NCBI RefSeq assembly: GCF_008642375.1
Contig: NZ_CP029194.1
Coordinates: forward strand, 744,001-808,000
Origin: Streptomyces venezuelae
GTDB lineage: Bacteria; Actinomycetota; Actinomycetes; Streptomycetales; Streptomycetaceae
Direction of reading: 5' to 3'
Length of the DNA stretch: 64,000 nt
Shown: positions 1 through 64,000 of the stretch, piece by piece
How the letters are laid out: every line of letters begins with the position of its first letter
How positions within the stretch are numbered: position 1 is the first letter of the stretch
Translations under genes and position numbers: made by a program
Notes under the pieces: generated by a model
What the model saw: only the letters and a program-made list of their open reading frames with translations
What the model was told of the DNA's origin: nothing
Database searches by the model: none

Positions 1-355
1 TCTGGTAGCCGATGTGCAGTGCGGCGGCCTCGGCGTCGTCGAGGCTCTCGGGGGCGGGGAGCAGTCCGGCGGCGTCGGCGAGCGTGTACTCGGCGAAGCC
101 GCCGTGCGGGAGGGCGGCGGTGGTGATGACCCGGCGCCCGTCCTCCGTCTCGGCGCAGACCTCGACGCCGGGGGTGAAGGGCAGCGGGGGCCTGATCTGG
201 TAGTGGCCGCGGCAGAGCAGCGCGTCGGGGAAGTTGACGTTCGCGGCGCGGACCCTGAGGAGGACCTGCCCGTCGGCGGGCGTGGGCGGCTCCACCTCCT
301 CGCGGCGCATCACCACGCCGGGTTCGCCGTTCTCGTACACACGCCATGCCTGCAT
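1..355 (-). CDS. NADPH:quinone oxidoreductase-like MDR enzyme (5' part only)
   Basis: The first 118 residues of a medium-chain dehydrogenase/reductase are visible; the rest lies beyond the left edge. The start MQAWRVYENGEPGVVM and the stretch VRAANVNFPDALLCRGHY, followed by LPFTPGVEVCAE, are typical of the GroES-like N-terminal domain of zinc-independent quinone reductases. In that family the enzyme reduces quinones or enones with NADPH in the cytoplasm. The ATG at 355 is preceded by a GGAGG-rich stretch on the minus strand. Two TetR-type palindromes flank a TAGTAT -10 box just upstream, so repression by a TetR regulator is likely. An acyl-CoA-linked MDR cannot be excluded because the cofactor domain is missing. 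Confidence 0.8.
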   Translation of the reverse strand, partial: MQAWRVYENGEPGVVMRREEVEPPTPADGQVLLRVRAANVNFPDALLCRGHYQIRPPLPFTPGVEVCAETEDGRRVITTAALPHGGFAEYTLADAAGLLPAPESLDDAEAAALHIGYQ

Positions 356-372
356 CCGGAAGCCTCCTCCGT

Positions 373-406
373 ACCGAGCGGTCGGTGGCATACTAAGCGG
401 TCGCTT
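373..406 (-). promoter_or_regulatory. Promoter with two TetR-type operator palindromes
   Basis: Two palindromes lie upstream of the quinone reductase start: ACCGAGCGGTCGGT at 373-386 (5-bp arms) and AAGCGGTCGCTT at 395-406 (5-bp arms). Between them, on the minus strand, sits TAGTAT (390-395), a good -10 hexamer. Palindromes of the ACCGAcCGGTCGGT kind are common TetR-family sites in actinomycetes. No TetR gene lies next to it inside the window, so the regulator is unknown. Confidence 0.45.
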
Positions 407-423
407 GTCTCCGGGGGAACCGC

Positions 424-1014
424 TCAGCCCGACTTCTTCGGACGCGCCCTGACGTGCATGCGCTCCCCCTGCGGCCCGAACAGGCTCAGGAACTCCACCG
501 GCCCGTCGGCCGTCGGCCCGAACCAGTGCGGGACGCGCGTGTCGAACTCCGCGGCCTCGCCCGCGGCGAGGACGACGTCGTGCTCGCCGAGGACGAGCCG
601 CAGCTTCCCGGAGAGCACGTACAGCCACTCGTACCCCTCGTGGACGCGCGGCTCGGGGACCTCCGTGGGCTTCTCCTGGATCACCTTGTACGCCTGGAGC
701 CCGCCGGGCTGCCGGGTCAGCGGGTACATCGTGCGGCCGTGGCGCACGATCGGCCGCGCCTTGACCCGGGGGTCGCCGACGGCGGGGGCGCCGACCAGCT
801 CGTCGAGGGGCACCTGGTGGGCGCGGGCGAGCGGGAGGAGCAGTTCGAGGCTGGGCTTGCGCTGCCCGGACTCCAGCCGGGAGAGCGTGCTCACGGAGAT
901 GCCGGTGGCGGCGGAGAGCTCGGCCAGGGTCACCCCGCGGTCGCGGCGGACACGGCGGAGCCGGGGGCCCACCTCGTTCAGTACGGCGTCGATGCGGTCG
1001 TCGTCTTCGGTCAT
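424..1014 (-). CDS. XRE-family regulator with C-terminal cupin domain
   Basis: This 196-residue protein has an N-terminal helix-turn-helix (GVTLAELSAATGISVSTLSRLESGQRKPS, about residues 28-56) and a C-terminal cupin barrel (residues about 120-185, with VHEGYEWLYVLSGKLRL and the AAEFDTRVPHWF strand). Such XRE-cupin proteins usually sense a small ligand with the cupin and act as local repressors or activators. The gene is divergent from a flavoprotein reductase at 1109, and an inverted repeat in the 94-bp gap is the likely operator. The ATG at 1014 was chosen because it begins MTEDDDRIDAVLNEVG directly before the HTH; the open frame runs further upstream but only as antisense to the reductase. 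Confidence 0.88.
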   Translation of the reverse strand: MTEDDDRIDAVLNEVGPRLRRVRRDRGVTLAELSAATGISVSTLSRLESGQRKPSLELLLPLARAHQVPLDELVGAPAVGDPRVKARPIVRHGRTMYPLTRQPGGLQAYKVIQEKPTEVPEPRVHEGYEWLYVLSGKLRLVLGEHDVVLAAGEAAEFDTRVPHWFGPTADGPVEFLSLFGPQGERMHVRARPKKSG

Positions 1015-1021
1015 GCGGCCA

Positions 1022-1042
1022 TTCTTGCAGAAATGGCAAGAA
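1022..1042. promoter_or_regulatory. Inverted repeat, likely XRE-cupin operator
   Basis: TTCTTGC at 1022-1028 and GCAAGAA at 1036-1042 form perfect 7-bp arms around a 7-bp centre, in the divergent gap between the XRE-cupin gene and the flavoprotein gene. The position just outside both coding starts suggests control of both genes by the regulator at 424-1014. This is inference from position and symmetry. Confidence 0.5.
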
Positions 1043-1108
1043 CCTTTGCCGTTCTCTCCGATGCGGGGCGACCCTCGGGCCATGAGAGCGAGCGTGAGGA
1101 GCACGGAG

Positions 1109-2071
1109 ATGACCTGCCCGGAGCAGACGAAGGACCGGTACGACGTCGTGGTGGTCGGCGGTGGTGCGGCCGGACTCAGCGCCGCGCTGGTCCTGGGGAG
1201 GTCGCGGCGCCGCACCCTGGTGGTGGACGCGGGCGAGCCTCGTAACGCCCCGGCGCGGCACATGCACGGTGTCCTGTCCCGGGACGGGGAGAGCCCCGCC
1301 GCGTACCTGGCGGCCGGTCGGCGCGAGATCGCCGCGTACGGGGTGGAGTGGCGGGCCGGCCGGGTGACGGGCGCGGAGCCGGACGGGCGCGGCGGATTCA
1401 CGGTCTCCCTCGCGGACGGTACGGCCGTGGGCGCGCGGCGCCTCGTCGTCACGACCGGGCTGGTCGACGAGCTCCCGACGATCGACGGGGTCGCGCAGCG
1501 GTGGGGGCGGGACGTGCTGCACTGCCCGTACTGCCACGGCTGGGAGGTCCGCGACCGGGCCTTCGGGGTGATCGCGCACCCGGCGATGCCGGCGCACCAG
1601 GCGCTGATGGTCTCCCACTGGTCCGCGGACGTGGCTCTCTTCCTGCACACGGCCGGCGAGCTCTCCGCCCACGACGCGGCGCTCCTCGACGCGGCCGGGG
1701 TCACGGTGGTGGAGGGCGAGGTGGCGGGGCTCGTGGTCGAGGACGACCGGCTGACCGGCGTCCGGCTCGCCGACGGCCGGACGGTCGCCCGGTCCGTGGT
1801 CTTCGTCGGGGCCGACCGTCTCGTGGCCCGGGACGGCGTCCTGCGGCAACTGGGGGCCGCGCTGCGCGAGACGCCCTTCGGCGAGTTCGTGGCGGTGGAC
1901 GGGTCGGGCCGCACGAGCGTGCCGGGCGTCTGGGCCGCGGGGAACGTGACGGGCCCGCAGGAGCAGGTGGTCGACGCGGTCGCGCTCGGCTACCGGGCCG
2001 GCGTGACGATCAACAACGAGCTGCTGCTCGGCGACCTGGAGGACGCGGTGGCCGGTCGGCCGCGCGGATGA
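1109..2071 (+). CDS. Thioredoxin-reductase-like NAD(P)/FAD-dependent oxidoreductase
   Basis: A 320-residue pyridine-nucleotide disulfide oxidoreductase. It shows the FAD dinucleotide motif VVVVGGGAAGLSAALVLG near the N-terminus, a redox CPYC pair in VLHCPYCHGWEVRD around residue 138, and the C-terminal FAD motif VPGVWAAGNVTGP. The layout matches low-molecular-weight thioredoxin reductases, although the CPYC-HGWE context belongs to a divergent branch whose partners are often unknown small thiols or secondary-metabolite dithiols. No thioredoxin gene is adjacent. The start at 1109 has a GGAG-type ribosome site; an in-frame ATG at 1082 is an alternative. The gene is probably controlled by the divergent XRE-cupin regulator. 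Confidence 0.88.
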   Translation: MTCPEQTKDRYDVVVVGGGAAGLSAALVLGRSRRRTLVVDAGEPRNAPARHMHGVLSRDGESPAAYLAAGRREIAAYGVEWRAGRVTGAEPDGRGGFTVSLADGTAVGARRLVVTTGLVDELPTIDGVAQRWGRDVLHCPYCHGWEVRDRAFGVIAHPAMPAHQALMVSHWSADVALFLHTAGELSAHDAALLDAAGVTVVEGEVAGLVVEDDRLTGVRLADGRTVARSVVFVGADRLVARDGVLRQLGAALRETPFGEFVAVDGSGRTSVPGVWAAGNVTGPQEQVVDAVALGYRAGVTINNELLLGDLEDAVAGRPRG

Positions 2072-2137
2072 ACCGGTGGCGCTGCGGCTGCGCCGCCGCG
2101 ACGCAGGGGTGAGGATCGGTCATGGTGGCCGGAAGCC

Positions 2138-2156
2138 GACGGGACCAGGACCCGTC
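2138..2156 (+). terminator. Weak hairpin after the reductase gene
   Basis: GACGGG at 2138-2143 and CCCGTC at 2151-2156 form a 6-bp stem with a 7-nt loop, 66 bp after the flavoprotein stop. There is no U tract, which is usual in Streptomyces. It may attenuate read-through into the VOC gene; the call is weak. Confidence 0.25.
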
Positions 2157-2170
2157 CGGCGGATCGGGGT

Positions 2171-2224
2171 CGGCAGGACTCACCCTGGCGGCGCGGCCGG
2201 CAGGACTCACCCTGACGGCGCGGC
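2171..2224 (+). repeat. Two-copy 27-bp tandem repeat
   Basis: Two adjacent 27-bp units (2171-2197 and 2198-2224) begin CGGCAGGACTCACCCTG and differ at one position (G versus A at position 18 of the unit). A third, broken start (CCGGCAGTCTC) follows. They lie in the untranslated region ahead of the VOC gene. No coding function is apparent; replication slippage or tandem regulator half-sites are both possible. Confidence 0.75.
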
Positions 2225-2263
2225 TCCGGCAGTCTCGGACGACGGAAGGACAGGACACCTCCC

Positions 2264-3037
2264 ATGCTCGGTACGCAGTTCACCACGGGTTCCCCCAGTT
2301 GGATCGACCTCGGCAGCCCCGACACCGAGGCCGCCGCCGCGTTCTACGGCGCCGTCCTCGGCTGGGAGTTCCGCTCGGCGGGACCGGACGCCGGCGGCTA
2401 CGGCTTCTTCCAGCAGGACGGCCTCACGGTCGGCGCGCTCGGCCCGCTCACCGAGGAGGGCGCGAGCAGCGCCTGGACGGTGTACTTCCAGACACCGGAC
2501 GCGGACGCCACACAGAAGGCGGCAGAGTCCGCGGGCGGCACCGTGCGCCTCGCGGCGTTCGACGTCATGGACGCGGGCCGCATGGCGGCCCTCACGGACC
2601 CGGGCGGCGCCCAGTTCGCGATCTGGCAGCCGGGTACGGTCCAGGGCCTGGAGCGGACCTCCTCGACCAACACCCTGGTCTGGGCCGAGCTCCACGTCGC
2701 CGACCCGGAGGCCGTGCTCGCCTTCTACCGGACGCTGTTCGGCTGGCGGTGGGCGGAGATGGAGGCGCCCGGCATGACGTACCGGGTGATCTCCACCGCC
2801 GCGGGCGACCAGGAGGACGCCTCCTTCGGAGGGGTCGCCGAGCTGCAGGGGAAGACGCCGCACTGGATCCCGTACTTCGCGGTCGAGGACGCCGACGCGA
2901 CGGCCCGGACGGCCCAGGGCAACGGCGGCTCGGTCCTCATGCCGGCGGCCGACATCCCCGACGTCGGCCGCATCGCCTGGCTCGCCGACCCCTTCGGCGC
3001 GCCCTTCGCGGTACTGAAGCCGGCGCCGATGGGGTGA
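2264..3037 (+). CDS. Two-domain VOC (glyoxalase/bleomycin-resistance fold) protein
   Basis: A 257-residue protein made of two tandem vicinal-oxygen-chelate domains. The first covers residues about 8-120 (WIDLGSPDTEAAAAFYGAVLGWEF) and the second about 140-255 (VWAELHVADPEAVLAFYRTLFGWRW), each ending in the characteristic DPFGA/DPGGA strand. Proteins of this shape in Streptomyces are usually hydroxylase-like or of unknown substrate; there is no strong sign of antibiotic binding here. It stands alone, with the tandem 27-bp repeat in its leader. The ATG at 2264 has an AAGGACAGGACA-type ribosome site upstream. Confidence 0.85.
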   Translation: MLGTQFTTGSPSWIDLGSPDTEAAAAFYGAVLGWEFRSAGPDAGGYGFFQQDGLTVGALGPLTEEGASSAWTVYFQTPDADATQKAAESAGGTVRLAAFDVMDAGRMAALTDPGGAQFAIWQPGTVQGLERTSSTNTLVWAELHVADPEAVLAFYRTLFGWRWAEMEAPGMTYRVISTAAGDQEDASFGGVAELQGKTPHWIPYFAVEDADATARTAQGNGGSVLMPAADIPDVGRIAWLADPFGAPFAVLKPAPMG

Positions 3038-3052
3038 GCGGGAGCCGCGCTG

Positions 3053-3229
3053 TCAGCGGTCGCGTGAACGGCGCTGCAGACGCCGGGCGCCCAGCAGCAG
3101 GGCGTCCCAGCCGACCGTTGCCTCGTACTCGCTCAGCACCGTCTCGCCCCGTTCGAGCGCGGCGTTCCGGCGCTTCTCGTCCTCCGTGGGCGCCAGTTTC
3201 GTGACGCTCCGCGATTCCACGTCCGTCAT
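3053..3229 (-). CDS. Small hypothetical protein (58 aa)
   Basis: I do not recognise this family. The predicted product is 58 residues, highly charged, and contains KLAPTEDEKRRNAALERGE and a C-terminal run of arginines (ARRLQRRSRDR). There is no signal peptide or membrane segment. The ATG at 3229 sits behind a GGGGGAGGGGAAG ribosome site, which argues that the gene is real. It converges with the VOC gene, leaving only 15 bp between the stops. A small nucleic-acid-binding or structural protein is possible but nothing in the sequence shows it. Confidence 0.5.
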   Translation of the reverse strand: MTDVESRSVTKLAPTEDEKRRNAALERGETVLSEYEATVGWDALLLGARRLQRRSRDR

Positions 3230-3274
3230 GCCCGCTTCCCCTCCCCCGGGTCGCCCCCCGCGCCCCAACCGACC

Positions 3275-4027
3275 CTAACGGCCGAAGAGTTCGAACGTCA
3301 CCGCCGGACGGTCGCCGAAGCGGGCGGCGGCGCGGTCGGTCGTCGAGGTGAGGAAGGAGCGGACGTACTCCTCCGGGTCCTCGTCCGTCAGGGCTTCGAT
3401 GTAGGCGCGGTGGCAGAGCAGGGAGCGGATGGCGCGGTCCAGGCCCGGGGTCGCGTCGACCGCGTGGGTCGGGGTGCTGGAGGCGGCGACCGCGACCCAG
3501 CGGACGCCGTTCCAGGGCTCCAGGCCCTGCTCGGTCAGTTCGGGGAAGATCCAGCGGTTTCCGGCGTCGGCCGCCGCGTCGAGCGTGGCACGGCCGACGG
3601 CCAGGTGGTCGGGCGTGTTCCAGGGTGCGCCGGGGCCGCCGCCCCAGGTGTCGCGGTGGTTGAGGGTGATGACGAGCTCCGGGCGGTGGCGGCGGATCGC
3701 CGCCGCGATGTCGCGGCGCAGGCCGAGCCCGTACTCGACGACGCCGTCGCGGTGGTCGAGGAACTCGACCGTGCCGACCCCGACGACGGCGGCGCTGTCC
3801 CGCTGCTCCCGCTCGCGCAGCGGGCCGCAGACGTCCGGGGCGAGGGTGTCGATGCCGGCCTCGCCACGCGTGGCGAGGACGTAGACGACCTCCTTGCCCT
3901 CGTCCGTCCAGTCCGCGACGGCGGCGGCGCAGCCGTACTCCAGGTCGTCGGGGTGGGCGACGACGGCGAGGGCCCGCTGCCAGTCGCGGGGCATGTCCAG
4001 GAGGTCCGGAGCGGCGTTCTCGATCAT
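3275..4027 (-). CDS. PIG-L family N-acetylsugar deacetylase
   Basis: A 250-residue LmbE/PIG-L deacetylase. The zinc-binding HPDD motif is at residues 25-28 (VVAHPDDLEYG), and the second metal motif appears as NTPDHLAVG near residue 147. Family members remove acetyl groups from N-acetylglucosamine-type substrates (for example MshB, BshB and PIG-L). The gene overlaps the upstream SIS-domain gene by ATGA, so the two are translationally coupled. With the hybrid GntR-LacI regulator upstream, this suggests amino-sugar or aminoglycoside-type sugar catabolism; the exact substrate is inferred, not shown. Confidence 0.9.
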   Translation of the reverse strand: MIENAAPDLLDMPRDWQRALAVVAHPDDLEYGCAAAVADWTDEGKEVVYVLATRGEAGIDTLAPDVCGPLREREQRDSAAVVGVGTVEFLDHRDGVVEYGLGLRRDIAAAIRRHRPELVITLNHRDTWGGGPGAPWNTPDHLAVGRATLDAAADAGNRWIFPELTEQGLEPWNGVRWVAVAASSTPTHAVDATPGLDRAIRSLLCHRAYIEALTDEDPEEYVRSFLTSTTDRAAARFGDRPAVTFELFGR

Positions 4028-4956
4028 GAGCGCAGGATACGGGCCGCGTCCGCGGCGGTCGGGCGGAACGCTCCGGCGAGGATCACCGAGCGCGAGACGT
4101 GCCGCGGGCGGTCGGGGTTGAGTCCGCGCCGGTCGGCGAGGGCGACGGCGAGCCGCTGGGCTCGGACGAGCGCGGCGACCGGGTCGATCGCGTCGGCGGC
4201 GAACAGGGCGCCGGTGGACTCCACTTCGTCCCGGAGGCCCGAGGGCGCGGGGCCGATGCAGCAGACCAGGCTCGTCCGGTCGCTGATGCTGATCGGGCCG
4301 TGCCGGTACTCCATCGCGGCGTACGACTCCGTCCAGGCGCGGGCCACTTCGCGGAGTTTGAGAGCCGCTTCGTCGGCGATGCCCACGGTCCAGCCGGTGC
4401 CGAGGAAGGTGAACTGGCCACGCCGCTCCCAGACCGCGGGGAGCTGTTCGTAGAGCACGAGTTCCGCGTCGGTGATCGCCGGTGCGAGGTCCACCCCGAG
4501 CCCCGCGCGCAGGAGTTGGAGTGCCGTGGTGGCGAACCGGGTCTGGACGACGGAGCGTTCGTCGGCGAAGGAGAGATCGACGATCTCGTCCGCGAGCTGC
4601 CCCGCCGGGCTGTCGGGGACGCCGGTCAGCACGAGGGTCGGGATGCGGCCGGCCGCACCGGCGAGCAGGTTCACGACCTCCGTGGTCGTCCCGGAGCGGG
4701 TGAGGGCGACGATCCGGTCGTAACCGCGGCCGAGCGGTGTCCGGTCGGACGCGGGGAAGGCGTCGGTCTCGCCCGCGCCGAGGGACTCGCGCAGCGCGGC
4801 GTAGGCGCGGGCGATGAAGTACGAGGTGCCGCAGCCGACGACGGCGACGCGCTCGCCCCGGCGCGGCAGCCGGGCGGCGTGACGGTCGGCGGTCTCGGCG
4901 GCGCGGCGCCAGCAGTCGGGCTGGCTGGCGATCTCCGCGGTGACGTGGGTGCTCAT
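4024..4956 (-). CDS. SIS-domain sugar isomerase/deaminase-like protein
   Basis: This 310-residue protein has two SIS (sugar isomerase) domains. The first begins VAVVGCGTSYFIARAYAALRE (about residues 37-58), followed by RSGTTTEVV, and the second starts around FLGTGWTVGIADEAALKLREV. This is the fold of GlmS isomerase domains and AgaS-like deaminase/isomerases acting on phosphorylated amino sugars. It is the first gene of a two-gene operon with the PIG-L deacetylase (ATGA overlap). The ATG at 4956 follows GAGAGAGGACC. A palindrome ACCGGCACCGGT in the 88-bp gap upstream may be the operator for the neighbouring regulator. Confidence 0.87.
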   Translation of the reverse strand: MSTHVTAEIASQPDCWRRAAETADRHAARLPRRGERVAVVGCGTSYFIARAYAALRESLGAGETDAFPASDRTPLGRGYDRIVALTRSGTTTEVVNLLAGAAGRIPTLVLTGVPDSPAGQLADEIVDLSFADERSVVQTRFATTALQLLRAGLGVDLAPAITDAELVLYEQLPAVWERRGQFTFLGTGWTVGIADEAALKLREVARAWTESYAAMEYRHGPISISDRTSLVCCIGPAPSGLRDEVESTGALFAADAIDPVAALVRAQRLAVALADRRGLNPDRPRHVSRSVILAGAFRPTAADAARILRS

Positions 4957-5005
4957 GGTCCGGTCCTCTCTCGCAGACTCCCCCGTGGGGTCCGGACCGA
5001 GTTCT

Positions 5006-5017
5006 ACCGGCACCGGT
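5006..5017. promoter_or_regulatory. Palindrome before the SIS/PIG-L operon
   Basis: ACCGGCACCGGT has 5-bp arms around a 2-bp centre and overlaps TTGACC on the minus strand, which could serve as a -35 box. It sits between the regulator gene and the SIS gene, where a GntR-LacI hybrid would be expected to bind. Short palindromes arise easily at this GC content, so confidence is low. Confidence 0.3.
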
Positions 5018-5044
5018 CAAGAGCACACCATGAGCATTGGGAAC

Positions 5045-6160
5045 TCACTGCTTGGACTTTTTCCCGCAGGAGGCGCGGACGACGAGCCGGGGCCGCAGCT
5101 GCACCTGGTGGAGGGGGGCGGCGTCGCCCTCGGCGAGGCGCCGGAGCAGGATCTGCGCGGCGAGCCGCCCGAGCTGGTACTTGGGCGGCGAGACGGCCGT
5201 CAGCGGGGTCTCGGCGACGTCCGCGAACTCGTTGTCGTAGCTGATCATGGCCAGGTCCTCGGGCACCCGCAGCCCGGCGCGGCGGACCGCCCCGAGCATC
5301 AGCGCGGCCTCCCGGTCGCCGAAGCAGAGCGCGGCGGTGACACCCGCCGCGCGCAGGGCGGCGAGGGCCCGGTCGGCGCGGTCCGGGTCCCAGCGGGCCA
5401 TGACGTCCCGCTCGTACGACGGCGCCGCGGGCAGGCCGAGGTCGGCGAGCGCCCGGGCGAAGCCGGACTCGATGGGCGCGGTGGTGGGCGCGTCGGTGCG
5501 GGCGACGAGCCCGATCCGTTCGTGGCCGAGGCCGTGCAGATGACGTACGGCGTCGTAGGCGCCGCCCTCGTGGTCGGTGCAGACGTGTTCGGTGGCGTCG
5601 CCGGGGCCGTGGGCGGCGAGCCGGCGCTCGACGAGGACGGCGGGCACCGGCAGCGCGAGAAGCTCCTCGGCGCGCCGGCCGGGATCGGTGGCGGTGTGCA
5701 GGCTCGGGACGAGAAGGAGTCCGTGGACCCCGTCGGAGAGGAGGCGTTCGACGGCCGCGTCCTCCTCATCGGGGTCGTAGTGGGAGCAGGCGAGGACGAG
5801 CCGGGCGCCGTCCGCCGCGAGTTCCTTCTCGATGCCCTGGAGGACGCGCGGGTAGTAGAACGTGGTGTCGGGGACGAGGACGCCGACGATCCGGCGGCCG
5901 GCGCCGCCGCGCTCGGGGCGGTGGGCGGCGAAGGTGCCCGCGCCCTGGCGGCGCTCGACGAGGCCGAGGGCGACGAGGTCCTCGTAGGCCCGGCGGACGG
6001 TCGTCACCGAGAGGCCTGTCTCGGTCGCGAGGGCGCGTTCGGTGGGGAGTTTGCTGCCGGGCGGCCAGGTGCCGTCGAGGATTCCGCGCCGCAGTTCGGC
6101 CATGAGGGCCCGGAACTTCAGCTCCCGGCCGGACGCCGGAGTCTCACGTCGTCCCGCCAT
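5045..6160 (-). CDS. GntR-LacI hybrid transcriptional regulator
   Basis: A 371-residue regulator with an N-terminal GntR winged helix (LPTERALATETGLSVTTVRRAYEDL, about residues 40-65) fused to a LacI/periplasmic-binding-protein-type effector domain starting at RIVGVLVPDTTFYYPRVLQG. This architecture (AraR-like) binds sugars and represses transport or catabolic genes. It lies 88 bp upstream of, and on the same strand as, the SIS/PIG-L operon and probably controls it. No sugar transporter is adjacent, so the ligand is unknown; an amino sugar is a reasonable guess from the neighbours. Confidence 0.9.
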   Translation of the reverse strand: MAGRRETPASGRELKFRALMAELRRGILDGTWPPGSKLPTERALATETGLSVTTVRRAYEDLVALGLVERRQGAGTFAAHRPERGGAGRRIVGVLVPDTTFYYPRVLQGIEKELAADGARLVLACSHYDPDEEDAAVERLLSDGVHGLLLVPSLHTATDPGRRAEELLALPVPAVLVERRLAAHGPGDATEHVCTDHEGGAYDAVRHLHGLGHERIGLVARTDAPTTAPIESGFARALADLGLPAAPSYERDVMARWDPDRADRALAALRAAGVTAALCFGDREAALMLGAVRRAGLRVPEDLAMISYDNEFADVAETPLTAVSPPKYQLGRLAAQILLRRLAEGDAAPLHQVQLRPRLVVRASCGKKSKQ

Positions 6161-6268
6161 CCGGGCCCCCTCGTGCGGCCGGTCGCGCGCCCGGCTCCTG
6201 TGCTGATCGATTGCGCGCCGAATCCTATGCCCGACCGGCCGGATCCCGTCCCGTCGCGTCTCGCCCCG

Positions 6269-7576
6269 TCACTTCTCGCCGCGGGCGAGGGAGAGCAGCC
6301 GGTCGAGGACGCGCGGGCCGCCGGCCCGTACCCCGTCGTGCTCGAACTCGTCGGTCACCCAGGTCCGCAGGCCGCGCACGGCGTTCGCCGTCTCGAGGGA
6401 GTGGGCGGTGTCCACGTACATGTCGTCGTGGTAGACGGCTGCGGCCACCGGGACCTCGTTGGCGGCGAGGCGCTCGGGGTCGTAGAGCGGGTCCCAGTCG
6501 GCGCGCGCGGCGAGCAGTTCGGCGGTCTCCCGGAGCGGCCGCAGGGCGGGGTCGGTGCGGAAGTGCCAGGGGTGGACGGTCTCGCCGGTGAAGAGGAAGG
6601 GCTCGCCCGCGGAGAGGGCCGCGGCGGCGTCGAACTCGGGGTACTCGCCCCGCACCCGCTCGGCGGCCCAGTCGGTGGGGTCCTGCCCCTGGGCGTAGAT
6701 GGCCTCGTGGAGGACGGCGTAGAGCGGGTGTCCCGCGTACGACAGGTGGGCCTGGACCTGTTCGAGGAAGGCGTCGGCGAGCGCGGGTCCGCCCGGGGTC
6801 GGGACGAAGGCGTGCTCCAGGAGCAGATGGAGCTGGTGGGTGCCGTCGCCGGAGCCGAGGAGGATGCCGAGGGACTGGAAGGCCTCGACGGTCAGGAGCC
6901 CGCCGCCGGGGAGGGTGACCTCGCGGTCGAGGAGGTGGGCGGCGATCGCCCGGGCGCGTTCGGCGTCCTGCGGGTAGCGGGCGAAGTGGGCCTCGTTCTT
7001 GCGCCGGATGCGGGGGTAGGCGGCGCGGTAGACCTCGTCGGCCGTGGCGTACAGGGAGGGCAGGCCGCCGGTCACGAGGACCGTGTCCAGGCCTTCGGGG
7101 GCGGTGGAGAGGTAGTGGGTCGCGCAGAAGCCGCCGAAGCTCTGGCCGAGGACGGTCCAGGGGGCGCCGCCGGTGAGGCGTCGCCGGATCAGTTCGCAGT
7201 CCTTGACGATGGAGTCGGCGCGGAAGTGGGCGAGGTAGCCGGCCTGCTCGGCCGGGGTGCCGCGCAGGGGCAGGGTCTGGCGGTTGGCGGGGGTGGAGCG
7301 GCCGGTGCCGCGCTGGTCGAGGAGGAGGACGCGGTACTCGCGTACGGCCCGGCCGAGCCAGGCCTGCGGCCCGACGAAGCGGCGGGCTCCGAAGCCGGGC
7401 CCTCCCTCCAGGTACACCAGCCAGGGAAGTCGCTCCCGGTCCTGGCCGGCCGACCCGCTCGCGACGAGCTCGCGGCCGTAGATCTCGATCCGCTCGCCGT
7501 CGGGGCGTGTGTGGTCGAGAGGGACGGGGAAGCGGTGGTCGGTGAGGACGAGTCCCGGCTGACGGTAGGTGGTCAA
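6269..7576 (-). CDS. Proline-iminopeptidase-like alpha/beta hydrolase (S33)
   Basis: A 435-residue alpha/beta-fold hydrolase. It has the oxyanion segment LVYLEGGPGFGARR, the LLLDQRGTGRS strand typical of S33 peptidases and the nucleophile elbow VLGQSFGGFCA. The length and the GGPG/DQRGTG pair fit prolyl aminopeptidases (compare Xanthomonas and Streptomyces PIPs). No signal peptide is visible, so the enzyme should be cytoplasmic and release N-terminal proline from peptides. It stands alone; the ATG at 7576 has GAGCAGGAGCAG upstream. The catalytic Asp and His are probably in the C-terminal part (the VYHDDMYVD stretch holds candidates). Confidence 0.87.
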   Translation of the reverse strand: MTTYRQPGLVLTDHRFPVPLDHTRPDGERIEIYGRELVASGSAGQDRERLPWLVYLEGGPGFGARRFVGPQAWLGRAVREYRVLLLDQRGTGRSTPANRQTLPLRGTPAEQAGYLAHFRADSIVKDCELIRRRLTGGAPWTVLGQSFGGFCATHYLSTAPEGLDTVLVTGGLPSLYATADEVYRAAYPRIRRKNEAHFARYPQDAERARAIAAHLLDREVTLPGGGLLTVEAFQSLGILLGSGDGTHQLHLLLEHAFVPTPGGPALADAFLEQVQAHLSYAGHPLYAVLHEAIYAQGQDPTDWAAERVRGEYPEFDAAAALSAGEPFLFTGETVHPWHFRTDPALRPLRETAELLAARADWDPLYDPERLAANEVPVAAAVYHDDMYVDTAHSLETANAVRGLRTWVTDEFEHDGVRAGGPRVLDRLLSLARGEK

Positions 7577-7645
7577 CGCTGCTCCTGCTCGTGATCGGTA
7601 CGCCCCCGCCAGGACAGTGGATCACATGGCGGGGGCGTATCACGG

Positions 7646-8728
7646 TCAGGAGGTGGGGAAGGAGTCCGCCGTCCTGATGCGGTCGCGGATCCAGACGCCG
7701 GCGGGCTTGAGGGAGCCGGTGCCGGTCCAGCTTCCGCCGGCGGCGCAGGTGCCGGGCTTGAAGACGGCGCCGCTGCGCTCGTCGTCGGAGAAGTTCCAGT
7801 TGACCCAGCTGATCTTCTTCGCGGCCATCAGGTCGAGGTACTTCTTCGTCATGGTGAAGTCGTTCGCGCCCTCGCCCGCGTAGTTCTGCGTGCCGAACTC
7901 GGTGACGAAGACGGGCAGCTTGTCGGCGGCGCGGGAGAGGGTGTTCAGGTACTCCTCCCGGTGGGAGTACGCGTAGAAGTGGAAGGTGTACATGATGTTG
8001 GCCGCGTTCACCGGGTTGGACACGACCTCGGACTCGTTCGCCCCTTCCGAGACTCCGAGCGAGGACCAGGCGCGTGTGCCGACGAGGACCGGGGTCTCGG
8101 CGTCCTTGGCGCGGATGACGGGGATGAGCTGCTCGGCGTAGCTCTTGATCCGGGACCAGGAGACGCCGCTGGGCTCGTTGGCGATCTCGTAGAGCAGGTT
8201 GGTCTTGGAGCCGTGCCGCTTGGCTATCTCGGTGAAGAAGGTCTTGGCACGGGCGAGGTTGTGGTGGGGGTCGCCGGGGTCGAGCATGTGCCAGTCGACG
8301 ATCACGTACATGCCGCGTGCGCTGGCCTGTTCGATGAGCGAGTGGGCCAGGTCGGTGTACTTGCGGGGGTCGGTCTCGTAGCCGTCCTCCTGGACGTACG
8401 TGGAGACGCGCAGGACGTCGGCCTTCCAGTCCTTGGCGAGGGCGTCGAGGGAACCGCCCGTCAGACACTGGGCGTACCACTGGGTGCCGTGGCTGGACAT
8501 GCCGCGCAGCTGGATCGGATTGCCGTACTGGTTGCAGAGCTTGGTGCCGCAGACCTTCAGCTGCCCGTTGATCCCGGCGGGGGTGGCGGCGGTGGGGGCC
8601 GCGCTCACGGTGGGCGGTGCGGCGGCGAGGCCGAGGAGCAGGGTGCCGAGGGCGGTGGTGGCGACGCCGAGGCGCCGGAGTCCGGTGCGGGGTCGGGGAC
8701 GGGGTCGTACGGATCGTGCCGAAGTCAT
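7646..8728 (-). CDS. Secreted GH5 endoglycanase (cellulase family)
   Basis: A 360-residue glycoside hydrolase family 5 enzyme with an N-terminal signal peptide (arginine-rich start, hydrophobic LGTLLLGLAAAPPTVSA, cleavage near residue 44). The acid/base Glu is E185 in YEIANEP and the nucleophile is E277 in VTEFGT, with the family HFYAYSH strand between them. It should cleave beta-1,4-glucan or mannan outside the cell. There is no carbohydrate-binding module. The ATG at 8728 follows GGGAGACCCCC. A perfect 15-bp palindrome lies 43 bp upstream of the start and may be a carbon-control operator. Confidence 0.92.
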   Translation of the reverse strand: MTSARSVRPRPRPRTGLRRLGVATTALGTLLLGLAAAPPTVSAAPTAATPAGINGQLKVCGTKLCNQYGNPIQLRGMSSHGTQWYAQCLTGGSLDALAKDWKADVLRVSTYVQEDGYETDPRKYTDLAHSLIEQASARGMYVIVDWHMLDPGDPHHNLARAKTFFTEIAKRHGSKTNLLYEIANEPSGVSWSRIKSYAEQLIPVIRAKDAETPVLVGTRAWSSLGVSEGANESEVVSNPVNAANIMYTFHFYAYSHREEYLNTLSRAADKLPVFVTEFGTQNYAGEGANDFTMTKKYLDLMAAKKISWVNWNFSDDERSGAVFKPGTCAAGGSWTGTGSLKPAGVWIRDRIRTADSFPTS

Positions 8729-8771
8729 GGGGGTCTCCCGGAACGATGAACGAGATGAACGAGGTCAGATT

Positions 8772-8786
8772 GGAAGGAAACCTTCC
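8772..8786. promoter_or_regulatory. Palindromic candidate operator for the GH5 gene
   Basis: GGAAGGAAACCTTCC: 6-bp arms around AAA, followed by TAAC, 43 bp before the GH5 start. The local sequence is AT-richer than the surroundings, as expected for a promoter. Palindromes of the GGAAA/TTTCC type occur before secreted polysaccharidase genes in Streptomyces, but I cannot name the regulator. Confidence 0.45.
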
Positions 8787-8874
8787 TAACGAATGAATAG
8801 CAGGGCTCCGGAGCGCCCCGCAAGGGTCATGACAAGAGACGCAGTTCAGCGGGCTGACTTCCCTGCTCCGGCCG

Positions 8875-9834
8875 TCAGCGCGGGATCAGACCCTTGTCGG
8901 CGAGGTAGTCGCGCGCCACGTCCTCGGGGAGGCGGCGCCAGCTGTCCACCCGTTCGTTGAGTGCTGCCAGATCGGCCGTGGTCAGGACGGTGTTGAGGCG
9001 GTCGAGGGCCCCGGTGACGTCCGCGCTCCCGGCGCGGGCGCGGTTGACGACGGGCACGATGTGGTCGGCGTTCTGGAGGTTCTTGTCGTCGGCGAGCAGG
9101 ACGAGCCCGAACTCGTCGAGCGTGGCGTCGGTGGTCGTCGTGAGGACCAGCTGGTTCTCACCGCTCTGGACCGCCTGCTTCGCCTGGGTCGTCCCGACGC
9201 CCTTGGGATCGACGGCGGTCACCTCGATCCCGTACACCTTCGTCAGGCCGGGCGCGCAGTACGGCCGCTGGACGCACTCGTCCCCGGCGGCCAGCCTGAC
9301 GGGGAGACCGGTGGCGCCGAGGTCGCTGAGGGTCTTCAGGCGGTGCTCGGCGGCGAAGGCGGCGGTGACGGCGAAGGCGTTCTGATCGACGGCGCGGCCG
9401 GGGTCGAGGACGGTGAGCCCGCGCGGTCCGGCGAGCGCGCGGAGGGCCGTCATGGTCGCGGTCAGGTCGGGCGAGCCGACGGTCGGCGCCTGCGCCCCGT
9501 TGACCTTGGCGTTCAGCCAGTCGGCGAAGGTCGCCGCGTACTCCGGCACGACATCGATCCGGCCGTTCTCCAGCGCGGGTTCGTACAGCTCGCGGTTGGT
9601 GACGGAGAGGACCTTCGTGCGGTGGCCGGCCTGTTCCAGGAGCAGCGCGTACATCTGGGCGAGCAGGTCGCTCTCGGTGAATCCGGCCGAGCCGACGACC
9701 AGACGGCGGCTGTCGCCGGGCGGCGCCGTGACCTCGCCCTGCTCCTCCAGGCTCGGGCCCTCGGCGCAGCCGGAGAGCGACAGCGCGAGGGAGACCGAGG
9801 CGGCGAGCAGCAGCCGTACGCGGGGCGGCCTCAC
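8875..9834 (-). CDS. Betaine/osmoprotectant ABC transporter substrate-binding lipoprotein
   Basis: A 319-residue OpuC/ProX-type binding protein. It starts with a short lipoprotein signal (LLLAASVSLALSLSGC, lipid Cys at residue 23) and contains the family features VVGSAGFTESDLLAQMYALLLEQAG and IDVVPEYAATFADWL. It should bind glycine betaine, choline or a related quaternary amine at the outer face of the membrane. The GTG start at 9834 overlaps the permease stop (GTGA), so the protein is translationally coupled to the upstream permease. It is the last gene of a three-gene transporter operon that has no ATPase gene. Confidence 0.9.
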   Translation of the reverse strand: MRPPRVRLLLAASVSLALSLSGCAEGPSLEEQGEVTAPPGDSRRLVVGSAGFTESDLLAQMYALLLEQAGHRTKVLSVTNRELYEPALENGRIDVVPEYAATFADWLNAKVNGAQAPTVGSPDLTATMTALRALAGPRGLTVLDPGRAVDQNAFAVTAAFAAEHRLKTLSDLGATGLPVRLAAGDECVQRPYCAPGLTKVYGIEVTAVDPKGVGTTQAKQAVQSGENQLVLTTTTDATLDEFGLVLLADDKNLQNADHIVPVVNRARAGSADVTGALDRLNTVLTTADLAALNERVDSWRRLPEDVARDYLADKGLIPR

Positions 9835-10505
9835 GCGCCGCTCCCCCGCGCCCCGGCGGGCGCGAGGCGCTGGACACCCTCGAAGACGCCCTCCACCAGG
9901 AGCGCGAGGGCGGCGACGAGGAGGGCGCCGGCGACGACCTGCGGGGTGGAGGCGAGGTTGAACCCCGCCGTGATGATCCGTCCGAGGCCGCCGCCGCCGG
10001 CGAGCGCCGCCACGGTGGCGGTGGCGACGAGCTGGACGGCGGCGATGCGTACGCCGGTGAGGACCATCGGCAGCGCGAGCGGCAGCTCGACCCTGGCGAG
10101 GGTCTGACCTCCCGTCATGCCCATGCCCCGGGCGGCCCGTACGACGTCGGCGTCGACGCCGCGCATCCCGACGTACGCGTTGGTGAGCAGCGGGGGCACC
10201 GCGAAGAGGACGAGCGCGATGATCGTCGGCCACTCGCCGTACGGGCCGAGGGGACTGAGGAGCAGGAGGACGAGGACGGCGAAGGTGGGCACGGCGCGGC
10301 CCGCGTTGGCGAGGTTCACGGCGAGTCCGCCGCCCTTGCCGAGGTGACCGAGGACGAGGGCCACGGGCAGGGCGACGAGGCAGCTGAGCGCGAGGCAGAC
10401 GACGGTGAGGAACAGGTGCTCGACGAGCCGTTGCCCGATGCCGTTCTCGCCGGACCAGTGCGCGGCGGTGGTGAGCCAGGACCAGGCGTCGGTCAGCGTG
10501 GTCAC
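9831..10505 (-). CDS. Osmoprotectant ABC transporter permease (second)
   Basis: A 224-residue inner-membrane permease with about five to six hydrophobic helices and the EAA-like loop ARGMGMTGGQTLARVELPLALPMVLTGVR, typical of OpuBB/OpuBD (ProW-like) subunits. The GTG start at 10505 overlaps the stop of the preceding permease (GTGA), and its own stop overlaps the binding-protein start in the same way. It forms the translocation channel with the permease at 10502-11182. The C-terminal helix is followed by a short Ala/Gly/Arg tail. Confidence 0.9.
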   Translation of the reverse strand: MTTLTDAWSWLTTAAHWSGENGIGQRLVEHLFLTVVCLALSCLVALPVALVLGHLGKGGGLAVNLANAGRAVPTFAVLVLLLLSPLGPYGEWPTIIALVLFAVPPLLTNAYVGMRGVDADVVRAARGMGMTGGQTLARVELPLALPMVLTGVRIAAVQLVATATVAALAGGGGLGRIITAGFNLASTPQVVAGALLVAALALLVEGVFEGVQRLAPAGARGSGA

Positions 10506-11182
10506 GCGGCCTGCACCCGCGTCCACGGGGTGAGGAGCCGCTGCGCGCCGAGGAGGAGCAGGTCGGCGACGACGGCGATGACGACGCAGAGGACGGAGGC
10601 GGTGAGGACCTGGGCCTTGAAGTAGGTGTTCATCCCCGCGTAGATGAGGTTGCCGAGGCCGCCGTGTCCGACGATCGCGCCGATGGTGACCAGGGAGACG
10701 GCGGAGACGGTGGCGATGCGCAGCCCGGCCATGACCGCGGGCAGGGCGAGGGGAAGTTCGACGGCGAGGAGGAGGCGGACCGGCCCGTAGCCGAGGCCGC
10801 GCGCGGCCTGCCGCGTCTCCTCGGGGACGGCCCGGAGGCCGGCGAGGATGTTCCGTACGAGGAGGGTGAGCGAGTACAGGACGAGCCCGGCCACGACCAG
10901 GGCGGCGGAGAGGCCGTACACGGGCAGGAGCAGCGAGAACATCGCGAGGGCCGGGATCGTGTACAGGACCGTGGTGATCCCGAGCACGGGCCCGGCCGCC
11001 CAGCGCCAGCGGCGCGCGAGGACCGCGAGGGGCAGCGCGAGCAGCAGCGCGAGGGCGACGGAGACGCCGGTCAGCTGGAGGTGCTGGACGACGGCGTCCG
11101 TCAGGATCTCGTCGCGCGTGGACACGTAGGCGCCGCAGATCCACTCGTTGCGGGCGAGGCAGTCGTCGGGCGGCGCGGTCAC
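10502..11182 (-). CDS. Osmoprotectant ABC transporter permease (first)
   Basis: A 226-residue permease of the same family as its neighbour, with ARGLGYGPVRLLLAVELPLALPAVMAGLR as the EAA loop and VGHGGLGNLIYAGMN near the C-terminus. The N-terminus (PPDDCLARNEWICGAYVSTR) resembles the extracytoplasmic start of OpuB permeases. The start chosen is the GTG at 11182 behind GGGAAG with very short spacing; an internal GTG is possible. Upstream on the same strand is a VOC protein, not the expected ATP-binding subunit. Confidence 0.85.
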   Translation of the reverse strand: MTAPPDDCLARNEWICGAYVSTRDEILTDAVVQHLQLTGVSVALALLLALPLAVLARRWRWAAGPVLGITTVLYTIPALAMFSLLLPVYGLSAALVVAGLVLYSLTLLVRNILAGLRAVPEETRQAARGLGYGPVRLLLAVELPLALPAVMAGLRIATVSAVSLVTIGAIVGHGGLGNLIYAGMNTYFKAQVLTASVLCVVIAVVADLLLLGAQRLLTPWTRVQAA

Positions 11183-11261
11183 CTTCCCATTCGAGACGGC
11201 GCACGGCCCCGGCGCACCTCCGGCCGGGCCGTTCGGGGGCGGGGCGCGTCAGCCTCCCCGG

Positions 11262-11654
11262 TCAGGGATGCCCGTGGAGGACGGAGAGGACGTTGCCCGC
11301 CGGGTCCGTGAACCAGGCGATGGACAGTCCGCCGTCCTCGTCCCGCACGATGCCCTTCTCGTCGGCCTCGAAGTCGGGATAGCGCTCGAGGGTCACCCCG
11401 CGCGCCGCCAGGTCGTCGACGGCGCGCTCGATGTCGTCGACCTCGAAGTTGAGGATCGTGTACGAGGCGGGGGTGTGGTTCTCCTTGGGATAGACGAAGA
11501 TCCGCGTCCCGCCGGCCAGGGTCAGGAAGAGCATGCGCATCTCGCCCTCTCCCTGCTCCTCCACCTTCAGGCCGAGGGTCTCGCCGTAGAACCGGCGGGC
11601 GGCGTCGAGGTCGTCGACCGAGAAGCCGCTGAATGCCGAGGTCTCGCCGAACAT
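11262..11654 (-). CDS. VOC family protein (glyoxalase-like)
   Basis: A single-domain 130-residue VOC protein. It has FSVDDLDAARRFYGETLGL at the N-terminus, YTILNFEVDDIERAVDDL in the middle and the terminal AWFTDPAGNVLSVL strand. Family members include lyases, dioxygenases and binding proteins; nothing here identifies the substrate. The ATG at 11654 is preceded by GGAAGGGAG. It lies 79 bp upstream of the betaine permease genes and 68 bp downstream of nadE, all on one strand, so shared transcription is possible but not obvious. Confidence 0.83.
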   Translation of the reverse strand: MFGETSAFSGFSVDDLDAARRFYGETLGLKVEEQGEGEMRMLFLTLAGGTRIFVYPKENHTPASYTILNFEVDDIERAVDDLAARGVTLERYPDFEADEKGIVRDEDGGLSIAWFTDPAGNVLSVLHGHP

Positions 11655-11722
11655 GACGGGCTCCCTTCCGGGGGACTCGTCCGAGGCCCCCTTCCAGGAT
11701 CCGCCGAAGCGCCGCGGACCGC

Positions 11723-12553
11723 TCAGGGGGCGATCGGCAGCTGCCGCTTGTGCTCGGTGAGCTCGTAGCGGCGGACGATCGAGGCGAAGGCGGCTTCCGC
11801 GACCGGCTTGCCTTCGAGGAAGTCGTCGATGTCGTCGTACGTGACGCCGAGCGCGTCCTCGTCGGGCTTGCCCGGGTCCAGCGTCTCCAGGTCGGCCGTC
11901 GGGACCTTCCACACCAGCTCGGCGGGGGCGCCGAGCTCGGCGGCGACCGCGCGGACGCGCCGCTTGGTGAGACCGGTGAGCGGGACGACATCGGCGGCGC
12001 CGTCGCCGAACTTGGTGAAGAAGCCGGAGACGGCCTCGGCGGCGTGGTCGGTGCCGACGACGAGACCGTCGTGGGCGCCGGCGACCGCGTACTGGGCGAT
12101 CATCCGCTGGCGGGCCTTGATGTTGCCCTGCACGAAGTCCTCGTGGTGGGCGTCGCGGAAGGCGACCCCGCCCGCGAGGCAGGCCGCCAGGGCCGCGTCG
12201 CTGGCGGCCTTCACGTCCACCGTGAGGACCTGGTCGGCGCGGATGAAGCCGAGGGCGGTCTGCGCGTCGCTCTCGTCGGCCTGGACGCCGTACGGCAGGC
12301 GCATGGCGTAGAAGGTCGCGTCGTGGCCGGCGGCCCGGACCCGCTCGACGGCGAGCTGGCAGAGCCGGCCGGCGGTGGTCGAGTCGACGCCGCCGCTGAT
12401 GCCGAGGACGAGGGAGCGCAGCCCGGTGGAGGTGAGGCGCTCGGCGAGGAAGGCCACGCGGCGCTCGATCTCCACGGCCGGGTCGAAGGTGTCGGACACC
12501 TCGAGGTCCCGGGCGATCTGCTGCTGGAGGGCGGTGGACGCCGGGTCGGTCAC
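11723..12553 (-). CDS. nadE: Ammonia-dependent NAD+ synthetase
   Basis: A 276-residue NAD synthase that amidates nicotinic acid adenine dinucleotide to NAD+ using ammonia and ATP. The ATP-pyrophosphatase P-loop SGGVDS is at about residues 53-58 ([17 protein letters not shown]), and the family segments [35 protein letters not shown] and KVPTADLE are present. The length (about 275) matches the NH3-dependent class, without a glutaminase domain. It ends [26 protein letters not shown], as in E. coli and Bacillus NadE. The ATG at 12553 follows GAGGAGACCCCC. Confidence 0.95.
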
Positions 12554-12647
12554 GGGGGTCTCCTCGTCGGGGCGGGTTGCGGTGTACCGGGGTCGACTCT
12601 ACGCACCGGGGCCCGGGGGTGTCGCCCGGCCCCTGCCGGGCCGCGGG

Positions 12648-12716
12648 TCAGGACGCGGGCGCCTCGGAGGGGGCGGAGGCTTCGGGGTTTTCGGGCGCTT
12701 CGGGGGCCTCGGCGCC
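12648..12716 (-). other. In-frame tail extension after the TAA of the sulfite oxidase-like gene
   Basis: Reading on past the TAA in the same frame gives 22 codons rich in Glu-Ala-Pro (GAEAPEAPENPEASAPSEA and so on) and then TGA at 12648-12650. The composition matches the last 14 residues before the stop. The simplest reading is a former longer tail shortened by a nonsense change or by repeat slippage; read-through is a less likely alternative. Confidence 0.6.
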
Positions 12717-13901
12717 TTACGAGACCTCGGCGGCTTCGGGGGCCTCGGCGGCTTCGGGGGTGCAGAACACCTCGACGCGCTGGACGAGGTTGTTGGCGAA
12801 GCCGCCGCGGTTCCACGGAGCGGCGAGCGGCTGGACGTGCCCCTCTGCATCGGTGGCCCGCACCGTGAGGTGGTGGTGCCCCGGGGTCGCGGTCCAGGTC
12901 GTGCGCCAGGACGACCAGGCCCAGGGGTTCGCAGGGTCGCGGTCGAGCACGGCGTCGGTCCAGACCGCACCGCCGGCCTCGCCGGCCCCCTCCCCGAACT
13001 CGCCGATCTCCACCCGCGTGACCGCTCCGTGGCCGGACCAGGCGCGCCCGGCGAGCGGGACGGGCCCGGGGCGGACGACCCGGGCACGGGACATGAAGTC
13101 CGGGAAGCCGGGCGGGATCATCAGGGCGCGGGGCGCGATGAGGGTGACGGGCGCCCCGGGGTCGTCCCCCTCCGCCGCCGTCCTGATGCGGTAGGCCACG
13201 CTCTGCTGGAAGCCGGTGTACGGGACGGCGGTGACCGTGATGTCGTGGAGCCACTTCACGTGGGCCATGCCGTACCAGCCGGGGACGACGAGCCGGAGCG
13301 GGCTGCCGTGCTGCGGGGGCAGGGGCTCCCCGTTCATCGCGTACGCGACGAGGACGTCCCGTGCCGGGTCCGCGGCGACCCGGAGGGGCAGGCTGCGCCG
13401 GTAGTCCTGTTCGACGCCCCGCTCCACCCCGTGGTCGGCGCCGGTGAACACGGCCTCGACGGCGTCCTCGGCGGTCCCGGCCTCCGCGAGGAGCGCGGCG
13501 AGCGGGACGCCCGTCCAGTCGGCCGTGCCGACGGCCTCGACGAGCCAGGGCTGGCTGACGGGCCGGGGAGTGAGGCGGGCTCGGCCGTTCCCGGCGCACT
13601 CCAGGGTCACGCGGCGGGTGACGGAGGGGCGGGCGCGCAGCGTGCCGAGGTCCAGGGAGAGCGGCCTGAGGACCCGGCCGCCGACGGTGAGCCGCCAGCC
13701 GTCCGGGTCCGTGGCGGGGATGTCGTAGTGCACGAGGACGTAGTGGAGGCCGGGCGGGGTCACGTCGTACCGCAGCGCCTCCAGTGGCAGCCCGTGGTTG
13801 CGGGCCGCAAGGGCGAGCTCCTGGCCGGAGATGCCCTCCTCGGGGCCTGCGAGCCGTCCCGGCCCGCTGACGCCGCCCAACGCGCTCAGGGATCCGTCCA
13901 T
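12717..13901 (-). CDS. Sulfite-oxidase-family molybdenum enzyme, cytoplasmic
   Basis: A 394-residue protein with the sulfite-oxidase Moco domain (residues about 40-260) followed by the Mo-co dimerisation domain (about 270-385). The cysteine that binds molybdenum is C102 in LECAGNGR, and the MNGEPLPPQHGSPLRLVVPGWYGMAHVKWL segment is diagnostic. No signal peptide is present. It would oxidise sulfite or reduce a sulfoxide-type substrate. The protein ends in a Pro/Glu/Ala tail cut by a TAA, yet the same repetitive coding pattern continues in frame for 22 more codons to a TGA at 12648. A paralogue lies at 16246-17838. Confidence 0.88.
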   Translation of the reverse strand: MDGSLSALGGVSGPGRLAGPEEGISGQELALAARNHGLPLEALRYDVTPPGLHYVLVHYDIPATDPDGWRLTVGGRVLRPLSLDLGTLRARPSVTRRVTLECAGNGRARLTPRPVSQPWLVEAVGTADWTGVPLAALLAEAGTAEDAVEAVFTGADHGVERGVEQDYRRSLPLRVAADPARDVLVAYAMNGEPLPPQHGSPLRLVVPGWYGMAHVKWLHDITVTAVPYTGFQQSVAYRIRTAAEGDDPGAPVTLIAPRALMIPPGFPDFMSRARVVRPGPVPLAGRAWSGHGAVTRVEIGEFGEGAGEAGGAVWTDAVLDRDPANPWAWSSWRTTWTATPGHHHLTVRATDAEGHVQPLAAPWNRGGFANNLVQRVEVFCTPEAAEAPEAAEVS

Positions 13902-13968
13902 GCCCTCATGGTGCGCCGGGCGCCTCGGGGTGTCCTGTCGGTGGGGCGGGGGCGGGCGCCCACGTCGC

Positions 13969-14014
13969 CGTCAGGCCTCTGCGGAGCCGTCGTCGTCAGG
14001 CCTCTGCGGAGCCG
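13969..14014. repeat. 21-bp direct repeat with 25-bp period at a gene end
   Basis: The sequence CGTCAGGCCTCTGCGGAGCCG occurs at 13969-13989 and again at 13994-14014. The right copy encodes the last residues and stop of the ATPase gene; the left copy repeats them outside the gene. It looks like a recent tandem duplication of the C-terminal codons. Confidence 0.8.
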
Positions 14015-16134
14015 CGGAGTGCCCGGTCGAGGCCGTCCTGCGGGAGGCCCGTGAGGGCGCGCAGGAAGATCTCCTCGTACGCGGGCTCGCCGATCGTCGC
14101 GCGGGCCGTGTCGGTGTACTTCTCTCGGAGGGCCCGCAGACCGGGCAGGCCTCGCCGGGGCTGGCCGGTGGAGCGCCAGTAGGCCTCCCCCGTGCCGGAG
14201 ACGTCGGCCGCCCGCTCGCCGTCGCCGGCGGCCGCCAGGGCCGTGGCGAGGACGTCGAGGCCGAGGGCGACACCCAGGCTGGCGCCGAGCCTCCGGGTGC
14301 CTTCGAGCATGGCGCGGGCGTGTCCGGCGGCGTCCGCGGGTGCGCCCTCCAGGAGGCCGGTGAGGGCGAGCTGGTACTCCAGGGCGGTGCGGGTCCAGTG
14401 CTCGTCGAGCTGCTCGCAGAGGGCCCTGAGCGCGAGGGCCCGCTCGCGGGCCTCGGCGAGCCGGCCGAGGCCGGTGAGGGCGAAGACCCGCACGAGGCCG
14501 CAGCGGAGCCGGGCCGCGGAGTCGGCCGGTCCGCCGGGCACGGCGTCGAGGACGTGGTCCACGACGACGAACGCGGCCATGGGGCGGCCGGTGGTCAGGG
14601 CGAGCAGGCCGGCGAGGGCGGCGGCGTCCAGGGTGAGGTCGCCCGGCCGGGGCCGCCCGGCCTCCGCATACGGATCACGGTCCGGGCCGGGCGCGTCCGC
14701 GCGCTCCGTCTCCAGGGCCTCCTCGTACTCCGTGTAGCGGGCCTCGCGGGCGCAGCGTTCGCTGACGTCCTGGGCCGGGCCGAACTCGCCCTGGAGGACG
14801 AGGGTCACGCCGAGCGCCCAGAGGGCGCGGGCCCGGGCCCGGCCGCGCGAGCCGCTGAGGAGCAGGGCCTGTTCGATGCCGTCGCGGGCCTCCCGGAGGC
14901 GGCCACGGCAGGACCAGGCGAAGGCGACGGAGCCGACGAGGTCGAGGGCCGCGTCGGGGTCGGTGCGCAGCAGCCGGTCGAGGGCGGTGCGGAGGTCGGT
15001 GTGGTGGGCGTCGACGCTGCGGTACCAGCGGAGCTGGCGGGCGCCGTGCCATTCGGTGTCCGCGCGGCGCGCGAGGCCCCGGAAGTGGGCGGCGTGCCGG
15101 TCTGCGACGGTCCCGGTCTCGCCGGTCCGCTCCAGCCAGGTCGCCCCGTACGCGCGGATGGTGTCGAGCATGCGGTGGCGGCCTGAGGCGTCCGGCGGGC
15201 GGACCACCGAGGAGCGGACGAGTCCGTCGAGGGCCTCCGGCAGGGTCGCGGGGGTCAGCGGGCCGCCGGAGCAGACGGCGAGGGCCGACGCCACGTCGAA
15301 GGGGCCGCGGAAGACGGAGAGGCGGGCCCAGAGGAGGCGTTCGAGCGGGGCGCACAGTTCGTGGCTCCAGCCGATGGCGGCGCGCAGGGTCTGGTGCCGG
15401 CTCGGCCACACCCGCTCGGTGTGGGCGAGCAGGTCGAACCGGGCTCCCGGCGGGGTGTCGAAGCGGGTCCCGAGCTGGTCCCGGACGGCCTCGGCACCCT
15501 GGAGGCGGATCTGTGCCGCCGCCAGCTCCAGGGCCAGGGGGATGCCTTCGAGGCGTACGCAGATCTCGCCCGCGGGCCCCGCGGCGGGGAAGTCCTCCCC
15601 GGCGGCCCTGCGGAGCAGCTCCAGGGCGTCCCGCCCGGCGGGCGGCAGCGGGTCGAGGGCGATGATCCGTTCGCCCTCGACGCCGAGGGGGCTGCGGCTG
15701 GTGGCGAGGACGGTGAGGCCGGGGGCGGCGGCGAGCAGTTCGGCGACGAGCCTGGCGCAGGGTCCGGCGAGGTGCTCGCAGGAGTCGAGGACGAGGAGCA
15801 GCCGGTCCTCGGCGAGTCTGCGGCAGAGCGCGGTGGTCGCCATGCCGGGGGTGTGGTCGGCGAGGTCGACGGAGTCGGCGACGAGCGCGACGAGGAGCCG
15901 GTCGCCGTCGAGGGGGGTCAGGTCGGTCCACCAGGCGCCGTCCGGGAACCGTTCGGCGACGCGGTGCGCGGAGCGCAGCGCGAGCCGGGTCTTGCCGACG
16001 CCGCCGACGCCGGTCACGGTGACGAGGCGGTGCTCCGCCAACGCGGCGGATATTCGGCCCAGTTCCGTGCGGCGCCCCACGAACCCAGGGTTCTCGTCCG
16101 GAAGATGTCCACGCACGGAAGCAGTCTCCCTCAT
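13996..16134 (-). CDS. STAND/NB-ARC-type ATPase without a DNA-binding domain
   Basis: A 712-residue signal-transduction ATPase. Walker A is TGVGGVGKTRLA (residues about 41-52, Lys48), Walker B is RLLLVLDSCEHL, and there is a sensor-like LATSRSPLGVEGERII. Behind the NB-ARC region (to about residue 300) lies a helical, TPR-like C-terminal half with FAWSCRGRLREARDGIEQAL-type repeats. In Streptomyces this arrangement is usually fused to a BTAD or LuxR DNA-binding domain; here neither end has one, so it may act through a partner. It lies between two sulfite-oxidase-like genes. The ATG at 16134 was chosen as the first in frame; no strong ribosome site is seen. Confidence 0.82.
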   Translation of the reverse strand: MRETASVRGHLPDENPGFVGRRTELGRISAALAEHRLVTVTGVGGVGKTRLALRSAHRVAERFPDGAWWTDLTPLDGDRLLVALVADSVDLADHTPGMATTALCRRLAEDRLLLVLDSCEHLAGPCARLVAELLAAAPGLTVLATSRSPLGVEGERIIALDPLPPAGRDALELLRRAAGEDFPAAGPAGEICVRLEGIPLALELAAAQIRLQGAEAVRDQLGTRFDTPPGARFDLLAHTERVWPSRHQTLRAAIGWSHELCAPLERLLWARLSVFRGPFDVASALAVCSGGPLTPATLPEALDGLVRSSVVRPPDASGRHRMLDTIRAYGATWLERTGETGTVADRHAAHFRGLARRADTEWHGARQLRWYRSVDAHHTDLRTALDRLLRTDPDAALDLVGSVAFAWSCRGRLREARDGIEQALLLSGSRGRARARALWALGVTLVLQGEFGPAQDVSERCAREARYTEYEEALETERADAPGPDRDPYAEAGRPRPGDLTLDAAALAGLLALTTGRPMAAFVVVDHVLDAVPGGPADSAARLRCGLVRVFALTGLGRLAEARERALALRALCEQLDEHWTRTALEYQLALTGLLEGAPADAAGHARAMLEGTRRLGASLGVALGLDVLATALAAAGDGERAADVSGTGEAYWRSTGQPRRGLPGLRALREKYTDTARATIGEPAYEEIFLRALTGLPQDGLDRALRGSAEA

Positions 16135-16245
16135 GATGGGCTCGAACGGACCGGCTGAACCGCTTCGTTACGCATCTTGTCCGGCACCGGACCGTCATTC
16201 TGCGTCGTTCCCGGTCATCCCCCGTCATCCCCCGTGGTTCCCCGG

Positions 16246-17838
16246 TCACTTCACCGTCACGTCCACCGAGTGCCATCCCTGTGCCCCGTCGGGCATGGTG
16301 CCGGTGCGCTCTTCCGGCTGGGTGACGCCGGTGCCGTCGGTGGCCCGGACGGTGAGGGTGTGGCGGCCGGGGGTGGCCTCCCAGGGGTACGTCCACTGGC
16401 GCCAGGTGTCGGGGCTGTCCTCGGCGGCGAGCCGGGCGTCGCGCCAGGGGCCTTCGTCGATCCGTACCTCGACCCGGCGGATGCCCCGGTGCTGGGCCCA
16501 GGCGACCCCGGCGATCATGACGGTGCCGGCGGCGGGGCGGGCGAGGGGGCGCGGGGTGTCGATGCGGGACTGGGTCTTGACGGGTGCCTGGGCGGCCCAG
16601 CCGCGCGGGACCCAGTAGGCGTCGTAGGCGTCGAAGGTGGTGAGCTCGATCGAGGTGATCCATTTGCAGGCGGAGACGTATCCGTACAGGCCGGGGACGA
16701 GCATGCGGACGGGGAAGCCGTGGGTGAAGGGCAGGGGTTCGCCGTTCATCCCGAAGGCGAGGAGGGAGTCTCGGCCGTCCATGACGGCCTCGACGGGGGT
16801 GCCGATGGTCATGCCGTCGACGGAGCGGGCGACGAGCTGGTCGGCGGGACCGCCTTCGGACGGCGGCCGGACGCCGGCCTCGCGGAGCAGGTCGGCGAGG
16901 GAGACGCCGAGCCAGCGGGCGTTGCCGACGTACGGACCGCCGACCTCGTTGGAGACGCAGGCCAGGGTGATGTCCCGCTCCACGATCCGCCGGGTCATCA
17001 GCTGCCGCAGTGTGAGGGTGAGTTCCTCGCGTACGCCGCTGCCGTGGACGCGCAGCCGCCAGCGGTCGGCGTCGACCCGGGGCACGACGAGCGCCGTGTC
17101 GACCCGGTAGAAGTCGCGGTTGGGTGTGACGAAGGGGCTGATGCCGGGGACGCGGAGCTGGGCTCCGGAGGGTACGGGCGGGGCGGGGGACGCGGGCTCC
17201 GGCAGCCTCAGGGCCGCGCGGGATGCGGCGGCGTTCTCCTCGGCGGGGCTGCCGATCGCCCTGGCGACGGCGGCGGCGCCGGTCGCCGCGAGGCCGGCGG
17301 ACGCGGCCACGACCAGGAAGTTCCGGCGGTCGGCGCGGGCGCCCCCGATTCCCGTGCGGGCTCTCCGGGCGAAGAGGAGGCCGATCAGGCCGAAGAGCAG
17401 GATCGCGCCCGCCACGGCCCCCACGAGCGAGGGCACGGCGTCGAGGGCGGAGTCCGAGTCGGGGCGGGTGACGGCGGCCAGGGCCCCGAGGACGCCGAAG
17501 GCGCCGACCGCCGCCGAGCCGAGCAGGCGGTGGCGCAGGGCGAGGAGCCCGATCCCGATGGCGAGGATCCCGAGGATGACCAGGATGCCGAGCTGGAGGA
17601 CGGCCTTGTCGGCCTCGCCGAACTCGCGGATCGCCCACTCCTTGACGGCCGCCGGGGTGTGGTCGACGACGGCGCCGCCGACGGCGGGGACGGGGCTCGC
17701 CTCGGGCCGTACCCAGTGGGCGACGATGTCCGCGACGGCCAGCGAGACGTATCCGGCGAGCAGGCCGCCGACGGCGGCCAGGAGCCGGTCCGTGCGGGTC
17801 GGCTCACGTGGTGACTCGGAGAGGGTCATGTTCCCCAT
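16246..17838 (-). CDS. Membrane-anchored molybdopterin oxidoreductase (five-TM, internal Tat motif)
   Basis: A 530-residue protein. Four hydrophobic helices (about residues 18-42, 78-101, 104-123, 136-156) are followed by a twin-arginine signature DRRNFL (R171-R172) and a fifth hydrophobic stretch (175-195). The sulfite-oxidase Moco domain follows outside the membrane, with the molybdenum ligand C294 in TLACVSNEVGG, then the dimerisation domain. This layout fits actinobacterial proteins inserted first by Sec and finished by Tat, as described for Streptomyces (SCO3746-type). The substrate is unknown. The ATG at 17829 is an alternative start. The Moco part is paralogous to 12717-13901. Confidence 0.88.
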   Translation of the reverse strand: MGNMTLSESPREPTRTDRLLAAVGGLLAGYVSLAVADIVAHWVRPEASPVPAVGGAVVDHTPAAVKEWAIREFGEADKAVLQLGILVILGILAIGIGLLALRHRLLGSAAVGAFGVLGALAAVTRPDSDSALDAVPSLVGAVAGAILLFGLIGLLFARRARTGIGGARADRRNFLVVAASAGLAATGAAAVARAIGSPAEENAAASRAALRLPEPASPAPPVPSGAQLRVPGISPFVTPNRDFYRVDTALVVPRVDADRWRLRVHGSGVREELTLTLRQLMTRRIVERDITLACVSNEVGGPYVGNARWLGVSLADLLREAGVRPPSEGGPADQLVARSVDGMTIGTPVEAVMDGRDSLLAFGMNGEPLPFTHGFPVRMLVPGLYGYVSACKWITSIELTTFDAYDAYWVPRGWAAQAPVKTQSRIDTPRPLARPAAGTVMIAGVAWAQHRGIRRVEVRIDEGPWRDARLAAEDSPDTWRQWTYPWEATPGRHTLTVRATDGTGVTQPEERTGTMPDGAQGWHSVDVTVK

Positions 17839-17950
17839 TCGGCATCGAAGGCGCTCCGGACGGGCCGATTCACCTGGAAGGAGGACGGCGGTGCGGTGCC
17901 GGCGCCACCCATGGACCGGCCGCGCAGGCCGGCTTCTATAGGCTGATCAT

Positions 17951-18445
17951 GTGGCCAGTACAGAGGATTCCGAGACCGGTGGAACCGCGCCCGGGGGCGC
18001 GCCGGGTGACGCGCAGAGTTTCGCCCGGGCGCTGCGGCGCACGAACGGCGAGATCAACCGGCTGGTGCACGGTTTCGCGGCCGCGCAGGGACTGCATCCC
18101 ACGGACGTGCAGGCGCTCTCGGTCGTCCTGGACAGCCCTGAGCCGCTGACACCGGGCCGTCTGAGGGAGCACCTGGGGTTGACCTCGGGAGCGGTCACGG
18201 CCTGTCTCGACCGGCTCGAACGGGCCGGGCACATCCGGCGCTCCCGGGAGAGCGCCGATCGCAGGGTCGTCCACGTGCACTACGTGGACGGTGCGAAGGC
18301 CGCCGCACGCAGCTACTTCATGCCGCTGGCGCAGGCGGCGGAGCGGGCCCGGCTGCGGTTCGACGCCGAGGAGCTCGCCGCGGCCGTGCGTTTCCTGGAA
18401 GCGCTCAACGAGGAACTCGGCGACCTGCGCGTCCCACGCCGCTGA
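17951..18445 (+). CDS. MarR-family transcriptional regulator
   Basis: A 164-residue MarR protein. The winged helix covers about residues 50-110, with LTPGRLREHLGLTSGAVTACLDRLERAGHIRRSR and the wing RESADRRVVHVH. The start is the GTG at 17951; there is little leader, since TATAGG lies only a few bases upstream, so a leaderless or very short-leader transcript is possible. The next gene on the same strand is an MMPL exporter, and a palindrome of MarR type lies in the 135-bp gap, so the regulator probably represses that exporter. Confidence 0.88.
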   Translation: MASTEDSETGGTAPGGAPGDAQSFARALRRTNGEINRLVHGFAAAQGLHPTDVQALSVVLDSPEPLTPGRLREHLGLTSGAVTACLDRLERAGHIRRSRESADRRVVHVHYVDGAKAAARSYFMPLAQAAERARLRFDAEELAAAVRFLEALNEELGDLRVPRR

Positions 18446-18510
18446 CCGGGCCGTCGCGCAGCCTCTCGCCACCCCGTGCCCCTTCGTGCGGTTCCCCATG
18501 ATTCAATCTC

Positions 18511-18525
18511 TCTCAATCATTGAGA
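18511..18525. promoter_or_regulatory. MarR-type operator before the MMPL gene
   Basis: TCTCAATCATTGAGA has 6-bp arms around TCA and lies 56 bp before the MMPL start. A second TTGAGA half-site follows at 18536-18541, 16 bp further on. The AT-rich TCTCAA...TTGAGA pattern is typical of MarR-family operators, and the MarR gene is directly upstream, so this is a strong candidate for the target site. Confidence 0.65.
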
Positions 18526-18580
18526 TTCTTTCTCCTTGAGATACTGGTTCCGTACCGAGAGACCCCTCCCTGGAGTCCGC

Positions 18581-20713
18581 ATGACCCGCCCCATGCGATG
18601 GGCCGCCCGTCTGCTGCCCCTCGTCCTGCTCGTCCTCTGGCTCGCCGTCGGCGGCGGCCTCGGCCCCTACGCGGGGAAGCTCGGCGAGGTGGCCACCAAC
18701 GACCAGGCCGCCTTCCTCCCGCGCAGCGCCGAATCCACCCGGGTGATCGAGGCCCAGCGGGCCTTCCGCCAGGAGGAGACGCTCCCCGCGCTGGTCGTCT
18801 GGACCGCGCCCGCCGGCGGGCAGCTCGGTCCGGAGGCGCAGACCGCCGCCACCGGCGCGCTGGCCACGCTCACCGGTCGGCCCGGGATCGTCGGCTCCCC
18901 GTCCCCGGCCCTGCCCTCCGAGGACGGCGAGGCGCTGCGCGGAGTCGTCCAGCTCCGTCCCGACCTCGGCGAGGAGCTGGCGCCCACGCTCGAAGCGATC
19001 GACGAGGCCGCCTCCGCGGTACCCGGGACCACCGTGCAATTGGCCGGTCCCGCCGCCACCCAGGCCGACCTGTCGGACGCCTTCGCCGGCATCGACGGGC
19101 TGCTGCTCGCGGTCGCCCTGGTGACGGTGCTGCTCATCCTGCTGCTCGTGTACCGCAGCGTGCTGCTGCCCCTGGTCATCATCGTCGGCGCGGTGCTCTC
19201 CCTCGCCCTGGCCTGCGCCGTCGTCTACGTCCTCGCCGACCACGGCATCGTCCGGGTCGACGGTCAGGTCCAGGGCATCCTGTCCATCCTGGTGATCGGC
19301 GCCGCCACCGACTACGCCCTCCTCCTCGCCGCCCGCTACCGCGAGGAGCTCGCCCGCCACGAGGACGACCGCTTCCCCGCCATGCGTGCGGCGCTGCGCC
19401 GGTCTGCCGGGCCGATCACGGCCAGCGCGGCCACCGTGGCGCTCGGCCTGCTCGCGCTGCTGTTCAGCGATCTGACGAACAACCGGGCCCTCGGACCCGT
19501 CGGCGCCATCGGCATCGTCTGCGCGGTCCTGAGCACCCTGACCTTCCTGCCCGCCGTCCTGGTCCTGCTCGGCCGCGCCGCGTACTGGCCGGCCAAGCCC
19601 CGCCCGGCCGACGCCGAGGGCGGCGGCACCGGCATCTGGCGGCGGGTCGCCGCCCTGGTGGACCGGGCCCCGCGCAAGGTCTGGGCGGCGACGCTCGCCG
19701 GACTGCTCGCCTGCGCCGCCTTCGCCCCGGTCCTGGAGTCCAAGGGGGTTCCGCTCGACGAGATCTTCGTGAACGACGCCCCTTCCGTGGCCGCGCAGGA
19801 GACGCTCGGCCGGCACTTCCCGGGCGGGGCGGGCAACCCGGCGATCGTGATCGCCGGGGCCGGCTCGCTCGCCGAGGTGACGGCGGCTGCCGAGAACGTC
19901 GAGGGAGTGGACTCGGCCGACGCCGTGACCGCCTCGGGCCGGCCCGGCGCCGGTGCGCCGCTGGTCGTCGACGGACGGGTCCGGATCGACGTGACCCTGT
20001 CCGACGCGGCGGACAGCGAGGCCGCCGCGGCGACCGTCGCCCGGCTCCGCTCGGCCGTGCACGCCGTGCCGCAGGCCGACGCCCTGGTCGGCGGCTACAC
20101 GGCACAGCGCTACGACACCCGACGGACCGCCGAACGCGACCGGACGCTGATCGTTCCGGTGGTGCTCGCCGTCATCCTGACCATCCTCGTCGGCCTCCTC
20201 CGCTCCCTGCTGATGCCGCTGCTGCTCGTCGCCACGGTCGCCCTGAACTTCCTCGCGACGCTCGGGGTCTCGGCCCTGGTCTTCCGGTACGTCTTCGGAT
20301 TCACCGGTACGGACTCCTCGGTGCCGCTCTACGGGTTCGTGTTCCTGGTCGCGCTCGGCGTGGACTACAACATCTTCCTGATGTCCCGGGTCCGTGAGGA
20401 GTCGCTGCGGCACGGGGTCCGGGAGGGCGTCCTGCGCGGTCTGACCGCCACCGGCGGGGTCATCACCTCCGCCGGTGTCGTCCTGGCCGCCACCTTCGCG
20501 GCCCTGGGCGTCATCCCGCTCGCCTTCCTGGCGCAGATCGCCTTCATCGTCGCGTTCGGCGTGCTCCTGGACACCCTCGTCGTCCGCTCGCTGCTCGTGC
20601 CGGCCCTCGTCCGGGACCTCGGCCCCGTCGCGTGGTGGCCGGGCGAGCTCAGCCGGCGCGCGACGGGTCCGGAGAACACCGGTACGGCTCGGGAGGGTGC
20701 CGGGCCTACTTAG
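18581..20713 (+). CDS. MMPL-family transporter (RND superfamily)
   Basis: A 710-residue membrane exporter with the twofold MMPL plan: a hydrophobic helix, a periplasmic loop, then five helices, repeated. Family signatures are ILVIGAATDYALLLAARYREEL (about residues 235-260) and VALGVDYNIFLMSRVREE near the second repeat, each carrying the proton-relay Asp. Such proteins export lipids, siderophores or toxic compounds. It is probably under the control of the MarR protein immediately upstream. The ATG at 18581 follows TGGAG; an in-frame ATG at 18536 lies on top of the operator region and is less likely. Its end overlaps the convergent fasciclin gene by 8 bp. Confidence 0.9.
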   Translation: MTRPMRWAARLLPLVLLVLWLAVGGGLGPYAGKLGEVATNDQAAFLPRSAESTRVIEAQRAFRQEETLPALVVWTAPAGGQLGPEAQTAATGALATLTGRPGIVGSPSPALPSEDGEALRGVVQLRPDLGEELAPTLEAIDEAASAVPGTTVQLAGPAATQADLSDAFAGIDGLLLAVALVTVLLILLLVYRSVLLPLVIIVGAVLSLALACAVVYVLADHGIVRVDGQVQGILSILVIGAATDYALLLAARYREELARHEDDRFPAMRAALRRSAGPITASAATVALGLLALLFSDLTNNRALGPVGAIGIVCAVLSTLTFLPAVLVLLGRAAYWPAKPRPADAEGGGTGIWRRVAALVDRAPRKVWAATLAGLLACAAFAPVLESKGVPLDEIFVNDAPSVAAQETLGRHFPGGAGNPAIVIAGAGSLAEVTAAAENVEGVDSADAVTASGRPGAGAPLVVDGRVRIDVTLSDAADSEAAAATVARLRSAVHAVPQADALVGGYTAQRYDTRRTAERDRTLIVPVVLAVILTILVGLLRSLLMPLLLVATVALNFLATLGVSALVFRYVFGFTGTDSSVPLYGFVFLVALGVDYNIFLMSRVREESLRHGVREGVLRGLTATGGVITSAGVVLAATFAALGVIPLAFLAQIAFIVAFGVLLDTLVVRSLLVPALVRDLGPVAWWPGELSRRATGPENTGTAREGAGPT

Positions 20714-21335
20714 GCATCAGCACGGTGTCGACGACGTAGACCGTGCCGTTGGCGGTGGGGACGTTGCCGCAGACCACCTTCGCGGAGTCGTCGACCGTGA
20801 AGGACTCGCCGGAGCCCTCGGTGGTCAGCGTGCCCGTCTGGAGGGTCTCGAAGGAGCCGTTCTCGAGCTGCTGCGGGGTCAGCTTCCGGCCCACGACGTG
20901 ATACGTGAGGATGTCCTTCAGCATCGCCTTGTCGGCGAGGACCTTGTCCAGGTCGGCCTTCGGGATCTTGGCGAATGCGGCGTCGGTCGGCGCGAACACC
21001 GTGATGTCCTTCGCGTTGTTCAGCGTGTCGACGAGACCCGCCTGCTTGACGGCCGCGACCAGCGTGGACAGTTCGGGGTTGTTCGACGCGGCGGTCGCCA
21101 CCGGTTCCTTCGCCATCCCGTCGAAGGAGCCGGCACCCTCCTCGGGCACCGAGGCGCACCCGGGGCCGAAGGGGTCGCCGGCCGTCGTGCCGACGGCGCC
21201 CGGCCCGGACGAGGCGGCTGCCGGAGCCGCCGCCCCGTCGCTCGCCGCACCGGCCGAACAGGCGGTCAGACCCAGCGGCAACAGCACGGCGGCGGTCACG
21301 GCGATGGCGGCACGGCGGCAGGTCTGGGTGTTCAT
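20706..21335 (-). CDS. Fasciclin (FAS1)-domain surface lipoprotein
   Basis: A 209-residue lipoprotein. The signal ends in LTAC with the lipid Cys at residue 26, followed by an Ala/Gly-rich linker and one FAS1 domain (about residues 75-208). FAS1 hallmarks are ITVFAPTDAAFAKIP and LKDILTYHVVGRKL, with TVYVVDTVLMPK at the end. It resembles mycobacterial MPT70/MPT83, whose genes are controlled by SigK. Here sigK-rskA is divergent from it, and a SigK-like promoter lies 50-76 bp upstream of the ATG. It is probably an adhesion or cell-surface protein. The ATG at 21335 is preceded by CAGGAGTGAG. Confidence 0.92.
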   Translation of the reverse strand: MNTQTCRRAAIAVTAAVLLPLGLTACSAGAASDGAAAPAAASSGPGAVGTTAGDPFGPGCASVPEEGAGSFDGMAKEPVATAASNNPELSTLVAAVKQAGLVDTLNNAKDITVFAPTDAAFAKIPKADLDKVLADKAMLKDILTYHVVGRKLTPQQLENGSFETLQTGTLTTEGSGESFTVDDSAKVVCGNVPTANGTVYVVDTVLMPK

Positions 21336-21384
21336 GCTCACTCCTGAGGCTCCGGGGTCCACCGGTCGGTGACCCACACAGGCC

Positions 21385-21411
21385 ATTCGGCGCGCGGCCG
21401 CATCCGGATGC
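21385..21411 (-). promoter_or_regulatory. SigK-like promoter for the fasciclin gene
   Basis: On the minus strand, GCATCC (21406-21411) is separated by 15 bp from CCGAAT (21385-21390). This resembles the CCATCC/CCGAAT pattern I recall for mycobacterial SigK promoters. The same spacing and -10 box occur at 21492-21518 on the other strand, before sigK. Confidence 0.55.
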
Positions 21412-21491
21412 CTCCGTACACCCGAAGGAGTGATGAGGATCGACCGACCCGCCTCGGCGGCGGAGCCGCGCACGGATTTCCGCCACGCGGC

Positions 21492-21518
21492 CCGTCCGCC
21501 GGGCCGTCGGCTCCGAAT
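21492..21518 (+). promoter_or_regulatory. sigK: SigK-like promoter for sigK-rskA
   Basis: CCGTCC (21492-21497), 15 bp, then CCGAAT (21513-21518), 38 bp before the GTG of sigK. It mirrors the element before the fasciclin gene and would allow autoregulation of the sigma factor. Confidence 0.5.
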
Positions 21519-21556
21519 CCTTCACGTAGCCAAGTGATTCCTGGAGGAAACCGCCG

Positions 21557-22141
21557 GTGACAGAGAACGTGTGGATCGGCAGTGTCCGGCCGGCGGCTCC
21601 GGACCTTCCCGAGCTGATGGGGCGCGTGGCGCTCGGCGACCAGGAGGCTTTCACCGCCGTCTTCGAGGCCGTGTCCGGGCCGGTGCTGGGGCTCGTCCGT
21701 ACCGTGCTGCGCGACGCGGCGCAGTCGGAGGAGGTCGCCCAGGAGGTGCTGGTCGAGGTGTGGCGGTCCGCGGCCCGCTACCAGCCGGCGCGGGGGTCGG
21801 TGATGACGTGGGTCCTGACGCTCGCGCACCGCAGGGCCGTCGACCGGGTGCGCTCGGAGCAGGCGGCGTCGAACCGTGAGAAGCGGGTGGCGCTCCTGGA
21901 GCACACGGCCGCCTACGACGAGGTGGTCGAGCAGGTGGAGGGCAGGCTGGAGCGGGAGCAGGTCCGGCGCTGTCTGCGTGGTCTCACCGAGCTGCAGCGC
22001 CAGTCGGTGACCCTCGCGTACTACCGGGGCCTCACCTATCGCGAGGTCGCGGAACTGCTGGCCGTACCGCTGGGCACCGTCAAGGCGCGGATGCGTGACG
22101 GTCTCGTCCGGCTCCGGGACTGCCTGGGGGTGGGCGCGTGA
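21557..22141 (+). CDS. sigK: ECF sigma factor SigK
   Basis: A 194-residue extracytoplasmic-function sigma factor. Region 2 covers about residues 20-90 (FTAVFEAVSGPVLGLVRTVLRDAAQSEEVAQEVLVEVWR; YQPARGSVMTWVLTLAHRRAVDRVR) and region 4 about 135-190 (LTELQRQSVTLAYYRGLTYREVAELLAVPLGTVKARMRDGL). The sequence and its pairing with a membrane anti-sigma factor and a fasciclin gene match the SigK group of actinobacteria. The GTG start at 21557 has CTGGAGGAAACC upstream. The stop overlaps the rskA start (GTGA), coupling production of the sigma factor and its inhibitor. Confidence 0.92.
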   Translation: MTENVWIGSVRPAAPDLPELMGRVALGDQEAFTAVFEAVSGPVLGLVRTVLRDAAQSEEVAQEVLVEVWRSAARYQPARGSVMTWVLTLAHRRAVDRVRSEQAASNREKRVALLEHTAAYDEVVEQVEGRLEREQVRRCLRGLTELQRQSVTLAYYRGLTYREVAELLAVPLGTVKARMRDGLVRLRDCLGVGA

Positions 22142-22893
22142 ACGCCGTCGATCCGCACATGCTGACCGGCGCGTACGCGCTCGGCGCTCTGGACTCCGAG
22201 GAGCACGCGGCCGTCCGGCGCCACCTGGCGGAGTGCTCCTCGTGCGCCCAGGAGGTCCGGGAGTTCTCCGAGACCGTGGTCCGGCTCGCTCTCGCCGTCG
22301 CGGTGCCGCCGACCGCCACGCTGCGGGCCGGGGTGCTGGGGCGGATCGCGGCCGTCCGCCAGGATCCGCCGCCGACCACGAAGGCGGCGCGGCCCCGGCG
22401 CGGGCGGCGCGGCTTCCACCGTTGGTCGCACTGGGCGCTGGCGGCCTGCCTCGCCGCGCTCGTCGGGCTCGGTGGCGTCACGGCCTGGCAGCACGGACTG
22501 GCCGAGGACGCCCGGCAGGAGACGGCCCGCGCGCGCCAGGCGAACGACGCCGTCGCCGAGGTCCTGGCCGCTCCGGACGCCAGGGTCTCCACCACCCGGC
22601 TCGACGGGGGCGCCGTGGGTACGGTCGTCGTCTCGGCCGAGCTCGACCGGGCCGTGTTCGCGGCCTCCGGCATGGCGCCGCCACCGGCCGGCAAGGTCTA
22701 CCAGCTCTGGTACGACGACGGGGGCACCATGCGGTCCGCGGGGCTGATGGACCCGGGGGCCACCGCCGAGGCGACCCTCCTCGACGGCCCCGTGAACCGG
22801 GCGTCGGGGGTGGGAGTCACCGTCGAACCGGCCGGCGGTTCGCCGCGACCGACTTCCGCTCCGGTGGCGCTGCTCGGCTTCCCCCAGGCCTGA
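22138..22893 (+). CDS. rskA: Anti-sigma-K factor RskA
   Basis: A 251-residue anti-sigma factor. The N-terminal cytoplasmic domain has a zinc-binding H29-x3-C33-x2-C36 motif (HLAECSSCAQEV), one membrane helix at about residues 99-117 (WALAACLAALVGLGGVTAW), and an extracytoplasmic RskA C-terminal domain with VYQLWYDDGGTMRSAG. It holds SigK inactive at the membrane until released, by regulated proteolysis in the mycobacterial model. It is translationally coupled to sigK (GTGA at 22138). A hairpin just after its stop separates it from the convergent amino-acid transporter. Confidence 0.92.
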   Translation: MNAVDPHMLTGAYALGALDSEEHAAVRRHLAECSSCAQEVREFSETVVRLALAVAVPPTATLRAGVLGRIAAVRQDPPPTTKAARPRRGRRGFHRWSHWALAACLAALVGLGGVTAWQHGLAEDARQETARARQANDAVAEVLAAPDARVSTTRLDGGAVGTVVVSAELDRAVFAASGMAPPPAGKVYQLWYDDGGTMRSAGLMDPGATAEATLLDGPVNRASGVGVTVEPAGGSPRPTSAPVALLGFPQA

Positions 22894-22896
22894 ACG

Positions 22897-22917
22897 GACC
22901 GGGTCACGGGCCCGGTC
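22897..22917. terminator. Hairpin terminator between rskA and the glutamate-type transporter
   Basis: GACCGGG (22897-22903) pairs with CCCGGTC (22911-22917) around a 7-nt loop. It lies between two convergent genes, so it can serve both. There is no T tract on either side. Confidence 0.55.
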
Positions 22918-22935
22918 TGATCGGTGAGACACCCC

Positions 22936-23847
22936 CTAGGCCTTGTCGGTCGGACCCATGTGTTCGCCCGGGGTGGCCAGTTCCTCGACCGCCTCGACGC
23001 CGACGACCGCGCCCGTGGACTTCTTGCCGCGCCGCAGCCGGCCTTCGAGCCAGGAGGCGAAGGTGGTGAGCGCGAAGTTGAGGGCGACGAAGATGACGGC
23101 GACGACGGTGAAGCAGGCGATCGTGTTGGCACCGTAGTTCGCGCTCATCGGGCGTACGGAGGCGAGGAGTTCGGAGAAGCCGAGCATCGCGCCGCCGAGC
23201 GCGGTGTCCTTGACGATGACGACGAGCTGGCTGACCAGGGCGGGCAGCATGGCGGTGACCGACTGCGGGAGCAGCACGTAGGCCATGGTCTGGCCCTTGC
23301 GCATGCCGATGGCCTTCGCCGCGTCGGTCTGGCCGCTGGGCAGGGAGAGGATGCCGGCGCGGACGACCTCGGCGAGCACCGAGGCGTTGTAGAGGACGAG
23401 GCCGGTGACGACGGCGTACAGCGGGCGGACGTCCGGGCTGATGTCGGTGAACTCGGAGTAGGCGGCGTCGGCGAAGAGCATGAGGATCAGGACGGGGATG
23501 GCCCGGAAGAACTCGACGACGGTACCGGCCGCGCCGCGCACCCAGCGGTGCTCGGAGAGGCGGGAGATGCCGAGGAAGGCGCCGAGGGGCAGGGCGAGCA
23601 CCATGGCGAGCGCGGCGGCGATGACGGTGTTCTTCAGGGCGGGCAGGATGTACGTCTCCCAGACGCGGGCGTCGGTGAAGAAGGGCGCCCACTTGTCCCA
23701 TTCGAGCTGGTTCTTCTCGGCGAGGCTCGCGACCACCCACCACACCACGGCGGCGAGCGCGATCAGGAACAGCAGCGTCCAGAGGAGGTTGCGCCGCCGG
23801 GCGCGCGGCCCGGGAACGTCGTAGAGGACCGTGGGCTTGCTCTTCAC
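22936..23847 (-). CDS. gluD: Amino-acid ABC transporter permease (GluD-like)
   Basis: A 303-residue polar-amino-acid permease with about five helices. The EAA loop is AAKAIGMRKGQTMAYVLLPQSVTAMLPALVSQ, and EFFRAIPVLILMLF is typical of GluD-type subunits. The N-terminus is cytoplasmic and arginine-rich (GPRARRRNLLW). The ATG at 23847 overlaps the stop of the partner permease (ATGA). The four genes binding protein, permease, permease and ATPase on this strand match the gluABCD system of actinobacteria, which imports glutamate. The specificity here is inferred from sequence resemblance and gene order. Confidence 0.9.
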   Translation of the reverse strand: MKSKPTVLYDVPGPRARRRNLLWTLLFLIALAAVVWWVVASLAEKNQLEWDKWAPFFTDARVWETYILPALKNTVIAAALAMVLALPLGAFLGISRLSEHRWVRGAAGTVVEFFRAIPVLILMLFADAAYSEFTDISPDVRPLYAVVTGLVLYNASVLAEVVRAGILSLPSGQTDAAKAIGMRKGQTMAYVLLPQSVTAMLPALVSQLVVIVKDTALGGAMLGFSELLASVRPMSANYGANTIACFTVVAVIFVALNFALTTFASWLEGRLRRGKKSTGAVVGVEAVEELATPGEHMGPTDKA

Positions 23848-24509
23848 CGTTTCACCGCCACCTTCTTGGCCACCCAGCCGAGCAACAGCCCGGTGGGCAG
23901 GGTGAGACAGAGGAAGCCGAGAGCGAAGATCGCGGAGATGAGGATGAGTTGGGCTTCGTTCTCGATCATCTCGCGCATCAGCAGGGCCGCTTCGGCGACC
24001 CCGATCGCGGCGGCCACGGTGGTGTTCTTGGTGAGGGCGATGAGGACGCTGGCGAGCGGGCCGACGACGGAGCGGAAGGCCTGCGGAAGCACGATGATGC
24101 GCAGCACCTGCGGGAAACTGAGCCCGATGGCCCGGGCCGCCTCGACCTGTCCGAGGGGGACGGTGTTGATGCCGGAGCGGACCGCCTCGCAGACGAAGGC
24201 GCTCGTGTAGGCGGTCAGGCCGAGGACGGCCAGCCGGAAGTTGATCGTGGTGAACCTGTCGGCGCCCAGGCTCACGCCGAGGGTCTGGAAGAGGCCGAGC
24301 GAGGTGAAGACGATGATGACGGTGAGGGGGATGTTGCGCACCACGTTGACGTAGGCGGTGCCGAAGCCCCTCATCAGGGGGACCGGGCTGACGCGCATGG
24401 CGGCCAGCAGGGTCCCCCAGATCAGGGAGCCGATCGCGGAGTAGACGGTGAGCTGCACCGTCACCCAGAAGGCTCCGAGCAGGTCGTACCCCTGGAGGAA
24501 GTCGAACAC
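23844..24509 (-). CDS. gluC: Amino-acid ABC transporter permease (GluC-like)
   Basis: A 221-residue permease with the HisM/GlnP plan: VTVQLTVYSAIGSLIWGTLLAAMRVSPVP, then VNVVRNIPLTVIIVF and the EAA loop AARAIGLSFPQVLRIIVLPQAFRSVVGPLASV. It pairs with the GluD-like permease through an ATGA overlap to form the channel. It begins 10 bp after the binding-protein stop, so it belongs to the same operon. The short N-terminal MFDFLQGYDLLGAFWVTV is typical for this subunit. Confidence 0.9.
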   Translation of the reverse strand: MFDFLQGYDLLGAFWVTVQLTVYSAIGSLIWGTLLAAMRVSPVPLMRGFGTAYVNVVRNIPLTVIIVFTSLGLFQTLGVSLGADRFTTINFRLAVLGLTAYTSAFVCEAVRSGINTVPLGQVEAARAIGLSFPQVLRIIVLPQAFRSVVGPLASVLIALTKNTTVAAAIGVAEAALLMREMIENEAQLILISAIFALGFLCLTLPTGLLLGWVAKKVAVKR

Positions 24510-24519
24510 GACGGCCTGC

Positions 24520-25368
24520 TCACTTGACGATGACGCCGATCTCCGGCGCGGGTTCGTTCTGGTAGCCGGCGGGGCCGAAGTTCTTCTTCACCGCCGCCTC
24601 CCAGGAGCCGTCGGCGACCATCTTCTCCAGAGCCGTGTTGATCTTGGCCTTGAGGTCGCTGCCCTTCTGGACGCCGATGCCGTAGTTCTCGTTGCTCATC
24701 TTGAAGCCGCCGAGCTTGAACTTGTCCTTGAACTCGTCCTGCGAGGCGTACCCGGCGAGGATCGAGTCGTCGGTGGTGACGGCGTCGATGACCCCGTTCT
24801 CCAGACCGGTCAGGCATTCGGAGTAGCCGCCGTACTCCTGGAGCTGGGCGTCGGGGGCGATCTTGTCCTTGACGTTCTGCGCGGAGGTCGATCCGGTGAC
24901 CGAGCAGAGCTTCTTGTTGTTCAGGTCGGACGGCTGCTTGATCGAGTCGTCGTCGGCGCGGATCAGGACGTCCTGGTGGGCGAGGAGGTAGGGGCCGGCG
25001 AAGTCGACCTTCTCCGCGCGCTCGTCGTTGATCGAGTACGAGGCCGCGATGAAGTCCACGTCACCGCGCTGGAGCAGCGTCTCCCGGTCGGCGCTCTTGG
25101 CCTCCTTCCACACGATGTCGCCCGGTTCGTGGCCGAGCTCCTTGGCGATGTACGTCGCCACGTCGACGTCGAATCCCGTATAGGTGCCGTCCGGGGTCTT
25201 GAGGCCGACGCCGGGCTGGTCGTACTTGATGCCGACGGTGATCTCGTCCTCACCGTGGCCGCGGGACACGTCTCCGGACGCTCCGGATGCCAGTCCCGCC
25301 GACGTGAAGGAGAGGACGACGGCCGCGGCGACGGCGACGGTGGCTCTGCCGGTCCTGTGGACGTTCAT
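24520..25368 (-). CDS. gluB: Amino-acid-binding protein (GluB-like), without lipobox
   Basis: A 282-residue periplasmic-binding-protein family 3 protein. Features include ITVGIKYDQPGVGLKTPDGTYTGFDVDVATYIAKELG, YSINDERAEKVDFAGPYLLAHQDVLI and VDAVTTDDSILAGYASQ. The N-terminal signal peptide (VAVAAAVVLSFTSAGLASGASG) has no cysteine, so unlike most Gram-positive binding proteins it should not be lipid-anchored and may be released. The only Cys residues (KLCSVTG, SECLTG) probably form a disulfide. The ATG at 25368 is chosen for its AGGGG ribosome site; a GTG at 25377 is the alternative. Confidence 0.9.
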   Translation of the reverse strand: MNVHRTGRATVAVAAAVVLSFTSAGLASGASGDVSRGHGEDEITVGIKYDQPGVGLKTPDGTYTGFDVDVATYIAKELGHEPGDIVWKEAKSADRETLLQRGDVDFIAASYSINDERAEKVDFAGPYLLAHQDVLIRADDDSIKQPSDLNNKKLCSVTGSTSAQNVKDKIAPDAQLQEYGGYSECLTGLENGVIDAVTTDDSILAGYASQDEFKDKFKLGGFKMSNENYGIGVQKGSDLKAKINTALEKMVADGSWEAAVKKNFGPAGYQNEPAPEIGVIVK

Positions 25369-25410
25369 GTGGATCACCCCTGGGGGCTGCTGGTCGGGCG
25401 GCGGCCGGGC

Positions 25411-26166
25411 TCAGTGGTGGAGGATCTTGGACAGGAAGTCCTTGGCCCGGTCGCTGCGCGGATTGCTGAAGAACTCGTCCGGGGTCGTCTCCTCGACGAT
25501 CTTTCCGTCGGACATGAAGACGACCCGGTTGGCGGCGGAGCGGGCGAAGCCCATCTCGTGGGTGACGACCACCATCGTCATGCCGTCCCGGGCGAGTTGC
25601 TGCATGACCTCCAGGACCTCGTTGATCATCTCGGGGTCGAGTGCGGAGGTCGGCTCGTCGAAGAGCATCACCTTCGGATCCATGGCGAGGGCGCGGGCGA
25701 TCGCCACGCGCTGCTGCTGGCCGCCGGAGAGCTGCGCCGGGTACTTGTCCGCCTGTTCGGCGACCCCGACCCGGTCGAGGAGCGCGCGGGCCCGCTGCTC
25801 GGCGGCCTTCCGGTCCTTCTTGCGGACCTTGATCTGGCCCAGGGTGACGTTGTCGAGCACCGTCTTGTGTGCGAAGAGGTTGAAGGACTGGAAGACCATG
25901 CCGACGTCGGCCCGCAGGGCCGCCAGTTCGCGGCCCTCGGCCGGGAGGGGGCGGCCGTCGATGACGATCTCGCCCGAGTCGACGGTCTCCAGACGGTTGA
26001 TCGCCCGGCAGAGCGTCGACTTTCCCCCGCCCGACGGCCCGATGACGACGACGACCTCACCCCGGTGGATCGTCAGGTCGATGGACTGGAGGACGTGCAG
26101 GGTGCCGAAGTGTTTGTTGACCGAGCGCAGGACGACGAGCGCGTCGCCGCCTTCCGGGACGGGCAT
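25411..26166 (-). CDS. gluA: Amino-acid ABC transporter ATP-binding protein (GluA-like)
   Basis: A 251-residue ATPase of the polar-amino-acid importer class. Walker A is [14 protein letters not shown], the Q-loop is [15 protein letters not shown], the signature is [34 protein letters not shown], and the switch His lies in [10 protein letters not shown]. It powers the GluCD channel. The ATG at 26166 follows GGAGGGTGCC with good spacing; a TTG at 26178 would add MEGA and is less likely. It is the first gene of the operon. The 192 bp upstream contain a strong terminator that isolates it from the hydrolase gene. Confidence 0.93.
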
Positions 26167-26280
26167 GGCACCCTCCAAAGGGTCACGCCCCCGCTTGCCG
26201 CCCCCTCCTCACGTTCATGCTCCGCCCTCCGCCGGGCCCGCGCACGCCGGAGGGGGTGCACGGAGGGTGAGCGGGCACAC

Positions 26281-26321
26281 CGCCGTGTGACCCCCGACGG
26301 AGGGCCGGGGGTCACACGGCG
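26281..26321. terminator. Strong hairpin terminator after the alpha/beta hydrolase
   Basis: A perfect 16-bp stem: CGCCGTGTGACCCCCG (26281-26296) pairs with its exact complement at 26306-26321 around a 9-nt loop. It lies 38 bp beyond the hydrolase stop and upstream of gluA. It lacks a T run but is one of the most stable hairpins in the window. Confidence 0.8.
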
Positions 26322-26358
26322 AGCAGTGGCCGGCTGCGGGCCGGACCGGGCCGGGCCG

Positions 26359-27054
26359 TCAGGCGCCGGTCTCGCGCACGGCCAGTTCGATGAGGTCGCA
26401 GACCTCGCTGGGCCGGGAGGCGAGGGAGGCGTGGCTCGCGTCGAGCTCGACGGTCTTGCGCGGGTTCATCCGCGCGGCCATGCGGCGCCCGTTGTCCGGG
26501 TGGATCATGCGGTCCTCGGCGGAGACCTGGTAGTAGGTGGGCTTGGCCCGCCAGGCCGGGGCGGTGACGGTGTCCCCGAAGGTGGAGGCGAGCGGTGCCT
26601 TCTGGGTGACGGCCATGACCAGGGCCTCTTCCCGCGTCAGGTCCTGGGCGAAGCTCTCGTGGAACTTGTCCTGCTTGATCCACAGGTAGCCGTCGGAGTC
26701 GGGGGCGATGTTCTCGAAGGCGGCGGGCGGATGTTCCTGGCTGATCTGTCCGGGGCTCTCTCCGGCGTCGGGCGCGAACGCGGCGATGTAGACGAGGCCG
26801 GTGACGTTCGGCAGATCGCCCGCCTCGGTGATGACGGCGCCGCCGTACGAGTGGCCGACGAGCACCACGGGTCCGTCGACCTGCTTGACCATCTTCCGGG
26901 TGCGCTCGGCGTCGTCGGCGAGCGAGGTGAGCGGGTTCTCGACGGCGTGGAGCCGTTCGTGACCGCGTCGGTGGAGTTCGACGATCACCTTCGACCAGTG
27001 GGCGGCGCCGCCCCAGAATCCGTGCACGAGGACGATCGCGGGCTTGTCTGCCAT
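26359..27054 (-). CDS. Alpha/beta-fold hydrolase (esterase/methylesterase-like)
   Basis: A 231-residue hydrolase. The oxyanion segment is IVLVHGFWGGAAHWSKVI, the nucleophile elbow is LVGHSYGGAVI (Ser near residue 69), and the catalytic acid/His region includes YYQVSAEDRMIHPDNGRRMAARMNPRKTVELDASHASL. It resembles plant-type salicylate methylesterase/hydroxynitrile-lyase-like enzymes that are common in Streptomyces. The substrate is unknown. No signal peptide is present. It is divergent from the cyclic-nucleotide-binding-domain gene, with 183 bp between the starts. Confidence 0.88.
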   Translation of the reverse strand: MADKPAIVLVHGFWGGAAHWSKVIVELHRRGHERLHAVENPLTSLADDAERTRKMVKQVDGPVVLVGHSYGGAVITEAGDLPNVTGLVYIAAFAPDAGESPGQISQEHPPAAFENIAPDSDGYLWIKQDKFHESFAQDLTREEALVMAVTQKAPLASTFGDTVTAPAWRAKPTYYQVSAEDRMIHPDNGRRMAARMNPRKTVELDASHASLASRPSEVCDLIELAVRETGA

Positions 27055-27237
27055 GGGTATCCGTACCGATCTGTACGAGGGATGGATCCCGCCCCTGCTT
27101 CCCGCCCCCGACCCCGCCCCGTTCCCCCGCCGCCACGCTACGTGCGCGGCGGCGGCTCCGCACATCCGGTCGGGCGCGCCCCGGCCCGGCCTGGCGGACA
27201 CTGGGGGTGGGAGCCGAGCGTCGGAGGAGGATCCGCC

Positions 27238-27696
27238 ATGACCAGTGCCGCGCCCAAGGTCAGCACGTTGCCGCCGGAGCACCGGGAGCGGCTGATGGCC
27301 TTCGCCGAGGACGTGTACTTCGAATCCGGTCATCGGCTGTTCGAGGAGCAGCAGCACGCCGACCGGTTCTGGATCGTGAAGACGGGAGCGGTGACGCTCG
27401 ACGCCAAGGTGCCGGGCCGAGGGTCGCCGGTGATCGAGACCCTCCGCCACGGCGAGCTGGTCGGTCTGTCCTGGATGTTCCCGCCGTATCTGTGCCAGTC
27501 GGGGGCCGAGGCGATGACGCCTGTGCGGGCGTACGAGTTCGACGCCTCGGCCGTGCTGTCGATGTGCCGGGCGGACACGGAGTTCGGCGCCTCGGTCCTG
27601 TTCTGGGTGGGGGCCATCCTGGCCCATCGCCTGAACGTGACCCGGGTCCGGCTCCTCGACCTGTACGCCCCGCACGGGAGCGGCATCTTCGCGTGA
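27238..27696 (+). CDS. Stand-alone cyclic-nucleotide-binding (Crp-like) domain protein
   Basis: A 152-residue protein consisting only of a cNMP-binding/Crp effector domain: AFAEDVYFESGHRLFEEQQHADRFWIVKTGAVTL and the strand LRHGELVGLSWMFPPYLCQSGAEAMTPVRAYEFD. The helix-turn-helix of Crp proteins is absent: the protein ends soon after the dimerisation helix (VLFWVGAILAHRLNVTRVRLLDL). It may bind cAMP or another ligand and act by protein contact. The ATG at 27238 follows GGAGGATCC. Partners are not evident from the neighbourhood. Confidence 0.82.
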   Translation: MTSAAPKVSTLPPEHRERLMAFAEDVYFESGHRLFEEQQHADRFWIVKTGAVTLDAKVPGRGSPVIETLRHGELVGLSWMFPPYLCQSGAEAMTPVRAYEFDASAVLSMCRADTEFGASVLFWVGAILAHRLNVTRVRLLDLYAPHGSGIFA

Positions 27697-27713
27697 GCCC
27701 CGCCCTCGTGTGA

Positions 27714-27748
27714 GCCCCGCCCTTTGCCGTGCAGGCGGAGGGCGGGGC
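27714..27748. terminator. Bidirectional terminator between convergent genes
   Basis: GCCCCGCCCT (27714-27723) and AGGGCGGGGC (27739-27748) form a perfect 10-bp stem with a 15-nt loop, between the convergent cNMP-domain and secreted-protein genes. The sequence GTGAGCCCCGCCCT at the end of the left gene is duplicated just downstream. Confidence 0.65.
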
Positions 27749-27764
27749 CGCACTCGGACCGGGA

Positions 27765-28433
27765 TCAGTTCACGAAGACGGACGGGCTGCCGGCCTGGCT
27801 GATGTCCTGGACGGGGCCGTACTTCGCCGTGAAGTAGCCGTTGGCCGGACAGGTGCCGGGTCCGCTGGCCTTGGTGAAGAGCTGGTCGGTGAAGGTGAGC
27901 GAGTTGTCGGTGTTGGAGGGAGTGGCGGTGAGACTGCCGGCCCGGTAGACGCAGGTCATCAGGCCGAGAATGCTGTTGATCTTCAGGGTGGTCTGGATCG
28001 GGCCCGCGGCGCCGGCCGTGACGGTGAGCGCGCCCCCGGAGACGACGGCCGTACTGAACGGCAGGTTGTTGACGGTGATGCTCTGGACGCCGGTCGCCCC
28101 GACGATGTTGGTGGTGCAGCTGCCGAGCGTGTGGGCCGTGACGGTCTCGGTGGCGGTGCCGGGCGCGGCGGGGTTGCCGGTGACGGTGGCGGTGAACGCG
28201 GAGGTGTTGCAGGTGATGCCCGTGCTGCCGCCCTGCGTGGTGGCGATCCGGGCCTTGGTGCCGGTGGAGAGCGAGGCGGACAGGACGTCGCCGACCGCGA
28301 CGGCGGTGCCGGTGGCGGAGCCGGTGGTGAGGACGTTCCCGGCGGCGGCTCCGAGGGCGCCGGCCTGGGTGGTCGCGGCGAGTGTGGCCGAGACGGCGAG
28401 GCCGACGGCGGCGAGGAGAGCGTGCTTGCGCAT
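27765..28433 (-). CDS. Secreted protein of unknown function
   Basis: A 222-residue exported protein. A Sec-type signal peptide (MRKHALLAAVGLAVSATLAATTQAGALG) is followed by a Thr/Ala/Gly-rich, beta-strand-like mature part with four Cys residues (ITCNTS, GSCTTN, LMTCVY, GTCPAN) that could form two disulfides. I cannot name the family, although similar Thr-rich secreted proteins are frequent in Streptomyces and often flank developmental or TetR-controlled genes. The ATG at 28433 has GGAAGCATCCCC upstream. It is divergent from a TetR regulator, across 347 bp. Confidence 0.75.
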   Translation of the reverse strand: MRKHALLAAVGLAVSATLAATTQAGALGAAAGNVLTTGSATGTAVAVGDVLSASLSTGTKARIATTQGGSTGITCNTSAFTATVTGNPAAPGTATETVTAHTLGSCTTNIVGATGVQSITVNNLPFSTAVVSGGALTVTAGAAGPIQTTLKINSILGLMTCVYRAGSLTATPSNTDNSLTFTDQLFTKASGPGTCPANGYFTAKYGPVQDISQAGSPSVFVN

Positions 28434-28780
28434 GGGGATGCTTCCTTCCGTACGGAGGTGGGGGTGGGGAGGGGGAATGCGGTGCGTACGGAGCGACGTG
28501 CGAGCGCTGCCGGCACGGTCCGGCGCCACGGATGGCGTCCCGGCAGCGGCGTTCTGGAGAGAGCGGTGCGGGAGACAGCGGTCGGATAGGGGTGCTGGAG
28601 CGGTGCGGGGAGCGTGATACTCGGTGCCGTGTGCGGTGGGGACGCGTCCCGTCCCTCGGGGAGCGGCTCCACCGAACACCTGAGAACACCCGATGACACT
28701 CGGCGCACCGAGAGGAAAACCCACGAGGGTTGTAATCCCGCCGAGTATGTGACGTCAACAAGCCCGGAGGGATGTGGCCG
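28434..28780. other. 347-bp divergent intergenic region, repeated ACTCGG motif
   Basis: This gap separates the secreted-protein gene (leftward) from the TetR gene (rightward). A motif close to TACTCGGYG appears three times: GATACTCGGTG near 28616, GACACTCGGCG near 28695, and inverted as CGCCGAGTATG near 28739. The spacing near the TetR start would suit operator sites. I found no open frame with coding character and no clear -35/-10 pair. Confidence 0.4.
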
Positions 28781-29455
28781 ATGACGAGTGCCCGCGAGGC
28801 CGAGGAGGGGCTCGTCCTGCCGGGGGCCCGCTCGGGCCGTGAACCGGGGCGCTCCCTGCGCCCCGGGCCCCGCCGGCTCAGCCCCGAGCAGGTGGCGTCC
28901 CGGCAGCGGGAGCGGCTTCTCGACGGGGTGGCCCGGACGGTCGCGGAGAACGGCTACGCCGGTGCGCGCATCAGCGACATCTGCCGGGAGGCCGGGGTGA
29001 CCCGACCGGTCTTCTACGAGCTGTTCTCCGGCAAGGAGGACGCCGTCGTCGCCGCCTACCGCGGTGGTACGGAGCTGGTGGTGCGGGCCATGGGGCGGGC
29101 GTACGAGGAGGCGGGCGGCGCGGCGGACTGGCCGGCCTCGGTGCGGGCCGGGCTGCGGGTGCTCCTGACCCTGCTCACCGAGAACCCCGCCTTCGCCACG
29201 ATGGTGGTCGAGATCGAGTCGGCGGGGCCCGCGGGGCGCGCGGCCCGGGCGGAACTTCTGGCGAGTTTTCGACGGTTCTTCGCGGACGCCCCGGCGGGGC
29301 CGCCGTGGGTGGCGCGGGCCGAGCTGGTGGACATCGTGGTGGGCGCCGTCCACGCTGCGGTGCACCGCGCGGTCGACGAAGGGCGGTTCACCGATCTCCC
29401 TCCGCTACTCGACACCCTGGTGCACGTCGTCGTGACCCCGTTCACCCCCGGATGA
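28781..29455 (+). CDS. TetR-family transcriptional regulator
   Basis: A 224-residue TetR protein. The HTH covers about residues 45-90 (LLDGVARTVAENGYAGARISDICREAGVTRPVFYELFSGKEDAVVAAY), preceded by an arginine/proline-rich N-terminal extension, with a helical ligand domain behind. The ATG at 28781 is chosen for spacing from GGAGG; an ATG at 28772 is also in frame. The next two genes on the strand are DUF6230 and DUF6114 proteins, and this TetR/DUF6230/DUF6114 group recurs in Streptomyces, so the regulator probably controls them. The ligand is unknown. Confidence 0.88.
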   Translation: MTSAREAEEGLVLPGARSGREPGRSLRPGPRRLSPEQVASRQRERLLDGVARTVAENGYAGARISDICREAGVTRPVFYELFSGKEDAVVAAYRGGTELVVRAMGRAYEEAGGAADWPASVRAGLRVLLTLLTENPAFATMVVEIESAGPAGRAARAELLASFRRFFADAPAGPPWVARAELVDIVVGAVHAAVHRAVDEGRFTDLPPLLDTLVHVVVTPFTPG

Positions 29456-29495
29456 TCCACTGTGACAAACCCAACAGACCGCACATGCACGCCAG

Positions 29496-29525
29496 TTGAC
29501 CCCGGGTAACCGTAAGCCTTACTGT
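29496..29525 (+). promoter_or_regulatory. Candidate promoter for the DUF6230-DUF6114 genes
   Basis: TTGACC (29496-29501), 18 bp, then TACTGT (29520-29525), about 127 bp before the DUF6230 start. Both hexamers fit the vegetative consensus loosely. It lies in an AT-richer patch just after the TetR gene. Confidence 0.4.
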
Positions 29526-29651
29526 CCGGTAGGTTCCCTGCGGCACGTCTGCCTCCGCACCACGCGAGGAAGACCCGGGCAGCTCGGGGAACCGTCCGCG
29601 CCAGGACGCCGCCGCGCAGGTCAGTTTCCTCACCCATGTCAGGAGCGCCTC

Positions 29652-30308
29652 ATGGCCCTGCCCGAGCACACCCAGGACAACACCCCCGCCCCGTTACCCG
29701 ACGACCGGTCCGGCAGACGCGGCCGGGTCCGCTTCCGCCGCGCGGCCCTGATGGGCGTACCCGCCCTCGCCGCCGCCGCCACGCTCGTGGTGCTCACCGC
29801 CCAGGGAGCCCTCGCCGCCCAGTTCGCCATCTCGGGCATGCCGTTCACGGTGACCGCCGACAGTCTGGAGGGCCGGGGATTCGGGCAGTTCGGCGGACTC
29901 GACAACATGCCCGAGGGCAGCCCGAACGCCGGCGACACCGGCGGCCAGATCCTGGTGATCGTCACGGCCATCCGCGAGGCCGAACTCACCAACCTCTGCC
30001 AGAGCGTGGAGCTCGGCGGCACCTTCCTGCACATCACGGCCGGCGCCAAGGGCACCCCGGTCAAGGCCTCTGGGCTCACCACCGACTCCACCGAGATCTC
30101 CGGCAAGGCCGCCGACTTCGACAACATCGAGATCGGCGGCGACGCGAGCACCTTCGAGAAGCCACCGGTCAAGGGACCCCTGGGCGTGTTCGGTCAGCAG
30201 GCCGACACCGTCAGGATCAAGGACCTGCGGCAGACCAACTACGCCACGACCGCGGTCCGGTTCACCCTGCCCGACCTGAAGATGCGCTTCAGCTCGAAGG
30301 GCTGCTGA
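29652..30308 (+). CDS. DUF6230 family exported/membrane protein
   Basis: A 218-residue protein with an arginine-rich start and one long hydrophobic segment (MGVPALAAAATLVVLTAQGALAA, about residues 34-56), then a beta-rich mature domain (FAISGMPFTVTADSLEGRGFGQFG; DTVRIKDLRQTNYATTAVRFTLPDLKMRF). This matches the Streptomyces DUF6230 family, whose function is not known; older annotations call members cholesterol esterase, without support that I can see. It is followed after 2 bp by a DUF6114 membrane protein and probably works with it. The ATG at 29652 follows AGGAGCGCCTC. Confidence 0.78.
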   Translation: MALPEHTQDNTPAPLPDDRSGRRGRVRFRRAALMGVPALAAAATLVVLTAQGALAAQFAISGMPFTVTADSLEGRGFGQFGGLDNMPEGSPNAGDTGGQILVIVTAIREAELTNLCQSVELGGTFLHITAGAKGTPVKASGLTTDSTEISGKAADFDNIEIGGDASTFEKPPVKGPLGVFGQQADTVRIKDLRQTNYATTAVRFTLPDLKMRFSSKGC

Positions 30309-30310
30309 GC

Positions 30311-30793
30311 GTGGCGTCCGGCCGCCCCCGCCGCCCCTGGCGGGCCTTCCGGCTCTGGCGGTACCGCCGCCCGTTCGGCGCCGGTCTCGCGCTCGCCCTG
30401 GGCGGCGCGGAGATCCTGCTGACCCAGCGGGCGAGCATCACCGTGATCCTCACGGCCGGGGCCGACAGCCTCGTGGGCTATGTCCTGCCCGTCCTCATGG
30501 TGATCTGCGGACTGCTCGTCGTCCTCAACCCGCGCCAGCGGCTCTTCTACTCGGTCGTCGGCGTCCTGGCGTCCCTGGGGAGCTGGGTGACGTCCAACCT
30601 GGGCGGGTTCGTCATCGGCATGCTGCTGGGGCTCGTCGGCAGCTCGCTCGCCTTCGGCTGGCTGCCCGACCGCCCCCGGCGGCGGCCCTGGCGCCGGAGC
30701 CGGCGCGAGGAGCCGGGGGCGGCCTGGGGCGGGACGGCGGCGACCTCCGCGGCGGCGACCGGACCCGCACCGGAGCCCCGCCCAGGCGTCTGA
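30311..30793 (+). CDS. DUF6114 family membrane protein
   Basis: A 160-residue protein with about four hydrophobic helices: FGAGLALALGGAEILLTQ, ILTAGADSLVGYVLPVLMVICGLLVVL, LFYSVVGVLASLGSW and GGFVIGMLLGLVGSSLAFGW. The C-terminal tail is arginine- and alanine-rich. It matches the DUF6114 family that is nearly always next to DUF6230 in Streptomyces. The GTG start at 30311 lies 2 bp after the DUF6230 stop, so the two are co-translated. The function is unknown; a membrane complex of the pair is inferred from the pairing. Confidence 0.78.
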   Translation: MASGRPRRPWRAFRLWRYRRPFGAGLALALGGAEILLTQRASITVILTAGADSLVGYVLPVLMVICGLLVVLNPRQRLFYSVVGVLASLGSWVTSNLGGFVIGMLLGLVGSSLAFGWLPDRPRRRPWRRSRREEPGAAWGGTAATSAAATGPAPEPRPGV

Positions 30794-30817
30794 CCTGGCC
30801 GTACGGGCGGCTTCGTC

Positions 30818-30851
30818 GCCCCTCCACCGGCCGACGGTACGGTGGAGGGGC
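30818..30851. terminator. Strong hairpin terminator after DUF6114
   Basis: GCCCCTCCACCG (30818-30829) pairs perfectly over 12 bp with CGGTGGAGGGGC (30840-30851), with a 10-nt loop. It closes the TetR/DUF6230/DUF6114 unit before the carboxyltransferase gene. Confidence 0.75.
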
Positions 30852-30902
30852 ACCACCGAACCACCCGTACGGACGGACCGACGACGAGCGGCGAGGCGAC
30901 GC

Positions 30903-32270
30903 ATGACCCACCCGATGACGGCACGCGAGGCGATCGCGCTCGTCACCGACGACTTCACCGAACTCCCCTTCTCCGAAGGACCCCTGGAAGGGGACGGGCC
31001 GATCGGCTGGCCGGGCTACTCCGCCGCGCACGGCCGCGCCGCGGCCCGCTCCGGCGAGACCGAGTCGGTGATCTGCGGTACGGGCGCGATCGGCGGCGTG
31101 CCGGTGGTGCTGCTGTCCTTCGAGTTCCGCTTCCTCGGCGGATCCATCGGCGAGCGGACCGGGGAGCGGGCGTCCGCCGGGCACCGGCTCGCCCGTGCCC
31201 GGCGGCTGCCCGTGGTCGTGCTGCCCGCCACCGGCGGGAGCCGGATGCACGAGGGTATGCGCGCGCTCCTCCAACTCCAGGTGATCGCCCGCGAGTCGGC
31301 GCTGACGCGGGCCGCCGGTCTGCCGCAGATCGCGGTCCTGCGGGACCCGGCGACCGGCGGCGGCTGGGCCACGCTCGGGGCGGGCTCCGATGTCGTCCTC
31401 GCCCTGCCGGGCGCCCAGGTCGGCTTCGCGGGCTCCCGGGTGCGCCCGGCGGACGCCGACCCCTCCGCGTACACGGCGGAGGCCCAGCTCGCCCACGGTC
31501 ATCTCGACGCCGTCGTCCCGCCCGGGGAGCTGCGCGCGGCGCTCGGCCGTTGGCTCATGCTCCTCACACGGCCCGCCGAGGGCCCGGTCCCGCCCCCGTA
31601 CGCCCTCGGGACCGGATCCGGCACCGTCACCGGCGCCACCGCACCCGTCGAGTCCGGCCGGGAGGCCGTGGCCCGCGCCCGGCACCCCGACCGGCCCCGG
31701 GCTCCCGCCTATCTCGACGCGCACTTCACACACCGCGCCGAGATCTCCGGCGACCGCTGCGGAGGCACGGACCCCGGCATGCTCTGCGGCTTCGGGCAGG
31801 GACCCGACGGCCGGACCGTCGCCTACGCCGCGCAGTGCGGCACGGCCACCCGGCCCGCCGGTTTCCGTACGGCGGCCCGCCTCGTCCGCCTCGCCGACCG
31901 CCTCGGGATCCCGGTCCTCACCCTCGTCGACACGCCCGGCGCGGCCAACGACCCCCAGGCGGAGCGGGACGGAGCGGGTCCCGCCATCGCCGCCCTCTTC
32001 GAGGCCGTCGCCACGGCCCGGGTCCCGCTCACCTCCCTGCTCGTCGGAGAGGGCGGTTCGGGCGGCGCGCTCGCCCTCGCCGCTCCCGGCAACACCTGGG
32101 CGACCCCGGACAGCTACTTCTCCGTCATCGCCCCGGAGCTCGCCGCGGCCATCCTCAAGCGGGCTCCCGAGGAGGCGGACACCACCGCGGACCTGCTCCG
32201 GCTGCGCCCGCGGGACCTCCTCGCCCTCGGGGCCGTCCGGGGCATCGTCGACGGGCCGCCCTCGGGCTGA
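30903..32270 (+). CDS. Fused beta-alpha acyl-CoA carboxyltransferase
   Basis: A 455-residue crotonase-like carboxyltransferase carrying both halves in one chain. The beta-like half has FEFRFLGGSIGERTGERASAGHRLA and the oxyanion-hole segment GGSRMHEGM (about residues 110-118); the alpha-like half has LVDTPGAANDPQAERDG and VGEGGSGGALALAAPG. The cysteine zinc finger of AccD is absent. Such proteins transfer a carboxyl group from biotin to acetyl- or propionyl-CoA, but need biotin carboxylase and carrier subunits, which are not nearby. Malonate-decarboxylase-like chemistry is the alternative. The ATG at 30903 follows GAGGCGACGC. Confidence 0.82.
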   Translation: MTHPMTAREAIALVTDDFTELPFSEGPLEGDGPIGWPGYSAAHGRAAARSGETESVICGTGAIGGVPVVLLSFEFRFLGGSIGERTGERASAGHRLARARRLPVVVLPATGGSRMHEGMRALLQLQVIARESALTRAAGLPQIAVLRDPATGGGWATLGAGSDVVLALPGAQVGFAGSRVRPADADPSAYTAEAQLAHGHLDAVVPPGELRAALGRWLMLLTRPAEGPVPPPYALGTGSGTVTGATAPVESGREAVARARHPDRPRAPAYLDAHFTHRAEISGDRCGGTDPGMLCGFGQGPDGRTVAYAAQCGTATRPAGFRTAARLVRLADRLGIPVLTLVDTPGAANDPQAERDGAGPAIAALFEAVATARVPLTSLLVGEGGSGGALALAAPGNTWATPDSYFSVIAPELAAAILKRAPEEADTTADLLRLRPRDLLALGAVRGIVDGPPSG

Positions 32271-32330
32271 GGCGCTGTGCGGTGAGGCGTGGTGCGGCGC
32301 TCGAAGGCGCTGTGCTCGGAGGCATTGTGC
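32269..32330 (+). repeat. Four 12-bp direct repeats, spaced 15-20-15
   Basis: GAGGCGCTGTGC (32269), GAGGCGTGGTGC (32284), AAGGCGCTGTGC (32304) and GAGGCATTGTGC (32319) share the GGC and GTGC core. The starts are 15, 20 and 15 bp apart, a regular pattern upstream of the nitroreductase-hemerythrin gene. Direct-repeat binding of an activator is possible; slippage is the alternative. Confidence 0.6.
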
Positions 32331-32532
32331 TTTAATCGGACTCGTGGCGCGTGGCGTCGGCCAAAGAGCAGTGGGCCGGCCGGCGATCGGGCGACCACCC
32401 GACCCAGTGCGCTCGCGCGTGGCATTCCCGTGCGAGGCGCTCGTCCGTTCCTCCACCGTGGCCGGCCGCCTCCGACGCGCGCCCGCACGGCACACCCAGG
32501 GCTCTCGCGCCCTTCACGGAGACCGCATCATC

Positions 32533-33444
32533 ATGCCCACATCCTTCAACCAGTCCGTCATCGACGAGTTCCGCGCGAACAGCGGGAAGGTCGGCGGCTA
32601 CTTCGAGGGCGGCGACCTGCTGCTCCTCACCACCACCGGCGCGCATTCCGGAGTTCAGCGCACCGTGCCCCTCGGGTACGTCCGGCACGGCGATCTGCTG
32701 ATGGTCGTCGCATCGAACCTCGGGTCCGACAAGCACCCCGACTGGTTCCACAATCTGATGGCCCATCCGCTGGTCCGGGTGGAGCTCGGCGCCGAGGAGT
32801 TCGAGGCACTCGCCGTCCCCGCCGAAGGCGCCCGCCGGGACCGGCTGTTCGCGCACGTGGTGAGCGTGGAGCCGGGCTACGGCGAGTACCAGAGCAACAC
32901 CGCGCGCGTCCTGCCGGTCGTGGTCCTGGAGCGCGACGCGGGCTCGGCGGACGAGCGTCCCGCCGAGGTCACGAGCCTCGCCGACAAGATCATGGAGGTC
33001 CACACCTGGCTCCGCGGCCAGTTGGGACGCGTACGGGAGGAGGTCGACGCGCACTTCGCCGCGCGGGCCGCGCACCAGGGCCCGGGCGAGCCGCCGGCGC
33101 CGGGGCTCGGGCTCCAGATCCGGCAGCGGTGCCTGGCGTTCTGCCAGTCGCTGGAGTTCCACCACACGACCGAGGACGCCCATCTGTTCCCGGGGGTCGA
33201 GGCCTATCACCCGCACCTCGCCGACGTCTTCGAGCGGCTCCGCGCCGAACACCGCCTCTTCGCCCGCCTCCAGCGGGATCTCGGCGGACACCTCGCCGAC
33301 ATCGCCGGCGCGGATCCGGAGGCGTTCCGTGCCGAACTGGAGCGGATGTCGACGGAGCTCACGGCCCATCTCGCCTACGAGGAGGAGATGTTGCTGCCGC
33401 TGCTGCGGGAGGTCCCCTTCCCGCCCGTCCGCCCCACCGGGTGA
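32533..33444 (+). CDS. F420-type nitroreductase domain fused to hemerythrin domain
   Basis: A 303-residue fusion. Residues about 5-135 are a deazaflavin-dependent (DDN-like) nitroreductase domain (LLLLTTTGAHSGVQRTVPLGYVRHGDLLMVVAS; HPDWFHNLMAHPLVRVELG). Residues about 150-295 are a hemerythrin HHE domain with likely iron ligands H157, H211, H217, H240, H279 and E283 (EVHTWLR; EFHHTTEDAHLFP; AEHRLF; AHLAYEEE). The first part binds F420 and the second a di-iron centre that senses or binds oxygen or nitric oxide. A link between redox cofactor and O2/NO sensing is inferred. The ATG at 32533 has a GGAGACC leader. Confidence 0.85.
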   Translation: MPTSFNQSVIDEFRANSGKVGGYFEGGDLLLLTTTGAHSGVQRTVPLGYVRHGDLLMVVASNLGSDKHPDWFHNLMAHPLVRVELGAEEFEALAVPAEGARRDRLFAHVVSVEPGYGEYQSNTARVLPVVVLERDAGSADERPAEVTSLADKIMEVHTWLRGQLGRVREEVDAHFAARAAHQGPGEPPAPGLGLQIRQRCLAFCQSLEFHHTTEDAHLFPGVEAYHPHLADVFERLRAEHRLFARLQRDLGGHLADIAGADPEAFRAELERMSTELTAHLAYEEEMLLPLLREVPFPPVRPTG

Positions 33445-33593
33445 GCGGGCCCGGACGTCCGGGGCGCGCTCTTTCCCGAGCCTTGTCCGGGCCCTGGCCG
33501 TCCGCTGTACGGGTGTTGGACCACCCGAGGCGAGAGTGACACCACCCGGACCGGTCCGCGTCCGGGTGTCGTCCACGCGCAGCAGGACCCCCG

Positions 33594-33890
33594 ATGACGC
33601 CCAAGTCCCGTATCCGTACCGCCCTCGCCGCCTCCCTGGCCGTGGCGACCCTCGGCACCTTCGCCGCCGGGGTCGGCGTGGCCGGGGAGAAGGACGGCAA
33701 GCAGCGCGGCCGGGTCGGCGAGCGGGAGGTCGCCGCGCTCTTCAGCAGTGGAACGCGGCGCTCCTGACCGGCGACCCGGAGAAGGTCGCCGACCGGTACG
33801 CCGACGACGCCGTGGTGCTGCCGACCGCCTCCTCTTGGATCCGCACCGACCAGGAAGGCATCACCGACTACCTCACGCACTCTCCAGGCC
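33594..33890 (+). pseudogene. Frameshifted and truncated SgcJ/EcaC-like gene
   Basis: The frame opened by the ATG at 33594 encodes a signal peptide (RTALAASLAVATLGTFAAGVGV) and then stops at 33767. From about 33750 the +1 frame continues with QQWNAALLTGDPEKVADRYADDAVVLP, the conserved core of the SgcJ/EcaC (DUF4440/NTF2-fold) family. One base appears to be missing before CAGTGG (the expected LFQQWN reads LFSSG). The homology ends at ITDYLTH, about 70 residues short of the family end, where a piece of a response regulator begins on the other strand. The gene is therefore broken twice. Confidence 0.75.
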
Positions 33891-34004
33891 GACGACCCGG
33901 TCCGTCTCGTCGCTGCGCGCGCTGATCACGATGATCGGCACGTCACCCCGGAGCCGCAGGGACTCCGCGATCGGCTCGTCGTCCTCCACCAGCAGTACAC
34001 GCAC
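33873..34004 (-). pseudogene. Remnant of an OmpR-type response regulator
   Basis: On the minus strand, from a GTG at 34004, the frame reads VRVLLVEDDEPIAESLRLRG and then directly DVPIIVISARSDETDRVVGLE. These are the start and the fifth-strand region of a receiver domain. About 50 residues that normally lie between them, including the phosphorylated Asp, are missing, and the sequence stops after 43 codons with no output domain. It directly abuts the truncated SgcJ-like gene and looks like a deletion scar. Confidence 0.75.
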
Positions 34005-34075
34005 AGGAGAAACCCTGGTTCGAGTTCCGTGCGTCAGTTCACCGCCGGACGGCCGCGCGGGCAGCTGCCCGCGAC

Positions 34076-34561
34076 TCAGTAGTAGTGACGCATGATCTCG
34101 TCGGCCCACTCGGGCTGGGTGGTCGCTCCCTGGGGGCCGAACTCGGCCATGTACGGCTTGATGTCGAGGACGGGCGTGCCGTCGACCGCGTCCAGGCCCT
34201 GCACATGGAGGTCCAGGCCGTCGGTGCGGATGAGCCGGCAGCGCGAGACGCCGAGGCGGTTGGGGCGGTTCTTGCCGCGCTGGGCGAAGATCCCGACCAG
34301 CGGCCACTCCGTGTTGCCGCGCGGGTGGCGGGCCCCGGTCTGGACCGCTTCGGGCTGCACCCGGTCGAAGTGGTAGACGACCTCCAGGTGCGAGAAGGCG
34401 TCGAGACCGGCCAGCGCCTCGGGGCCGAAGGCCTCCGCGTCGAGCCTGACCACCGACTCGACGTCGCCCCACTCGTCGTCGCGCACCTCCTGCCGTCCGC
34501 CGACGACATGCCCGACCGGGTACGAGACGACCGTCACCGGGGTGCTCTGTTCCTGCGCCAT
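34076..34561 (-). CDS. TrmO-like SAM-dependent methyltransferase (tRNA t6A37 N6-methylation)
   Basis: A 161-residue YaeB/TrmO-family protein. The fold uses S-adenosylmethionine without a Rossmann domain; conserved stretches are FSHLEVVYHFDRV, HPRGNTEWPLVGIFAQRGKNRPNRLGVSRCRL and LDAVDGTPVLDIKPYM. In bacteria TrmO methylates the threonylcarbamoyl-A37 of some tRNAs. Actinobacterial copies are often annotated only as SAM-dependent methyltransferase. The ATG at 34561 follows GAGTGAGGAACCGC. It stands alone next to the pseudogene scar. Confidence 0.85.
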   Translation of the reverse strand: MAQEQSTPVTVVSYPVGHVVGGRQEVRDDEWGDVESVVRLDAEAFGPEALAGLDAFSHLEVVYHFDRVQPEAVQTGARHPRGNTEWPLVGIFAQRGKNRPNRLGVSRCRLIRTDGLDLHVQGLDAVDGTPVLDIKPYMAEFGPQGATTQPEWADEIMRHYY

Positions 34562-34650
34562 GCGGTTCCTCACTCCTCACCGGGGGACGACCTGCGTCCG
34601 TACGTGATCAAGACCGTACTCCCCCTCGGCCACGGGCGGTTGCGCGGCCG

Positions 34651-35106
34651 TCAGATCCCCCGCTCGTACCCCGGAGGGGCCTGCGGCGGATGCCAGACCG
34701 CGTCGAGGCCCCAGAGTCCGAGCGCGACGACAGCGAGGCAGACGAGGGCCGCCGCCCACGGGCGCAGGTGCCGGGTGGCCGCCGCCCAGGTCAGGGGCGG
34801 GAGGGCGAAGCCGCCGAGGAGGATCAGCGGCACTTCGACGAGGACCACGCCCCAGTCGGTGTCCTCCCCCTCGAAACCGCCGTCGTAGCTGTACGCGGCC
34901 CGGGGCACCGCGAAGGCGGCCGCGGCCAGGACCCCGGCGAGGGCAAGCACGCAGCCGGCGCTGCTCAGCAACAGCTCCCTGTCCTCGCCCGGCTCACCGT
35001 TCTCACCCTGCTCGGCGTTCTCGACCGGCTCGCCGTACTCGGCCGTCCCACCGTTCTCGTCGGGCGACTCGCCCTCGGCCCTCTCCGGCCGTTCCCCACC
35101 GCTCAT
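34651..35106 (-). CDS. Hypothetical membrane protein with acidic N-terminus
   Basis: A 151-residue protein of no family I recognise. The first 45 residues are a Glu/Gly/Asn-rich acidic stretch (SPDENGGTAEYGEPVENAEQ), followed by three hydrophobic helices: LLLSSAGCVLALAGVLAAAAFAV, VVLVEVPLILLGGFALPPLTWA and WAAALVCLAVVALGLWGL. It probably sits in the membrane with the acidic tail inside. It is on the same strand as the TPR gene, which ends 45 bp upstream of its start. Confidence 0.6.
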   Translation of the reverse strand: MSGGERPERAEGESPDENGGTAEYGEPVENAEQGENGEPGEDRELLLSSAGCVLALAGVLAAAAFAVPRAAYSYDGGFEGEDTDWGVVLVEVPLILLGGFALPPLTWAAATRHLRPWAAALVCLAVVALGLWGLDAVWHPPQAPPGYERGI

Positions 35107-35151
35107 GTCGGGTACGGACGCCGGGCCCCCGCCGCACGGTTCCGGCCCCCG

Positions 35152-36900
35152 TCACCTTCCCGGCTTCGGAACGCGGCGGCGCAGCTCCTCCGCCGCCCGC
35201 GCGGTGTCACGAGCGGCCTCGCGGTGGCCGTGCTTCCCCAGGTACCAGGCGAGCCAGGCCAGGGACTCGGCGAGGGCGGCGACATCGTTGCTCGGGTGGA
35301 TCCTGTCCAGGGATCCCAGGAGCCGGACGGCCTCCGCCGTGGGTCGTACGACCTCGTCGTTCCGTTCGACGCGGGCCAGCCTCAGCGCGAGGTTGGACAG
35401 GGCGTGGACGAGGCCCTCGAAGTGCGCCTCCGGGTCGCGCCGGTGCAGGTGCCGCTGGAGGTCGACCGCCTGTTCCGTGACGGCGAGCGCCTCCTCGTGC
35501 CGGTCGCCGTCGGTGAGCCGGATCCCGAGGTTGTTCAGCGCCCTGGCGAGCTCACCCTCGTACGTCTCCGGGTCGGTGTGGGCGAGTTGCCGGTAGAGCG
35601 CCACGGCCTCCGTGGCGGGCGCGACGGCGTCGGGGTGGCGGCCGAGGACAGCGAGCCGGCTGCCCAGGCTGTCCGCGGCCTCGGCGAGGAGGGGCCGGAG
35701 GGTGTCGGGTGCGGCGAAGAGATGGCGCCTGCAGAGGTGGACGGCCTCGTCGGCGGCTTCCAGCGCCTCCGGGCGACGGCCGGACCAGGCCCGTACGAGA
35801 CCGAGGTTGTGCAGCGTACGGGCCAGGGCGACGACGCCCGCGGTGCCGCCGTCGGCGGCTGCCGAGCGGCCGAGGGCGGCGGCCTCGGCGAGGGTATCCG
35901 CCGCGAGGTCCACCCGGCCCGAGTCCGCCAGGGCCAGACCCTGCGCGTTCAACCGGTCGATCTCGCCGAGCGGATCGGCCCCTTCGGTCCCTTCCTGCTG
36001 GATCCCGCCGTCCCGGGTGACGCGGTAGCCGTGGCCCTCGAGAAGGTGGTCGAGGAACGCGACGGCCCGGGGCTCACGCGCGGTGATCTCGGCGCGGAGC
36101 GCCGCCACTTCCGCGAAGTAGGGCCGGGCCTCCCCGGTGCGCCCGAGGCCGGTGAGTGTGCGGGCGGCCGCGAAGGAGACCGCCGCGTGCTCCGCGAGCT
36201 CCCCGGTGCCCCGCGGCCCGGCCGCACGTCCCCCGCCCGCGGCCCCGCTCTCTCGGTACGTGCCGACCGCCACCCGTAGCGCGTCGAGGGCCTCCGTCTG
36301 GCGGCCCATCTCCCCCAGTTTGACGCCGAGGTCCCCGAGGGCCGAGGCGAGCTCCTGGCGGCCCGCTCCGCTCGCCGGGTCGACGAGTGAGCGCCGTATC
36401 TCCACGGCTTCGGTGATGCGGTCGAGGGCCTCGTGGTGGCGTCCCGTCTCGGCGAGCTGGTTGCCGAGGTTCACCAGGGCTGCGGCCAGTTCCGGGCGGG
36501 CGCCCTCGACGCGCCGCTCCACGATCCGGCGCCAGAGCCCGACTGCTTCGAGCGCCACCGTGCGCGCCTCCTCGCGCCGTCCCACGACACCGAGGCCGAG
36601 AGCCCGGCGGTGCGAGGCGACGGCGAGGCCGACGAGAGCTTGATCCGTCCCGTCACCGGCCAGCCCCCGGTAGATCCGGGCCGCCTCGCCCAGGACTCCG
36701 ATCGACTCCTCGTGGCGGTCCGGGTCGCCGGCGAGCAGGGATCCCAAGGCCAGTAGTGCGTAGGCGAGTTCGGGGAGCCGGCGGACGGGGTCGGCGGCCG
36801 CGGCACGCCGTAGCGCGGCGACGGTCCGCTCCGCCTCGTCCGTCGCGTCCGTCCCCGCACCGCTCTCCGGCGTCTCCCCGTTCCCGTCCCCGTACGGCAT
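35152..36900 (-). CDS. Tetratricopeptide-repeat protein
   Basis: A 582-residue protein built mostly of TPR units of about 42 residues, such as LAAALVNLGNQLAETGRHHEALDRITEAVEIRRSLVDP, ELASALGDLGVKLGEMGRQTEALDALRVAV and LARALNNLGIRLTDGDRHEEALAVTEQAVDLQRHL. No enzymatic or DNA-binding domain is visible. It is probably a scaffold. In Streptomyces, similar long TPR proteins occur with CHAT or NB-ARC partners, but none is adjacent here. The ATG at 36900 follows GGGGGAGCGCC; the open frame upstream has no coding pattern. Confidence 0.85.
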   Translation of the reverse strand: MPYGDGNGETPESGAGTDATDEAERTVAALRRAAAADPVRRLPELAYALLALGSLLAGDPDRHEESIGVLGEAARIYRGLAGDGTDQALVGLAVASHRRALGLGVVGRREEARTVALEAVGLWRRIVERRVEGARPELAAALVNLGNQLAETGRHHEALDRITEAVEIRRSLVDPASGAGRQELASALGDLGVKLGEMGRQTEALDALRVAVGTYRESGAAGGGRAAGPRGTGELAEHAAVSFAAARTLTGLGRTGEARPYFAEVAALRAEITAREPRAVAFLDHLLEGHGYRVTRDGGIQQEGTEGADPLGEIDRLNAQGLALADSGRVDLAADTLAEAAALGRSAAADGGTAGVVALARTLHNLGLVRAWSGRRPEALEAADEAVHLCRRHLFAAPDTLRPLLAEAADSLGSRLAVLGRHPDAVAPATEAVALYRQLAHTDPETYEGELARALNNLGIRLTDGDRHEEALAVTEQAVDLQRHLHRRDPEAHFEGLVHALSNLALRLARVERNDEVVRPTAEAVRLLGSLDRIHPSNDVAALAESLAWLAWYLGKHGHREAARDTARAAEELRRRVPKPGR

Positions 36901-37012
36901 GGCGCTCCCCCTTGTCCGGAAGGATGGGAGAGCAACGATCCCCGACGCCCGTGAACTCCTGATGAACCGGCAGCCCGCCAGGGCGGGTTGCCGTCCCACC
37001 GGAACCGGATCG

Positions 37013-37044
37013 CAGGGTCACAGGGTCACAGGGTCACAGGGTCA
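37013..37044. repeat. 8-bp microsatellite (CAGGGTCA)x4
   Basis: Four perfect, contiguous copies of CAGGGTCA, followed by degenerate GGGGTCAC-type copies up to about 37082, which run into the stop codon of the phosphopantetheinyl transferase gene. This is typical slippage sequence. Confidence 0.9.
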
Positions 37045-37071
37045 GGGTTGCGGGGTCACACGGTCACGGGG

Positions 37072-37743
37072 TCATCGGGTCAGGACGATCGCCGTGATCA
37101 CCAGTCCGCCCCGGTCGATCCAGCGCCCGGTGAAGTGCTCGCGCGGGGCGTCCCCGACCATCGGCCCGGGTACGAGCAGCCGGGCGTCGAAGGTTCCCGT
37201 GCGTCCCTCCCCGTCGTCCGGGGTGAACTCGAGCGCCGCCTCGTCGAAGTCCAGCTCGCGCCCGGTCAGCGGGTACCAGGTCTTGAAGACGCTCTCCTTG
37301 GCGCTGAAGAGCAGCTTCTCCCAGGAGACCCCCGGCTTCCGGGCCTCCAGGGCGGCCAGGTGACGGCGTTCCTCGGGCAGTGACACCACCCCGAGGACGC
37401 CGTCCGGCAGGGGTCCGGCCGGCTCGGCGTCTATGCCGACGGACACGACGTCCGCCGTCCTGGCCACCGCGGCGGCCCGGTAGCCCTCGCAGTGGGTCAT
37501 GCTTCCCGTGATGCCCGCCGGCCACCGCGGTTCCCCGCGCGGGCCCGGTGTCAGGGGGCCCTCGGGCACCCCGAACCGGGCAAGCGCGAGCCGCGCGCAG
37601 AGCCGGACGGTGGCGAACTCCTGCTGCCGCCGCTCGACCGAGTTGACGACGAGCGCCGTCTCCTCGGGGAAGAGCGTGACGGGTTCGGTGTCGTCGAGGC
37701 GCCAGGCCGTGGCGACCGATCCGGGCACGAGCTCGCCGATCAT
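37072..37743 (-). CDS. 4'-phosphopantetheinyl transferase (Sfp/EntD type)
   Basis: A 223-residue phosphopantetheinyl transferase. It contains SMTHCEGYRAAAVAR, the magnesium-binding VGIDAEP, and the second motif WEKLLFSAKESVFKTWYPLTGRELDF. The W-x-x-KES-x-x-K and GIDAEP pair is diagnostic of the Sfp/EntD superfamily. It transfers phosphopantetheine from CoA to carrier-protein serines, and could serve the carrier protein at 44106 and the PKS at the right edge. It stands alone. The GTG/ATG choice is clear: ATG at 37743 behind GGAGGGAACACC. Confidence 0.9.
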   Translation of the reverse strand: MIGELVPGSVATAWRLDDTEPVTLFPEETALVVNSVERRQQEFATVRLCARLALARFGVPEGPLTPGPRGEPRWPAGITGSMTHCEGYRAAAVARTADVVSVGIDAEPAGPLPDGVLGVVSLPEERRHLAALEARKPGVSWEKLLFSAKESVFKTWYPLTGRELDFDEAALEFTPDDGEGRTGTFDARLLVPGPMVGDAPREHFTGRWIDRGGLVITAIVLTR

Positions 37744-37795
37744 GGTGTTCCCTCCGCGTGCGGGGTGATCACTGGGTGGTGGCGGGACCGGACCG

Positions 37796-39115
37796 TCAGG
37801 CCGGGTTCTTCACGTCCGCGACGTAGGTGGCACCGCCGAGGCAGTCGCGGATGTCGTACCGGGGCGCGGCCGATCCGGTCCACCGGAGGAAGCCGGTGGC
37901 GCCGGTCGCGGACGTCATGTCGATGAATCGGCATCCGTCGTAGAGCAGCTTGCCGGCGGTGGTGGCGGCGCTGCCGGTGGCGACCTGGTGCGAGCCCATC
38001 AGCGCGCAGTCGGTGTAGCGGACGGTCGGGCCGCGGTCCCCGTTGGCGTTGAAGGCGTACGTGTGCGTCACCGCGTCCGGCGCCCAGGACTTGAAGCTCA
38101 GCGCGGTGTCGTCGCAGGACACGAAGCTGATGCTGCCCTTGTACCAGCGGGAGTCGATGACCTTGTGGCCGAGGCCGCGCAGTTCGAACCGGATGCCCTG
38201 GGCGTACAGGCGCATCGTGGAGTCGGCCCGGGTGGGGGCGTCCGAGCCGAGCTGGAAGAAGGTGCCGTTGGAAGCGGCGTCCGTGAGGATGTACGAGCCG
38301 CCGATGAAGTTCATCGAGCCGCCGCGGTTGTTCTTCACGAACACGCCGGACTGGTACTCGACCTTGCAGTCGCGGAACCAGTAGTTGAGGAACTGGTCCT
38401 GCTGGGTCGCGGCCGGGGTCATCCCCATGACGAGGAAGGCGTCGGAGTAGGAGCCGCCGACCTGGCAACGGTCCCAGCCCATCTCGCTGTTCAGGTTGGA
38501 GGTGGTGGCCGGGCCGTCGAGGCCGATGCCGCGCTTCCAGGCGCCGCGCCACTCCACGTCGGTGTACCAGGTGTCCTGGACGCCGTAGGCGGCCGAGGAG
38601 TAGGCGTAGTTGAAGCTCGAGGTGGCGTTCTCGCTGGTGAACGTCAGACCGGAGATCCGGATGTTCTTGTAGCGCTGGTAGTTGGTCCACAGCGTGGTGT
38701 CGTCCGCGGTCGGTGCGTACACGATGCGGGACAGCCGCTTGCCGTAGCCGGTGATCGAGATGCCGTCGACGATGCCGCCGCCGCCCTCGCCGTTCACGTT
38801 GGGCAGGAGCGAGTCGGGCTGGGTGAGCAGGTAGGTGCCCGGCGGAATGACGAGCACCTTCTTCGGGACGGCTCCCGAGATCGGGTCCGGCTGGAAGGAG
38901 GCGAGCACCTCGGCGGCGGCCGCGCGGAAGGCGGCGTCGCTCGCGGTGGCACCCGTCGGGTCGGCGCCCTTGCTGATGACGTCGACGCTGTACGGGTCGT
39001 CGCCCCCGCCGGCGGCGTACGCCGGGCTTCCGCCCAGCGCCATGACGCCCGCCGCCCCCGCGCCGGCCGTGGCCATTCCGCGTATGAGCGAGCGTCGGTC
39101 CATGTTCCCGGTCAT
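37796..39115 (-). CDS. Tat-exported right-handed beta-helix protein (pectate-lyase-like)
   Basis: A 439-residue protein. The N-terminus MTGNMDRRSLIRGMATAGAGAAG carries a twin-arginine motif (R7-R8) and a hydrophobic stretch ending SPAYA. The mature part begins with the pectate-lyase-3/tailspike start VDVISKGADPTGATASDAAFRAA and continues with strand-rich repeats (NIRISGLTFTSENATS; YWFRDCKVEYQSGVFVKNNRGGSMNFIGGSY). Folded export fits a cofactor-free, disulfide-bearing or fast-folding beta-helix. It may bind or cleave polysaccharide. A perfect 14-bp palindrome lies 16 bp upstream of the ATG at 39115, which has a GGGGGGTTACGA leader. Confidence 0.82.
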   Translation of the reverse strand: MTGNMDRRSLIRGMATAGAGAAGVMALGGSPAYAAGGGDDPYSVDVISKGADPTGATASDAAFRAAAAEVLASFQPDPISGAVPKKVLVIPPGTYLLTQPDSLLPNVNGEGGGGIVDGISITGYGKRLSRIVYAPTADDTTLWTNYQRYKNIRISGLTFTSENATSSFNYAYSSAAYGVQDTWYTDVEWRGAWKRGIGLDGPATTSNLNSEMGWDRCQVGGSYSDAFLVMGMTPAATQQDQFLNYWFRDCKVEYQSGVFVKNNRGGSMNFIGGSYILTDAASNGTFFQLGSDAPTRADSTMRLYAQGIRFELRGLGHKVIDSRWYKGSISFVSCDDTALSFKSWAPDAVTHTYAFNANGDRGPTVRYTDCALMGSHQVATGSAATTAGKLLYDGCRFIDMTSATGATGFLRWTGSAAPRYDIRDCLGGATYVADVKNPA

Positions 39116-39130
39116 TCGTAACCCCCCATA

Positions 39131-39144
39131 TTCATGATCATGAA
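39131..39144. promoter_or_regulatory. Perfect 14-bp palindrome before the beta-helix gene
   Basis: TTCATGATCATGAA is a perfect palindrome only 16 bp upstream of the ATG, in AT-rich sequence. In that position a bound repressor would block transcription or ribosome access. The regulator is not identified. Confidence 0.5.
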
Positions 39145-39227
39145 ACAGACGGGACATACGATCACGACTCCGGCGCGGAATCAAGACCGTTCCGCGGCAC
39201 AGGACCCGTCGGTACGGGGCCTGTTGG

Positions 39228-39265
39228 GCGCGCCGCGGCCCTCTCCCACCTCTGGCGCGGCGCGC
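39228..39265 (-). terminator. Hairpin after the DEAD-box gene
   Basis: GCGCGCCGCG (39228-39237) pairs with CGCGGCGCGC (39256-39265) over 10 bp with an 18-nt loop. It follows the helicase stop at 39282. The large loop lowers confidence. Confidence 0.4.
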
Positions 39266-39281
39266 GACCGGTCGCGGAATC

Positions 39282-40718
39282 TCAGGCGCCGCGCCGGATC
39301 CGGGCGGCCTGGCGGGCCTCTGCCTGCTTGCGGGCCTCGGCGGAGCGGCGGGACTCGTTCTTGGCGCGGCCGGGCTTCCCGGGGACGGTTCCCATGCCCC
39401 GGAAGGCCGCGCCGCGCTGGGAGCGTTCGGGGGTGACGGGTGCGTTGCCTCCGATGGCGACGCCGGAGGGGGTCTTGGCGCCGGTGATCCGGCTCAGTTC
39501 GGCCTCGCCCGAGCGGACCTGGGTGATCTTCGCCCGGATGCCCGCGTCCGCCATGAGGCGCGCGACGTCCTTGCGCTGGTCCTGTGTGATGAGGGTGACG
39601 ACCCTGCCGGACTCGCCGGCCCGCGCGGTGCGGCCGCCGCGGTGGAGGTAGTCCTTGTGGTCGGCGGGCGGGTCGACGTTGACGACGAGGTCGAGGTCGT
39701 CGATGTGGATGCCGCGGGCGGCGACGTTCGTCGCGACGAGGACGGGGACGGCGCCGGTCCTGAAGCGCTCCAGGGTGTGGATCCGCTGCGGCTGCGACTT
39801 GCCGCCGTGCAGCGCCGCCGCGCGTACGCCGCTGCCGAGGAGGTGGCGGGTGAACCGGTCGACGGCGGCCTTGGTGTCGAGGAACATCAGCACGCGTCCG
39901 TCGCGGGCGGCGATCTCGGTGGCGGTGGCGTACTTGTCGGGTCCGTGGACCTGGAGGACGTGGTGTTCCATCTCCGTGACGGCGCCGGCCGAGGGGTCGA
40001 CGGAGTGGACGACCGGGTCGTTGAGGTAGGTGCGGACCAGCAGGTCGACGTTGTGGTCGAGGGTGGCCGAGAAGAGCAGGTGCTGTCCGCCGGGCCTCAT
40101 CCGGTCGAGCAGCTCGGTGACCTGGGGCATGAAGCCCAGGTCGGCCATCTGGTCGGCCTCGTCGAGGACGGTGATCCTCACCTGGTCGAGGTGGCAGTCG
40201 CGGCGCTCGACGAGGTCCATGAGGCGGCCCGGGGTGGCGACGAGGAGCTCGACCCCTTCCCGGAGAGCGACGACCTGCCGGTTGATCGACACGCCGCCGA
40301 AGACGGTGGCGGTCCGCAGCTTCAAGGCCTTGGCGTACGGCTCGAGGGCGTCGCCGACCTGCTGGGCGAGCTCGCGCGTGGGCACGAGGACCAGGGCCAG
40401 GGGCCTCTTGGCGTCGGCGCGCCGGCCGGCCGTGCGGCTGAGGAGGGCGAGCCCGAAGGCGAGCGTCTTGCCGGATCCGGTGCGCGCACGGCCGAGGACG
40501 TCGCGGCCCGCGAGGGCGTTCGGCAGGGTCGCGGCCTGGATCGGGAACGGTGTGGTGACACCGAGGTCGGTCAGCGTCCGCAGCACCTCGGCGGGGAGCT
40601 CCATGGCGTCGAAGGTGTCCGCGGGGGGCAGGGCCGGGGTGACGGTGACCGGCGGCGCGAACTCCCCCTTCGAGGGGGCGGGGCGGCGGGTGTCGTTCGT
40701 GCGGTCCGAGCGGTTCAT
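39282..40718 (-). CDS. DEAD-box RNA helicase
   Basis: A 478-residue helicase. Conserved motifs are the Q region (TPFPIQAATLPNALAGRD), motif I ARTGSGKT, motif Ia LVPTRELAQQV, motif II VLDEADQMADLGF, motif III LLFSATLD, and motif VI HRGGRTARAG. The C-terminal tail is Lys/Arg-rich (KPGRAKNESRRSAEARKQAEARQAARIRRGA), as in cold-shock helicases that bind structured RNA. The start at 40718 has AAGGAAGG upstream. A cold-shock protein gene and its terminator precede it on the same strand, which supports a role at low temperature. The 284-bp upstream region is probably an untranslated leader plus promoter. Confidence 0.93.
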   Translation of the reverse strand: MNRSDRTNDTRRPAPSKGEFAPPVTVTPALPPADTFDAMELPAEVLRTLTDLGVTTPFPIQAATLPNALAGRDVLGRARTGSGKTLAFGLALLSRTAGRRADAKRPLALVLVPTRELAQQVGDALEPYAKALKLRTATVFGGVSINRQVVALREGVELLVATPGRLMDLVERRDCHLDQVRITVLDEADQMADLGFMPQVTELLDRMRPGGQHLLFSATLDHNVDLLVRTYLNDPVVHSVDPSAGAVTEMEHHVLQVHGPDKYATATEIAARDGRVLMFLDTKAAVDRFTRHLLGSGVRAAALHGGKSQPQRIHTLERFRTGAVPVLVATNVAARGIHIDDLDLVVNVDPPADHKDYLHRGGRTARAGESGRVVTLITQDQRKDVARLMADAGIRAKITQVRSGEAELSRITGAKTPSGVAIGGNAPVTPERSQRGAAFRGMGTVPGKPGRAKNESRRSAEARKQAEARQAARIRRGA

Positions 40719-40947
40719 GAGTGCCTTCCTTGATGCGGCGATGCTGAGATGCGGCGCGTATCAAGGAATCCACGGCGTGAATGCGCCGGAAGAATTGCAG
40801 GAACGGGCCGAGAACAGTACCTGTACGGATCCGGGCACATCCGTGCGGTGCGGTACCACGTCACGGCATCCGGTGTGCGGAATGCCGGGAACCCGGCGGG
40901 CGGCGGCCTGCGGCCCGCGGGCTTCAGGCCCGGTAAAACGGCGACGG

Positions 40948-40982
40948 CCGGTGCCCCCCACCCTGGGGGTGGGGGGCACCGG
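40948..40982 (-). terminator. Very strong terminator after the cold-shock gene
   Basis: A perfect 16-bp stem (CCGGTGCCCCCCACCC at 40948-40963 with its complement at 40967-40982) and a 3-nt TGG loop. It follows the cold-shock stop by 20 bp and should stop nearly all read-through into the DEAD-box leader. Confidence 0.85.
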
Positions 40983-41002
40983 CTACGTCAAGCGCGTCAA
41001 GC

Positions 41003-41206
41003 TTAGGCGGGGGTGATGTTCTCCGCCTGCGGGCCCTTCTGGCCCTGCGTGACGTCGAAGTTCACCTTCTGGCCCTCCTGCAGCTCACGGAAGCCGGAGG
41101 ACGCGATGTTCGAGTAGTGGGCGAAGACGTCGGGGCCGCCACCCTCCTGCTCGATGAAGCCGAAGCCCTTTTCCGAGTTGAACCACTTAACGGTGCCGGT
41201 AGCCAT
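41003..41206 (-). CDS. Cold-shock protein (CspA family)
   Basis: A 67-residue cold-shock-domain RNA chaperone. The start is [20 protein letters not shown], with RNP1 KGFGFI and RNP2 DVFAHY, and the end is [11 protein letters not shown]. Streptomyces Csp proteins melt secondary structure in RNA. The ATG at 41206 follows GAAGGAGATATCGC, an unusually strong ribosome site. The long, AT-rich 5' region (about 41207-41400, with runs such as AAAATACAAAAAG) is probably a structured cold-shock leader and promoter. It is closed by the terminator at 40948-40982. Confidence 0.95.
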
Positions 41207-41458
41207 GCGATATCTCCTTCGAGGCATTACCCGGAATTCACACTGCGTGAATCCCGGCGTCGCCGCGATGATTGCCCCGTCCGGAAAAAGCACCGAAAAT
41301 ACAAAAAGTGCTCTGGCGAGAATGAACCCACCTAAGCACTTGAAGTCTATGGGAACCACAACTGCAACTGATAACTACTGTATCACGGAATGGGCCGGAG
41401 GGCTCTTTGGCACGGAACTTCTTCGGTTTCCGTGTCGGACAGACCCTCCGGAGGCCCG

Positions 41459-42541
41459 TCACAACGGCCCTGTGGCCCCGTCCCGCGTCGTCCCCCGCGC
41501 CGCGCGCAGCGCCGTGTGGACCGACCAGACCACGGACACCAGCGGCACGGCGACCACCGCGCCGACGATGCCGGCCGCGATCGAGCCGGCGATGACCGAG
41601 ATGGCCACCACCAAGGGGTGGAGCCGTACGGCCCAGCTCATGACGAGCGGATGCAGCAGATGCCCCTCGATCTGGCCCATCACGACGATCAGGGCGACCA
41701 CGACCACCGCGACCAGGGGGCCCTGCGAGGCGAGCGCCACCACGGCGGCGACCGCGAGGGCGACGGGCGAGCCGATCAGGGGGACGAAGGCGGCGACGAA
41801 CTCCAGGAGGGCGAGGGGGACGGCCAGCGGGACCCCGAGGAGCCAGAGCGCGAGGCCGACCAGGACCGCGTTCGTGGCGGCCACCAGCACGATCCCGTGC
41901 GTGTAGCCGGTGAAGGTGCGCCAGGCCGCGCGCCCCGCGATCCCCACCCGCCCCCGTACCGACCTCGGCAGCTGCCCCTGGAACCAGGCCCACTGCCGGT
42001 CTCCCGCGTGGATGAAGAACACGGCGGAGAACAGCGCAAGGGCCAGTGTCGTGAAGACGGCCACCACATGGCCGGCGCCGCTCACCGCCTCGCTCACCAG
42101 GGCCGACCGGTGGCTGGAGAGGAACTGGCCGATCCTCGCCTGTACGTCGGTCAGGACCTCCGGGTGCAGGCGGAACGGCGGCCGTTCCAGCCAGTCCTCG
42201 ATCCGGTCGACACCGTCCCGGAACTCACGGACCAGCGTCGTCCGCTCCCCTGCCACGGCCTCGCCGACCAGCGTGAGCACCCCGAGTACGAGCGCGATGC
42301 CGCCGAGCAGGGTGAGGGCGACGGCCAGTGGCCGGGGCAGACCCTTGGCGACGATGTCGGCGACCGGGCGCAGCAGCGCGGTGATCACGAGGCCGAGGAA
42401 GACGGCGACGCCGATCTCGTGGAAGCGGCCGAGGACGGCGAACAGGCTGTAGACGAGCAGGCCGACGATCAGCAGCCGCCACGCGTACGCGGCGGCCGTG
42501 CGGAGGAACGGGGTCACCGGCGGTGCTGTGCCTGGCTGCAT
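41459..42541 (-). CDS. AI-2E family membrane transporter
   Basis: A 360-residue AI-2E/PerM-type permease. It has the typical hydrophobic N-terminal pair (YAWRLLIVGLLVYSLFAVLGRFHEIGVAVFLGLVITALLRPVADIVAKG), a soluble stretch (residues about 110-180), and the C-terminal half with GYTHGIVLVAATNAVLVGLALWLLGVPLAVPLALLEFVAAFVPLIGSPVAL and EGHLLHPLVM. Members export quorum-sensing molecules or ions; the substrate here is not known. The ATG at 42541 is preferred over an upstream ATG at 42640 because the TM pattern starts right after it. It is divergent from the hypothetical at 42729. Confidence 0.85.
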   Translation of the reverse strand: MQPGTAPPVTPFLRTAAAYAWRLLIVGLLVYSLFAVLGRFHEIGVAVFLGLVITALLRPVADIVAKGLPRPLAVALTLLGGIALVLGVLTLVGEAVAGERTTLVREFRDGVDRIEDWLERPPFRLHPEVLTDVQARIGQFLSSHRSALVSEAVSGAGHVVAVFTTLALALFSAVFFIHAGDRQWAWFQGQLPRSVRGRVGIAGRAAWRTFTGYTHGIVLVAATNAVLVGLALWLLGVPLAVPLALLEFVAAFVPLIGSPVALAVAAVVALASQGPLVAVVVVALIVVMGQIEGHLLHPLVMSWAVRLHPLVVAISVIAGSIAAGIVGAVVAVPLVSVVWSVHTALRAARGTTRDGATGPL

Positions 42542-42728
42542 GGCGACGAGGTACCACCAAGGACGCTCAGGGCCACGCCGAGGACCCGACATTCGCCCGG
42601 TCAGCAGGGGGCGGACCCGAGGGCGCCGGTGGCTCGTCACGGAGCTCGTCGGGTCCCGTGTTCGAGTGATCGTCCGCTGCTAGTGTCCGGTACGGGGCGG
42701 GTGTCCCGTGCCGGGTGAGGAGGAGTCC

Positions 42729-43463
42729 ATGAAGGCCGCGGACGACGGACGGCAGCAGCTGGACGCGGCGAGCGTCCTCAACGCGAAGAGGACGCTCCTC
42801 CAGCTCCTGGCCAGAGCCGGGGTCTGGTCCGGGGACGCCGAGGAACTGATCGGACTCGTGGAGGCCGGTGCCCTCGCCCTCGCCCACACCGAGATCGGCG
42901 AGAGCGCCCGGAGCGCGCCGGAGGGGAACGACGGTCGCTACGAGGCCGGCTGGCGCGACGGCACCCGTGCTGTCGCCGACGAGCTCGCGGACATCGCCGA
43001 ACGCACCCTGCGCCACGCCCTCGCCCCCGACCCGACGGTGTCCTCGCCGGACGACCGGTCTCCCGTCGGCCGGGCGGAGATGGAGCGGGCGAAGGTCGCG
43101 ATCACGCCGCTCTACCTCTCGTACACCGCCGTGTCCGAGCTGGACCCCGACGCTACCGAGCAGGTGCTCACCGCCGTCCTGGGCACGATGAGCCCCCGGC
43201 AGCGCGCCGGGTACGCGGGGCGGCTGACGGAGTTCGCCACGGCCCATCACGCGCGCCTGGAGCGGCTGTACGCGGAGTACGGTCCCGGCAGCGCCATCGC
43301 GATCCACGGCCGCTACTCCCTCGTCCACTCCCCCACCAGCGTCGCCGTGCTGGAACGTCTCGCCGCCGCGCCGGCGGCGCTCCACGAGGAGTGGGACGCC
43401 GCCGAGCTGCCGCCGGCGTGGCTGGACGGCCTGATCACCGCGTGGGGCCCGGCGGCGCACTGA
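42729..43463 (+). CDS. Hypothetical protein (244 aa)
   Basis: I do not recognise this family. It is a soluble, mostly helical 244-residue protein. Visible stretches are SVLNAKRTLLQLLARAGVWSGDAEELIGLVEAGALALAH, TRAVADELADIAERTLRHALA and TEQVLTAVLGTMSPRQRAGYAGRLTEFATAHHARLERLYAEYG, which look like a helix-rich bundle. There is no signal peptide, membrane segment or nucleotide-binding motif. The ATG at 42729 follows GTGAGGAGGAGTCC. Its 3' end overlaps the convergent phosphopantetheinyl transferase gene by 29 bp. It may be unrelated to the carrier-protein cluster. Confidence 0.65.
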   Translation: MKAADDGRQQLDAASVLNAKRTLLQLLARAGVWSGDAEELIGLVEAGALALAHTEIGESARSAPEGNDGRYEAGWRDGTRAVADELADIAERTLRHALAPDPTVSSPDDRSPVGRAEMERAKVAITPLYLSYTAVSELDPDATEQVLTAVLGTMSPRQRAGYAGRLTEFATAHHARLERLYAEYGPGSAIAIHGRYSLVHSPTSVAVLERLAAAPAALHEEWDAAELPPAWLDGLITAWGPAAH

Positions 43464-44094
43464 TCCGCGGGGAAGGCCCCGGTCCGAGGGTGAAGGCCGT
43501 GACGGGAGCGGCGGAGGCCACCGCCGCCACGGCCGACCTGTGCGGGTCCGTCCATGCGAGGACGCGGAGATCGCCGTCGCCGGCCTTCAGCCGCGCTTCC
43601 TCGCGGACCCACAGGCGGAGCAGGGCCGCGCCGGGGTCCGGGGCGCAGGCGGCCGCGCGGACGGCGGAGGCGGGCAGGACCCGGCCGAGTACCGACAGCG
43701 GGCCCGGCCTGCGGGTGGCGGGCTCCACGTCGACGCCCACGGCACCGGGGCCGACGGCCGCCGCGACGAGGCCGTCGGCGTGGCTCAGGCTGACGCCGAC
43801 GCCGGGGTGGTCGGGGAGGTAGGGGCGCCCGTGGCCGGGCCGGTCGCAGTCGGCGCAGTACTGGGCCGGGGCCGATTCCTCCGGTGGCCTTCCGGTGAAC
43901 CGGGCGGCGCAGAGCCGCAGCAGCAGCCGTGCGGCCAGGACGTCGTCCCGGCGGCTCGGCACCCGTGTCGCGGCGAGTCGTCGCAGCTCCCAGGGTTCGA
44001 GCAGTCCCTCGTGCAGCCGGGGATGGGCCAGGACCTCGCCGGTGGTCGCGACGGCCGCCAGCGCCGTACGGCCTTCGCCGGTCACGGGCGTCAT
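43435..44094 (-). CDS. 4'-phosphopantetheinyl transferase (cluster-encoded)
   Basis: A 219-residue Sfp-superfamily transferase. It has the GVSLSHADGLVAAAVGPGAVGVDVEP segment (motif GVDVEPA) and LRLWVREEARLKAGDGDL in place of the usual W-x-x-KEA-x-x-K. A CADCDRPGHGRPYLPDHPGV stretch precedes the fold, as in many Streptomyces PPTases. It should activate the carrier protein encoded 11 bp upstream in the same operon. The ATG at 44094 has a poor ribosome site, which fits coupled translation. The Lys of the second motif is replaced by Arg/Glu (VREEARLKA), so activity needs confirmation. Confidence 0.82.
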   Translation of the reverse strand: MTPVTGEGRTALAAVATTGEVLAHPRLHEGLLEPWELRRLAATRVPSRRDDVLAARLLLRLCAARFTGRPPEESAPAQYCADCDRPGHGRPYLPDHPGVGVSLSHADGLVAAAVGPGAVGVDVEPATRRPGPLSVLGRVLPASAVRAAACAPDPGAALLRLWVREEARLKAGDGDLRVLAWTDPHRSAVAAVASAAPVTAFTLGPGPSPRISAPPGPTR

Positions 44095-44105
44095 GGGTGA
44101 GGCGG

Positions 44106-44372
44106 TCAGCCGGTGGCTGCCGCGCCGCCCCGGGCTGCGGCCGTCCCGGAGCGGGTCAGGAAGCGGCGCTCCACGCGGCCGAGCGTGCGGAAGTCGTCGA
44201 TGGTGACTTCCTGGAGGTCGATGGAGTCGCCGGAGATCTCCTCCAGCAGGTCGATGAACTCCAGGAAGTCCATCGAGTCGATGAGTCGGGCCTCGATGAG
44301 GTCCTCGTCGACGTCGATCGGGCCGTCGAGGCCGGGGTTCTTCTCGTGGAGCCACGCGGCGATGCGTTCCAT
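44106..44372 (-). CDS. Stand-alone acyl/peptidyl carrier protein
   Basis: An 88-residue carrier protein. The phosphopantetheine site is S33 in LIDSMDFLEFIDLLEEISGD, and the helices around it follow the usual four-helix plan, with a long Ala/Gly tail. It lies 42 bp downstream of the tRNA-synthetase-like ligase and 11 bp upstream of a phosphopantetheinyl transferase on the same strand. In rhizobial systems such carrier proteins are the acceptors for amino acid:[carrier protein] ligases. The ATG at 44372 suits the AAGGAG site; a GTG at 44384 is the longer option. Confidence 0.9.
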   Translation of the reverse strand: MERIAAWLHEKNPGLDGPIDVDEDLIEARLIDSMDFLEFIDLLEEISGDSIDLQEVTIDDFRTLGRVERRFLTRSGTAAARGGAAATG

Positions 44373-44414
44373 GGTGCTGGTCACTCCTTGGTGCTGTGCG
44401 GGTTCGGTGACGTC

Positions 44415-45272
44415 TCAGGACCGGGCGGCCCGGAGCCGGGCGAGGGCCTGTTCGGGGGTGCCGTGGGCGAGGATCATCGCGTGCACCCAGCGTTCGACGC
44501 CGAAGGCGACGCAGGCGCTGTACGCGGACCCTTCGGCACCCGCCCGGATGTCCAGCCGCTCGCCGAAGAAGTTGCGGTGGCGGTTGACGGAGGCGATGGC
44601 CGTGCCGTCCGGGGCGCTGAACTCGTGCTTGACCGGGTCGAGCGCCATGAGGCGGGCCCGGGAACCGCCCCGGTCGTAGAAGGGGTCGTCGGCCGTGGCC
44701 CGGGTCAGGTCGAGGCCGAGACGTCCGGCCACTTCCTGGATGAACTCGGCTCCCCGTTCCAGGTGTTCGACCGCTCCTTGCTTGGTGCCGAGGTACAGGA
44801 CCTCGCGCATGTGGAAGCCCCAGAGGCGGCGCAGCCCGTCGTAGTGGGTCTCGTTGCGGAAGCAGCGGCCGGTGGCGGAGAGCCGTAGCCCGTCCTCGCC
44901 GACGTCCCTGCCCTCCAGGGAGAGCAGGAGTCCGTAGCAGGTGGCGGAGGGGAGCAGGTGGCCGGTGGGGCGCAGCGGGAGCTCCGCCGGGTCCTCGCCG
45001 GCCGCCAGGCCGTCGAGCGCCTCGGGGGTGAACCGCCCGGCGGAGACGCCGAGGTGGGGGAAGTTGCGGAAGTAGTCCAGCCGGGCCAGGCCCTCGACGG
45101 ACAGCAGGGGTGGTCCGACCACCTCGGGGGCGGAGAGGCGTGCCGCCAGTCCGGTCAGCAGGGCGTCGAGGCCGTGCAGCAGGGCGGTGTGGACCGGGTC
45201 GAGCGTGAGGAGGCCCGGGCCGGGGTTCTTGAGGCCGCCGTCCGGCAGGGCCGTACTGCTGGTTGTGCTCAT
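44415..45272 (-). CDS. Amino acid:[carrier protein] ligase, truncated class II (SerRS-like) synthetase
   Basis: A 285-residue class II aminoacyl-tRNA synthetase core without a tRNA-binding arm. Motif 2 is GRCFRNETHYDGLRRLWGFHMRE (Arg139, Glu141), and motif 3 is ACVAFGVERWVHAM. C112, E157 and C254 fall where the zinc ligands of archaeal SerRS and of the Bradyrhizobium enzyme lie (reported as C131, E176 and C279; the 45-residue gap is identical). Those enzymes adenylate a small amino acid and load it onto a carrier protein, not tRNA. The carrier protein is the next gene. The amino acid used here is not known. Confidence 0.88.
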   Translation of the reverse strand: MSTTSSTALPDGGLKNPGPGLLTLDPVHTALLHGLDALLTGLAARLSAPEVVGPPLLSVEGLARLDYFRNFPHLGVSAGRFTPEALDGLAAGEDPAELPLRPTGHLLPSATCYGLLLSLEGRDVGEDGLRLSATGRCFRNETHYDGLRRLWGFHMREVLYLGTKQGAVEHLERGAEFIQEVAGRLGLDLTRATADDPFYDRGGSRARLMALDPVKHEFSAPDGTAIASVNRHRNFFGERLDIRAGAEGSAYSACVAFGVERWVHAMILAHGTPEQALARLRAARS

Positions 45273-45515
45273 GGAAACCGCTCCCTCTCAGCGTGTGCGA
45301 ACAGTCGGGGGCGTCGGCGGGTGGGCAGGAGGACGATCCACGGCGTGGGTGTGGTGGTGGCGGCCGGATCGGTTCGGTCGGTTCGAACGTCCGGGAGTGT
45401 GGCTGCCGTCGGACCGCATGGCGTCGCCGCCGACCGGGCGCGGCGGTGCGTCCGGCCGGTGCCCCGCCGGGGCCACGGCCTGCGAGAAGCCCCTGGGATC
45501 GGAGCCGCGCCATGG

Positions 45516-45545
45516 ACCCTAGGCCAGCCCGTCCCGCCTTGTCTA
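45516..45545 (-). promoter_or_regulatory. Candidate promoter for the ligase/ACP/PPTase operon
   Basis: On the minus strand TAGACA (45540-45545, one mismatch to TTGACA) is followed after 18 bp by TAGGGT (45516-45521). The -35 box lies inside the operator-like site at 45537-45552. Confidence 0.45.
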
Positions 45546-45552
45546 GACCAAA
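45537..45552. promoter_or_regulatory. GntR/HutC (DasR-like) operator, left copy
   Basis: CCTTGTCTAGACCAAA matches 12 of 16 positions of the DasR-type consensus ACTGGTCTAGACCACT, including the central GTCTAGACCA. It overlaps the -35 box of the leftward promoter, where binding would repress. Related regulators with TGGTCTAGACCA sites are common in Streptomyces, so the protein need not be DasR. Confidence 0.5.
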
Positions 45553-45629
45553 GTCGGCGGGTCGGCGCAGGTCGCCGAGTGTTCGCTTCGATCTTCCGGA
45601 CACGTCAACTGTGCATATCCGGCCGACGC

Positions 45630-45659
45630 TTGACAGCGGCTATGGTCTAAACCAATGCT
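45630..45659 (+). promoter_or_regulatory. Candidate promoter for the dioxygenase operon
   Basis: TTGACA (45630-45635), 18 bp, then AATGCT (45654-45659). The -35 box is a perfect match; the -10 is weaker. The transcription start would fall near 45666, giving a leader of about 49 nt before the ATG at 45715 with its GGAGGG site. Confidence 0.5.
45641..45656. promoter_or_regulatory. GntR/HutC (DasR-like) operator, right copy
   Basis: TATGGTCTAAACCAAT matches 12 of 16 positions of the ACTGGTCTAGACCACT consensus and lies between the -35 and -10 of the rightward promoter. Together with the copy at 45537 it would let one regulator control both arms of the cluster. Confidence 0.5.
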
Positions 45660-45714
45660 GCTGCGTAACCGGCAGTGACCGTCCTCGGCCCTGACCCCGT
45701 CCTGGAGGGACCCC

Positions 45715-46836
45715 ATGACGACCCCCGCTCCCCACGGCCGCCCTCGCCACCCCCGTCTGCACAGAGCGGCGTCGGACCTTCCCTACTTCAGCGCGGACGG
45801 AGAGTCCTATCTCGCCCGGACCACCCTGCGGGAGCTGAAGAAGTCCCGCCCCCTGCGGGTGCTCTCCGAGGCGGACTTCGCCCATTGGCAGACGTACGGA
45901 TACGTCGTCGTCCGGGAGGCGATACCTGCGGAGGACGCCCGGCGGCTCCTCGACTTCGCCTGGGACTTCCAAGGGCTCGACCCGGACCGCCCGGAAAGCT
46001 GGTACGAGGACCGGCCGTTCCGCTCCGAGCTGGACCAACAGCTGCACGTGTACGGATTCGTCGAGGCGTACCACCACCAACTGCTGTGGAACAGCCGCCA
46101 GTCACAGCGCGTGTACGACGCCTTCGTCGACGTCTGGGACTGCGAGGAGCTGTGGGTCACGCTGGACCGGCTCAACCTCAATCCGCCCAACGTCAAGAAC
46201 CGCGACCGTGCGCTGATCGAGCCCACGGACCGGGGCTTCGACATCGAGCTGCACTGGGACATCGACACCACGCTCGGCGTCCCGCCCCAGCGGGTGCAGG
46301 GGATCATCGCGCTCAACGACACCCGGCCCGAGACCGGCGGCTTCCAGTGCGACCCCGAGCTGTTCCGGCGGTTCGAGGAGTGGAAGGTCGCCCAGCCGGC
46401 CGACCGGGACCCGCTGCGTCCCGCCGTGGACCGGACCGAGTTCCCCGTCGAACGGCCCGATCTCCACCCCGGCGACCTGCTCATCTGGAACGGCCTCCTC
46501 GCCCACGGCGTGGCGCGCAACGCCTCCGAGAACGGGGTGCGCGCGGTCCAGTACCTGTCGATGATGCCGGCGCTCGAGGAGCACGACAGGCTGCGCCGCT
46601 CCCGTGTCGAGTCCTGGCGGCACCTGCGCACCCCCCGCTGGAACCGCACGCTCGTCGGCGATCCGGTGCTGCACGAGTCCAAGCGCTACCCCACGGCCGA
46701 ACTGACCGGGCTCGGCAGCCGGCTCCTCGGGCTCACCTCGTGGCACGAGACGGCCGATGCCGGCGCATCCGCGGCCGCACATGCGGATGCCGGTCGGAGC
46801 GGGGACGGAGAACCTGCGTGCGCCGCGTCTGCCTGA
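45715..46836 (+). CDS. PhyH-type Fe(II)/2-oxoglutarate dioxygenase
   Basis: A 373-residue phytanoyl-CoA dioxygenase-family enzyme. The iron triad is H180-x-D182 (ELHWDID) and H264 (LLAHGVAR), with R276 (GVRAVQYLS) placed to bind 2-oxoglutarate. The fold starts with FAHWQTYGYVVVREAIPAEDARRLLDFAWDF. It would hydroxylate a substrate, plausibly the carrier-bound amino acid loaded by the divergent ligase, as PhyH-type enzymes do in several natural-product pathways. The ATG at 45715 follows CTGGAGGGACCCC. Its 3' end overlaps the next gene by 19 bp. Confidence 0.9.
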   Translation: MTTPAPHGRPRHPRLHRAASDLPYFSADGESYLARTTLRELKKSRPLRVLSEADFAHWQTYGYVVVREAIPAEDARRLLDFAWDFQGLDPDRPESWYEDRPFRSELDQQLHVYGFVEAYHHQLLWNSRQSQRVYDAFVDVWDCEELWVTLDRLNLNPPNVKNRDRALIEPTDRGFDIELHWDIDTTLGVPPQRVQGIIALNDTRPETGGFQCDPELFRRFEEWKVAQPADRDPLRPAVDRTEFPVERPDLHPGDLLIWNGLLAHGVARNASENGVRAVQYLSMMPALEEHDRLRRSRVESWRHLRTPRWNRTLVGDPVLHESKRYPTAELTGLGSRLLGLTSWHETADAGASAAAHADAGRSGDGEPACAASA

Positions 46837-48146
46837 CCCTCCCCACCGACCGGGCCTGCTCCGAGACCATCAGGGCGGTCGCCGAGGAGGCCGCCCACGG
46901 CGCCCGCCGGTTCGGCGTCGAGGTGCACCTCCTGGTCCTGGACTCCTCCGAGGCGCCGGTGCTCGCCGGGCACCGTACGACGGTCACCGGTCTGCCGCCG
47001 GTGCCGGGCGTGGTCGTCCACCACCTCGACGAGGCCCGGCAGCGGGCCTTCCTGCGGAAGGTGATCGCCGCGTCGGGCGTCGCGGCGCCCGAGCGGGTGC
47101 TCGACCTGCTGCTGCCGTCCCGCGTGTCCTACGGGGCCTGCACCGACCGCGCCTTCCTGATCGCGGAGGCCCTGGGCTGCGCGTCGGTGCACCGGCGGGA
47201 CTCCGACAGCCGCTACCAGCACCACTCCCCCTCCGGGAATCCGCACGAGGGCGGACCGGTCTTCCCCTTCCACCACGAGCTGACGTCGCTGGGGCGGCTG
47301 CCCGCCGACGTCGCCGGACTCGTGTCACGGAGCAGGCTCGACCCCGCGTGCGCGGACCGGCCGGTGGCCATGGTCGGCGGCTCCTTCGTCGGCGAGATGT
47401 CCGTGGACGTCGAGGAGATCCGCCGGCTCGACCCCGCCGTCTACGAGGACGTCATCGGCCTCTCGGTCCCCGACGGCTATCCGGAGATCTGGCGCAGGAA
47501 CCTCATCGCCGAGTCGTTCCGCGGCGCCGGGACCACCCCTTTCACCCGCGACCTCTCGACGCTCACCAGCGTCAGCCCCACGCGGGTGGACATGTGCAAC
47601 ATCGCCTTCACGAGCGAGGTCTACGGCCGGGTGCCGCTGCCGCCCGCCACCGACACCATCGGCAGCGACTACTTCCTGATCCATCTGGTCCACGACGCCC
47701 GGCTGCCGGGCGTTCTCCACAACCGCCATATCGTCAACTTCCATACACAAGAGCGTCGTTCCGACGCGGGCTTCCTCGCCTACCACCGGAGGCTCGCCAA
47801 GTTCTTCCTGTCCACGCCGTACTTCAACGCCGTGTACGAACGGATGGCCGCCGCCGGAGCGGAGTTGCTCGACGCCGACGGCCGTGTCCGCGCGGATGCC
47901 GTCGCCGGGTTCGTCAGGGACAGCACCCTTCTGGACCCCGTCGAGAACGCCGAGCGGCTCGACGTCGTGGACCGCTCGTACCGCAAGCTCGGCGGCCGCT
48001 ACGCCGGGGCCGCCGACGTCCTCGCCGCCGAGCGCGAACGACTCATCGACGCGGCCCGGGCCGACATGGAGGATTTCGCCCTCCTGATCGACGCCTGGGG
48101 ACCCCTGACCCGCTCCACGAAGTCCGTGAAAGGCATCACATGGTGA
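46818..48146 (+). CDS. DUF6271-like, glycosyltransferase-like protein
   Basis: A 442-residue protein that I believe belongs to DUF6271. Its N-terminus (VRRVCLTLPTDRACSETIRAVAEEA, then EVHLLVLDSSE) resembles the start of GT-A glycosyltransferases, and the middle contains TDTIGSDYFLIHLVHDARLPGVLHNRHIVNFHTQERR, a segment suited to a catalytic and metal-binding pocket. No membrane helix is visible. The GTG at 46818 lies 19 bp inside the dioxygenase gene and follows GGAGAACC, so translation is coupled. It may attach or transfer a sugar, or act on the carrier-bound intermediate; the reaction is not known. Confidence 0.72.
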   Translation: MRRVCLTLPTDRACSETIRAVAEEAAHGARRFGVEVHLLVLDSSEAPVLAGHRTTVTGLPPVPGVVVHHLDEARQRAFLRKVIAASGVAAPERVLDLLLPSRVSYGACTDRAFLIAEALGCASVHRRDSDSRYQHHSPSGNPHEGGPVFPFHHELTSLGRLPADVAGLVSRSRLDPACADRPVAMVGGSFVGEMSVDVEEIRRLDPAVYEDVIGLSVPDGYPEIWRRNLIAESFRGAGTTPFTRDLSTLTSVSPTRVDMCNIAFTSEVYGRVPLPPATDTIGSDYFLIHLVHDARLPGVLHNRHIVNFHTQERRSDAGFLAYHRRLAKFFLSTPYFNAVYERMAAAGAELLDADGRVRADAVAGFVRDSTLLDPVENAERLDVVDRSYRKLGGRYAGAADVLAAERERLIDAARADMEDFALLIDAWGPLTRSTKSVKGITW

Positions 48147-49957
48147 GTGAGCGAGACTCCTCGCGGCTCGATGACACCCCCGCACCGGCACGCGCGGTCA
48201 CCCTCACCGTCGCGTACGACGGCGGTGAGGAGCGCCGGGGCCCCGTCACGATGGGGCAGGCCAACATGATCCGCTGCGTCCTGCGGGACGAGCCCGGGCA
48301 CATCAACATCCACGACGTGTGGCCGGCGCCCGCAGGGACCGGGGCGGAAGGCGCCGTCGACGCCCTGCGTACCCTCGCGGTACGGCACGAGGCGCTGCGC
48401 ACCACCTTCCCGCACGCCCCGGGCTCCGTTCCTCGCGAGCAGGTCGTCGCCGCCGCCGGTACGTTCACGGTCACCGTCCTCGACCACGACGAGCTCCCCG
48501 GCGAACCCGCCGTCTACGCGGAGTCGCTGGCGCGCGAGGCCCGTGACGAACGCTTCCGTCTGGACCGGGACTTCCCCCTCCGGGTGACCCTGGTCGCCCT
48601 CGACGGCGCGGCGGTGTACGCCGCCGTGGCGGCCAGCCATGCCGTCACCGACATCAGCGCGCTCGCCGTCCTCAAGGAGGAATGGCTCACGCTGCTGTCC
48701 GGCGGGACGCTGCCTCCGCTGACGGCCCTCACGCCCCTGGGGCTCGCCGCGGAGGAGGCGGCCCCGGCCGGGCTCCGCAAGTCCGCCGCGTCGCTGGGGT
48801 ATTGGGAGCGGATCATCCGTACCGGACCGCAGGCCATGTTCGCGGAACCGGGTGCCGAGGGGACCGAGATCGCCGCGCCGCGGCTCACCCTGCGGTCGCG
48901 GCGGGGCGCCCGCGCCCTGGCTGCCGTGGCGGCGCGGACCGGCGGCCTCCCGGCGACGGTGCTGCTCACTGCCTGGTGCGCGCTCCTCGCGCACCGTACG
49001 GGCCAGCCCGCCTGTGTGACCGCCGTCCCGACCGCCAACCGGTTCGAGCCACGGCTGACCCGCTCGGTCAACACCCTCTCCCAGGACGCCCTGCTCTGCC
49101 TCGACGTCCGGGTCCCGTCCTTCGACGTGCTCCTCGGCAAGGCCTGGGGGGCGGCGCTCAACGCCTACCGGCACAGCCGGTTCGACGCGGTGAGCCTGTG
49201 GGAGATGATCGACCGGGCGACCTTCGAGCGCGGCAGCCGGTTCTCGCGCGATGTCGCCTTCAACGACGTGAGCACCCTGCCCACCGCGCTTCCTTCCACT
49301 CTTCCTTCCACTCTTCCTGCCGCCGATCCCTCCTCCCCCGGGGGCGAGACCGCCGTCGGCCCGGAGCTGGAGCTCAGTTGGGGCGAGGTGCAGGTGCTGC
49401 CGACGCGCGTCCTGACCTTCGTCCACGAGACGGACCCGCTGCTGCGCCTCGGCGTGTGGGCCGACCCCGCGCTGTTCACGCGGGAGCAGGCGGAGGGCCT
49501 CGTCGTCGGTCTGGTACGTCTCCTGGAGGCGGCCGCCGCCGGGGACGTGCCGCTGGACGCGCTCACCGAGGTGACGGGCGTCCGGACCGTCGAACGCGGC
49601 CCGGAATGGGAGCGGGTCGACGGCTCCTGGGTCTCGCCGCCCGCCGTGGCGGACGCCCTGAGCCGGGCCCTCGACGGCGTACCCGTACACGTCACGACGG
49701 ATCCCGCGCCGGGCCGCGGATCGCCGGAAGGGGAAGCCGAGGCCGGGCTCATGGCTTACATCGCCGCCGGGGGCCGCCCGCTCACTCCGGCGGGGGCACA
49801 CGCCGCGCTCATGGACGCCCTCCCCGGCCGCCCCGGACTCCTGGCTCCCCGGCGGTACGTGATCGTCCAGGACCCGCCGGAGGAGGCCGACCTGAGCGGC
49901 GCCTGGGTCCGGCAGCAGATTCTCTCGGAAGGGACCGGCCGGGACCGGCGGATGTGA
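48140..49957 (+). CDS. Stand-alone condensation-domain protein (degenerate motif)
   Basis: A 605-residue NRPS condensation-domain-like acyltransferase. Conserved elements are the N-terminal QANMIRCVLRDEP, RTLAVRHEALRTTF, and a C3 motif reduced to ASHAVTDIS, where the first His and the terminal Gly of HHxxxDG are missing but the second His and Asp remain. The latch and floor region includes NRFEPRLTRSVNTLSQDALL. It may form an amide or ester bond with the carrier-bound amino acid. A 12-bp repeat encodes LPSTLPSTLP. The gene overlaps DUF6271 by 7 bp and ends 1 bp before the MFS gene. Confidence 0.87.
   Translation: MVSERDSSRLDDTPAPARAVTLTVAYDGGEERRGPVTMGQANMIRCVLRDEPGHINIHDVWPAPAGTGAEGAVDALRTLAVRHEALRTTFPHAPGSVPREQVVAAAGTFTVTVLDHDELPGEPAVYAESLAREARDERFRLDRDFPLRVTLVALDGAAVYAAVAASHAVTDISALAVLKEEWLTLLSGGTLPPLTALTPLGLAAEEAAPAGLRKSAASLGYWERIIRTGPQAMFAEPGAEGTEIAAPRLTLRSRRGARALAAVAARTGGLPATVLLTAWCALLAHRTGQPACVTAVPTANRFEPRLTRSVNTLSQDALLCLDVRVPSFDVLLGKAWGAALNAYRHSRFDAVSLWEMIDRATFERGSRFSRDVAFNDVSTLPTALPSTLPSTLPAADPSSPGGETAVGPELELSWGEVQVLPTRVLTFVHETDPLLRLGVWADPALFTREQAEGLVVGLVRLLEAAAAGDVPLDALTEVTGVRTVERGPEWERVDGSWVSPPAVADALSRALDGVPVHVTTDPAPGRGSPEGEAEAGLMAYIAAGGRPLTPAGAHAALMDALPGRPGLLAPRRYVIVQDPPEEADLSGAWVRQQILSEGTGRDRRM
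49289..49312 (+). repeat. 12-bp tandem repeat inside the condensation gene
   Basis: Two perfect copies of CTTCCTTCCACT (49289-49300, 49301-49312), with a partial third, encode the linker LPSTLPSTLPA. The repeat lies in a loop region and is a likely slippage site. Confidence 0.85.
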
Positions 49958-49958
49958 C

Positions 49959-51269
49959 ATGACGATGGATACCGATGACGTGACCGTCCGGCGGAAGTCG
50001 GACGCGCTTCCCAGCCCGTGGCGGTCGAGCCGCTTCCGGCTGTTCTTCACCGCGCGCAGCGCGTCGCTGCTCGCCGACGGCATGCTGATGGTCTCGCTGA
50101 CGACCGCCGTCCTCGGCGCGGGCTACGGGGCCAGTGGCGTCGGATACGCGCTGGCCGCGTGGATGGCGCCGATCGTCCTGCTGGTCCTGGTCGGCGGAGT
50201 CCTCGCGGACCGGTTCACCCCGCAGGTGATGATGGTCGGCGCCGACGTGGTGCGCCTGGTGGCCATGCTCGCGCTCGCGGCGCTGCTGGCCGCGGGCGAC
50301 GTACGGCTCTGGCACATCATGGCGCTGCTCGCGGTCAGCGGCGCCGCGACGGCCATGTTCCAGCCGGGCCTGGCGAGCATGGTCCCCCAGGTCGCCGAGG
50401 ACATCCAGCGGGCCAACGCGCTCCTGCGGATATCCGAGGCGATCTGCACGCTGCTCGGCCCGGGCCTCGCGGGGCTCCTCGTCGCCTACTGGGACGTGGC
50501 GGGCTCCTTCCTGGTGATCGCGGCGGCGTACGCGCTCAGCGCGCTGGGCCTCGCGCCGCTGCGGAAGCTGAGCACCGCCAAGGACGACAGTGCCGACCCT
50601 CTGTGGCAGCGGCTGGCCACGGGGTGGCACGAGTTCCGGTCCCGGTCCTGGCTGTGGGGTGTCATCGCCGTCTGGGCGGTCTACGGTCTGTTCGTCTTCG
50701 GGCCGGCGCTGCCGCTGGGCGCGGCGCTGCTCACCGAGCAGCACGGGGCGAGCGGCTACGGCTGGATCGCCTCGGCCGACGGGGCCGGCACGATCGTGGG
50801 CGGGCTGCTCGGCATGCGCGTGAAGCCTCGCCGACCGCTCGTCGCGGGGGCCCTCGCCATGCTGTTCTTCTCGCTCAACCCCCTGGCCCCGGCCCTCGGC
50901 TGGTCGTTCACGCTCACGGCGGTCACCGGTGTCGTGGCCGGCTGCGGCTTCGCCTTCTGGGGGGTCATGTGGGCGACGAGCGTGCAGTCCCATATTCCCC
51001 TGGCCGTCCTCAGCCGTGTCTCGGCCTACGACATCGCCGGCTCCATCATGGTGATCCCGCTGGGGCGGGCACTGGCCGGTCCGGCGGCGGAGTCCTTCGG
51101 GGCCGATCGCGTGCTGCTCTTCTCCGCCGTGACGGGTGTCGCGCTCCTCGGGGTCATGCTCTGCGTCCCGGCCGTCCGCGCGCTCGGCCGGGCGCCGGCG
51201 GTCGACGGCGCCGAGGACGTGGACGGCCCGGACGGCACCGGGTCGGACGGCGGCGGCACAGGCCGCTGA
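49959..51269 (+). CDS. MFS exporter (enterobactin-exporter type)
   Basis: A 436-residue transporter with twelve predicted helices. The N-half has FFTARSASLLADGMLMVSLTTAVLGAG and VGGVLADRFTPQVMMVGADVVRL (motif A-like), and the C-half includes GWIASADGAGTIVGGLLGMRVKPRRPL. This is the MFS_3/EntS-like group, which exports siderophores and peptides. It starts 1 bp after the condensation stop, so it belongs to the dioxygenase operon and probably exports the pathway product or gives self-protection. The C-terminal tail is acidic and Gly-rich. Confidence 0.9.
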   Translation: MTMDTDDVTVRRKSDALPSPWRSSRFRLFFTARSASLLADGMLMVSLTTAVLGAGYGASGVGYALAAWMAPIVLLVLVGGVLADRFTPQVMMVGADVVRLVAMLALAALLAAGDVRLWHIMALLAVSGAATAMFQPGLASMVPQVAEDIQRANALLRISEAICTLLGPGLAGLLVAYWDVAGSFLVIAAAYALSALGLAPLRKLSTAKDDSADPLWQRLATGWHEFRSRSWLWGVIAVWAVYGLFVFGPALPLGAALLTEQHGASGYGWIASADGAGTIVGGLLGMRVKPRRPLVAGALAMLFFSLNPLAPALGWSFTLTAVTGVVAGCGFAFWGVMWATSVQSHIPLAVLSRVSAYDIAGSIMVIPLGRALAGPAAESFGADRVLLFSAVTGVALLGVMLCVPAVRALGRAPAVDGAEDVDGPDGTGSDGGGTGR

Positions 51270-51295
51270 CGCCCGTGGCGGGCTCGGCCGACCGC

Positions 51296-51994
51296 TCAGG
51301 CCTCGCCGGTCGGCGACGGCAGGGCGACCGGCCGGAGGACCATGAGCGAGTCCTCGAGGGTCGCCACCATGGCGAAGGGGAAGCGGTCGAGCTCCAGGCA
51401 GAGCGCGACGTCGTCAGGGTGTGTCCCTTCGCGTACGCCCTCCCTCAACTCGGCGGCGGCGCGTGACGCGTCGGCGCGGCGGAGGAACTCCGTCGCGCCG
51501 GTCTCCGTCCCGTCGTTGACCCTCCGGTCGATGTACTGCGCGCACGCCAGGTCTTCCTCGGCCCGCCCGTCCTCGCCGGTGACCACGAACGTGACACCGT
51601 CGCTCCCCCGGGCCCGCAGGACCGAGGCCGTCGCCTCCGCGACCACGAAACTGGCGCACAGCACCAGCGACGCGTCCTTGACCGCGAGCGCGCCGACCGT
51701 CCCCGCCGTGGTCTTCTGGACGACGGTCCGTCCACCGAGGTCGAGGGAGCGCAGCAGACCCGGCGAGTTGACGGCGTCGAACCCGGGCGCGGGCGGACCG
51801 TCCTTGAGCGCGACCCAGTCCGGGTGACGGGACTTGAGCGCGAGCGCTTCGTCCAGCGACCCGGCGAGAACGATCTTCTCCGCCCCTCGGGCGAAGGCCC
51901 AGGCAGCCACCGTGTAGGCGCGCATGACGTCGACGACGACGGCCACGGAGGGGACTTCGACCACTTCGGCGACGGAGAGGAAACGAGTGTCCAT
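51296..51994 (-). CDS. 2-phosphosulfolactate phosphatase family protein (ComB-like)
   Basis: A 232-residue ComB-family protein. It has [28 protein letters not shown], the [36 protein letters not shown] core and [19 protein letters not shown]. In methanogens ComB makes sulfolactate for coenzyme M; actinobacterial copies have no known role in that pathway, so it probably acts on another phosphorylated hydroxyacid. It stands alone, convergent with the MFS gene at a 26-bp distance. Confidence 0.82.
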
Positions 51995-52068
51995 CCGTTC
52001 ATGATCGCGTATGCCCGGGCAGAGCCGCCCGGGCAGTGACGCGCCTCACATCAACGGCCTCGGGGCCG

Positions 52069-54963
52069 TCATGCGCCCGCGAGGAGGGCTGCCACCGCGT
52101 GTGCCGTGTCGGGGTGGCGGTCCGTCAGGGACGGGTGGCGGGGCGCGGTGTCCGTCGGCGCCCATCCGTCCGCGCAGCCCAGCAGCTCCGCGAGCGCGTC
52201 GAAGGTCTCCGGGTGTGCCGGGAGCAGCGCAGCGCCCCGTGGGGCCGTGGAGTGCGGACGGGTACGGGCCGCCGCGAGCGCCACCGGCTGCTGCCGCCAG
52301 GGCGGGACCCAGGCGTCCAGGGCGGCGAGCCGGGCCGGGAAGATGCGTCCCGCCTCGCGGATGAGCAGCGGGGCCAGCTCCGCCGCGTTCGACCGGAGCG
52401 TGGTGATGAGGACCGGCAGCCACGGCAGCAGGACGGCGTCCGGCAGCCGCCCGAAGGCGTTCGAGACGGCCTCCACCACCACGTCGGCGAGTCCCGGCAC
52501 CGGTTCGAGCGCGTGGACGAAGCCGCTGAGGTAGCGCGGGTAGGAGGGCACCACCAGAGGATTGCCGAGGAGCTCGTCGCAGCGCGCCCGCAGCTCCGCC
52601 CGGGAGAGCGTGCCGAGCTGCACCTGCGCCGCCCACAGCAGCGCCGTCTTCGCCGGGTCCTGCGGGTGCGACTGCGCCACCGACAGTTCGAGCTGTGTCC
52701 GGTCGCAGCCCAGCGAGAGCGCCAGGCTCTCCATGCTGAACAGGAAGCCCAGCATGGCCGCCACCTGCCCGGCCGTCGCGTCCTCGTCCCGGAAGGCGGT
52801 CGGCAGCAGCGTGCAGTAGTGGGCGTATCCGGTCCTGACGAACGACTCGATCCACGGCGGCAGCACCGCTTCGCTCGTCCGGTAGTACGCGAGGAGGCCG
52901 CGGACCCGGCGCAGCACCTCCGGCGCCCCGTCCACCGTGCGCTCGGCGGCCAGGACTTCCAGGGCCCGTGTGCCCAGCTCCTCGGCGAGGCGCCGGCCGC
53001 CGAGGTACAGCGTCGCGTCCTCGACCGCCCCCAGGACCTGCGCGGTCGTCGCCTGCGGCCCGTACGCCGTGCGCCGCAGCCGCTGCTCAAGGACCTGTTC
53101 GAGGCTCACGCCCTCGTAGCCGAGCTCGATGAGCGCGCGCTGGTGGGTGCCGAGGGACAGGTCCCACGACTCCTGGATCGAGCGCTCGCCGAGCCGCCGC
53201 TCTCCCATGATGGGCCGCGCGGCGCCCGTCGGCATCAGCCGGCGCAGCATCCACAGGACGTCGGAGCAGGCCCTCAGGTCCGGCTCCGAGGCCATGTCGA
53301 GGAGGGCACGCCGCACGCCGCGCTGCTGGAGGTTGAGCGCCAGCGGTTCCAGCCGGTCGTACACGTCGCGCGCGAGGGGCGGCAGCGCGTCGTAGCCGAC
53401 CTGGCCGATCCGGTCGCCGCCCATCATGATCTCGACGAGGCGGCGCACGTCCCGGCGCCCGGGCACCGAGTCCTTCTCGATGCAGGTGACGGCCGCGTCC
53501 TGGAAGTCGTACGGCGTCGGCTTGGCCCGGTCCCGCATGCCGGCCAGCAGGATCGACGTCTCGAAGACGGCGATCGCGTCGGCGGTCGAGGCGAGGTAGC
53601 CGCTGCGGCGGGCCGCGCGGACGATGTCCACGGACCAGCCGAGCAGTTCGGCCTCGTCCAGGGTGTCGACGACCGGCGGCCGGCGCAGGAAGCCGGAGAG
53701 CCGGTCGTCCGCGCCCACGGGCACGACGGGGGTCTCGGCCTTCGCGGCCGTCTTCCGCGCGGCCGTCCTCGTCGGGGTCGGCTTCTTCGCGCCGGCCTGG
53801 CCTTCCAGGCGGTACGGCTTCACGCGGGTGCGCTTGAGGTTCTTCGCCCACTGCGTGGCGGCGATCGAAACCGATCCGGAGGCGAGGCCGAACTGCGCCT
53901 CGATCGCGGAGTGGCTCGACGGGATCAGCCCGTACTGCCAGGTGGTGGCGGTCCGCGGGGAGATCGTGAAGCCGGAGGTGCCGTCGGCGGCCGTGGCGCC
54001 GTCCACGCCGAACTCGTCGACCCGGCTCGCCGCGTGGAAGGCGCCGCACACATAGAGACAGTCCGCCGGGTCGGTGCCGGTGGCCGCCAGGTGCTCGCGC
54101 ATCCGGGTCCACATGTACCGCTCGCGGTCCTCGTCCACGCGGACCCGCTCGCCGTCGCCCGGGGCGAGCCGCCGGAAGAGGCTGCCGATGAGGAACATGA
54201 CCTGGCGGTAGGTGTCGTGGTCGCTGTCGCCGAGCGGTACCTCGACGTACTGGTGCCACCACTCCGACCAGTGGCGGACCTTGCCGTGCCGGAGCAGGTG
54301 CTCCTCCAGCTCGGCGAAGCGCGGTCGCAGGTCGCCGATCTCGACGCCGACGGCCTCGCCGTGGAGCGCCGCCTCGGCCTCGGTCCCGGCGGCCTTCGCC
54401 CCGGGAGCCGCCTTGCCCGTGGCGCCCGCCGGAGCCGACGCGTCCTCGTCCGCACCGTCCGGGGCCCCGGCCCGGTCGTGCCGGGTGTCCCACTGGAAGA
54501 CGTGGTCGGAGGAGCGGTCGACGAGGACGAGCTCCACGCCGGGGGTGTCGAGTGCGTACGCGATGGCCTGGTACTCGGCGGAGGCCTCGGTGATCGGGGC
54601 GACGACGGACAGCGGCGCCCAGTCGGCCGGGAAGCCGTCGATGTCGCCGGCGAACGCCTGCACGGCGACCGGAAGCCGGCAGTTGCGCAGCTCGGTCAGG
54701 AGCGGCGCCATGTCCTCGCACAGCTCCAGGTACACGACCTTCGGCTGCTTCTCGCGCAGTCGGCGGGCCATGGCGAGCGCCGACGCGGGCGAGTGGTGAC
54801 AGACGGGGAAGATCTCCAGGGGCTCGCCGGCCGCCCGGTCGACGTCGTCGACCATGCCGAGGAGGATGCCTTCCAGCGCATCCCCTCCGCCTGCGAACTC
54901 AGCTGCGGCGTCGTGGAGTTGTCCCCGCAGCGCGGCGAACGGGGTCTCGGGGGCCGCGCTCAT
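52069..54963 (-). CDS. DUF5682 family protein
   Basis: A 964-residue protein that I assign to DUF5682 from its start (LEIFPVCHHSPASALAMARRLREKQPKVVYLELCEDMAPLL) and its place in a MoxR-VWA operon. The N-terminal half (to about residue 330) has a TIKI/ChaN-like pattern; a Lys/Ala-rich linker follows, and the C-terminal half is helical. No established activity is known to me. The ATG at 54963 overlaps the AAA gene stop (ATGA), so translation is coupled. It is the last of five genes on this strand. Confidence 0.8.
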   Translation of the reverse strand: MSAAPETPFAALRGQLHDAAAEFAGGGDALEGILLGMVDDVDRAAGEPLEIFPVCHHSPASALAMARRLREKQPKVVYLELCEDMAPLLTELRNCRLPVAVQAFAGDIDGFPADWAPLSVVAPITEASAEYQAIAYALDTPGVELVLVDRSSDHVFQWDTRHDRAGAPDGADEDASAPAGATGKAAPGAKAAGTEAEAALHGEAVGVEIGDLRPRFAELEEHLLRHGKVRHWSEWWHQYVEVPLGDSDHDTYRQVMFLIGSLFRRLAPGDGERVRVDEDRERYMWTRMREHLAATGTDPADCLYVCGAFHAASRVDEFGVDGATAADGTSGFTISPRTATTWQYGLIPSSHSAIEAQFGLASGSVSIAATQWAKNLKRTRVKPYRLEGQAGAKKPTPTRTAARKTAAKAETPVVPVGADDRLSGFLRRPPVVDTLDEAELLGWSVDIVRAARRSGYLASTADAIAVFETSILLAGMRDRAKPTPYDFQDAAVTCIEKDSVPGRRDVRRLVEIMMGGDRIGQVGYDALPPLARDVYDRLEPLALNLQQRGVRRALLDMASEPDLRACSDVLWMLRRLMPTGAARPIMGERRLGERSIQESWDLSLGTHQRALIELGYEGVSLEQVLEQRLRRTAYGPQATTAQVLGAVEDATLYLGGRRLAEELGTRALEVLAAERTVDGAPEVLRRVRGLLAYYRTSEAVLPPWIESFVRTGYAHYCTLLPTAFRDEDATAGQVAAMLGFLFSMESLALSLGCDRTQLELSVAQSHPQDPAKTALLWAAQVQLGTLSRAELRARCDELLGNPLVVPSYPRYLSGFVHALEPVPGLADVVVEAVSNAFGRLPDAVLLPWLPVLITTLRSNAAELAPLLIREAGRIFPARLAALDAWVPPWRQQPVALAAARTRPHSTAPRGAALLPAHPETFDALAELLGCADGWAPTDTAPRHPSLTDRHPDTAHAVAALLAGA

Positions 54964-56084
54964 GCCAGCTTGGCGATCGCTTCGCGGCCGCCCTCCAGGA
55001 ACTCGGGCCAGGAGCCGCCCTCCTCCTTGCCGCGCGGCTCGACGACACCGTGCAGGTACTTGTTGAGGATGGCCAGGTCCTCGGGCTCGCGGCGGGCGAG
55101 GGAGCCGACGAGCGAGGCGGCTAGGGTACGGGCGGTCAGGGCGCGCTCGCCGAAGAAGTTGCTGTGGAGGACGGCGTCCTCCAGTACGCCGATCTGTTCG
55201 GCGGTGGACAGCGCGGACTCCAGCTTCTCGTCGTCGCTGCCGGCCGCCGCGGCGGAGGCGCGGAGGTCGGCGAAGCTCTGGAGGAGGACGTCGAGGAGGG
55301 TGGGCGGCACGTCCAGGTCGATCTGGTGGCGGCGGAGCAGTTCCTCGGTGCGGAAGCGGACGATCTCGGCCTCGCTCTTCTTGTTCGTCACGACCGGGAT
55401 GCGGACGAAGTTGAAGCGGCGCTTGAGGGCCGACGACAGGTCGTTGACCCCTCGGTCGCGGCTGTTGGCCGTGGCGATGATCGAGAAGCCGGGCTTGGCG
55501 AAGACGATGTTGTCGCCGCCGCCGTCGCTCTCCAGCTCGGGGACGGAGACGTACTTCTCGGAGAGGATCGAGATGAGCGCGTCCTGGACGTCGCTGGTGG
55601 AGCGGGTCAGCTCCTCGAAGCGGCCGATGGTGCCCGTCTCCATCGCGGTCATGATCGGCGAGGGGATCATCGACTCCCGCGACTGGCCCTTGGCGATGAC
55701 CATGGACACGTTCCAGGAGTACTTGATGTGGTCCTCGGTGGTGCCCGCGGTGCCCTGCACGACGAGGGTGGAGTTGCGGCTGATGGCGGCCGCGAGGAGC
55801 TCGGCCAGCCAGCTCTTCCCGGTGCCGGGGTCCCCGATGAGGAGCAGGCCGCGGTCGGAGGCGAGGGTGACGATGGAGCGCTCGACGATGGAGCGGTCGC
55901 CGAACCACTTCTGGGCCACCTCCCGGTCGAGGCCGTCGGCGCGCTCGGAGCCGAGGACGAAGAGGCGCACCATCTTCGGGGACAGCCGCCAGGAGAACGG
56001 CTTGGGGTTGTCGTCGATCGATTCCAGCCAGTCGAGTTCCTCGGCGTACTTGATCTCGGCGGGGGCACGGAGCAGGTCGGACAT
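54960..56084 (-). CDS. MoxR-type AAA+ ATPase
   Basis: A 374-residue AAA+ protein of MoxR type. Walker A is LLLIGDPGTGKSWLAELLAAAI (Lys about residue 90), the Walker B region is FEELTRSTSDVQDALISILSEKYVSVPE, and sensor 1 is FSIIATANSRDRGVNDL. MoxR proteins act as chaperones that insert metal or remodel VWA-domain partners, and a VWA gene lies 12 bp upstream. The C-terminus is helical. The stop overlaps the DUF5682 start. Confidence 0.92.
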   Translation of the reverse strand: MSDLLRAPAEIKYAEELDWLESIDDNPKPFSWRLSPKMVRLFVLGSERADGLDREVAQKWFGDRSIVERSIVTLASDRGLLLIGDPGTGKSWLAELLAAAISRNSTLVVQGTAGTTEDHIKYSWNVSMVIAKGQSRESMIPSPIMTAMETGTIGRFEELTRSTSDVQDALISILSEKYVSVPELESDGGGDNIVFAKPGFSIIATANSRDRGVNDLSSALKRRFNFVRIPVVTNKKSEAEIVRFRTEELLRRHQIDLDVPPTLLDVLLQSFADLRASAAAAGSDDEKLESALSTAEQIGVLEDAVLHSNFFGERALTARTLAASLVGSLARREPEDLAILNKYLHGVVEPRGKEEGGSWPEFLEGGREAIAKLA

Positions 56085-56096
56085 GCGAAGGGCCTC

Positions 56097-57461
56097 TCAG
56101 GTGAGGAAGGTCTTGAGTTCGTGGACGAGCTTGTCGATGTGGCCGGAGACGACCGGGGTGCCGAGCGCCTTGAACCGCTCGCGGAACCAGGGGTTGACCT
56201 CCTGGCGTCCGGAGCTGGTCACCGAGCCGACGGGGATGAACCGCACGCCGGACCGGTGGACCGCCTCGATGCCCTCGAAGAGCGGCTGGGAGCGGTCGAA
56301 CTCGTAGAAGTCGGAGATCCACACCATGACGGTGTTCTTGGGCTCGGCGATCTTCGGCCGGGCCATGGCCATGGCGACCGGTCCGTCGTTGCCGCCGCCG
56401 AGGTTGGTACGGAGCAGCACGTCGAACGGGTCGTGCACCCAGGGGGTGAGGTCGATCGCGCGGGTGTCGTACGCGATGAGGTGGACGTCCACCTTCGGCA
56501 GACCGGCGAAGATCGAGGCCAGGATGGTGCAGTTCACCATCGAGTCGACCATGGAGCCGGACTGGTCCACGACGACGACGAGCCGCTGGGGCGTGGTCCT
56601 GCGGACGGTGTGCCGGTAGTAGAGGCGGTCGACGTAGAGCCGCTCCTCCTCCGGGCTCCAGTTGGTGAGGTTCTTCCAGATGGTGCGGTCGATGTCGAGG
56701 TTGCGGAAGACCCGCTTGGGCGGGACCGAGCGGTCCAGCTCGCCGACGGTCGCCTTCTCCACCTGGGTGCGCAGCACCTCGGCGACCTCGTCGACGTAAC
56801 GCCGGATGAGGGACTTGGCGTTGGCCAGGGCGATGCCGGAGAGATTGCCCTTGTCGCGCAGGAGCTGCTCGATGAGGGACATGCTCGGGGTGAGCTTGGC
56901 GGCGAGCGCGGGGTCGGCGAGCACCTCGCGCAGGTGCATGCGCTGGACCAGGTCCGCCTCGAGGGAGCCGAGTTCGGCGCCGAGGCCGCCACCGGTGAGG
57001 CCGGCTCCGGCCGCCCGTCCGCCGCGCAGGCCGCCGGGCGGGCAGCCGAGCGCGCGCTCCAGCCAGCCGGCGTCCGACTGCCAGCGCGCGAGCTGGCCGG
57101 CGGAGACCGTGCCGGAGCCGGTGGAGAAGACATTGAGCAGGACCTTCGAGGCGAGTGCGGCACGCCGCACCTCGGCGGCCCGGTCGCGGGCGTCGTCCGG
57201 CTCGGGCTCCGGGGTCATCAGGCCGTCGAACTCCTCGGCCAGTTCCGGGTGGCGCTGGACGACGGAGTCGACGGACGCGCCCGGGTCGAGCAGCGCCGAC
57301 GGGAGGCCGATGTCCTCGACGACGGCGAGGCTCGCGGACTCCAGGGCGGCCTGCTCCTCGTGGTCGAAGAGCCGGGCGAGGAGACGCCAGTAGAGGACCT
57401 GACGGCGGTTGTCGTCGGAGTCGGCGGGAGCGGTGGGCTCGGGGGCAGTGCGGTCGGTCAT
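56097..57461 (-). CDS. VWA-domain protein of the MoxR system
   Basis: A 454-residue protein. The C-terminal von Willebrand A domain (about residues 290-450) has a MIDAS motif in VVVVDQSGSMVDS and the distal Thr/Asp in LRTNLGGGNDGP. The N-terminal half is helical (VLYWRLLARLFDHEEQAALESASLAVVEDI), with a Gly/Ala-rich linker near residues 155-180. It should be the substrate or adaptor of the MoxR ATPase. The ATG at 57461 overlaps the stop of the preceding gene (ATGA). Confidence 0.9.
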   Translation of the reverse strand: MTDRTAPEPTAPADSDDNRRQVLYWRLLARLFDHEEQAALESASLAVVEDIGLPSALLDPGASVDSVVQRHPELAEEFDGLMTPEPEPDDARDRAAEVRRAALASKVLLNVFSTGSGTVSAGQLARWQSDAGWLERALGCPPGGLRGGRAAGAGLTGGGLGAELGSLEADLVQRMHLREVLADPALAAKLTPSMSLIEQLLRDKGNLSGIALANAKSLIRRYVDEVAEVLRTQVEKATVGELDRSVPPKRVFRNLDIDRTIWKNLTNWSPEEERLYVDRLYYRHTVRRTTPQRLVVVVDQSGSMVDSMVNCTILASIFAGLPKVDVHLIAYDTRAIDLTPWVHDPFDVLLRTNLGGGNDGPVAMAMARPKIAEPKNTVMVWISDFYEFDRSQPLFEGIEAVHRSGVRFIPVGSVTSSGRQEVNPWFRERFKALGTPVVSGHIDKLVHELKTFLT

Positions 57462-58861
57462 TTCCGCAGCAGCTTTCCGGCTCGTTCGCGCAGGACGGCG
57501 ACGGAGTCCGTGGCGGCCTTCTCCGCCCGGACACCTGCCTTGTCGGTGGTGCCTCCGGCCCAGGCTCCCGCGTGGACGGCGACGGTCTTCTTCCGGACGG
57601 TCGTCTCGACGGCCAGTGGCTGGAGGACGAACTCCCCGGCGTCCCAGCGGAGCAGTCCGACGCACGCGCCGGAGGCGGCGACCGTCTCGGGGGTGAGCGG
57701 ACCGGCCGCCGGGGCGCGGTCGGTGTCGACGGCCAGCCGGTGCCCGGCGACGGCGAACGCCGTCGGCCCGTCGTCCTCGCGCTCCACCGCGTACCCCTCG
57801 ACGAGTACGGGTACGGCGATCCGGACCGGGTGGCGGTCCAGCGGGGCGGTCACCGGGTCGACGGCGGTGGACAGGATCACCCGGGCGGTGGCGAACGGGT
57901 CGGCGGGCTCCCCCGCCCGGGCCCGCTCGTCGTCCCAGACCAGGTCGCCCTCGTCCGTGACGGGCATGGCGTCGAGCTCCATGGAGCGGCCCTCGCCGAC
58001 GGCCGCCAGGAGCGACATCCGCGGGCGGAGCAGCTGCCAGAGTCCGGCGCCGACGACGGTGTCCGGCTTGGGTGCGGAGACCGCGGCCCGCACCAGCCGC
58101 GGGGCCGTGCCGTCAGCGGGCTCGAACACCGCGTGGACCTGCGCCTGTACGGCGGTCGCGTGCTCCTGCACGTCGACGCCGAGCGGCAGCAGGCGGCCGG
58201 TCGCGGCGGACGTCGCCGCGCCGGAGGCGGCGCCGGTCGCGCCCGGCAGGGTCAGCAGCAGCGCGCGGGACCAGAGGTCGGCCCAGCGGCGCACGGGGAC
58301 ACGCTCCAGGGTGGCTCCCGGGCAGGAGGCGGCCAGTTCGGCGGCGAAGCCGTCGAGCAGGGCGGCCTGACGCCGCAGCAGCGGGTCCGGCAGCATCGCG
58401 GAGACCACGGGCGCCGCACCGGCGACCAGTTCGTGGTCGATGCCCTGCCAGCCGGCGCGGGCGAGGTCGCACAGCCAGGCGCGGGCGGCCGCGAGCACGT
58501 TGGCGGCGGGCCCTTCGCCTGCCGCGGCCGGTACGGCCGCCTCCGTGCGCGGCCGGCCCGTGACGTCACCGACGCGGGCGACGAGGGCGTCGTGCACGGA
58601 ACCCATGAGGGCGGTGCGGGCGGCGGCGAGGGCGACGAAGTGCTCCTCGCCGGCCGCGCCGGCCGTCGTCTTCTCGGCGGCCTCGGCGACACGCGAGGCC
58701 AACGGCGTCCCGGCGACGGCCTCCGTGATCGCGCCGAGGCCTTCGGCCTGCGCGGGCTGCGGACGGAGCAGTCCGGCGACGAGCACCCGGTCGAAGGCGT
58801 CGACGGCCGCGAGGGCCTCGTCGAGCCCGTCCACGGGGTCGGAGAGCAGATCCGTACGCAT
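57458..58861 (-). CDS. Uncharacterised protein of the MoxR-VWA operon (DUF5691-like)
   Basis: A 467-residue, alanine-rich protein that may correspond to DUF5691, but I am not certain. It contains LASRVAEAAEKTTAGAAGEEHFVALAAARTALMGSVHDALV and LLRRQAALLDGFAAELAAS; the C-terminal part is strand-rich (ETTVRKKTVAVHAGAWAGG). No catalytic motif is evident. The ATG at 58861 shares its A with the stop of the SWIM gene (TGATG), and its own stop overlaps the VWA start, so it is fully embedded in the operon. Confidence 0.7.
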   Translation of the reverse strand: MRTDLLSDPVDGLDEALAAVDAFDRVLVAGLLRPQPAQAEGLGAITEAVAGTPLASRVAEAAEKTTAGAAGEEHFVALAAARTALMGSVHDALVARVGDVTGRPRTEAAVPAAAGEGPAANVLAAARAWLCDLARAGWQGIDHELVAGAAPVVSAMLPDPLLRRQAALLDGFAAELAASCPGATLERVPVRRWADLWSRALLLTLPGATGAASGAATSAATGRLLPLGVDVQEHATAVQAQVHAVFEPADGTAPRLVRAAVSAPKPDTVVGAGLWQLLRPRMSLLAAVGEGRSMELDAMPVTDEGDLVWDDERARAGEPADPFATARVILSTAVDPVTAPLDRHPVRIAVPVLVEGYAVEREDDGPTAFAVAGHRLAVDTDRAPAAGPLTPETVAASGACVGLLRWDAGEFVLQPLAVETTVRKKTVAVHAGAWAGGTTDKAGVRAEKAATDSVAVLRERAGKLLRK

Positions 58862-59364
58862 CAGGCCACCGCCCTCGTCGGCGGGAACCACTGCATCTCG
58901 GGCAACGGCACGGTCACCGGCTCCCGTTCGAGGTAGGCCAGGTGCCGCAGGAAGCGGCTGAACACCGGGGCGGCCGCCGAGGTGTCGCCCTGGGCGGGGC
59001 GGGTGGCGGTCATCACCGAGACGAGCGCGGTGGCGTCGGGCTCCTGACCCGGCGTCTCGGCCTTCAGATAGCGGGCGACGCGCTCGGCTCCGTACTGCAG
59101 GACGGCCTCGCCGACGAGCCCGCGGATGTGGTTGCAGAACGAGCCGCGCGCGCCGCCGCAGGGGCGGTTGTTGTTGGTGCTGCACGCGAACGCGTACGTC
59201 CCGGCGGCGATCGAGGACACGTACACGCGCCCTATGTCGGACCCGCTGGACACGACACCCTGCAACCGTCCGTCGGCCAGCTCGACGAACGGCACCTTGG
59301 CGAGTTTCCGCGGTCGCGCGGGCGGTACGACCCGCGCCACGCTCGACGTCTCCCAGACCGTCAA
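58861..59364 (-). CDS. SWIM-type zinc-finger protein
   Basis: A 167-residue protein with a SWIM-like zinc site: YAFACSTNNNRPCGGARGSFCNHIRGLVGEAVLQYG, giving a C-x-n-C-x-H pattern (FCNH). SWIM domains bind nucleic acid or protein. It is the first of five coupled genes with VWA and MoxR proteins and DUF5682. The TTG at 59364 follows GGGAGAGGTGTC and gives LTVWETSSVARVV; a GTG at 59400 is in frame but has no ribosome site. Confidence 0.75.
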   Translation of the reverse strand: MTVWETSSVARVVPPARPRKLAKVPFVELADGRLQGVVSSGSDIGRVYVSSIAAGTYAFACSTNNNRPCGGARGSFCNHIRGLVGEAVLQYGAERVARYLKAETPGQEPDATALVSVMTATRPAQGDTSAAAPVFSRFLRHLAYLEREPVTVPLPEMQWFPPTRAVA

Positions 59365-59512
59365 GACACCTCTCCCATGCACGTCAAAGGGGATGTCCAC
59401 GCCGGAGCGGCGCGACAGGAACGAACCTATCCCCGCCCACTGACAACGGCCCACGAGCGGCCTGGGAGCGGCCTGGGAACCGGCTGCGAAAGGGGCCTGA
59501 CGGTGGGTGAAC

Positions 59513-60076
59513 TCACCACCAGTAGGCGGGGTACCGCGGTGCGTCCCTGCGGATGCGGGACGCGGTGAAGGCTGTCAGGACGAGCAGGACCGTGGCGCCG
59601 AGGAGCAGCGGGACGAACCGTCCCGGCGCGGGCGACTGGAGCACGATGACGACGGCGGTCGCGCAGGCCGGGGAGTGCGGGGTCCGGGCCAGGGTCGTCA
59701 GCGCGAGGGCGACACCGGCGGCGACCGCGGCGGCCCAGGTGCTGCCGCCCGCCGTGGCCGCGACCGCGTATCCGGCGGCGGCCCCCAGCAGGTGTCCGAC
59801 GACCACGCTGCGGGGCTGGGCGAGGGGAAGGGTGGGAGCGCAGTGCACCAGGGCGGCGCTCGCGGCCAGCGGAGGTATGAGTACCGGCTCGTGGATGGCG
59901 GCGCCGATCGCGACGAGACCCAGCAGGGCGGCCGTCGCCGCGGTGACGCTGTGGAAGGCGGCCGCGGGCGGGGGCGCGGCCGGAGCCCGGCCGATGATCC
60001 TCGGCCTGCGGGGGCCGGAGGGGTGGGCGGAATCCGTGGCGTCGGCTGCGGTACGGCGTGCGGTGTCGGTGCTCAT
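59513..60076 (-). CDS. HPP-family membrane protein
   Basis: A 187-residue HPP protein. After a charged, arginine-rich N-terminus it has four hydrophobic helices: FHSVTAATAALLGLVAIGAAI, EPVLIPPLAASAALVHCA, VVVGHLLGAAAGYAVAATAGGSTWAAAVAAGVALAL and GRFVPLLLGATVLLVLTAFTAS. The H-C-A-P-T-LPLAQPRSVVVG segment matches the HPP signature. HPP proteins are implicated in nitrite or other anion transport in some bacteria and plants. It stands alone. The ATG at 60076 begins MSTDTARRT. Confidence 0.82.
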   Translation of the reverse strand: MSTDTARRTAADATDSAHPSGPRRPRIIGRAPAAPPPAAAFHSVTAATAALLGLVAIGAAIHEPVLIPPLAASAALVHCAPTLPLAQPRSVVVGHLLGAAAGYAVAATAGGSTWAAAVAAGVALALTTLARTPHSPACATAVVIVLQSPAPGRFVPLLLGATVLLVLTAFTASRIRRDAPRYPAYWW

Positions 60077-60282
60077 GTGATGCGGCGTTTCCGGGCGGGC
60101 GGCCGGGGGCCGCGCAGGGCAGGGCAGGAGTCGGGGGCGACGGTCGTACGGGACTCTGTGGTCGACAGTCGGCCCGGTCATGCGCGTGGCCCTGGTGCGG
60201 CGACGCAACCGATCACCACTCTAACCAGCGGTTTCACCTCGGAGGGGGCGGGGTCGGCGCGGTGTCCGCCACCCATGCAGCG

Positions 60283-60288
60283 TAAAAT
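60283..60288 (+). promoter_or_regulatory. -10 box of a probably leaderless gene
   Basis: TAAAAT lies only 8 bp before the ATG at 60296. With the usual 6-8 bp to the transcription start, the mRNA would begin at or next to the ATG, with no room for a ribosome site. No clear -35 is present. Confidence 0.5.
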
Positions 60289-60295
60289 AGGGCGA

Positions 60296-60619
60296 ATGAA
60301 CACACTCCGGTACGAGCTGGTGTTCTCTGACGGCGCGGGTTCGGCCCGGGATGTCGTGACCGTGGAGCGCACCCTCTCCAAAGGACCCGGTGGTCATCCG
60401 GTGTACTCCGACCGGACGGGCATCATCCGGGCGGAGATCAGCGACCGGGGCGAGGTGCGTGTGCTCGCCTCCGGCGGCCATCAGGAACCCGCCCAGAGCG
60501 TCGCGGCGCGGCCTCTCCCCGACGCAGATCCGACGGACGCGGATCCGACGGACGCGAAACCGGCGGACGGGAATCCGGCGGACGCGGGCCCGGAGGGCGG
60601 CTCAGGCCCACGCCCGTGA
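60296..60619 (+). CDS. DUF6296-like small protein with repeated acidic tail
   Basis: A 107-residue protein. The first 65 residues (MNTLRYELVFSDGAGSARDVVTVERTL and GGHPVYSDRTGIIRAEISDRGEVRVLASG) fit the small Streptomyces DUF6296 family, which I recall only as uncharacterised. The tail consists of four 5-residue units (ADPTD, ADPTD, AKPAD, GNPAD) encoded by a 15-bp tandem repeat. The gene is probably leaderless, as TAAAAT lies 8 bp before the start. It is convergent with the SnoaL-like gene and shares its terminator. Confidence 0.68.
   Translation: MNTLRYELVFSDGAGSARDVVTVERTLSKGPGGHPVYSDRTGIIRAEISDRGEVRVLASGGHQEPAQSVAARPLPDADPTDADPTDAKPADGNPADAGPEGGSGPRP
60524..60583 (+). repeat. Four 15-bp tandem repeats in a coding tail
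   Basis: Units GCAGATCCGACGGAC, GCGGATCCGACGGAC, GCGAAACCGGCGGAC and GGGAATCCGGCGGAC are contiguous and in frame, encoding the Asp/Pro-rich tail of the DUF6296-like protein. The first two are nearly identical, so unit number may vary between strains. Confidence 0.85.
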
Positions 60620-60668
60620 TACCGCGAGCACGCACCCGCGAGGACACACCCGCGAGCACGGACAGCAC

Positions 60669-60704
60669 GGAGAGCCCCCCGTCCACGGGGACGGAGGGCT
60701 CTCC
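60669..60704. terminator. Bidirectional terminator
   Basis: A 16-bp stem with one mismatch (GGAGAGCCCCCCGTCC with GGACGGAGGGCTCTCC) and an ACGG loop, between the convergent DUF6296-like and SnoaL-like genes. It should serve both strands. Confidence 0.75.
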
Positions 60705-60770
60705 TGGTCCGGCCCCGCGGGGGATTCGGGGCCGGGGCCGGTCGGGTGGGGGCTGCGGATCCGGCGGGCG

Positions 60771-61178
60771 CTACTTGGTCGGGAGCTCGTCCGCGAGCGG
60801 GCGGTCGATCGCCATGATCCAGCGGTTGTCGCCGGTGCGCCGCATGACGTCGGTGCAGGTGCCCGTGATGATCTGGCGCCCGCCCTGCTCGTCCGCGACG
60901 TCGAGGCGGAATTCGACGATCACCAGCGAGACGTCACCGGCGACGTAGTTCTGCACGACCTTCGAGTCGAGCTTGGGGCCGGTCTTCAGCAGGTCGATGA
61001 TGCCCTGCCGGCGCTCCGCGCCCGTCAGCGGGCTGCCCGTGAGGTTCGAGATCGCGTCGTCACGGTAGAGGGTGTCGAAGATGGCGCCGTCGCCCGAGTT
61101 GAAGGCGTCGATGAACGCCTGGTTCTGCTGCTCCACGTCGTCGGTGAGGACGAGGTTGGCGAGATCGGTGGTGGTCAT
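60771..61178 (-). CDS. SnoaL/NTF2-like protein (DUF4440-like)
   Basis: A 135-residue NTF2-fold protein. The start VEQQNQAFIDAFNSGDGAIFDTLYRDDAISNLTGSPLTGAERRQGII and the end RTGDNRWIMAIDRPLADE follow the DUF4440/SgcJ pattern, without a signal peptide. Such proteins are small hydrolase- or isomerase-like domains or binding proteins. It lies on the same strand as the PKS, 194 bp downstream, so it may belong to that pathway. The substrate is unknown. Confidence 0.8.
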   Translation of the reverse strand: MTTTDLANLVLTDDVEQQNQAFIDAFNSGDGAIFDTLYRDDAISNLTGSPLTGAERRQGIIDLLKTGPKLDSKVVQNYVAGDVSLVIVEFRLDVADEQGGRQIITGTCTDVMRRTGDNRWIMAIDRPLADELPTK

Positions 61179-61372
61179 GGTGATGACTGCTCCCTGTTCG
61201 TTGGTGCTTTCTCTGGTGTTCCGGTCGAATCCGGCGCGCTCCGGGCCGTCCGGGCCGTGCCCGGTCGCTCCGATCCACGCCGGCTGGGACGGGGAGTCCG
61301 ACGGCACGCCGACCGTATGCGGCGGCGCCCCACCCCCCATCCACCGTGAGGTAATCGCCGATCCGGCGCGGA

Positions 61373-64000
61373 TCACCCCTCGGTCATCGGTGGCGCCGGG
61401 AAGTAGCCGACCTCGGTGAAGAAGTCGACGTACCTGCCGAACAGCTGCTTGGTCACGGGCGGGCAGTGCACGCCGCTTCCCGCGAGCACCTCCAGCGTGT
61501 CGGTGATGTCCATCGGCGGGTAGAAGCCGGAGCTGTCCGCGGTCAGCAGCTCGAAGGCGTCGAGCAGCGGCACGAGTGCGTTGCCCCGGTCGGAGCGCAC
61601 GCGCTCCAGCCAGGCTTCCCGGTCCAGTTCACCCAGCGGGTATCCGAACGACCGCAGATGGTCGGCGGCTTCGGCGAACGTCAGCTCGCTCGGGTTGTAG
61701 AGGTGGAACGTCCGTCCCACCGCACCCTCCCGGCCCGACATCGCAAGGAGGGCCGCGCTGACGTAGTCCACGGGCATCAGGTGGACGGGCCCCACCATCC
61801 CCTCCGGGACCGAGCCGGCCTGCAGGATGCCCTTGAGGCTCAGCCACACGAAGTCCCGTGTCTGGCAGGCCCCGTTGAGCTGGTCACCGGAGATCACGTC
61901 GACGCGGTAGACGGAGACCGGCAGGCCTCGCTCCCGGGCCGTTCCGATGAGCTGCTCGCACACCCATTTGCTCTGGACGTATCCGGTGGGAAGCGAATCG
62001 GCCGGGCCGGTCGGCGCGTCAGGCGCGAGGGCGGCACCACCGCTGTCGGCGCCGGAGAAGACCCCGGTCGTCGACACGTAGTGGACGGGCACCGAACGGT
62101 TCCGGGCCGCGAGCCGCAGGACCTCGATCGTGCCGGAGACGTTGGCCGCCTTCAAGTCCTCGTACGGATGGAGCCAGTTGACCGAGGCACCGACGTGGTA
62201 GACGACGTCGGTCTCGCGGCTGAGCCGGTCGAACTCCCTCTCGTCGAGGCCGAGAAGAGGCCGGGCGAGGTCGCCGACGACGACGTCGATCCGGCTCTCG
62301 TCGATCTCCTCCGCGATGCGGTACCAGTCCAGGTTGGCGCGCAGCCGGTCCCGGGCGTCGGCCGGGTCCGCGCCCCGCACGAGCACCCGCACGCGGGCGG
62401 TCGTGGTCCGCAGGAGGTCGCGCAGGACGAACGCGCCGAGGAAGCCGGTGGCCCCGGTCAGGAACACCGTCGTGGGGTCCGTGGCGACCCGGGTGACCTC
62501 ACCCTCGGGCCGTACGTCCTCGGGGAGTACGGTCTCGGCCGCGAAGTCCACGGCGTGTGCCGCGCCCGTGCCGTCACCCTTGGCCGCCCCCGCCGGTCCG
62601 GTGCCGCTGCCCGCCGCTCCTTCCAGCAGGACCGTACGGAGGTACTCCGCGAGCGCCGCGGGGGTCGGGTGGTCGTAGACCAGCGTGGCGGGGAGCCTGA
62701 CGCCCGCGACGTCGTCGAGCCGGTTGCGGAGTTCCACGGCGGTCAGCGAGTCGAAGCCGAGCGACGGGAACGGCAGGTCGCCGGCGATGCCCGCCGGGTC
62801 GGGGTGACCGAGCACGGCACCGACCTCTGCCCGGACGACCGCAAGGAGGTACGCGAGCTGCTCGGCCTCGGTCATCCCGCCCAGGTGACGGCCGGAGGCG
62901 GCGCCGGGGCCGGCGGCGTTCCGGGCGGTGCCACGGGTGGGGGCGCCCGCGAGCGCGGACAGCAGCAGCGGCGCCCGGCCGGGGTTCTCCCGCAGGGCGG
63001 CTACGTCCAGCGGGGTGCCGACGAGCGCCGGCAGCCCCTGCGCGAGGGCGGCGTCGAGGATCGACGGCCCGCGCTCGGCCGTGACGGGCCGGAAGCCGGC
63101 CCGGGCGATGCGCCGGAGGTCGGCCTCGTCCAGGTCCCCGGTCATGCCGCCGGACTGCTCCCACAGGCCCCAGGCGACGGAGGTCGCGGGCAGGCCGCGG
63201 GCCGCGCGGTGCTCGGCGAGGCCGTCGAGGAACGCGTTGGCCGCGGCGTAGGGGGCCTGGCCCGCGCCACCGATCACGCCCGCGAGGGAGGAGAACAGCA
63301 CGAAGGCGGAGAGGTCGAGGCCGCGGGTCAGCTCGTGCAGGTTCCAGGCGGCGTCGGCCTTCGGCCGCAGCACCGCGTCCAGCCGCTCCGGTGTCTGGTC
63401 CGCGATCAGGCCGTCGTCCAGGACACCGGCCATGTGGACGACACCGGTCAGCGGGCGGTCCGCCGGGACGTCGGCGAGGACCCGCGCGAGCGCGTCCCGG
63501 TCGGCGGCGTCGGCGGCGGCGACCGTGACCCGGGCACCGAGCCGCGTCAGCTCGTCGACCAACTCCCTTACACCGTGTGCCTGTTCGCCGCGCCGACTGG
63601 TGAGGAGCAGATCCCTCACCCCGTGGCGGGTCACCAGGTGGCGCGCGAAGAGCGCGCCGAGGGAACCGGTGCCGCCGGTGATCAGGACCGTACCGTCAGG
63701 GTTCCAGGCCCCCGACGGACGGCTGTCCGGCGCGGCCGGCACCCGGCGCATCCGGGGCCGGAGCACCCGGCCGTCGCGGAGCGCGAGCTGCGCCTCGCCG
63801 ACACCCGCGCCGGTCAGCAGCGGAAGCACGGCGTCCGAGGCCGGGGACCCATCGGTGTCGACGAGCACGATGCGTCCCGGGTGCTCGGACTGGGCCGAGC
63901 GCACCAGGCCCCAGACGGCGGATGCCGCGAGGTCGGTCACGTCCTCGGTACGGGTCGTGACCGCGCCCCGTGTGAGGACGACGAGCCGGGTCCGGGCGAG
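61373..64000 (-). CDS. Type I PKS C-terminal part: KR - ACP - thioester reductase (5' end cut)
   Basis: The last 875 residues of a modular polyketide synthase; the rest is beyond the right edge. A ketoreductase comes first (NADPH motif TGGTGSLG near visible residue 108; catalytic Tyr in [10 protein letters not shown] near 251; LDD in GVLDDGL, suggesting B-type stereochemistry). An ACP follows, with the phosphopantetheine Ser in [12 protein letters not shown] (about 418). A thioester reductase ends the protein ([12 protein letters not shown] about 514-523; YVQSK about 674-678). The terminal reductase implies release as an aldehyde or alcohol instead of an acid. The SnoaL-like gene downstream may be part of the cluster. 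Confidence 0.93.

Follow-up and report, generated by a model that had tools for sequence, protein, structure and literature searches.

A conserved seven-gene Streptomyces cluster predicted to form a small amide by means of a synthetase-like ligase instead of an adenylation domain

Seven intact open reading frames at 43435-51269 of the window, a 64,000-nucleotide stretch of Streptomyces venezuelae (contig NZ_CP029194.1, positions 744,001 to 808,000), form one conserved, co-inherited unit rather than a chance neighbourhood. Judged from its sequence, the cluster is best read as a system for nonribosomal amide synthesis that lacks an adenylation (A) domain. The genes fall into two divergent predicted operons, with those for the phosphopantetheinyl transferase (PPTase), carrier protein and ligase on the minus strand and those for the PhyH oxygenase, DUF6271 protein, condensation protein and MFS exporter on the plus strand (Table 1). 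A first-pass annotation had described these seven genes, and each of the reading frames is indeed open at that place. No regulator gene and no second carrier protein is among the seven, and an Rfam scan of the window returned no match at gathering thresholds.

Table 1 Features of the seven-gene cluster. Positions are those of the window; gene starts come from a gene caller built for this analysis.
Feature	Position	Strand	Length (aa)	Remark
Sfp-type 4'-phosphopantetheinyl transferase (PPTase)	43435-44094	-	219	predicted to arm the carrier protein
Stand-alone carrier protein	44106-44372	-	88	alternative start at 44384 gives 92 aa
Amino acid:carrier-protein ligase	44415-45272	-	285	SerRS-like class II core, no tRNA-binding domain
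Divergent intergenic region	45273-45714			between the two predicted operons; from gene coordinates
PhyH-family Fe(II)/2-oxoglutarate oxygenase	45715-46836	+	373	Pfam PhyH 2.2e-8
DUF6271 protein (PF19787)	46818-48146	+	442	Pfam DUF6271 1.9e-215
Stand-alone condensation-domain protein	48140-49957	+	605	Pfam Condensation 3.5e-13
MFS exporter	49959-51269	+	436	Pfam MFS_1 1.2e-21

Gene content, order, conservation and co-inheritance were observed directly. Of 64 distinct loci of this kind, here called type 1, 59 contain all seven genes arranged in one and the same order and orientation. The five departures are L146, a contig of 3.6 kb, L144 and L089, in which the PPTase has no match, and the hybrids L113 and L116. 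A close ligase was found in 28 of 293 sampled genomes, all 28 of which also encode DUF6271, and in 27 the two genes lie no more than 5.5 kb apart; the hypergeometric probability of this co-occurrence is 1e-16, uncorrected for kinship. Pairwise distance correlations range from 0.60 to 0.92 across all 21 gene pairs of the cluster. The counts over loci and genomes bear out the earlier view of one co-inherited unit, and homologues of the seven genes lie together in related genomes, a point on which the first-pass annotation had staked its proposal. Dozens of Streptomyces strains carry the cluster, among them the cultivable named species S. griseus, S. lavendulae, S. anulatus and S. clavuligerus. 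A flanking gene family, f13, lies near 19 of the 64 type 1 loci and by eye resembles a glycosyltransferase.

The ligase matches Pfam tRNA-synt_2b (1.1e-7) and the NCBIfam model for amino acid--[acyl-carrier-protein] ligases, PRK07080, the latter at 1.1e-32 with a score of 113 bits, short of the model cut-off of 357. Its nearest solved structures, over residues 26-276, are PDB 4h2w (1.1e-20) and 3mey (1.3e-20), both amino acid--[ACP] ligase 1. The alignment with a 527-residue type-2 seryl-tRNA synthetase (SerRS) covers only residues 210-496 of the latter and is preceded by 16 query residues, so the enzyme was rightly described as truncated and devoid of a tRNA-binding arm; members of the amino acid:carrier-protein ligase family normally have this short, arm-less build. 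Residues C112, R139, E141, C254 and R261 are conserved over 85 sequences, and C112, E141 and C254 align with the Cys, Glu and Cys of 4h2w, which we take to be the zinc ligands in Bll0957. The window ligase thus shares with the Bradyrhizobium Bll0957-type enzymes (3mey/4h2w) a SerRS-like core, the missing tRNA-binding domain, the Cys/Glu/Cys set and a small carrier protein from the same operon. The similarity is nevertheless distant, over about 250 aligned residues, and the window cluster adds a condensation protein, a PhyH oxygenase, DUF6271 and an exporter. An AurF-like oxygenase gene, present in 15 of 20 fetched named loci outside type 1, is absent from the window cluster.

Directly downstream of the ligase gene lies that of the carrier protein, and the order ligase, carrier protein, PPTase is kept in 59 of 64 loci. 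Members of the ligase family load Gly or Ala onto the carrier protein of the same operon (excerpt of PMC5370406). The carrier protein itself has no match in Pfam or NCBIfam; it contains a DSMDF motif in which Ser33 is the predicted phosphopantetheine site, and D32-S33 exceeds the conservation cut-off over 92 sequences and again over 64. The PPTase scores below the cut-offs of both Pfam models that it matches (ACPS 3.3e-5, 24.3 bits against 25; 4PPT_N 21.2 against 27); at least 95% of 55 sequences keep its GxDxE and WxxxEAxxK motifs, and a relative in S. clavuligerus carries a PPTase annotation. Pfam and NCBIfam scans of the nine proteins encoded at 42708-51994 gave no AMP-binding (A domain) match, which supports the proposal that the synthetase-like ligase takes over the part of an A domain. 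It is conceivable that an A domain encoded in another part of the genome acts in trans.

A second kind of locus bears on what the plus-strand genes may do. In 39 loci, a PhyH-DUF6271 pair homologous to that of type 1 and in the same order is found with a PLP decarboxylase homologue, a GNAT protein and a different MFS exporter. None of the ligase, carrier protein, PPTase or condensation protein was detected by tblastn in these 39 sister loci, which span about 20 kb each, some being shorter or at contig ends. Both PhyH and DUF6271 trees resolve the two types as sister clades, with 62 type 1 and 39 sister sequences for the former (support 0.997) and 52 and 39 for the latter (support 0.967). The sister PLP enzyme is nearest to lysine/ornithine decarboxylase (2.3e-37), and the C-D of its GPTCD motif is kept in at least 97% of 40 sequences. 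In contrast to type 1, a GH3 gene, nearest to a beta-N-acetylglucosaminidase, often accompanies the sister cluster (at most four genes away in 28 of 39 loci). A small exported product is likely in both.

Residues H180, D182, H264 and R276 of PhyH are invariant in 36 sequences from both cluster types; the first three presumably form the HxD...H facial triad and R276 is presumably the 2-oxoglutarate-binding arginine. Halogenases lack the Asp of HxD...H, and the window enzyme is predicted to be a hydroxylase. Its structure model (pLDDT 59.5) was left out of the fold search. According to the first-pass annotation, the ligase-activated amino acid would be hydroxylated on the carrier and then condensed, decorated and exported. 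On such a route PhyH would act while the amino acid is carrier-bound, DUF6271 would decorate it, and the condensation protein would release or couple it. PhyH enzymes that act on carrier-bound amino acids do exist (SyrB2/SyrP type), and in all 59 complete loci the PhyH gene adjoins the ligase and carrier genes in divergent orientation; both count in favour of such a route. We nonetheless regard it as improbable, since the PhyH-DUF6271 pair persists in the sister loci without a nearby carrier, ligase or condensation gene, and the sister PhyH is still 69-76% identical to that of the window (18 sister rows aligned) with its metal site intact. Moreover, of the 61 DUF6271 genomes that lack a close ligase, 51 gave no match to any ligase relative when searched. 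Together these data speak against hydroxylation on the carrier and favour a carrier-independent action of PhyH and DUF6271, which would make a free building block. Of the earlier interpretation, the ligase as substitute for an A domain and the co-inherited unit are supported, while the on-carrier step is not.

The lysine/ornithine decarboxylase homologue of the sister cluster suggests a basic amino acid as the building block, and the two sister pathways likely share one such block. Because the type 1 PhyH and DUF6271 form separate clades, their substrate could have changed; the hints at a basic amino acid and at GlcNAc both derive from the sister cluster, and their transfer to type 1 may not be justified.

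The first-pass annotation left the role of DUF6271 open. Structure prediction here assigns it at high confidence to GT-A fold sugar-nucleotide enzymes, and it is a probable glycosyltransferase. The nearest fold, over 312 residues, is that of the GT75 mutases, which are a mutase and not a transferase family; the GT75 NDP-pyranose mutases (MtdL, plant RGP/UAM) have the fold, a DxD and an HxR in common with DUF6271. Membership in GT75 was considered and rejected, as the fold agrees and the sequence does not: Pfam RGP matched none of 48 DUF6271 members at E values up to 10, and the DUF6271 profile gave no sequence-level match to 33 GT75 proteins (hhalign E 0.27). A GT75-like fold without a sequence match indicates that DUF6271 works like a sugar-nucleotide enzyme, not that it is a GT75 mutase. 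That it acts as an MtdL-like NDP-pyranose/furanose mutase, supplying a furanosyl donor to another glycosyltransferase for a furanosylated product, is accordingly a poor prospect. In addition to the missing RGP match, the GT75 catalytic arginines (Arg159 and Arg257 of MtdL) appear, by eye alone, not to lie at matching DUF6271 motifs, and neither cluster type has a separate glycosyltransferase among its genes, f13 being a flanking family.

In 10 of 64 loci a single open reading frame encodes both DUF6271 and the condensation protein, and among the 120 homologues listed 13 combine the two in the same polypeptide. These fusions support a hand-over from DUF6271 to the condensation protein. Together with the sugar-nucleotide fold they would also suit a route in which the substrate of DUF6271 is an amino-sugar nucleotide or glycoside, whose sugar is then aminoacylated by the condensation protein, much as an amide link between an amino acid and a cell-surface amino sugar was predicted for the ligase neighbourhood that includes Agrobacterium Atu2574 (excerpt of PMC2922099). 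This route is unlikely, if less so than the two alternatives above, given that the seven genes include no polysaccharide genes and that the sister decarboxylase points to an amino acid block.

The Condensation match of the stand-alone protein spans residues 73-309 of the translation starting at 48143. Its active site reads SHAVTDI (S166-H167-A-V-T-D171-I) where the canonical motif is HHxxxDG; H167 and D171 of the resulting xHxxxD are conserved in 69 sequences, the first H and the G are not. With one His and the Asp kept, condensation activity is only likely. A C-terminal tail of about 150 aa is uncharacterised. The idea that it is what remains of an adenylation C-terminal domain that has been lost came from a by-eye likeness only and was dropped: searching PDB with the tail profile found no adenylating enzyme and three chance-level matches, and AMP-binding_C was not among the four Pfam families matched by 34 members. 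With hhalign, the tail matched five 'ANL' tails no better than controls (nine families, eight with a result), a weak test in that at least one ANL tail is of carrier type. The MFS protein matches TIGR00900 (1.4e-43, under the model cut-off) and is predicted from its sequence to export the product.

Known condensation domains offer precedents for the predicted transfer. VibH of vibriobactin synthesis acylates free norspermidine with a carrier-bound acyl group (excerpt of PMC5577590), and the C13 domain of glidonin synthesis couples T-domain-bound Ala with free putrescine (excerpt of PMC10587159). Like these, the window protein is predicted to combine a carrier-bound group with a soluble amine; unlike them, it has an xHxxxD site and would depend for loading on a synthetase-like ligase, a task done there by a conventional adenylating enzyme or domain. 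In valanimycin synthesis (VlmL/VlmA), a synthetase relative likewise feeds an activated amino acid into secondary metabolism, but such routes use charged tRNA and GNAT-fold transferases where the window cluster has a carrier protein and a condensation domain (excerpt of PMC2922099). Two further candidates were set aside: the manikomycin system is an ordinary, unrelated NRPS (excerpt of PMC13372681), and the enzymes in the excerpts of PMC12930378 and PMC11253843, considered as a role for the ligases, are of DltA type or ordinary A-domain enzymes.

From these data we infer the chemical steps, substrates and product as follows. The ligase, carrier protein and PPTase would replace an NRPS A module and the condensation protein would transfer the loaded amino acid to a separate block, a reading that we find quite possible while stopping short of calling it probable. 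The PPTase would arm the carrier protein, and the ligase would adenylate and load a small amino acid, which precedent in its family suggests to be Gly or Ala. Off the carrier, PhyH would hydroxylate a free amino acid, with lysine, ornithine or another basic one as the probable substrate, and a sugar would be added by DUF6271, probably at the new hydroxyl. This sugar chemistry is suggested by the GT-A fold of DUF6271 and the GH3 gene near the sister cluster. The condensation protein, acting on a soluble amine as VibH does, would then join the carrier-bound aminoacyl group to the glycosylated block, and the MFS protein would export the product, a small amide or dipeptide. The fate of the same block in the sister cluster would instead be decarboxylation and acetylation. 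Somewhat more tentatively, the clusters may constitute a two-branch family with a shared glycosylated hydroxy-diamino acid, capped with Gly or Ala via a lone condensation domain in one branch and decarboxylated and acetylated in the other, as a minimal complete system.

Our literature search, with most subscription journals outside its reach, found no work on DUF6271 and no description of the seven-gene cluster among the matches listed, in keeping with the earlier remark that the cluster matches no known product. If the proposed route is true, amino acid:carrier-protein ligases would for the first time have a metabolic role and DUF6271 a function; a fold and a chemistry are predicted here for DUF6271. 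The activation module of an amide-forming system would then be a recycled tRNA synthetase core. As the cluster is compact and present in cultivable species, the role of the ligase family is directly testable.

The seven genes described in the first-pass annotation are borne out at 43435-51269 of the window (positions 744001-808000 of the 8.56 Mb one-contig genome), in two arms separated by 442 bases. On the plus strand, PhyH, an Fe(II)/2-oxoglutarate oxygenase family protein, and DUF6271, a predicted GT-A fold sugar-nucleotide enzyme, overlap by 19 bases, DUF6271 and the stand-alone condensation protein (C) overlap by 7 bases, and C and the MFS exporter lie 1 base apart, which fits the expectation for one operon. 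The 2-phosphosulfolactate-phosphatase-like gene adjoining the exporter (Pfam 2.9e-31) is not counted as part of the unit because tblastn matched it in just two fetched loci, L094 and L095. On the other side, a 251-aa protein has its 3' end inside the opposite-strand phosphopantetheinyl transferase (PPTase) gene; it has no match in Pfam or NCBIfam and belongs to a family of six in the gene-called locus set. Four large genes in succession also lie in the window.

Gene calls and further loci (window positions unless stated otherwise)
Feature	Position	Strand
251-aa protein	42708-43463	+
PPTase	43435-44094	-
Carrier protein (CP)	44106-44372	-
Ligase	44415-45272	-
PhyH	45715-46836	+
DUF6271	46818-48146	+
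Condensation protein	48140-49957	+
MFS exporter	49959-51269	+
2-Phosphosulfolactate-phosphatase-like	51296-51994	-
Four large genes	52069-58861	-
Divergent DUF6271, locus L091 (genome G227)	L091, 9361-10662
Own-genome ligase locus L032/L176	genome, about 3.90 Mb
Own-genome ligase locus L033/L177	genome, about 4.76 Mb
AurF-like/non-window-type ligase loci	L148, L152, L153, L158, L159, L161-L165, L167-L171; also L116, L176-L179

We searched the window proteins by tblastn against the fetched loci, whose genes were called with a home-made gene caller. Beyond the window itself, 78 loci combine ligase and PhyH; counted by distinct PhyH sequence they reduce to 64, and all seven genes have identical order and orientation in 59 of these. 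One of the five exceptions, L146, comes from a contig of 3.6 kb. No PPTase match was obtained by tblastn at L089 or at L144, a Kitasatospora locus, and L113 and L116 are hybrids with some cluster genes replaced by other exporters or enzymes. A complete copy (L147) is found in a record named Microtetraspora glauca. Streptomyces clavuligerus megaplasmids also bear a copy (16 records, 80-90% identity; one annotated stretch). Flanking families vary between groups of loci (the commonest near 19/64), so the unit ends at PPTase and MFS. Because the loci had been fetched by ligase or DUF6271, linkage is tested more fairly across 293 sampled genomes from the order. DUF6271 is present in 89 and a close ligase (at least 81% identity, the next falling to 56% and below) in 28, all of which carry DUF6271, on one contig and at most 5.5 kb apart in 27 and on separate contigs in G090. 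The hypergeometric chance of this co-occurrence is 1e-16, a statistic that ignores relatedness. When the seven proteins are compared by their pairwise distances, the correlations lie between 0.60 and 0.92, and shared species history contributes to them.

The nearest solved structures of the ligase are those of amino acid--[acyl-carrier-protein] ligase 1 (4h2w, 3mey; Bll0957; E about 1e-20), followed by the catalytic part alone of type-2 SerRS (from residue 210). Among 85 sequences, R139 and R261, taken for the motif 2 and motif 3 arginines, pass the conservation cut-off, as do Cys, Glu and Cys positions aligning with the zinc ligands of the 4h2w/3mey family. By ligase, the genome's closest named relatives belong to Streptomyces, with S. 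narbonensis at 98% and S. gardneri at 97%. Overall, the comparative evidence supports well the main idea of the first-pass annotation, and the cluster is predicted to encode a synthetase-driven pathway; our literature search found no biochemistry for it. Members of the ligase family are described as placing Gly or Ala on the CP of their own operon (PMC5370406), a suggestion made in 2010 ties them to nonribosomal synthesis (PMC4849084), and a passage of a 2022 review calls their biological role unknown (PMC9437257).

The Pfam Condensation match covers residues 73-309 of C, whose active-site stretch is SHAVTDI with H167 and D171 conserved. DUF6271 and C share a single frame in 10 of the 64 loci and form a single protein in 13 of the 120 homologues listed; these fusions suggest that C receives and accepts what DUF6271 makes. 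As the cluster has a single CP, C probably acts on a soluble acceptor, as VibH does (excerpt of PMC5577590) and as does the glidonin C13 domain, which links free putrescine and carrier-bound Ala (excerpt of PMC10587159).

Other ligases have different surroundings. Among 20 named ligase loci that differ in type from the window's (two of the 20 are without gene calls), 15 have an AurF-like diiron oxygenase gene, and 11 of the 15 a nitronate-monooxygenase-like (NMO) gene as well; families were set by clustering, Pfam being applied to L116 alone. These loci look like systems for N-oxygenation of a carrier-bound amino acid, and methyl-aci-nitro compounds such as enteromycin may be candidate products. 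The window's genome has two more ligases, 44% and 43% identical, each adjoining AurF-like genes; L177 further encodes a condensation-like protein and what looks, by eye, like another small protein of the carrier type. The hybrid L116 holds the decarboxylase of the sister arrangement described below, PhyH and DUF6271 of the window's type, two ABC transporters, AurF, ligase, NMO, methyltransferase, CP and an isochorismatase-like protein.

The surroundings of DUF6271 were read in 60 of the 89 DUF6271 genomes. A sister arrangement was found in 39 loci (among L034-L084), comprising PhyH, DUF6271, a PLP-dependent decarboxylase, a GNAT and a different MFS (Pfam applied to one example of each); the remainder are 19 of the window's type, L070, which ends at a contig end, and L091. 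The last has a divergent DUF6271 (46-47% identical) without PhyH and with a GNAT-like gene after it, possibly a third arrangement. In two sister loci the GNAT was not called apart; the longer decarboxylase frame of L072 extends into a GNAT-like tail. The class is defined partly by the missing ligase; tblastn found no ligase in the 39 loci, nor CP, PPTase or C, whose absence is not in the definition, and one weak MFS match. In a first look scoring at most eight candidates per genome, 51 of the 61 DUF6271 genomes without a close ligase had no ligase relative and 10 had some relative elsewhere. In the PhyH and DUF6271 trees, window-type and sister-type proteins form sister clades, and sister-type PhyH proteins (18 rows) are 69-76% identical to that of the window with all metal-site residues retained. 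The sister decarboxylase is nearest to lysine/ornithine decarboxylases (2plj, 2.3e-37) and retains the Cys-Asp of GPTCD. The sister cluster occurs in several different gene backgrounds, with a GH3 gene at most four genes away in 28 of the 39 loci; the example tested is closest to a beta-N-acetylglucosaminidase (6k5j, 2.7e-76).

The first-pass annotation had placed the hydroxylation on the carrier, which is not supported, as the PhyH-DUF6271 pair occurs in the sister loci without CP, ligase or C. This evidence argues for a free, probably basic amino acid as the substrate, to which PhyH and DUF6271 would add a hydroxyl and a sugar.
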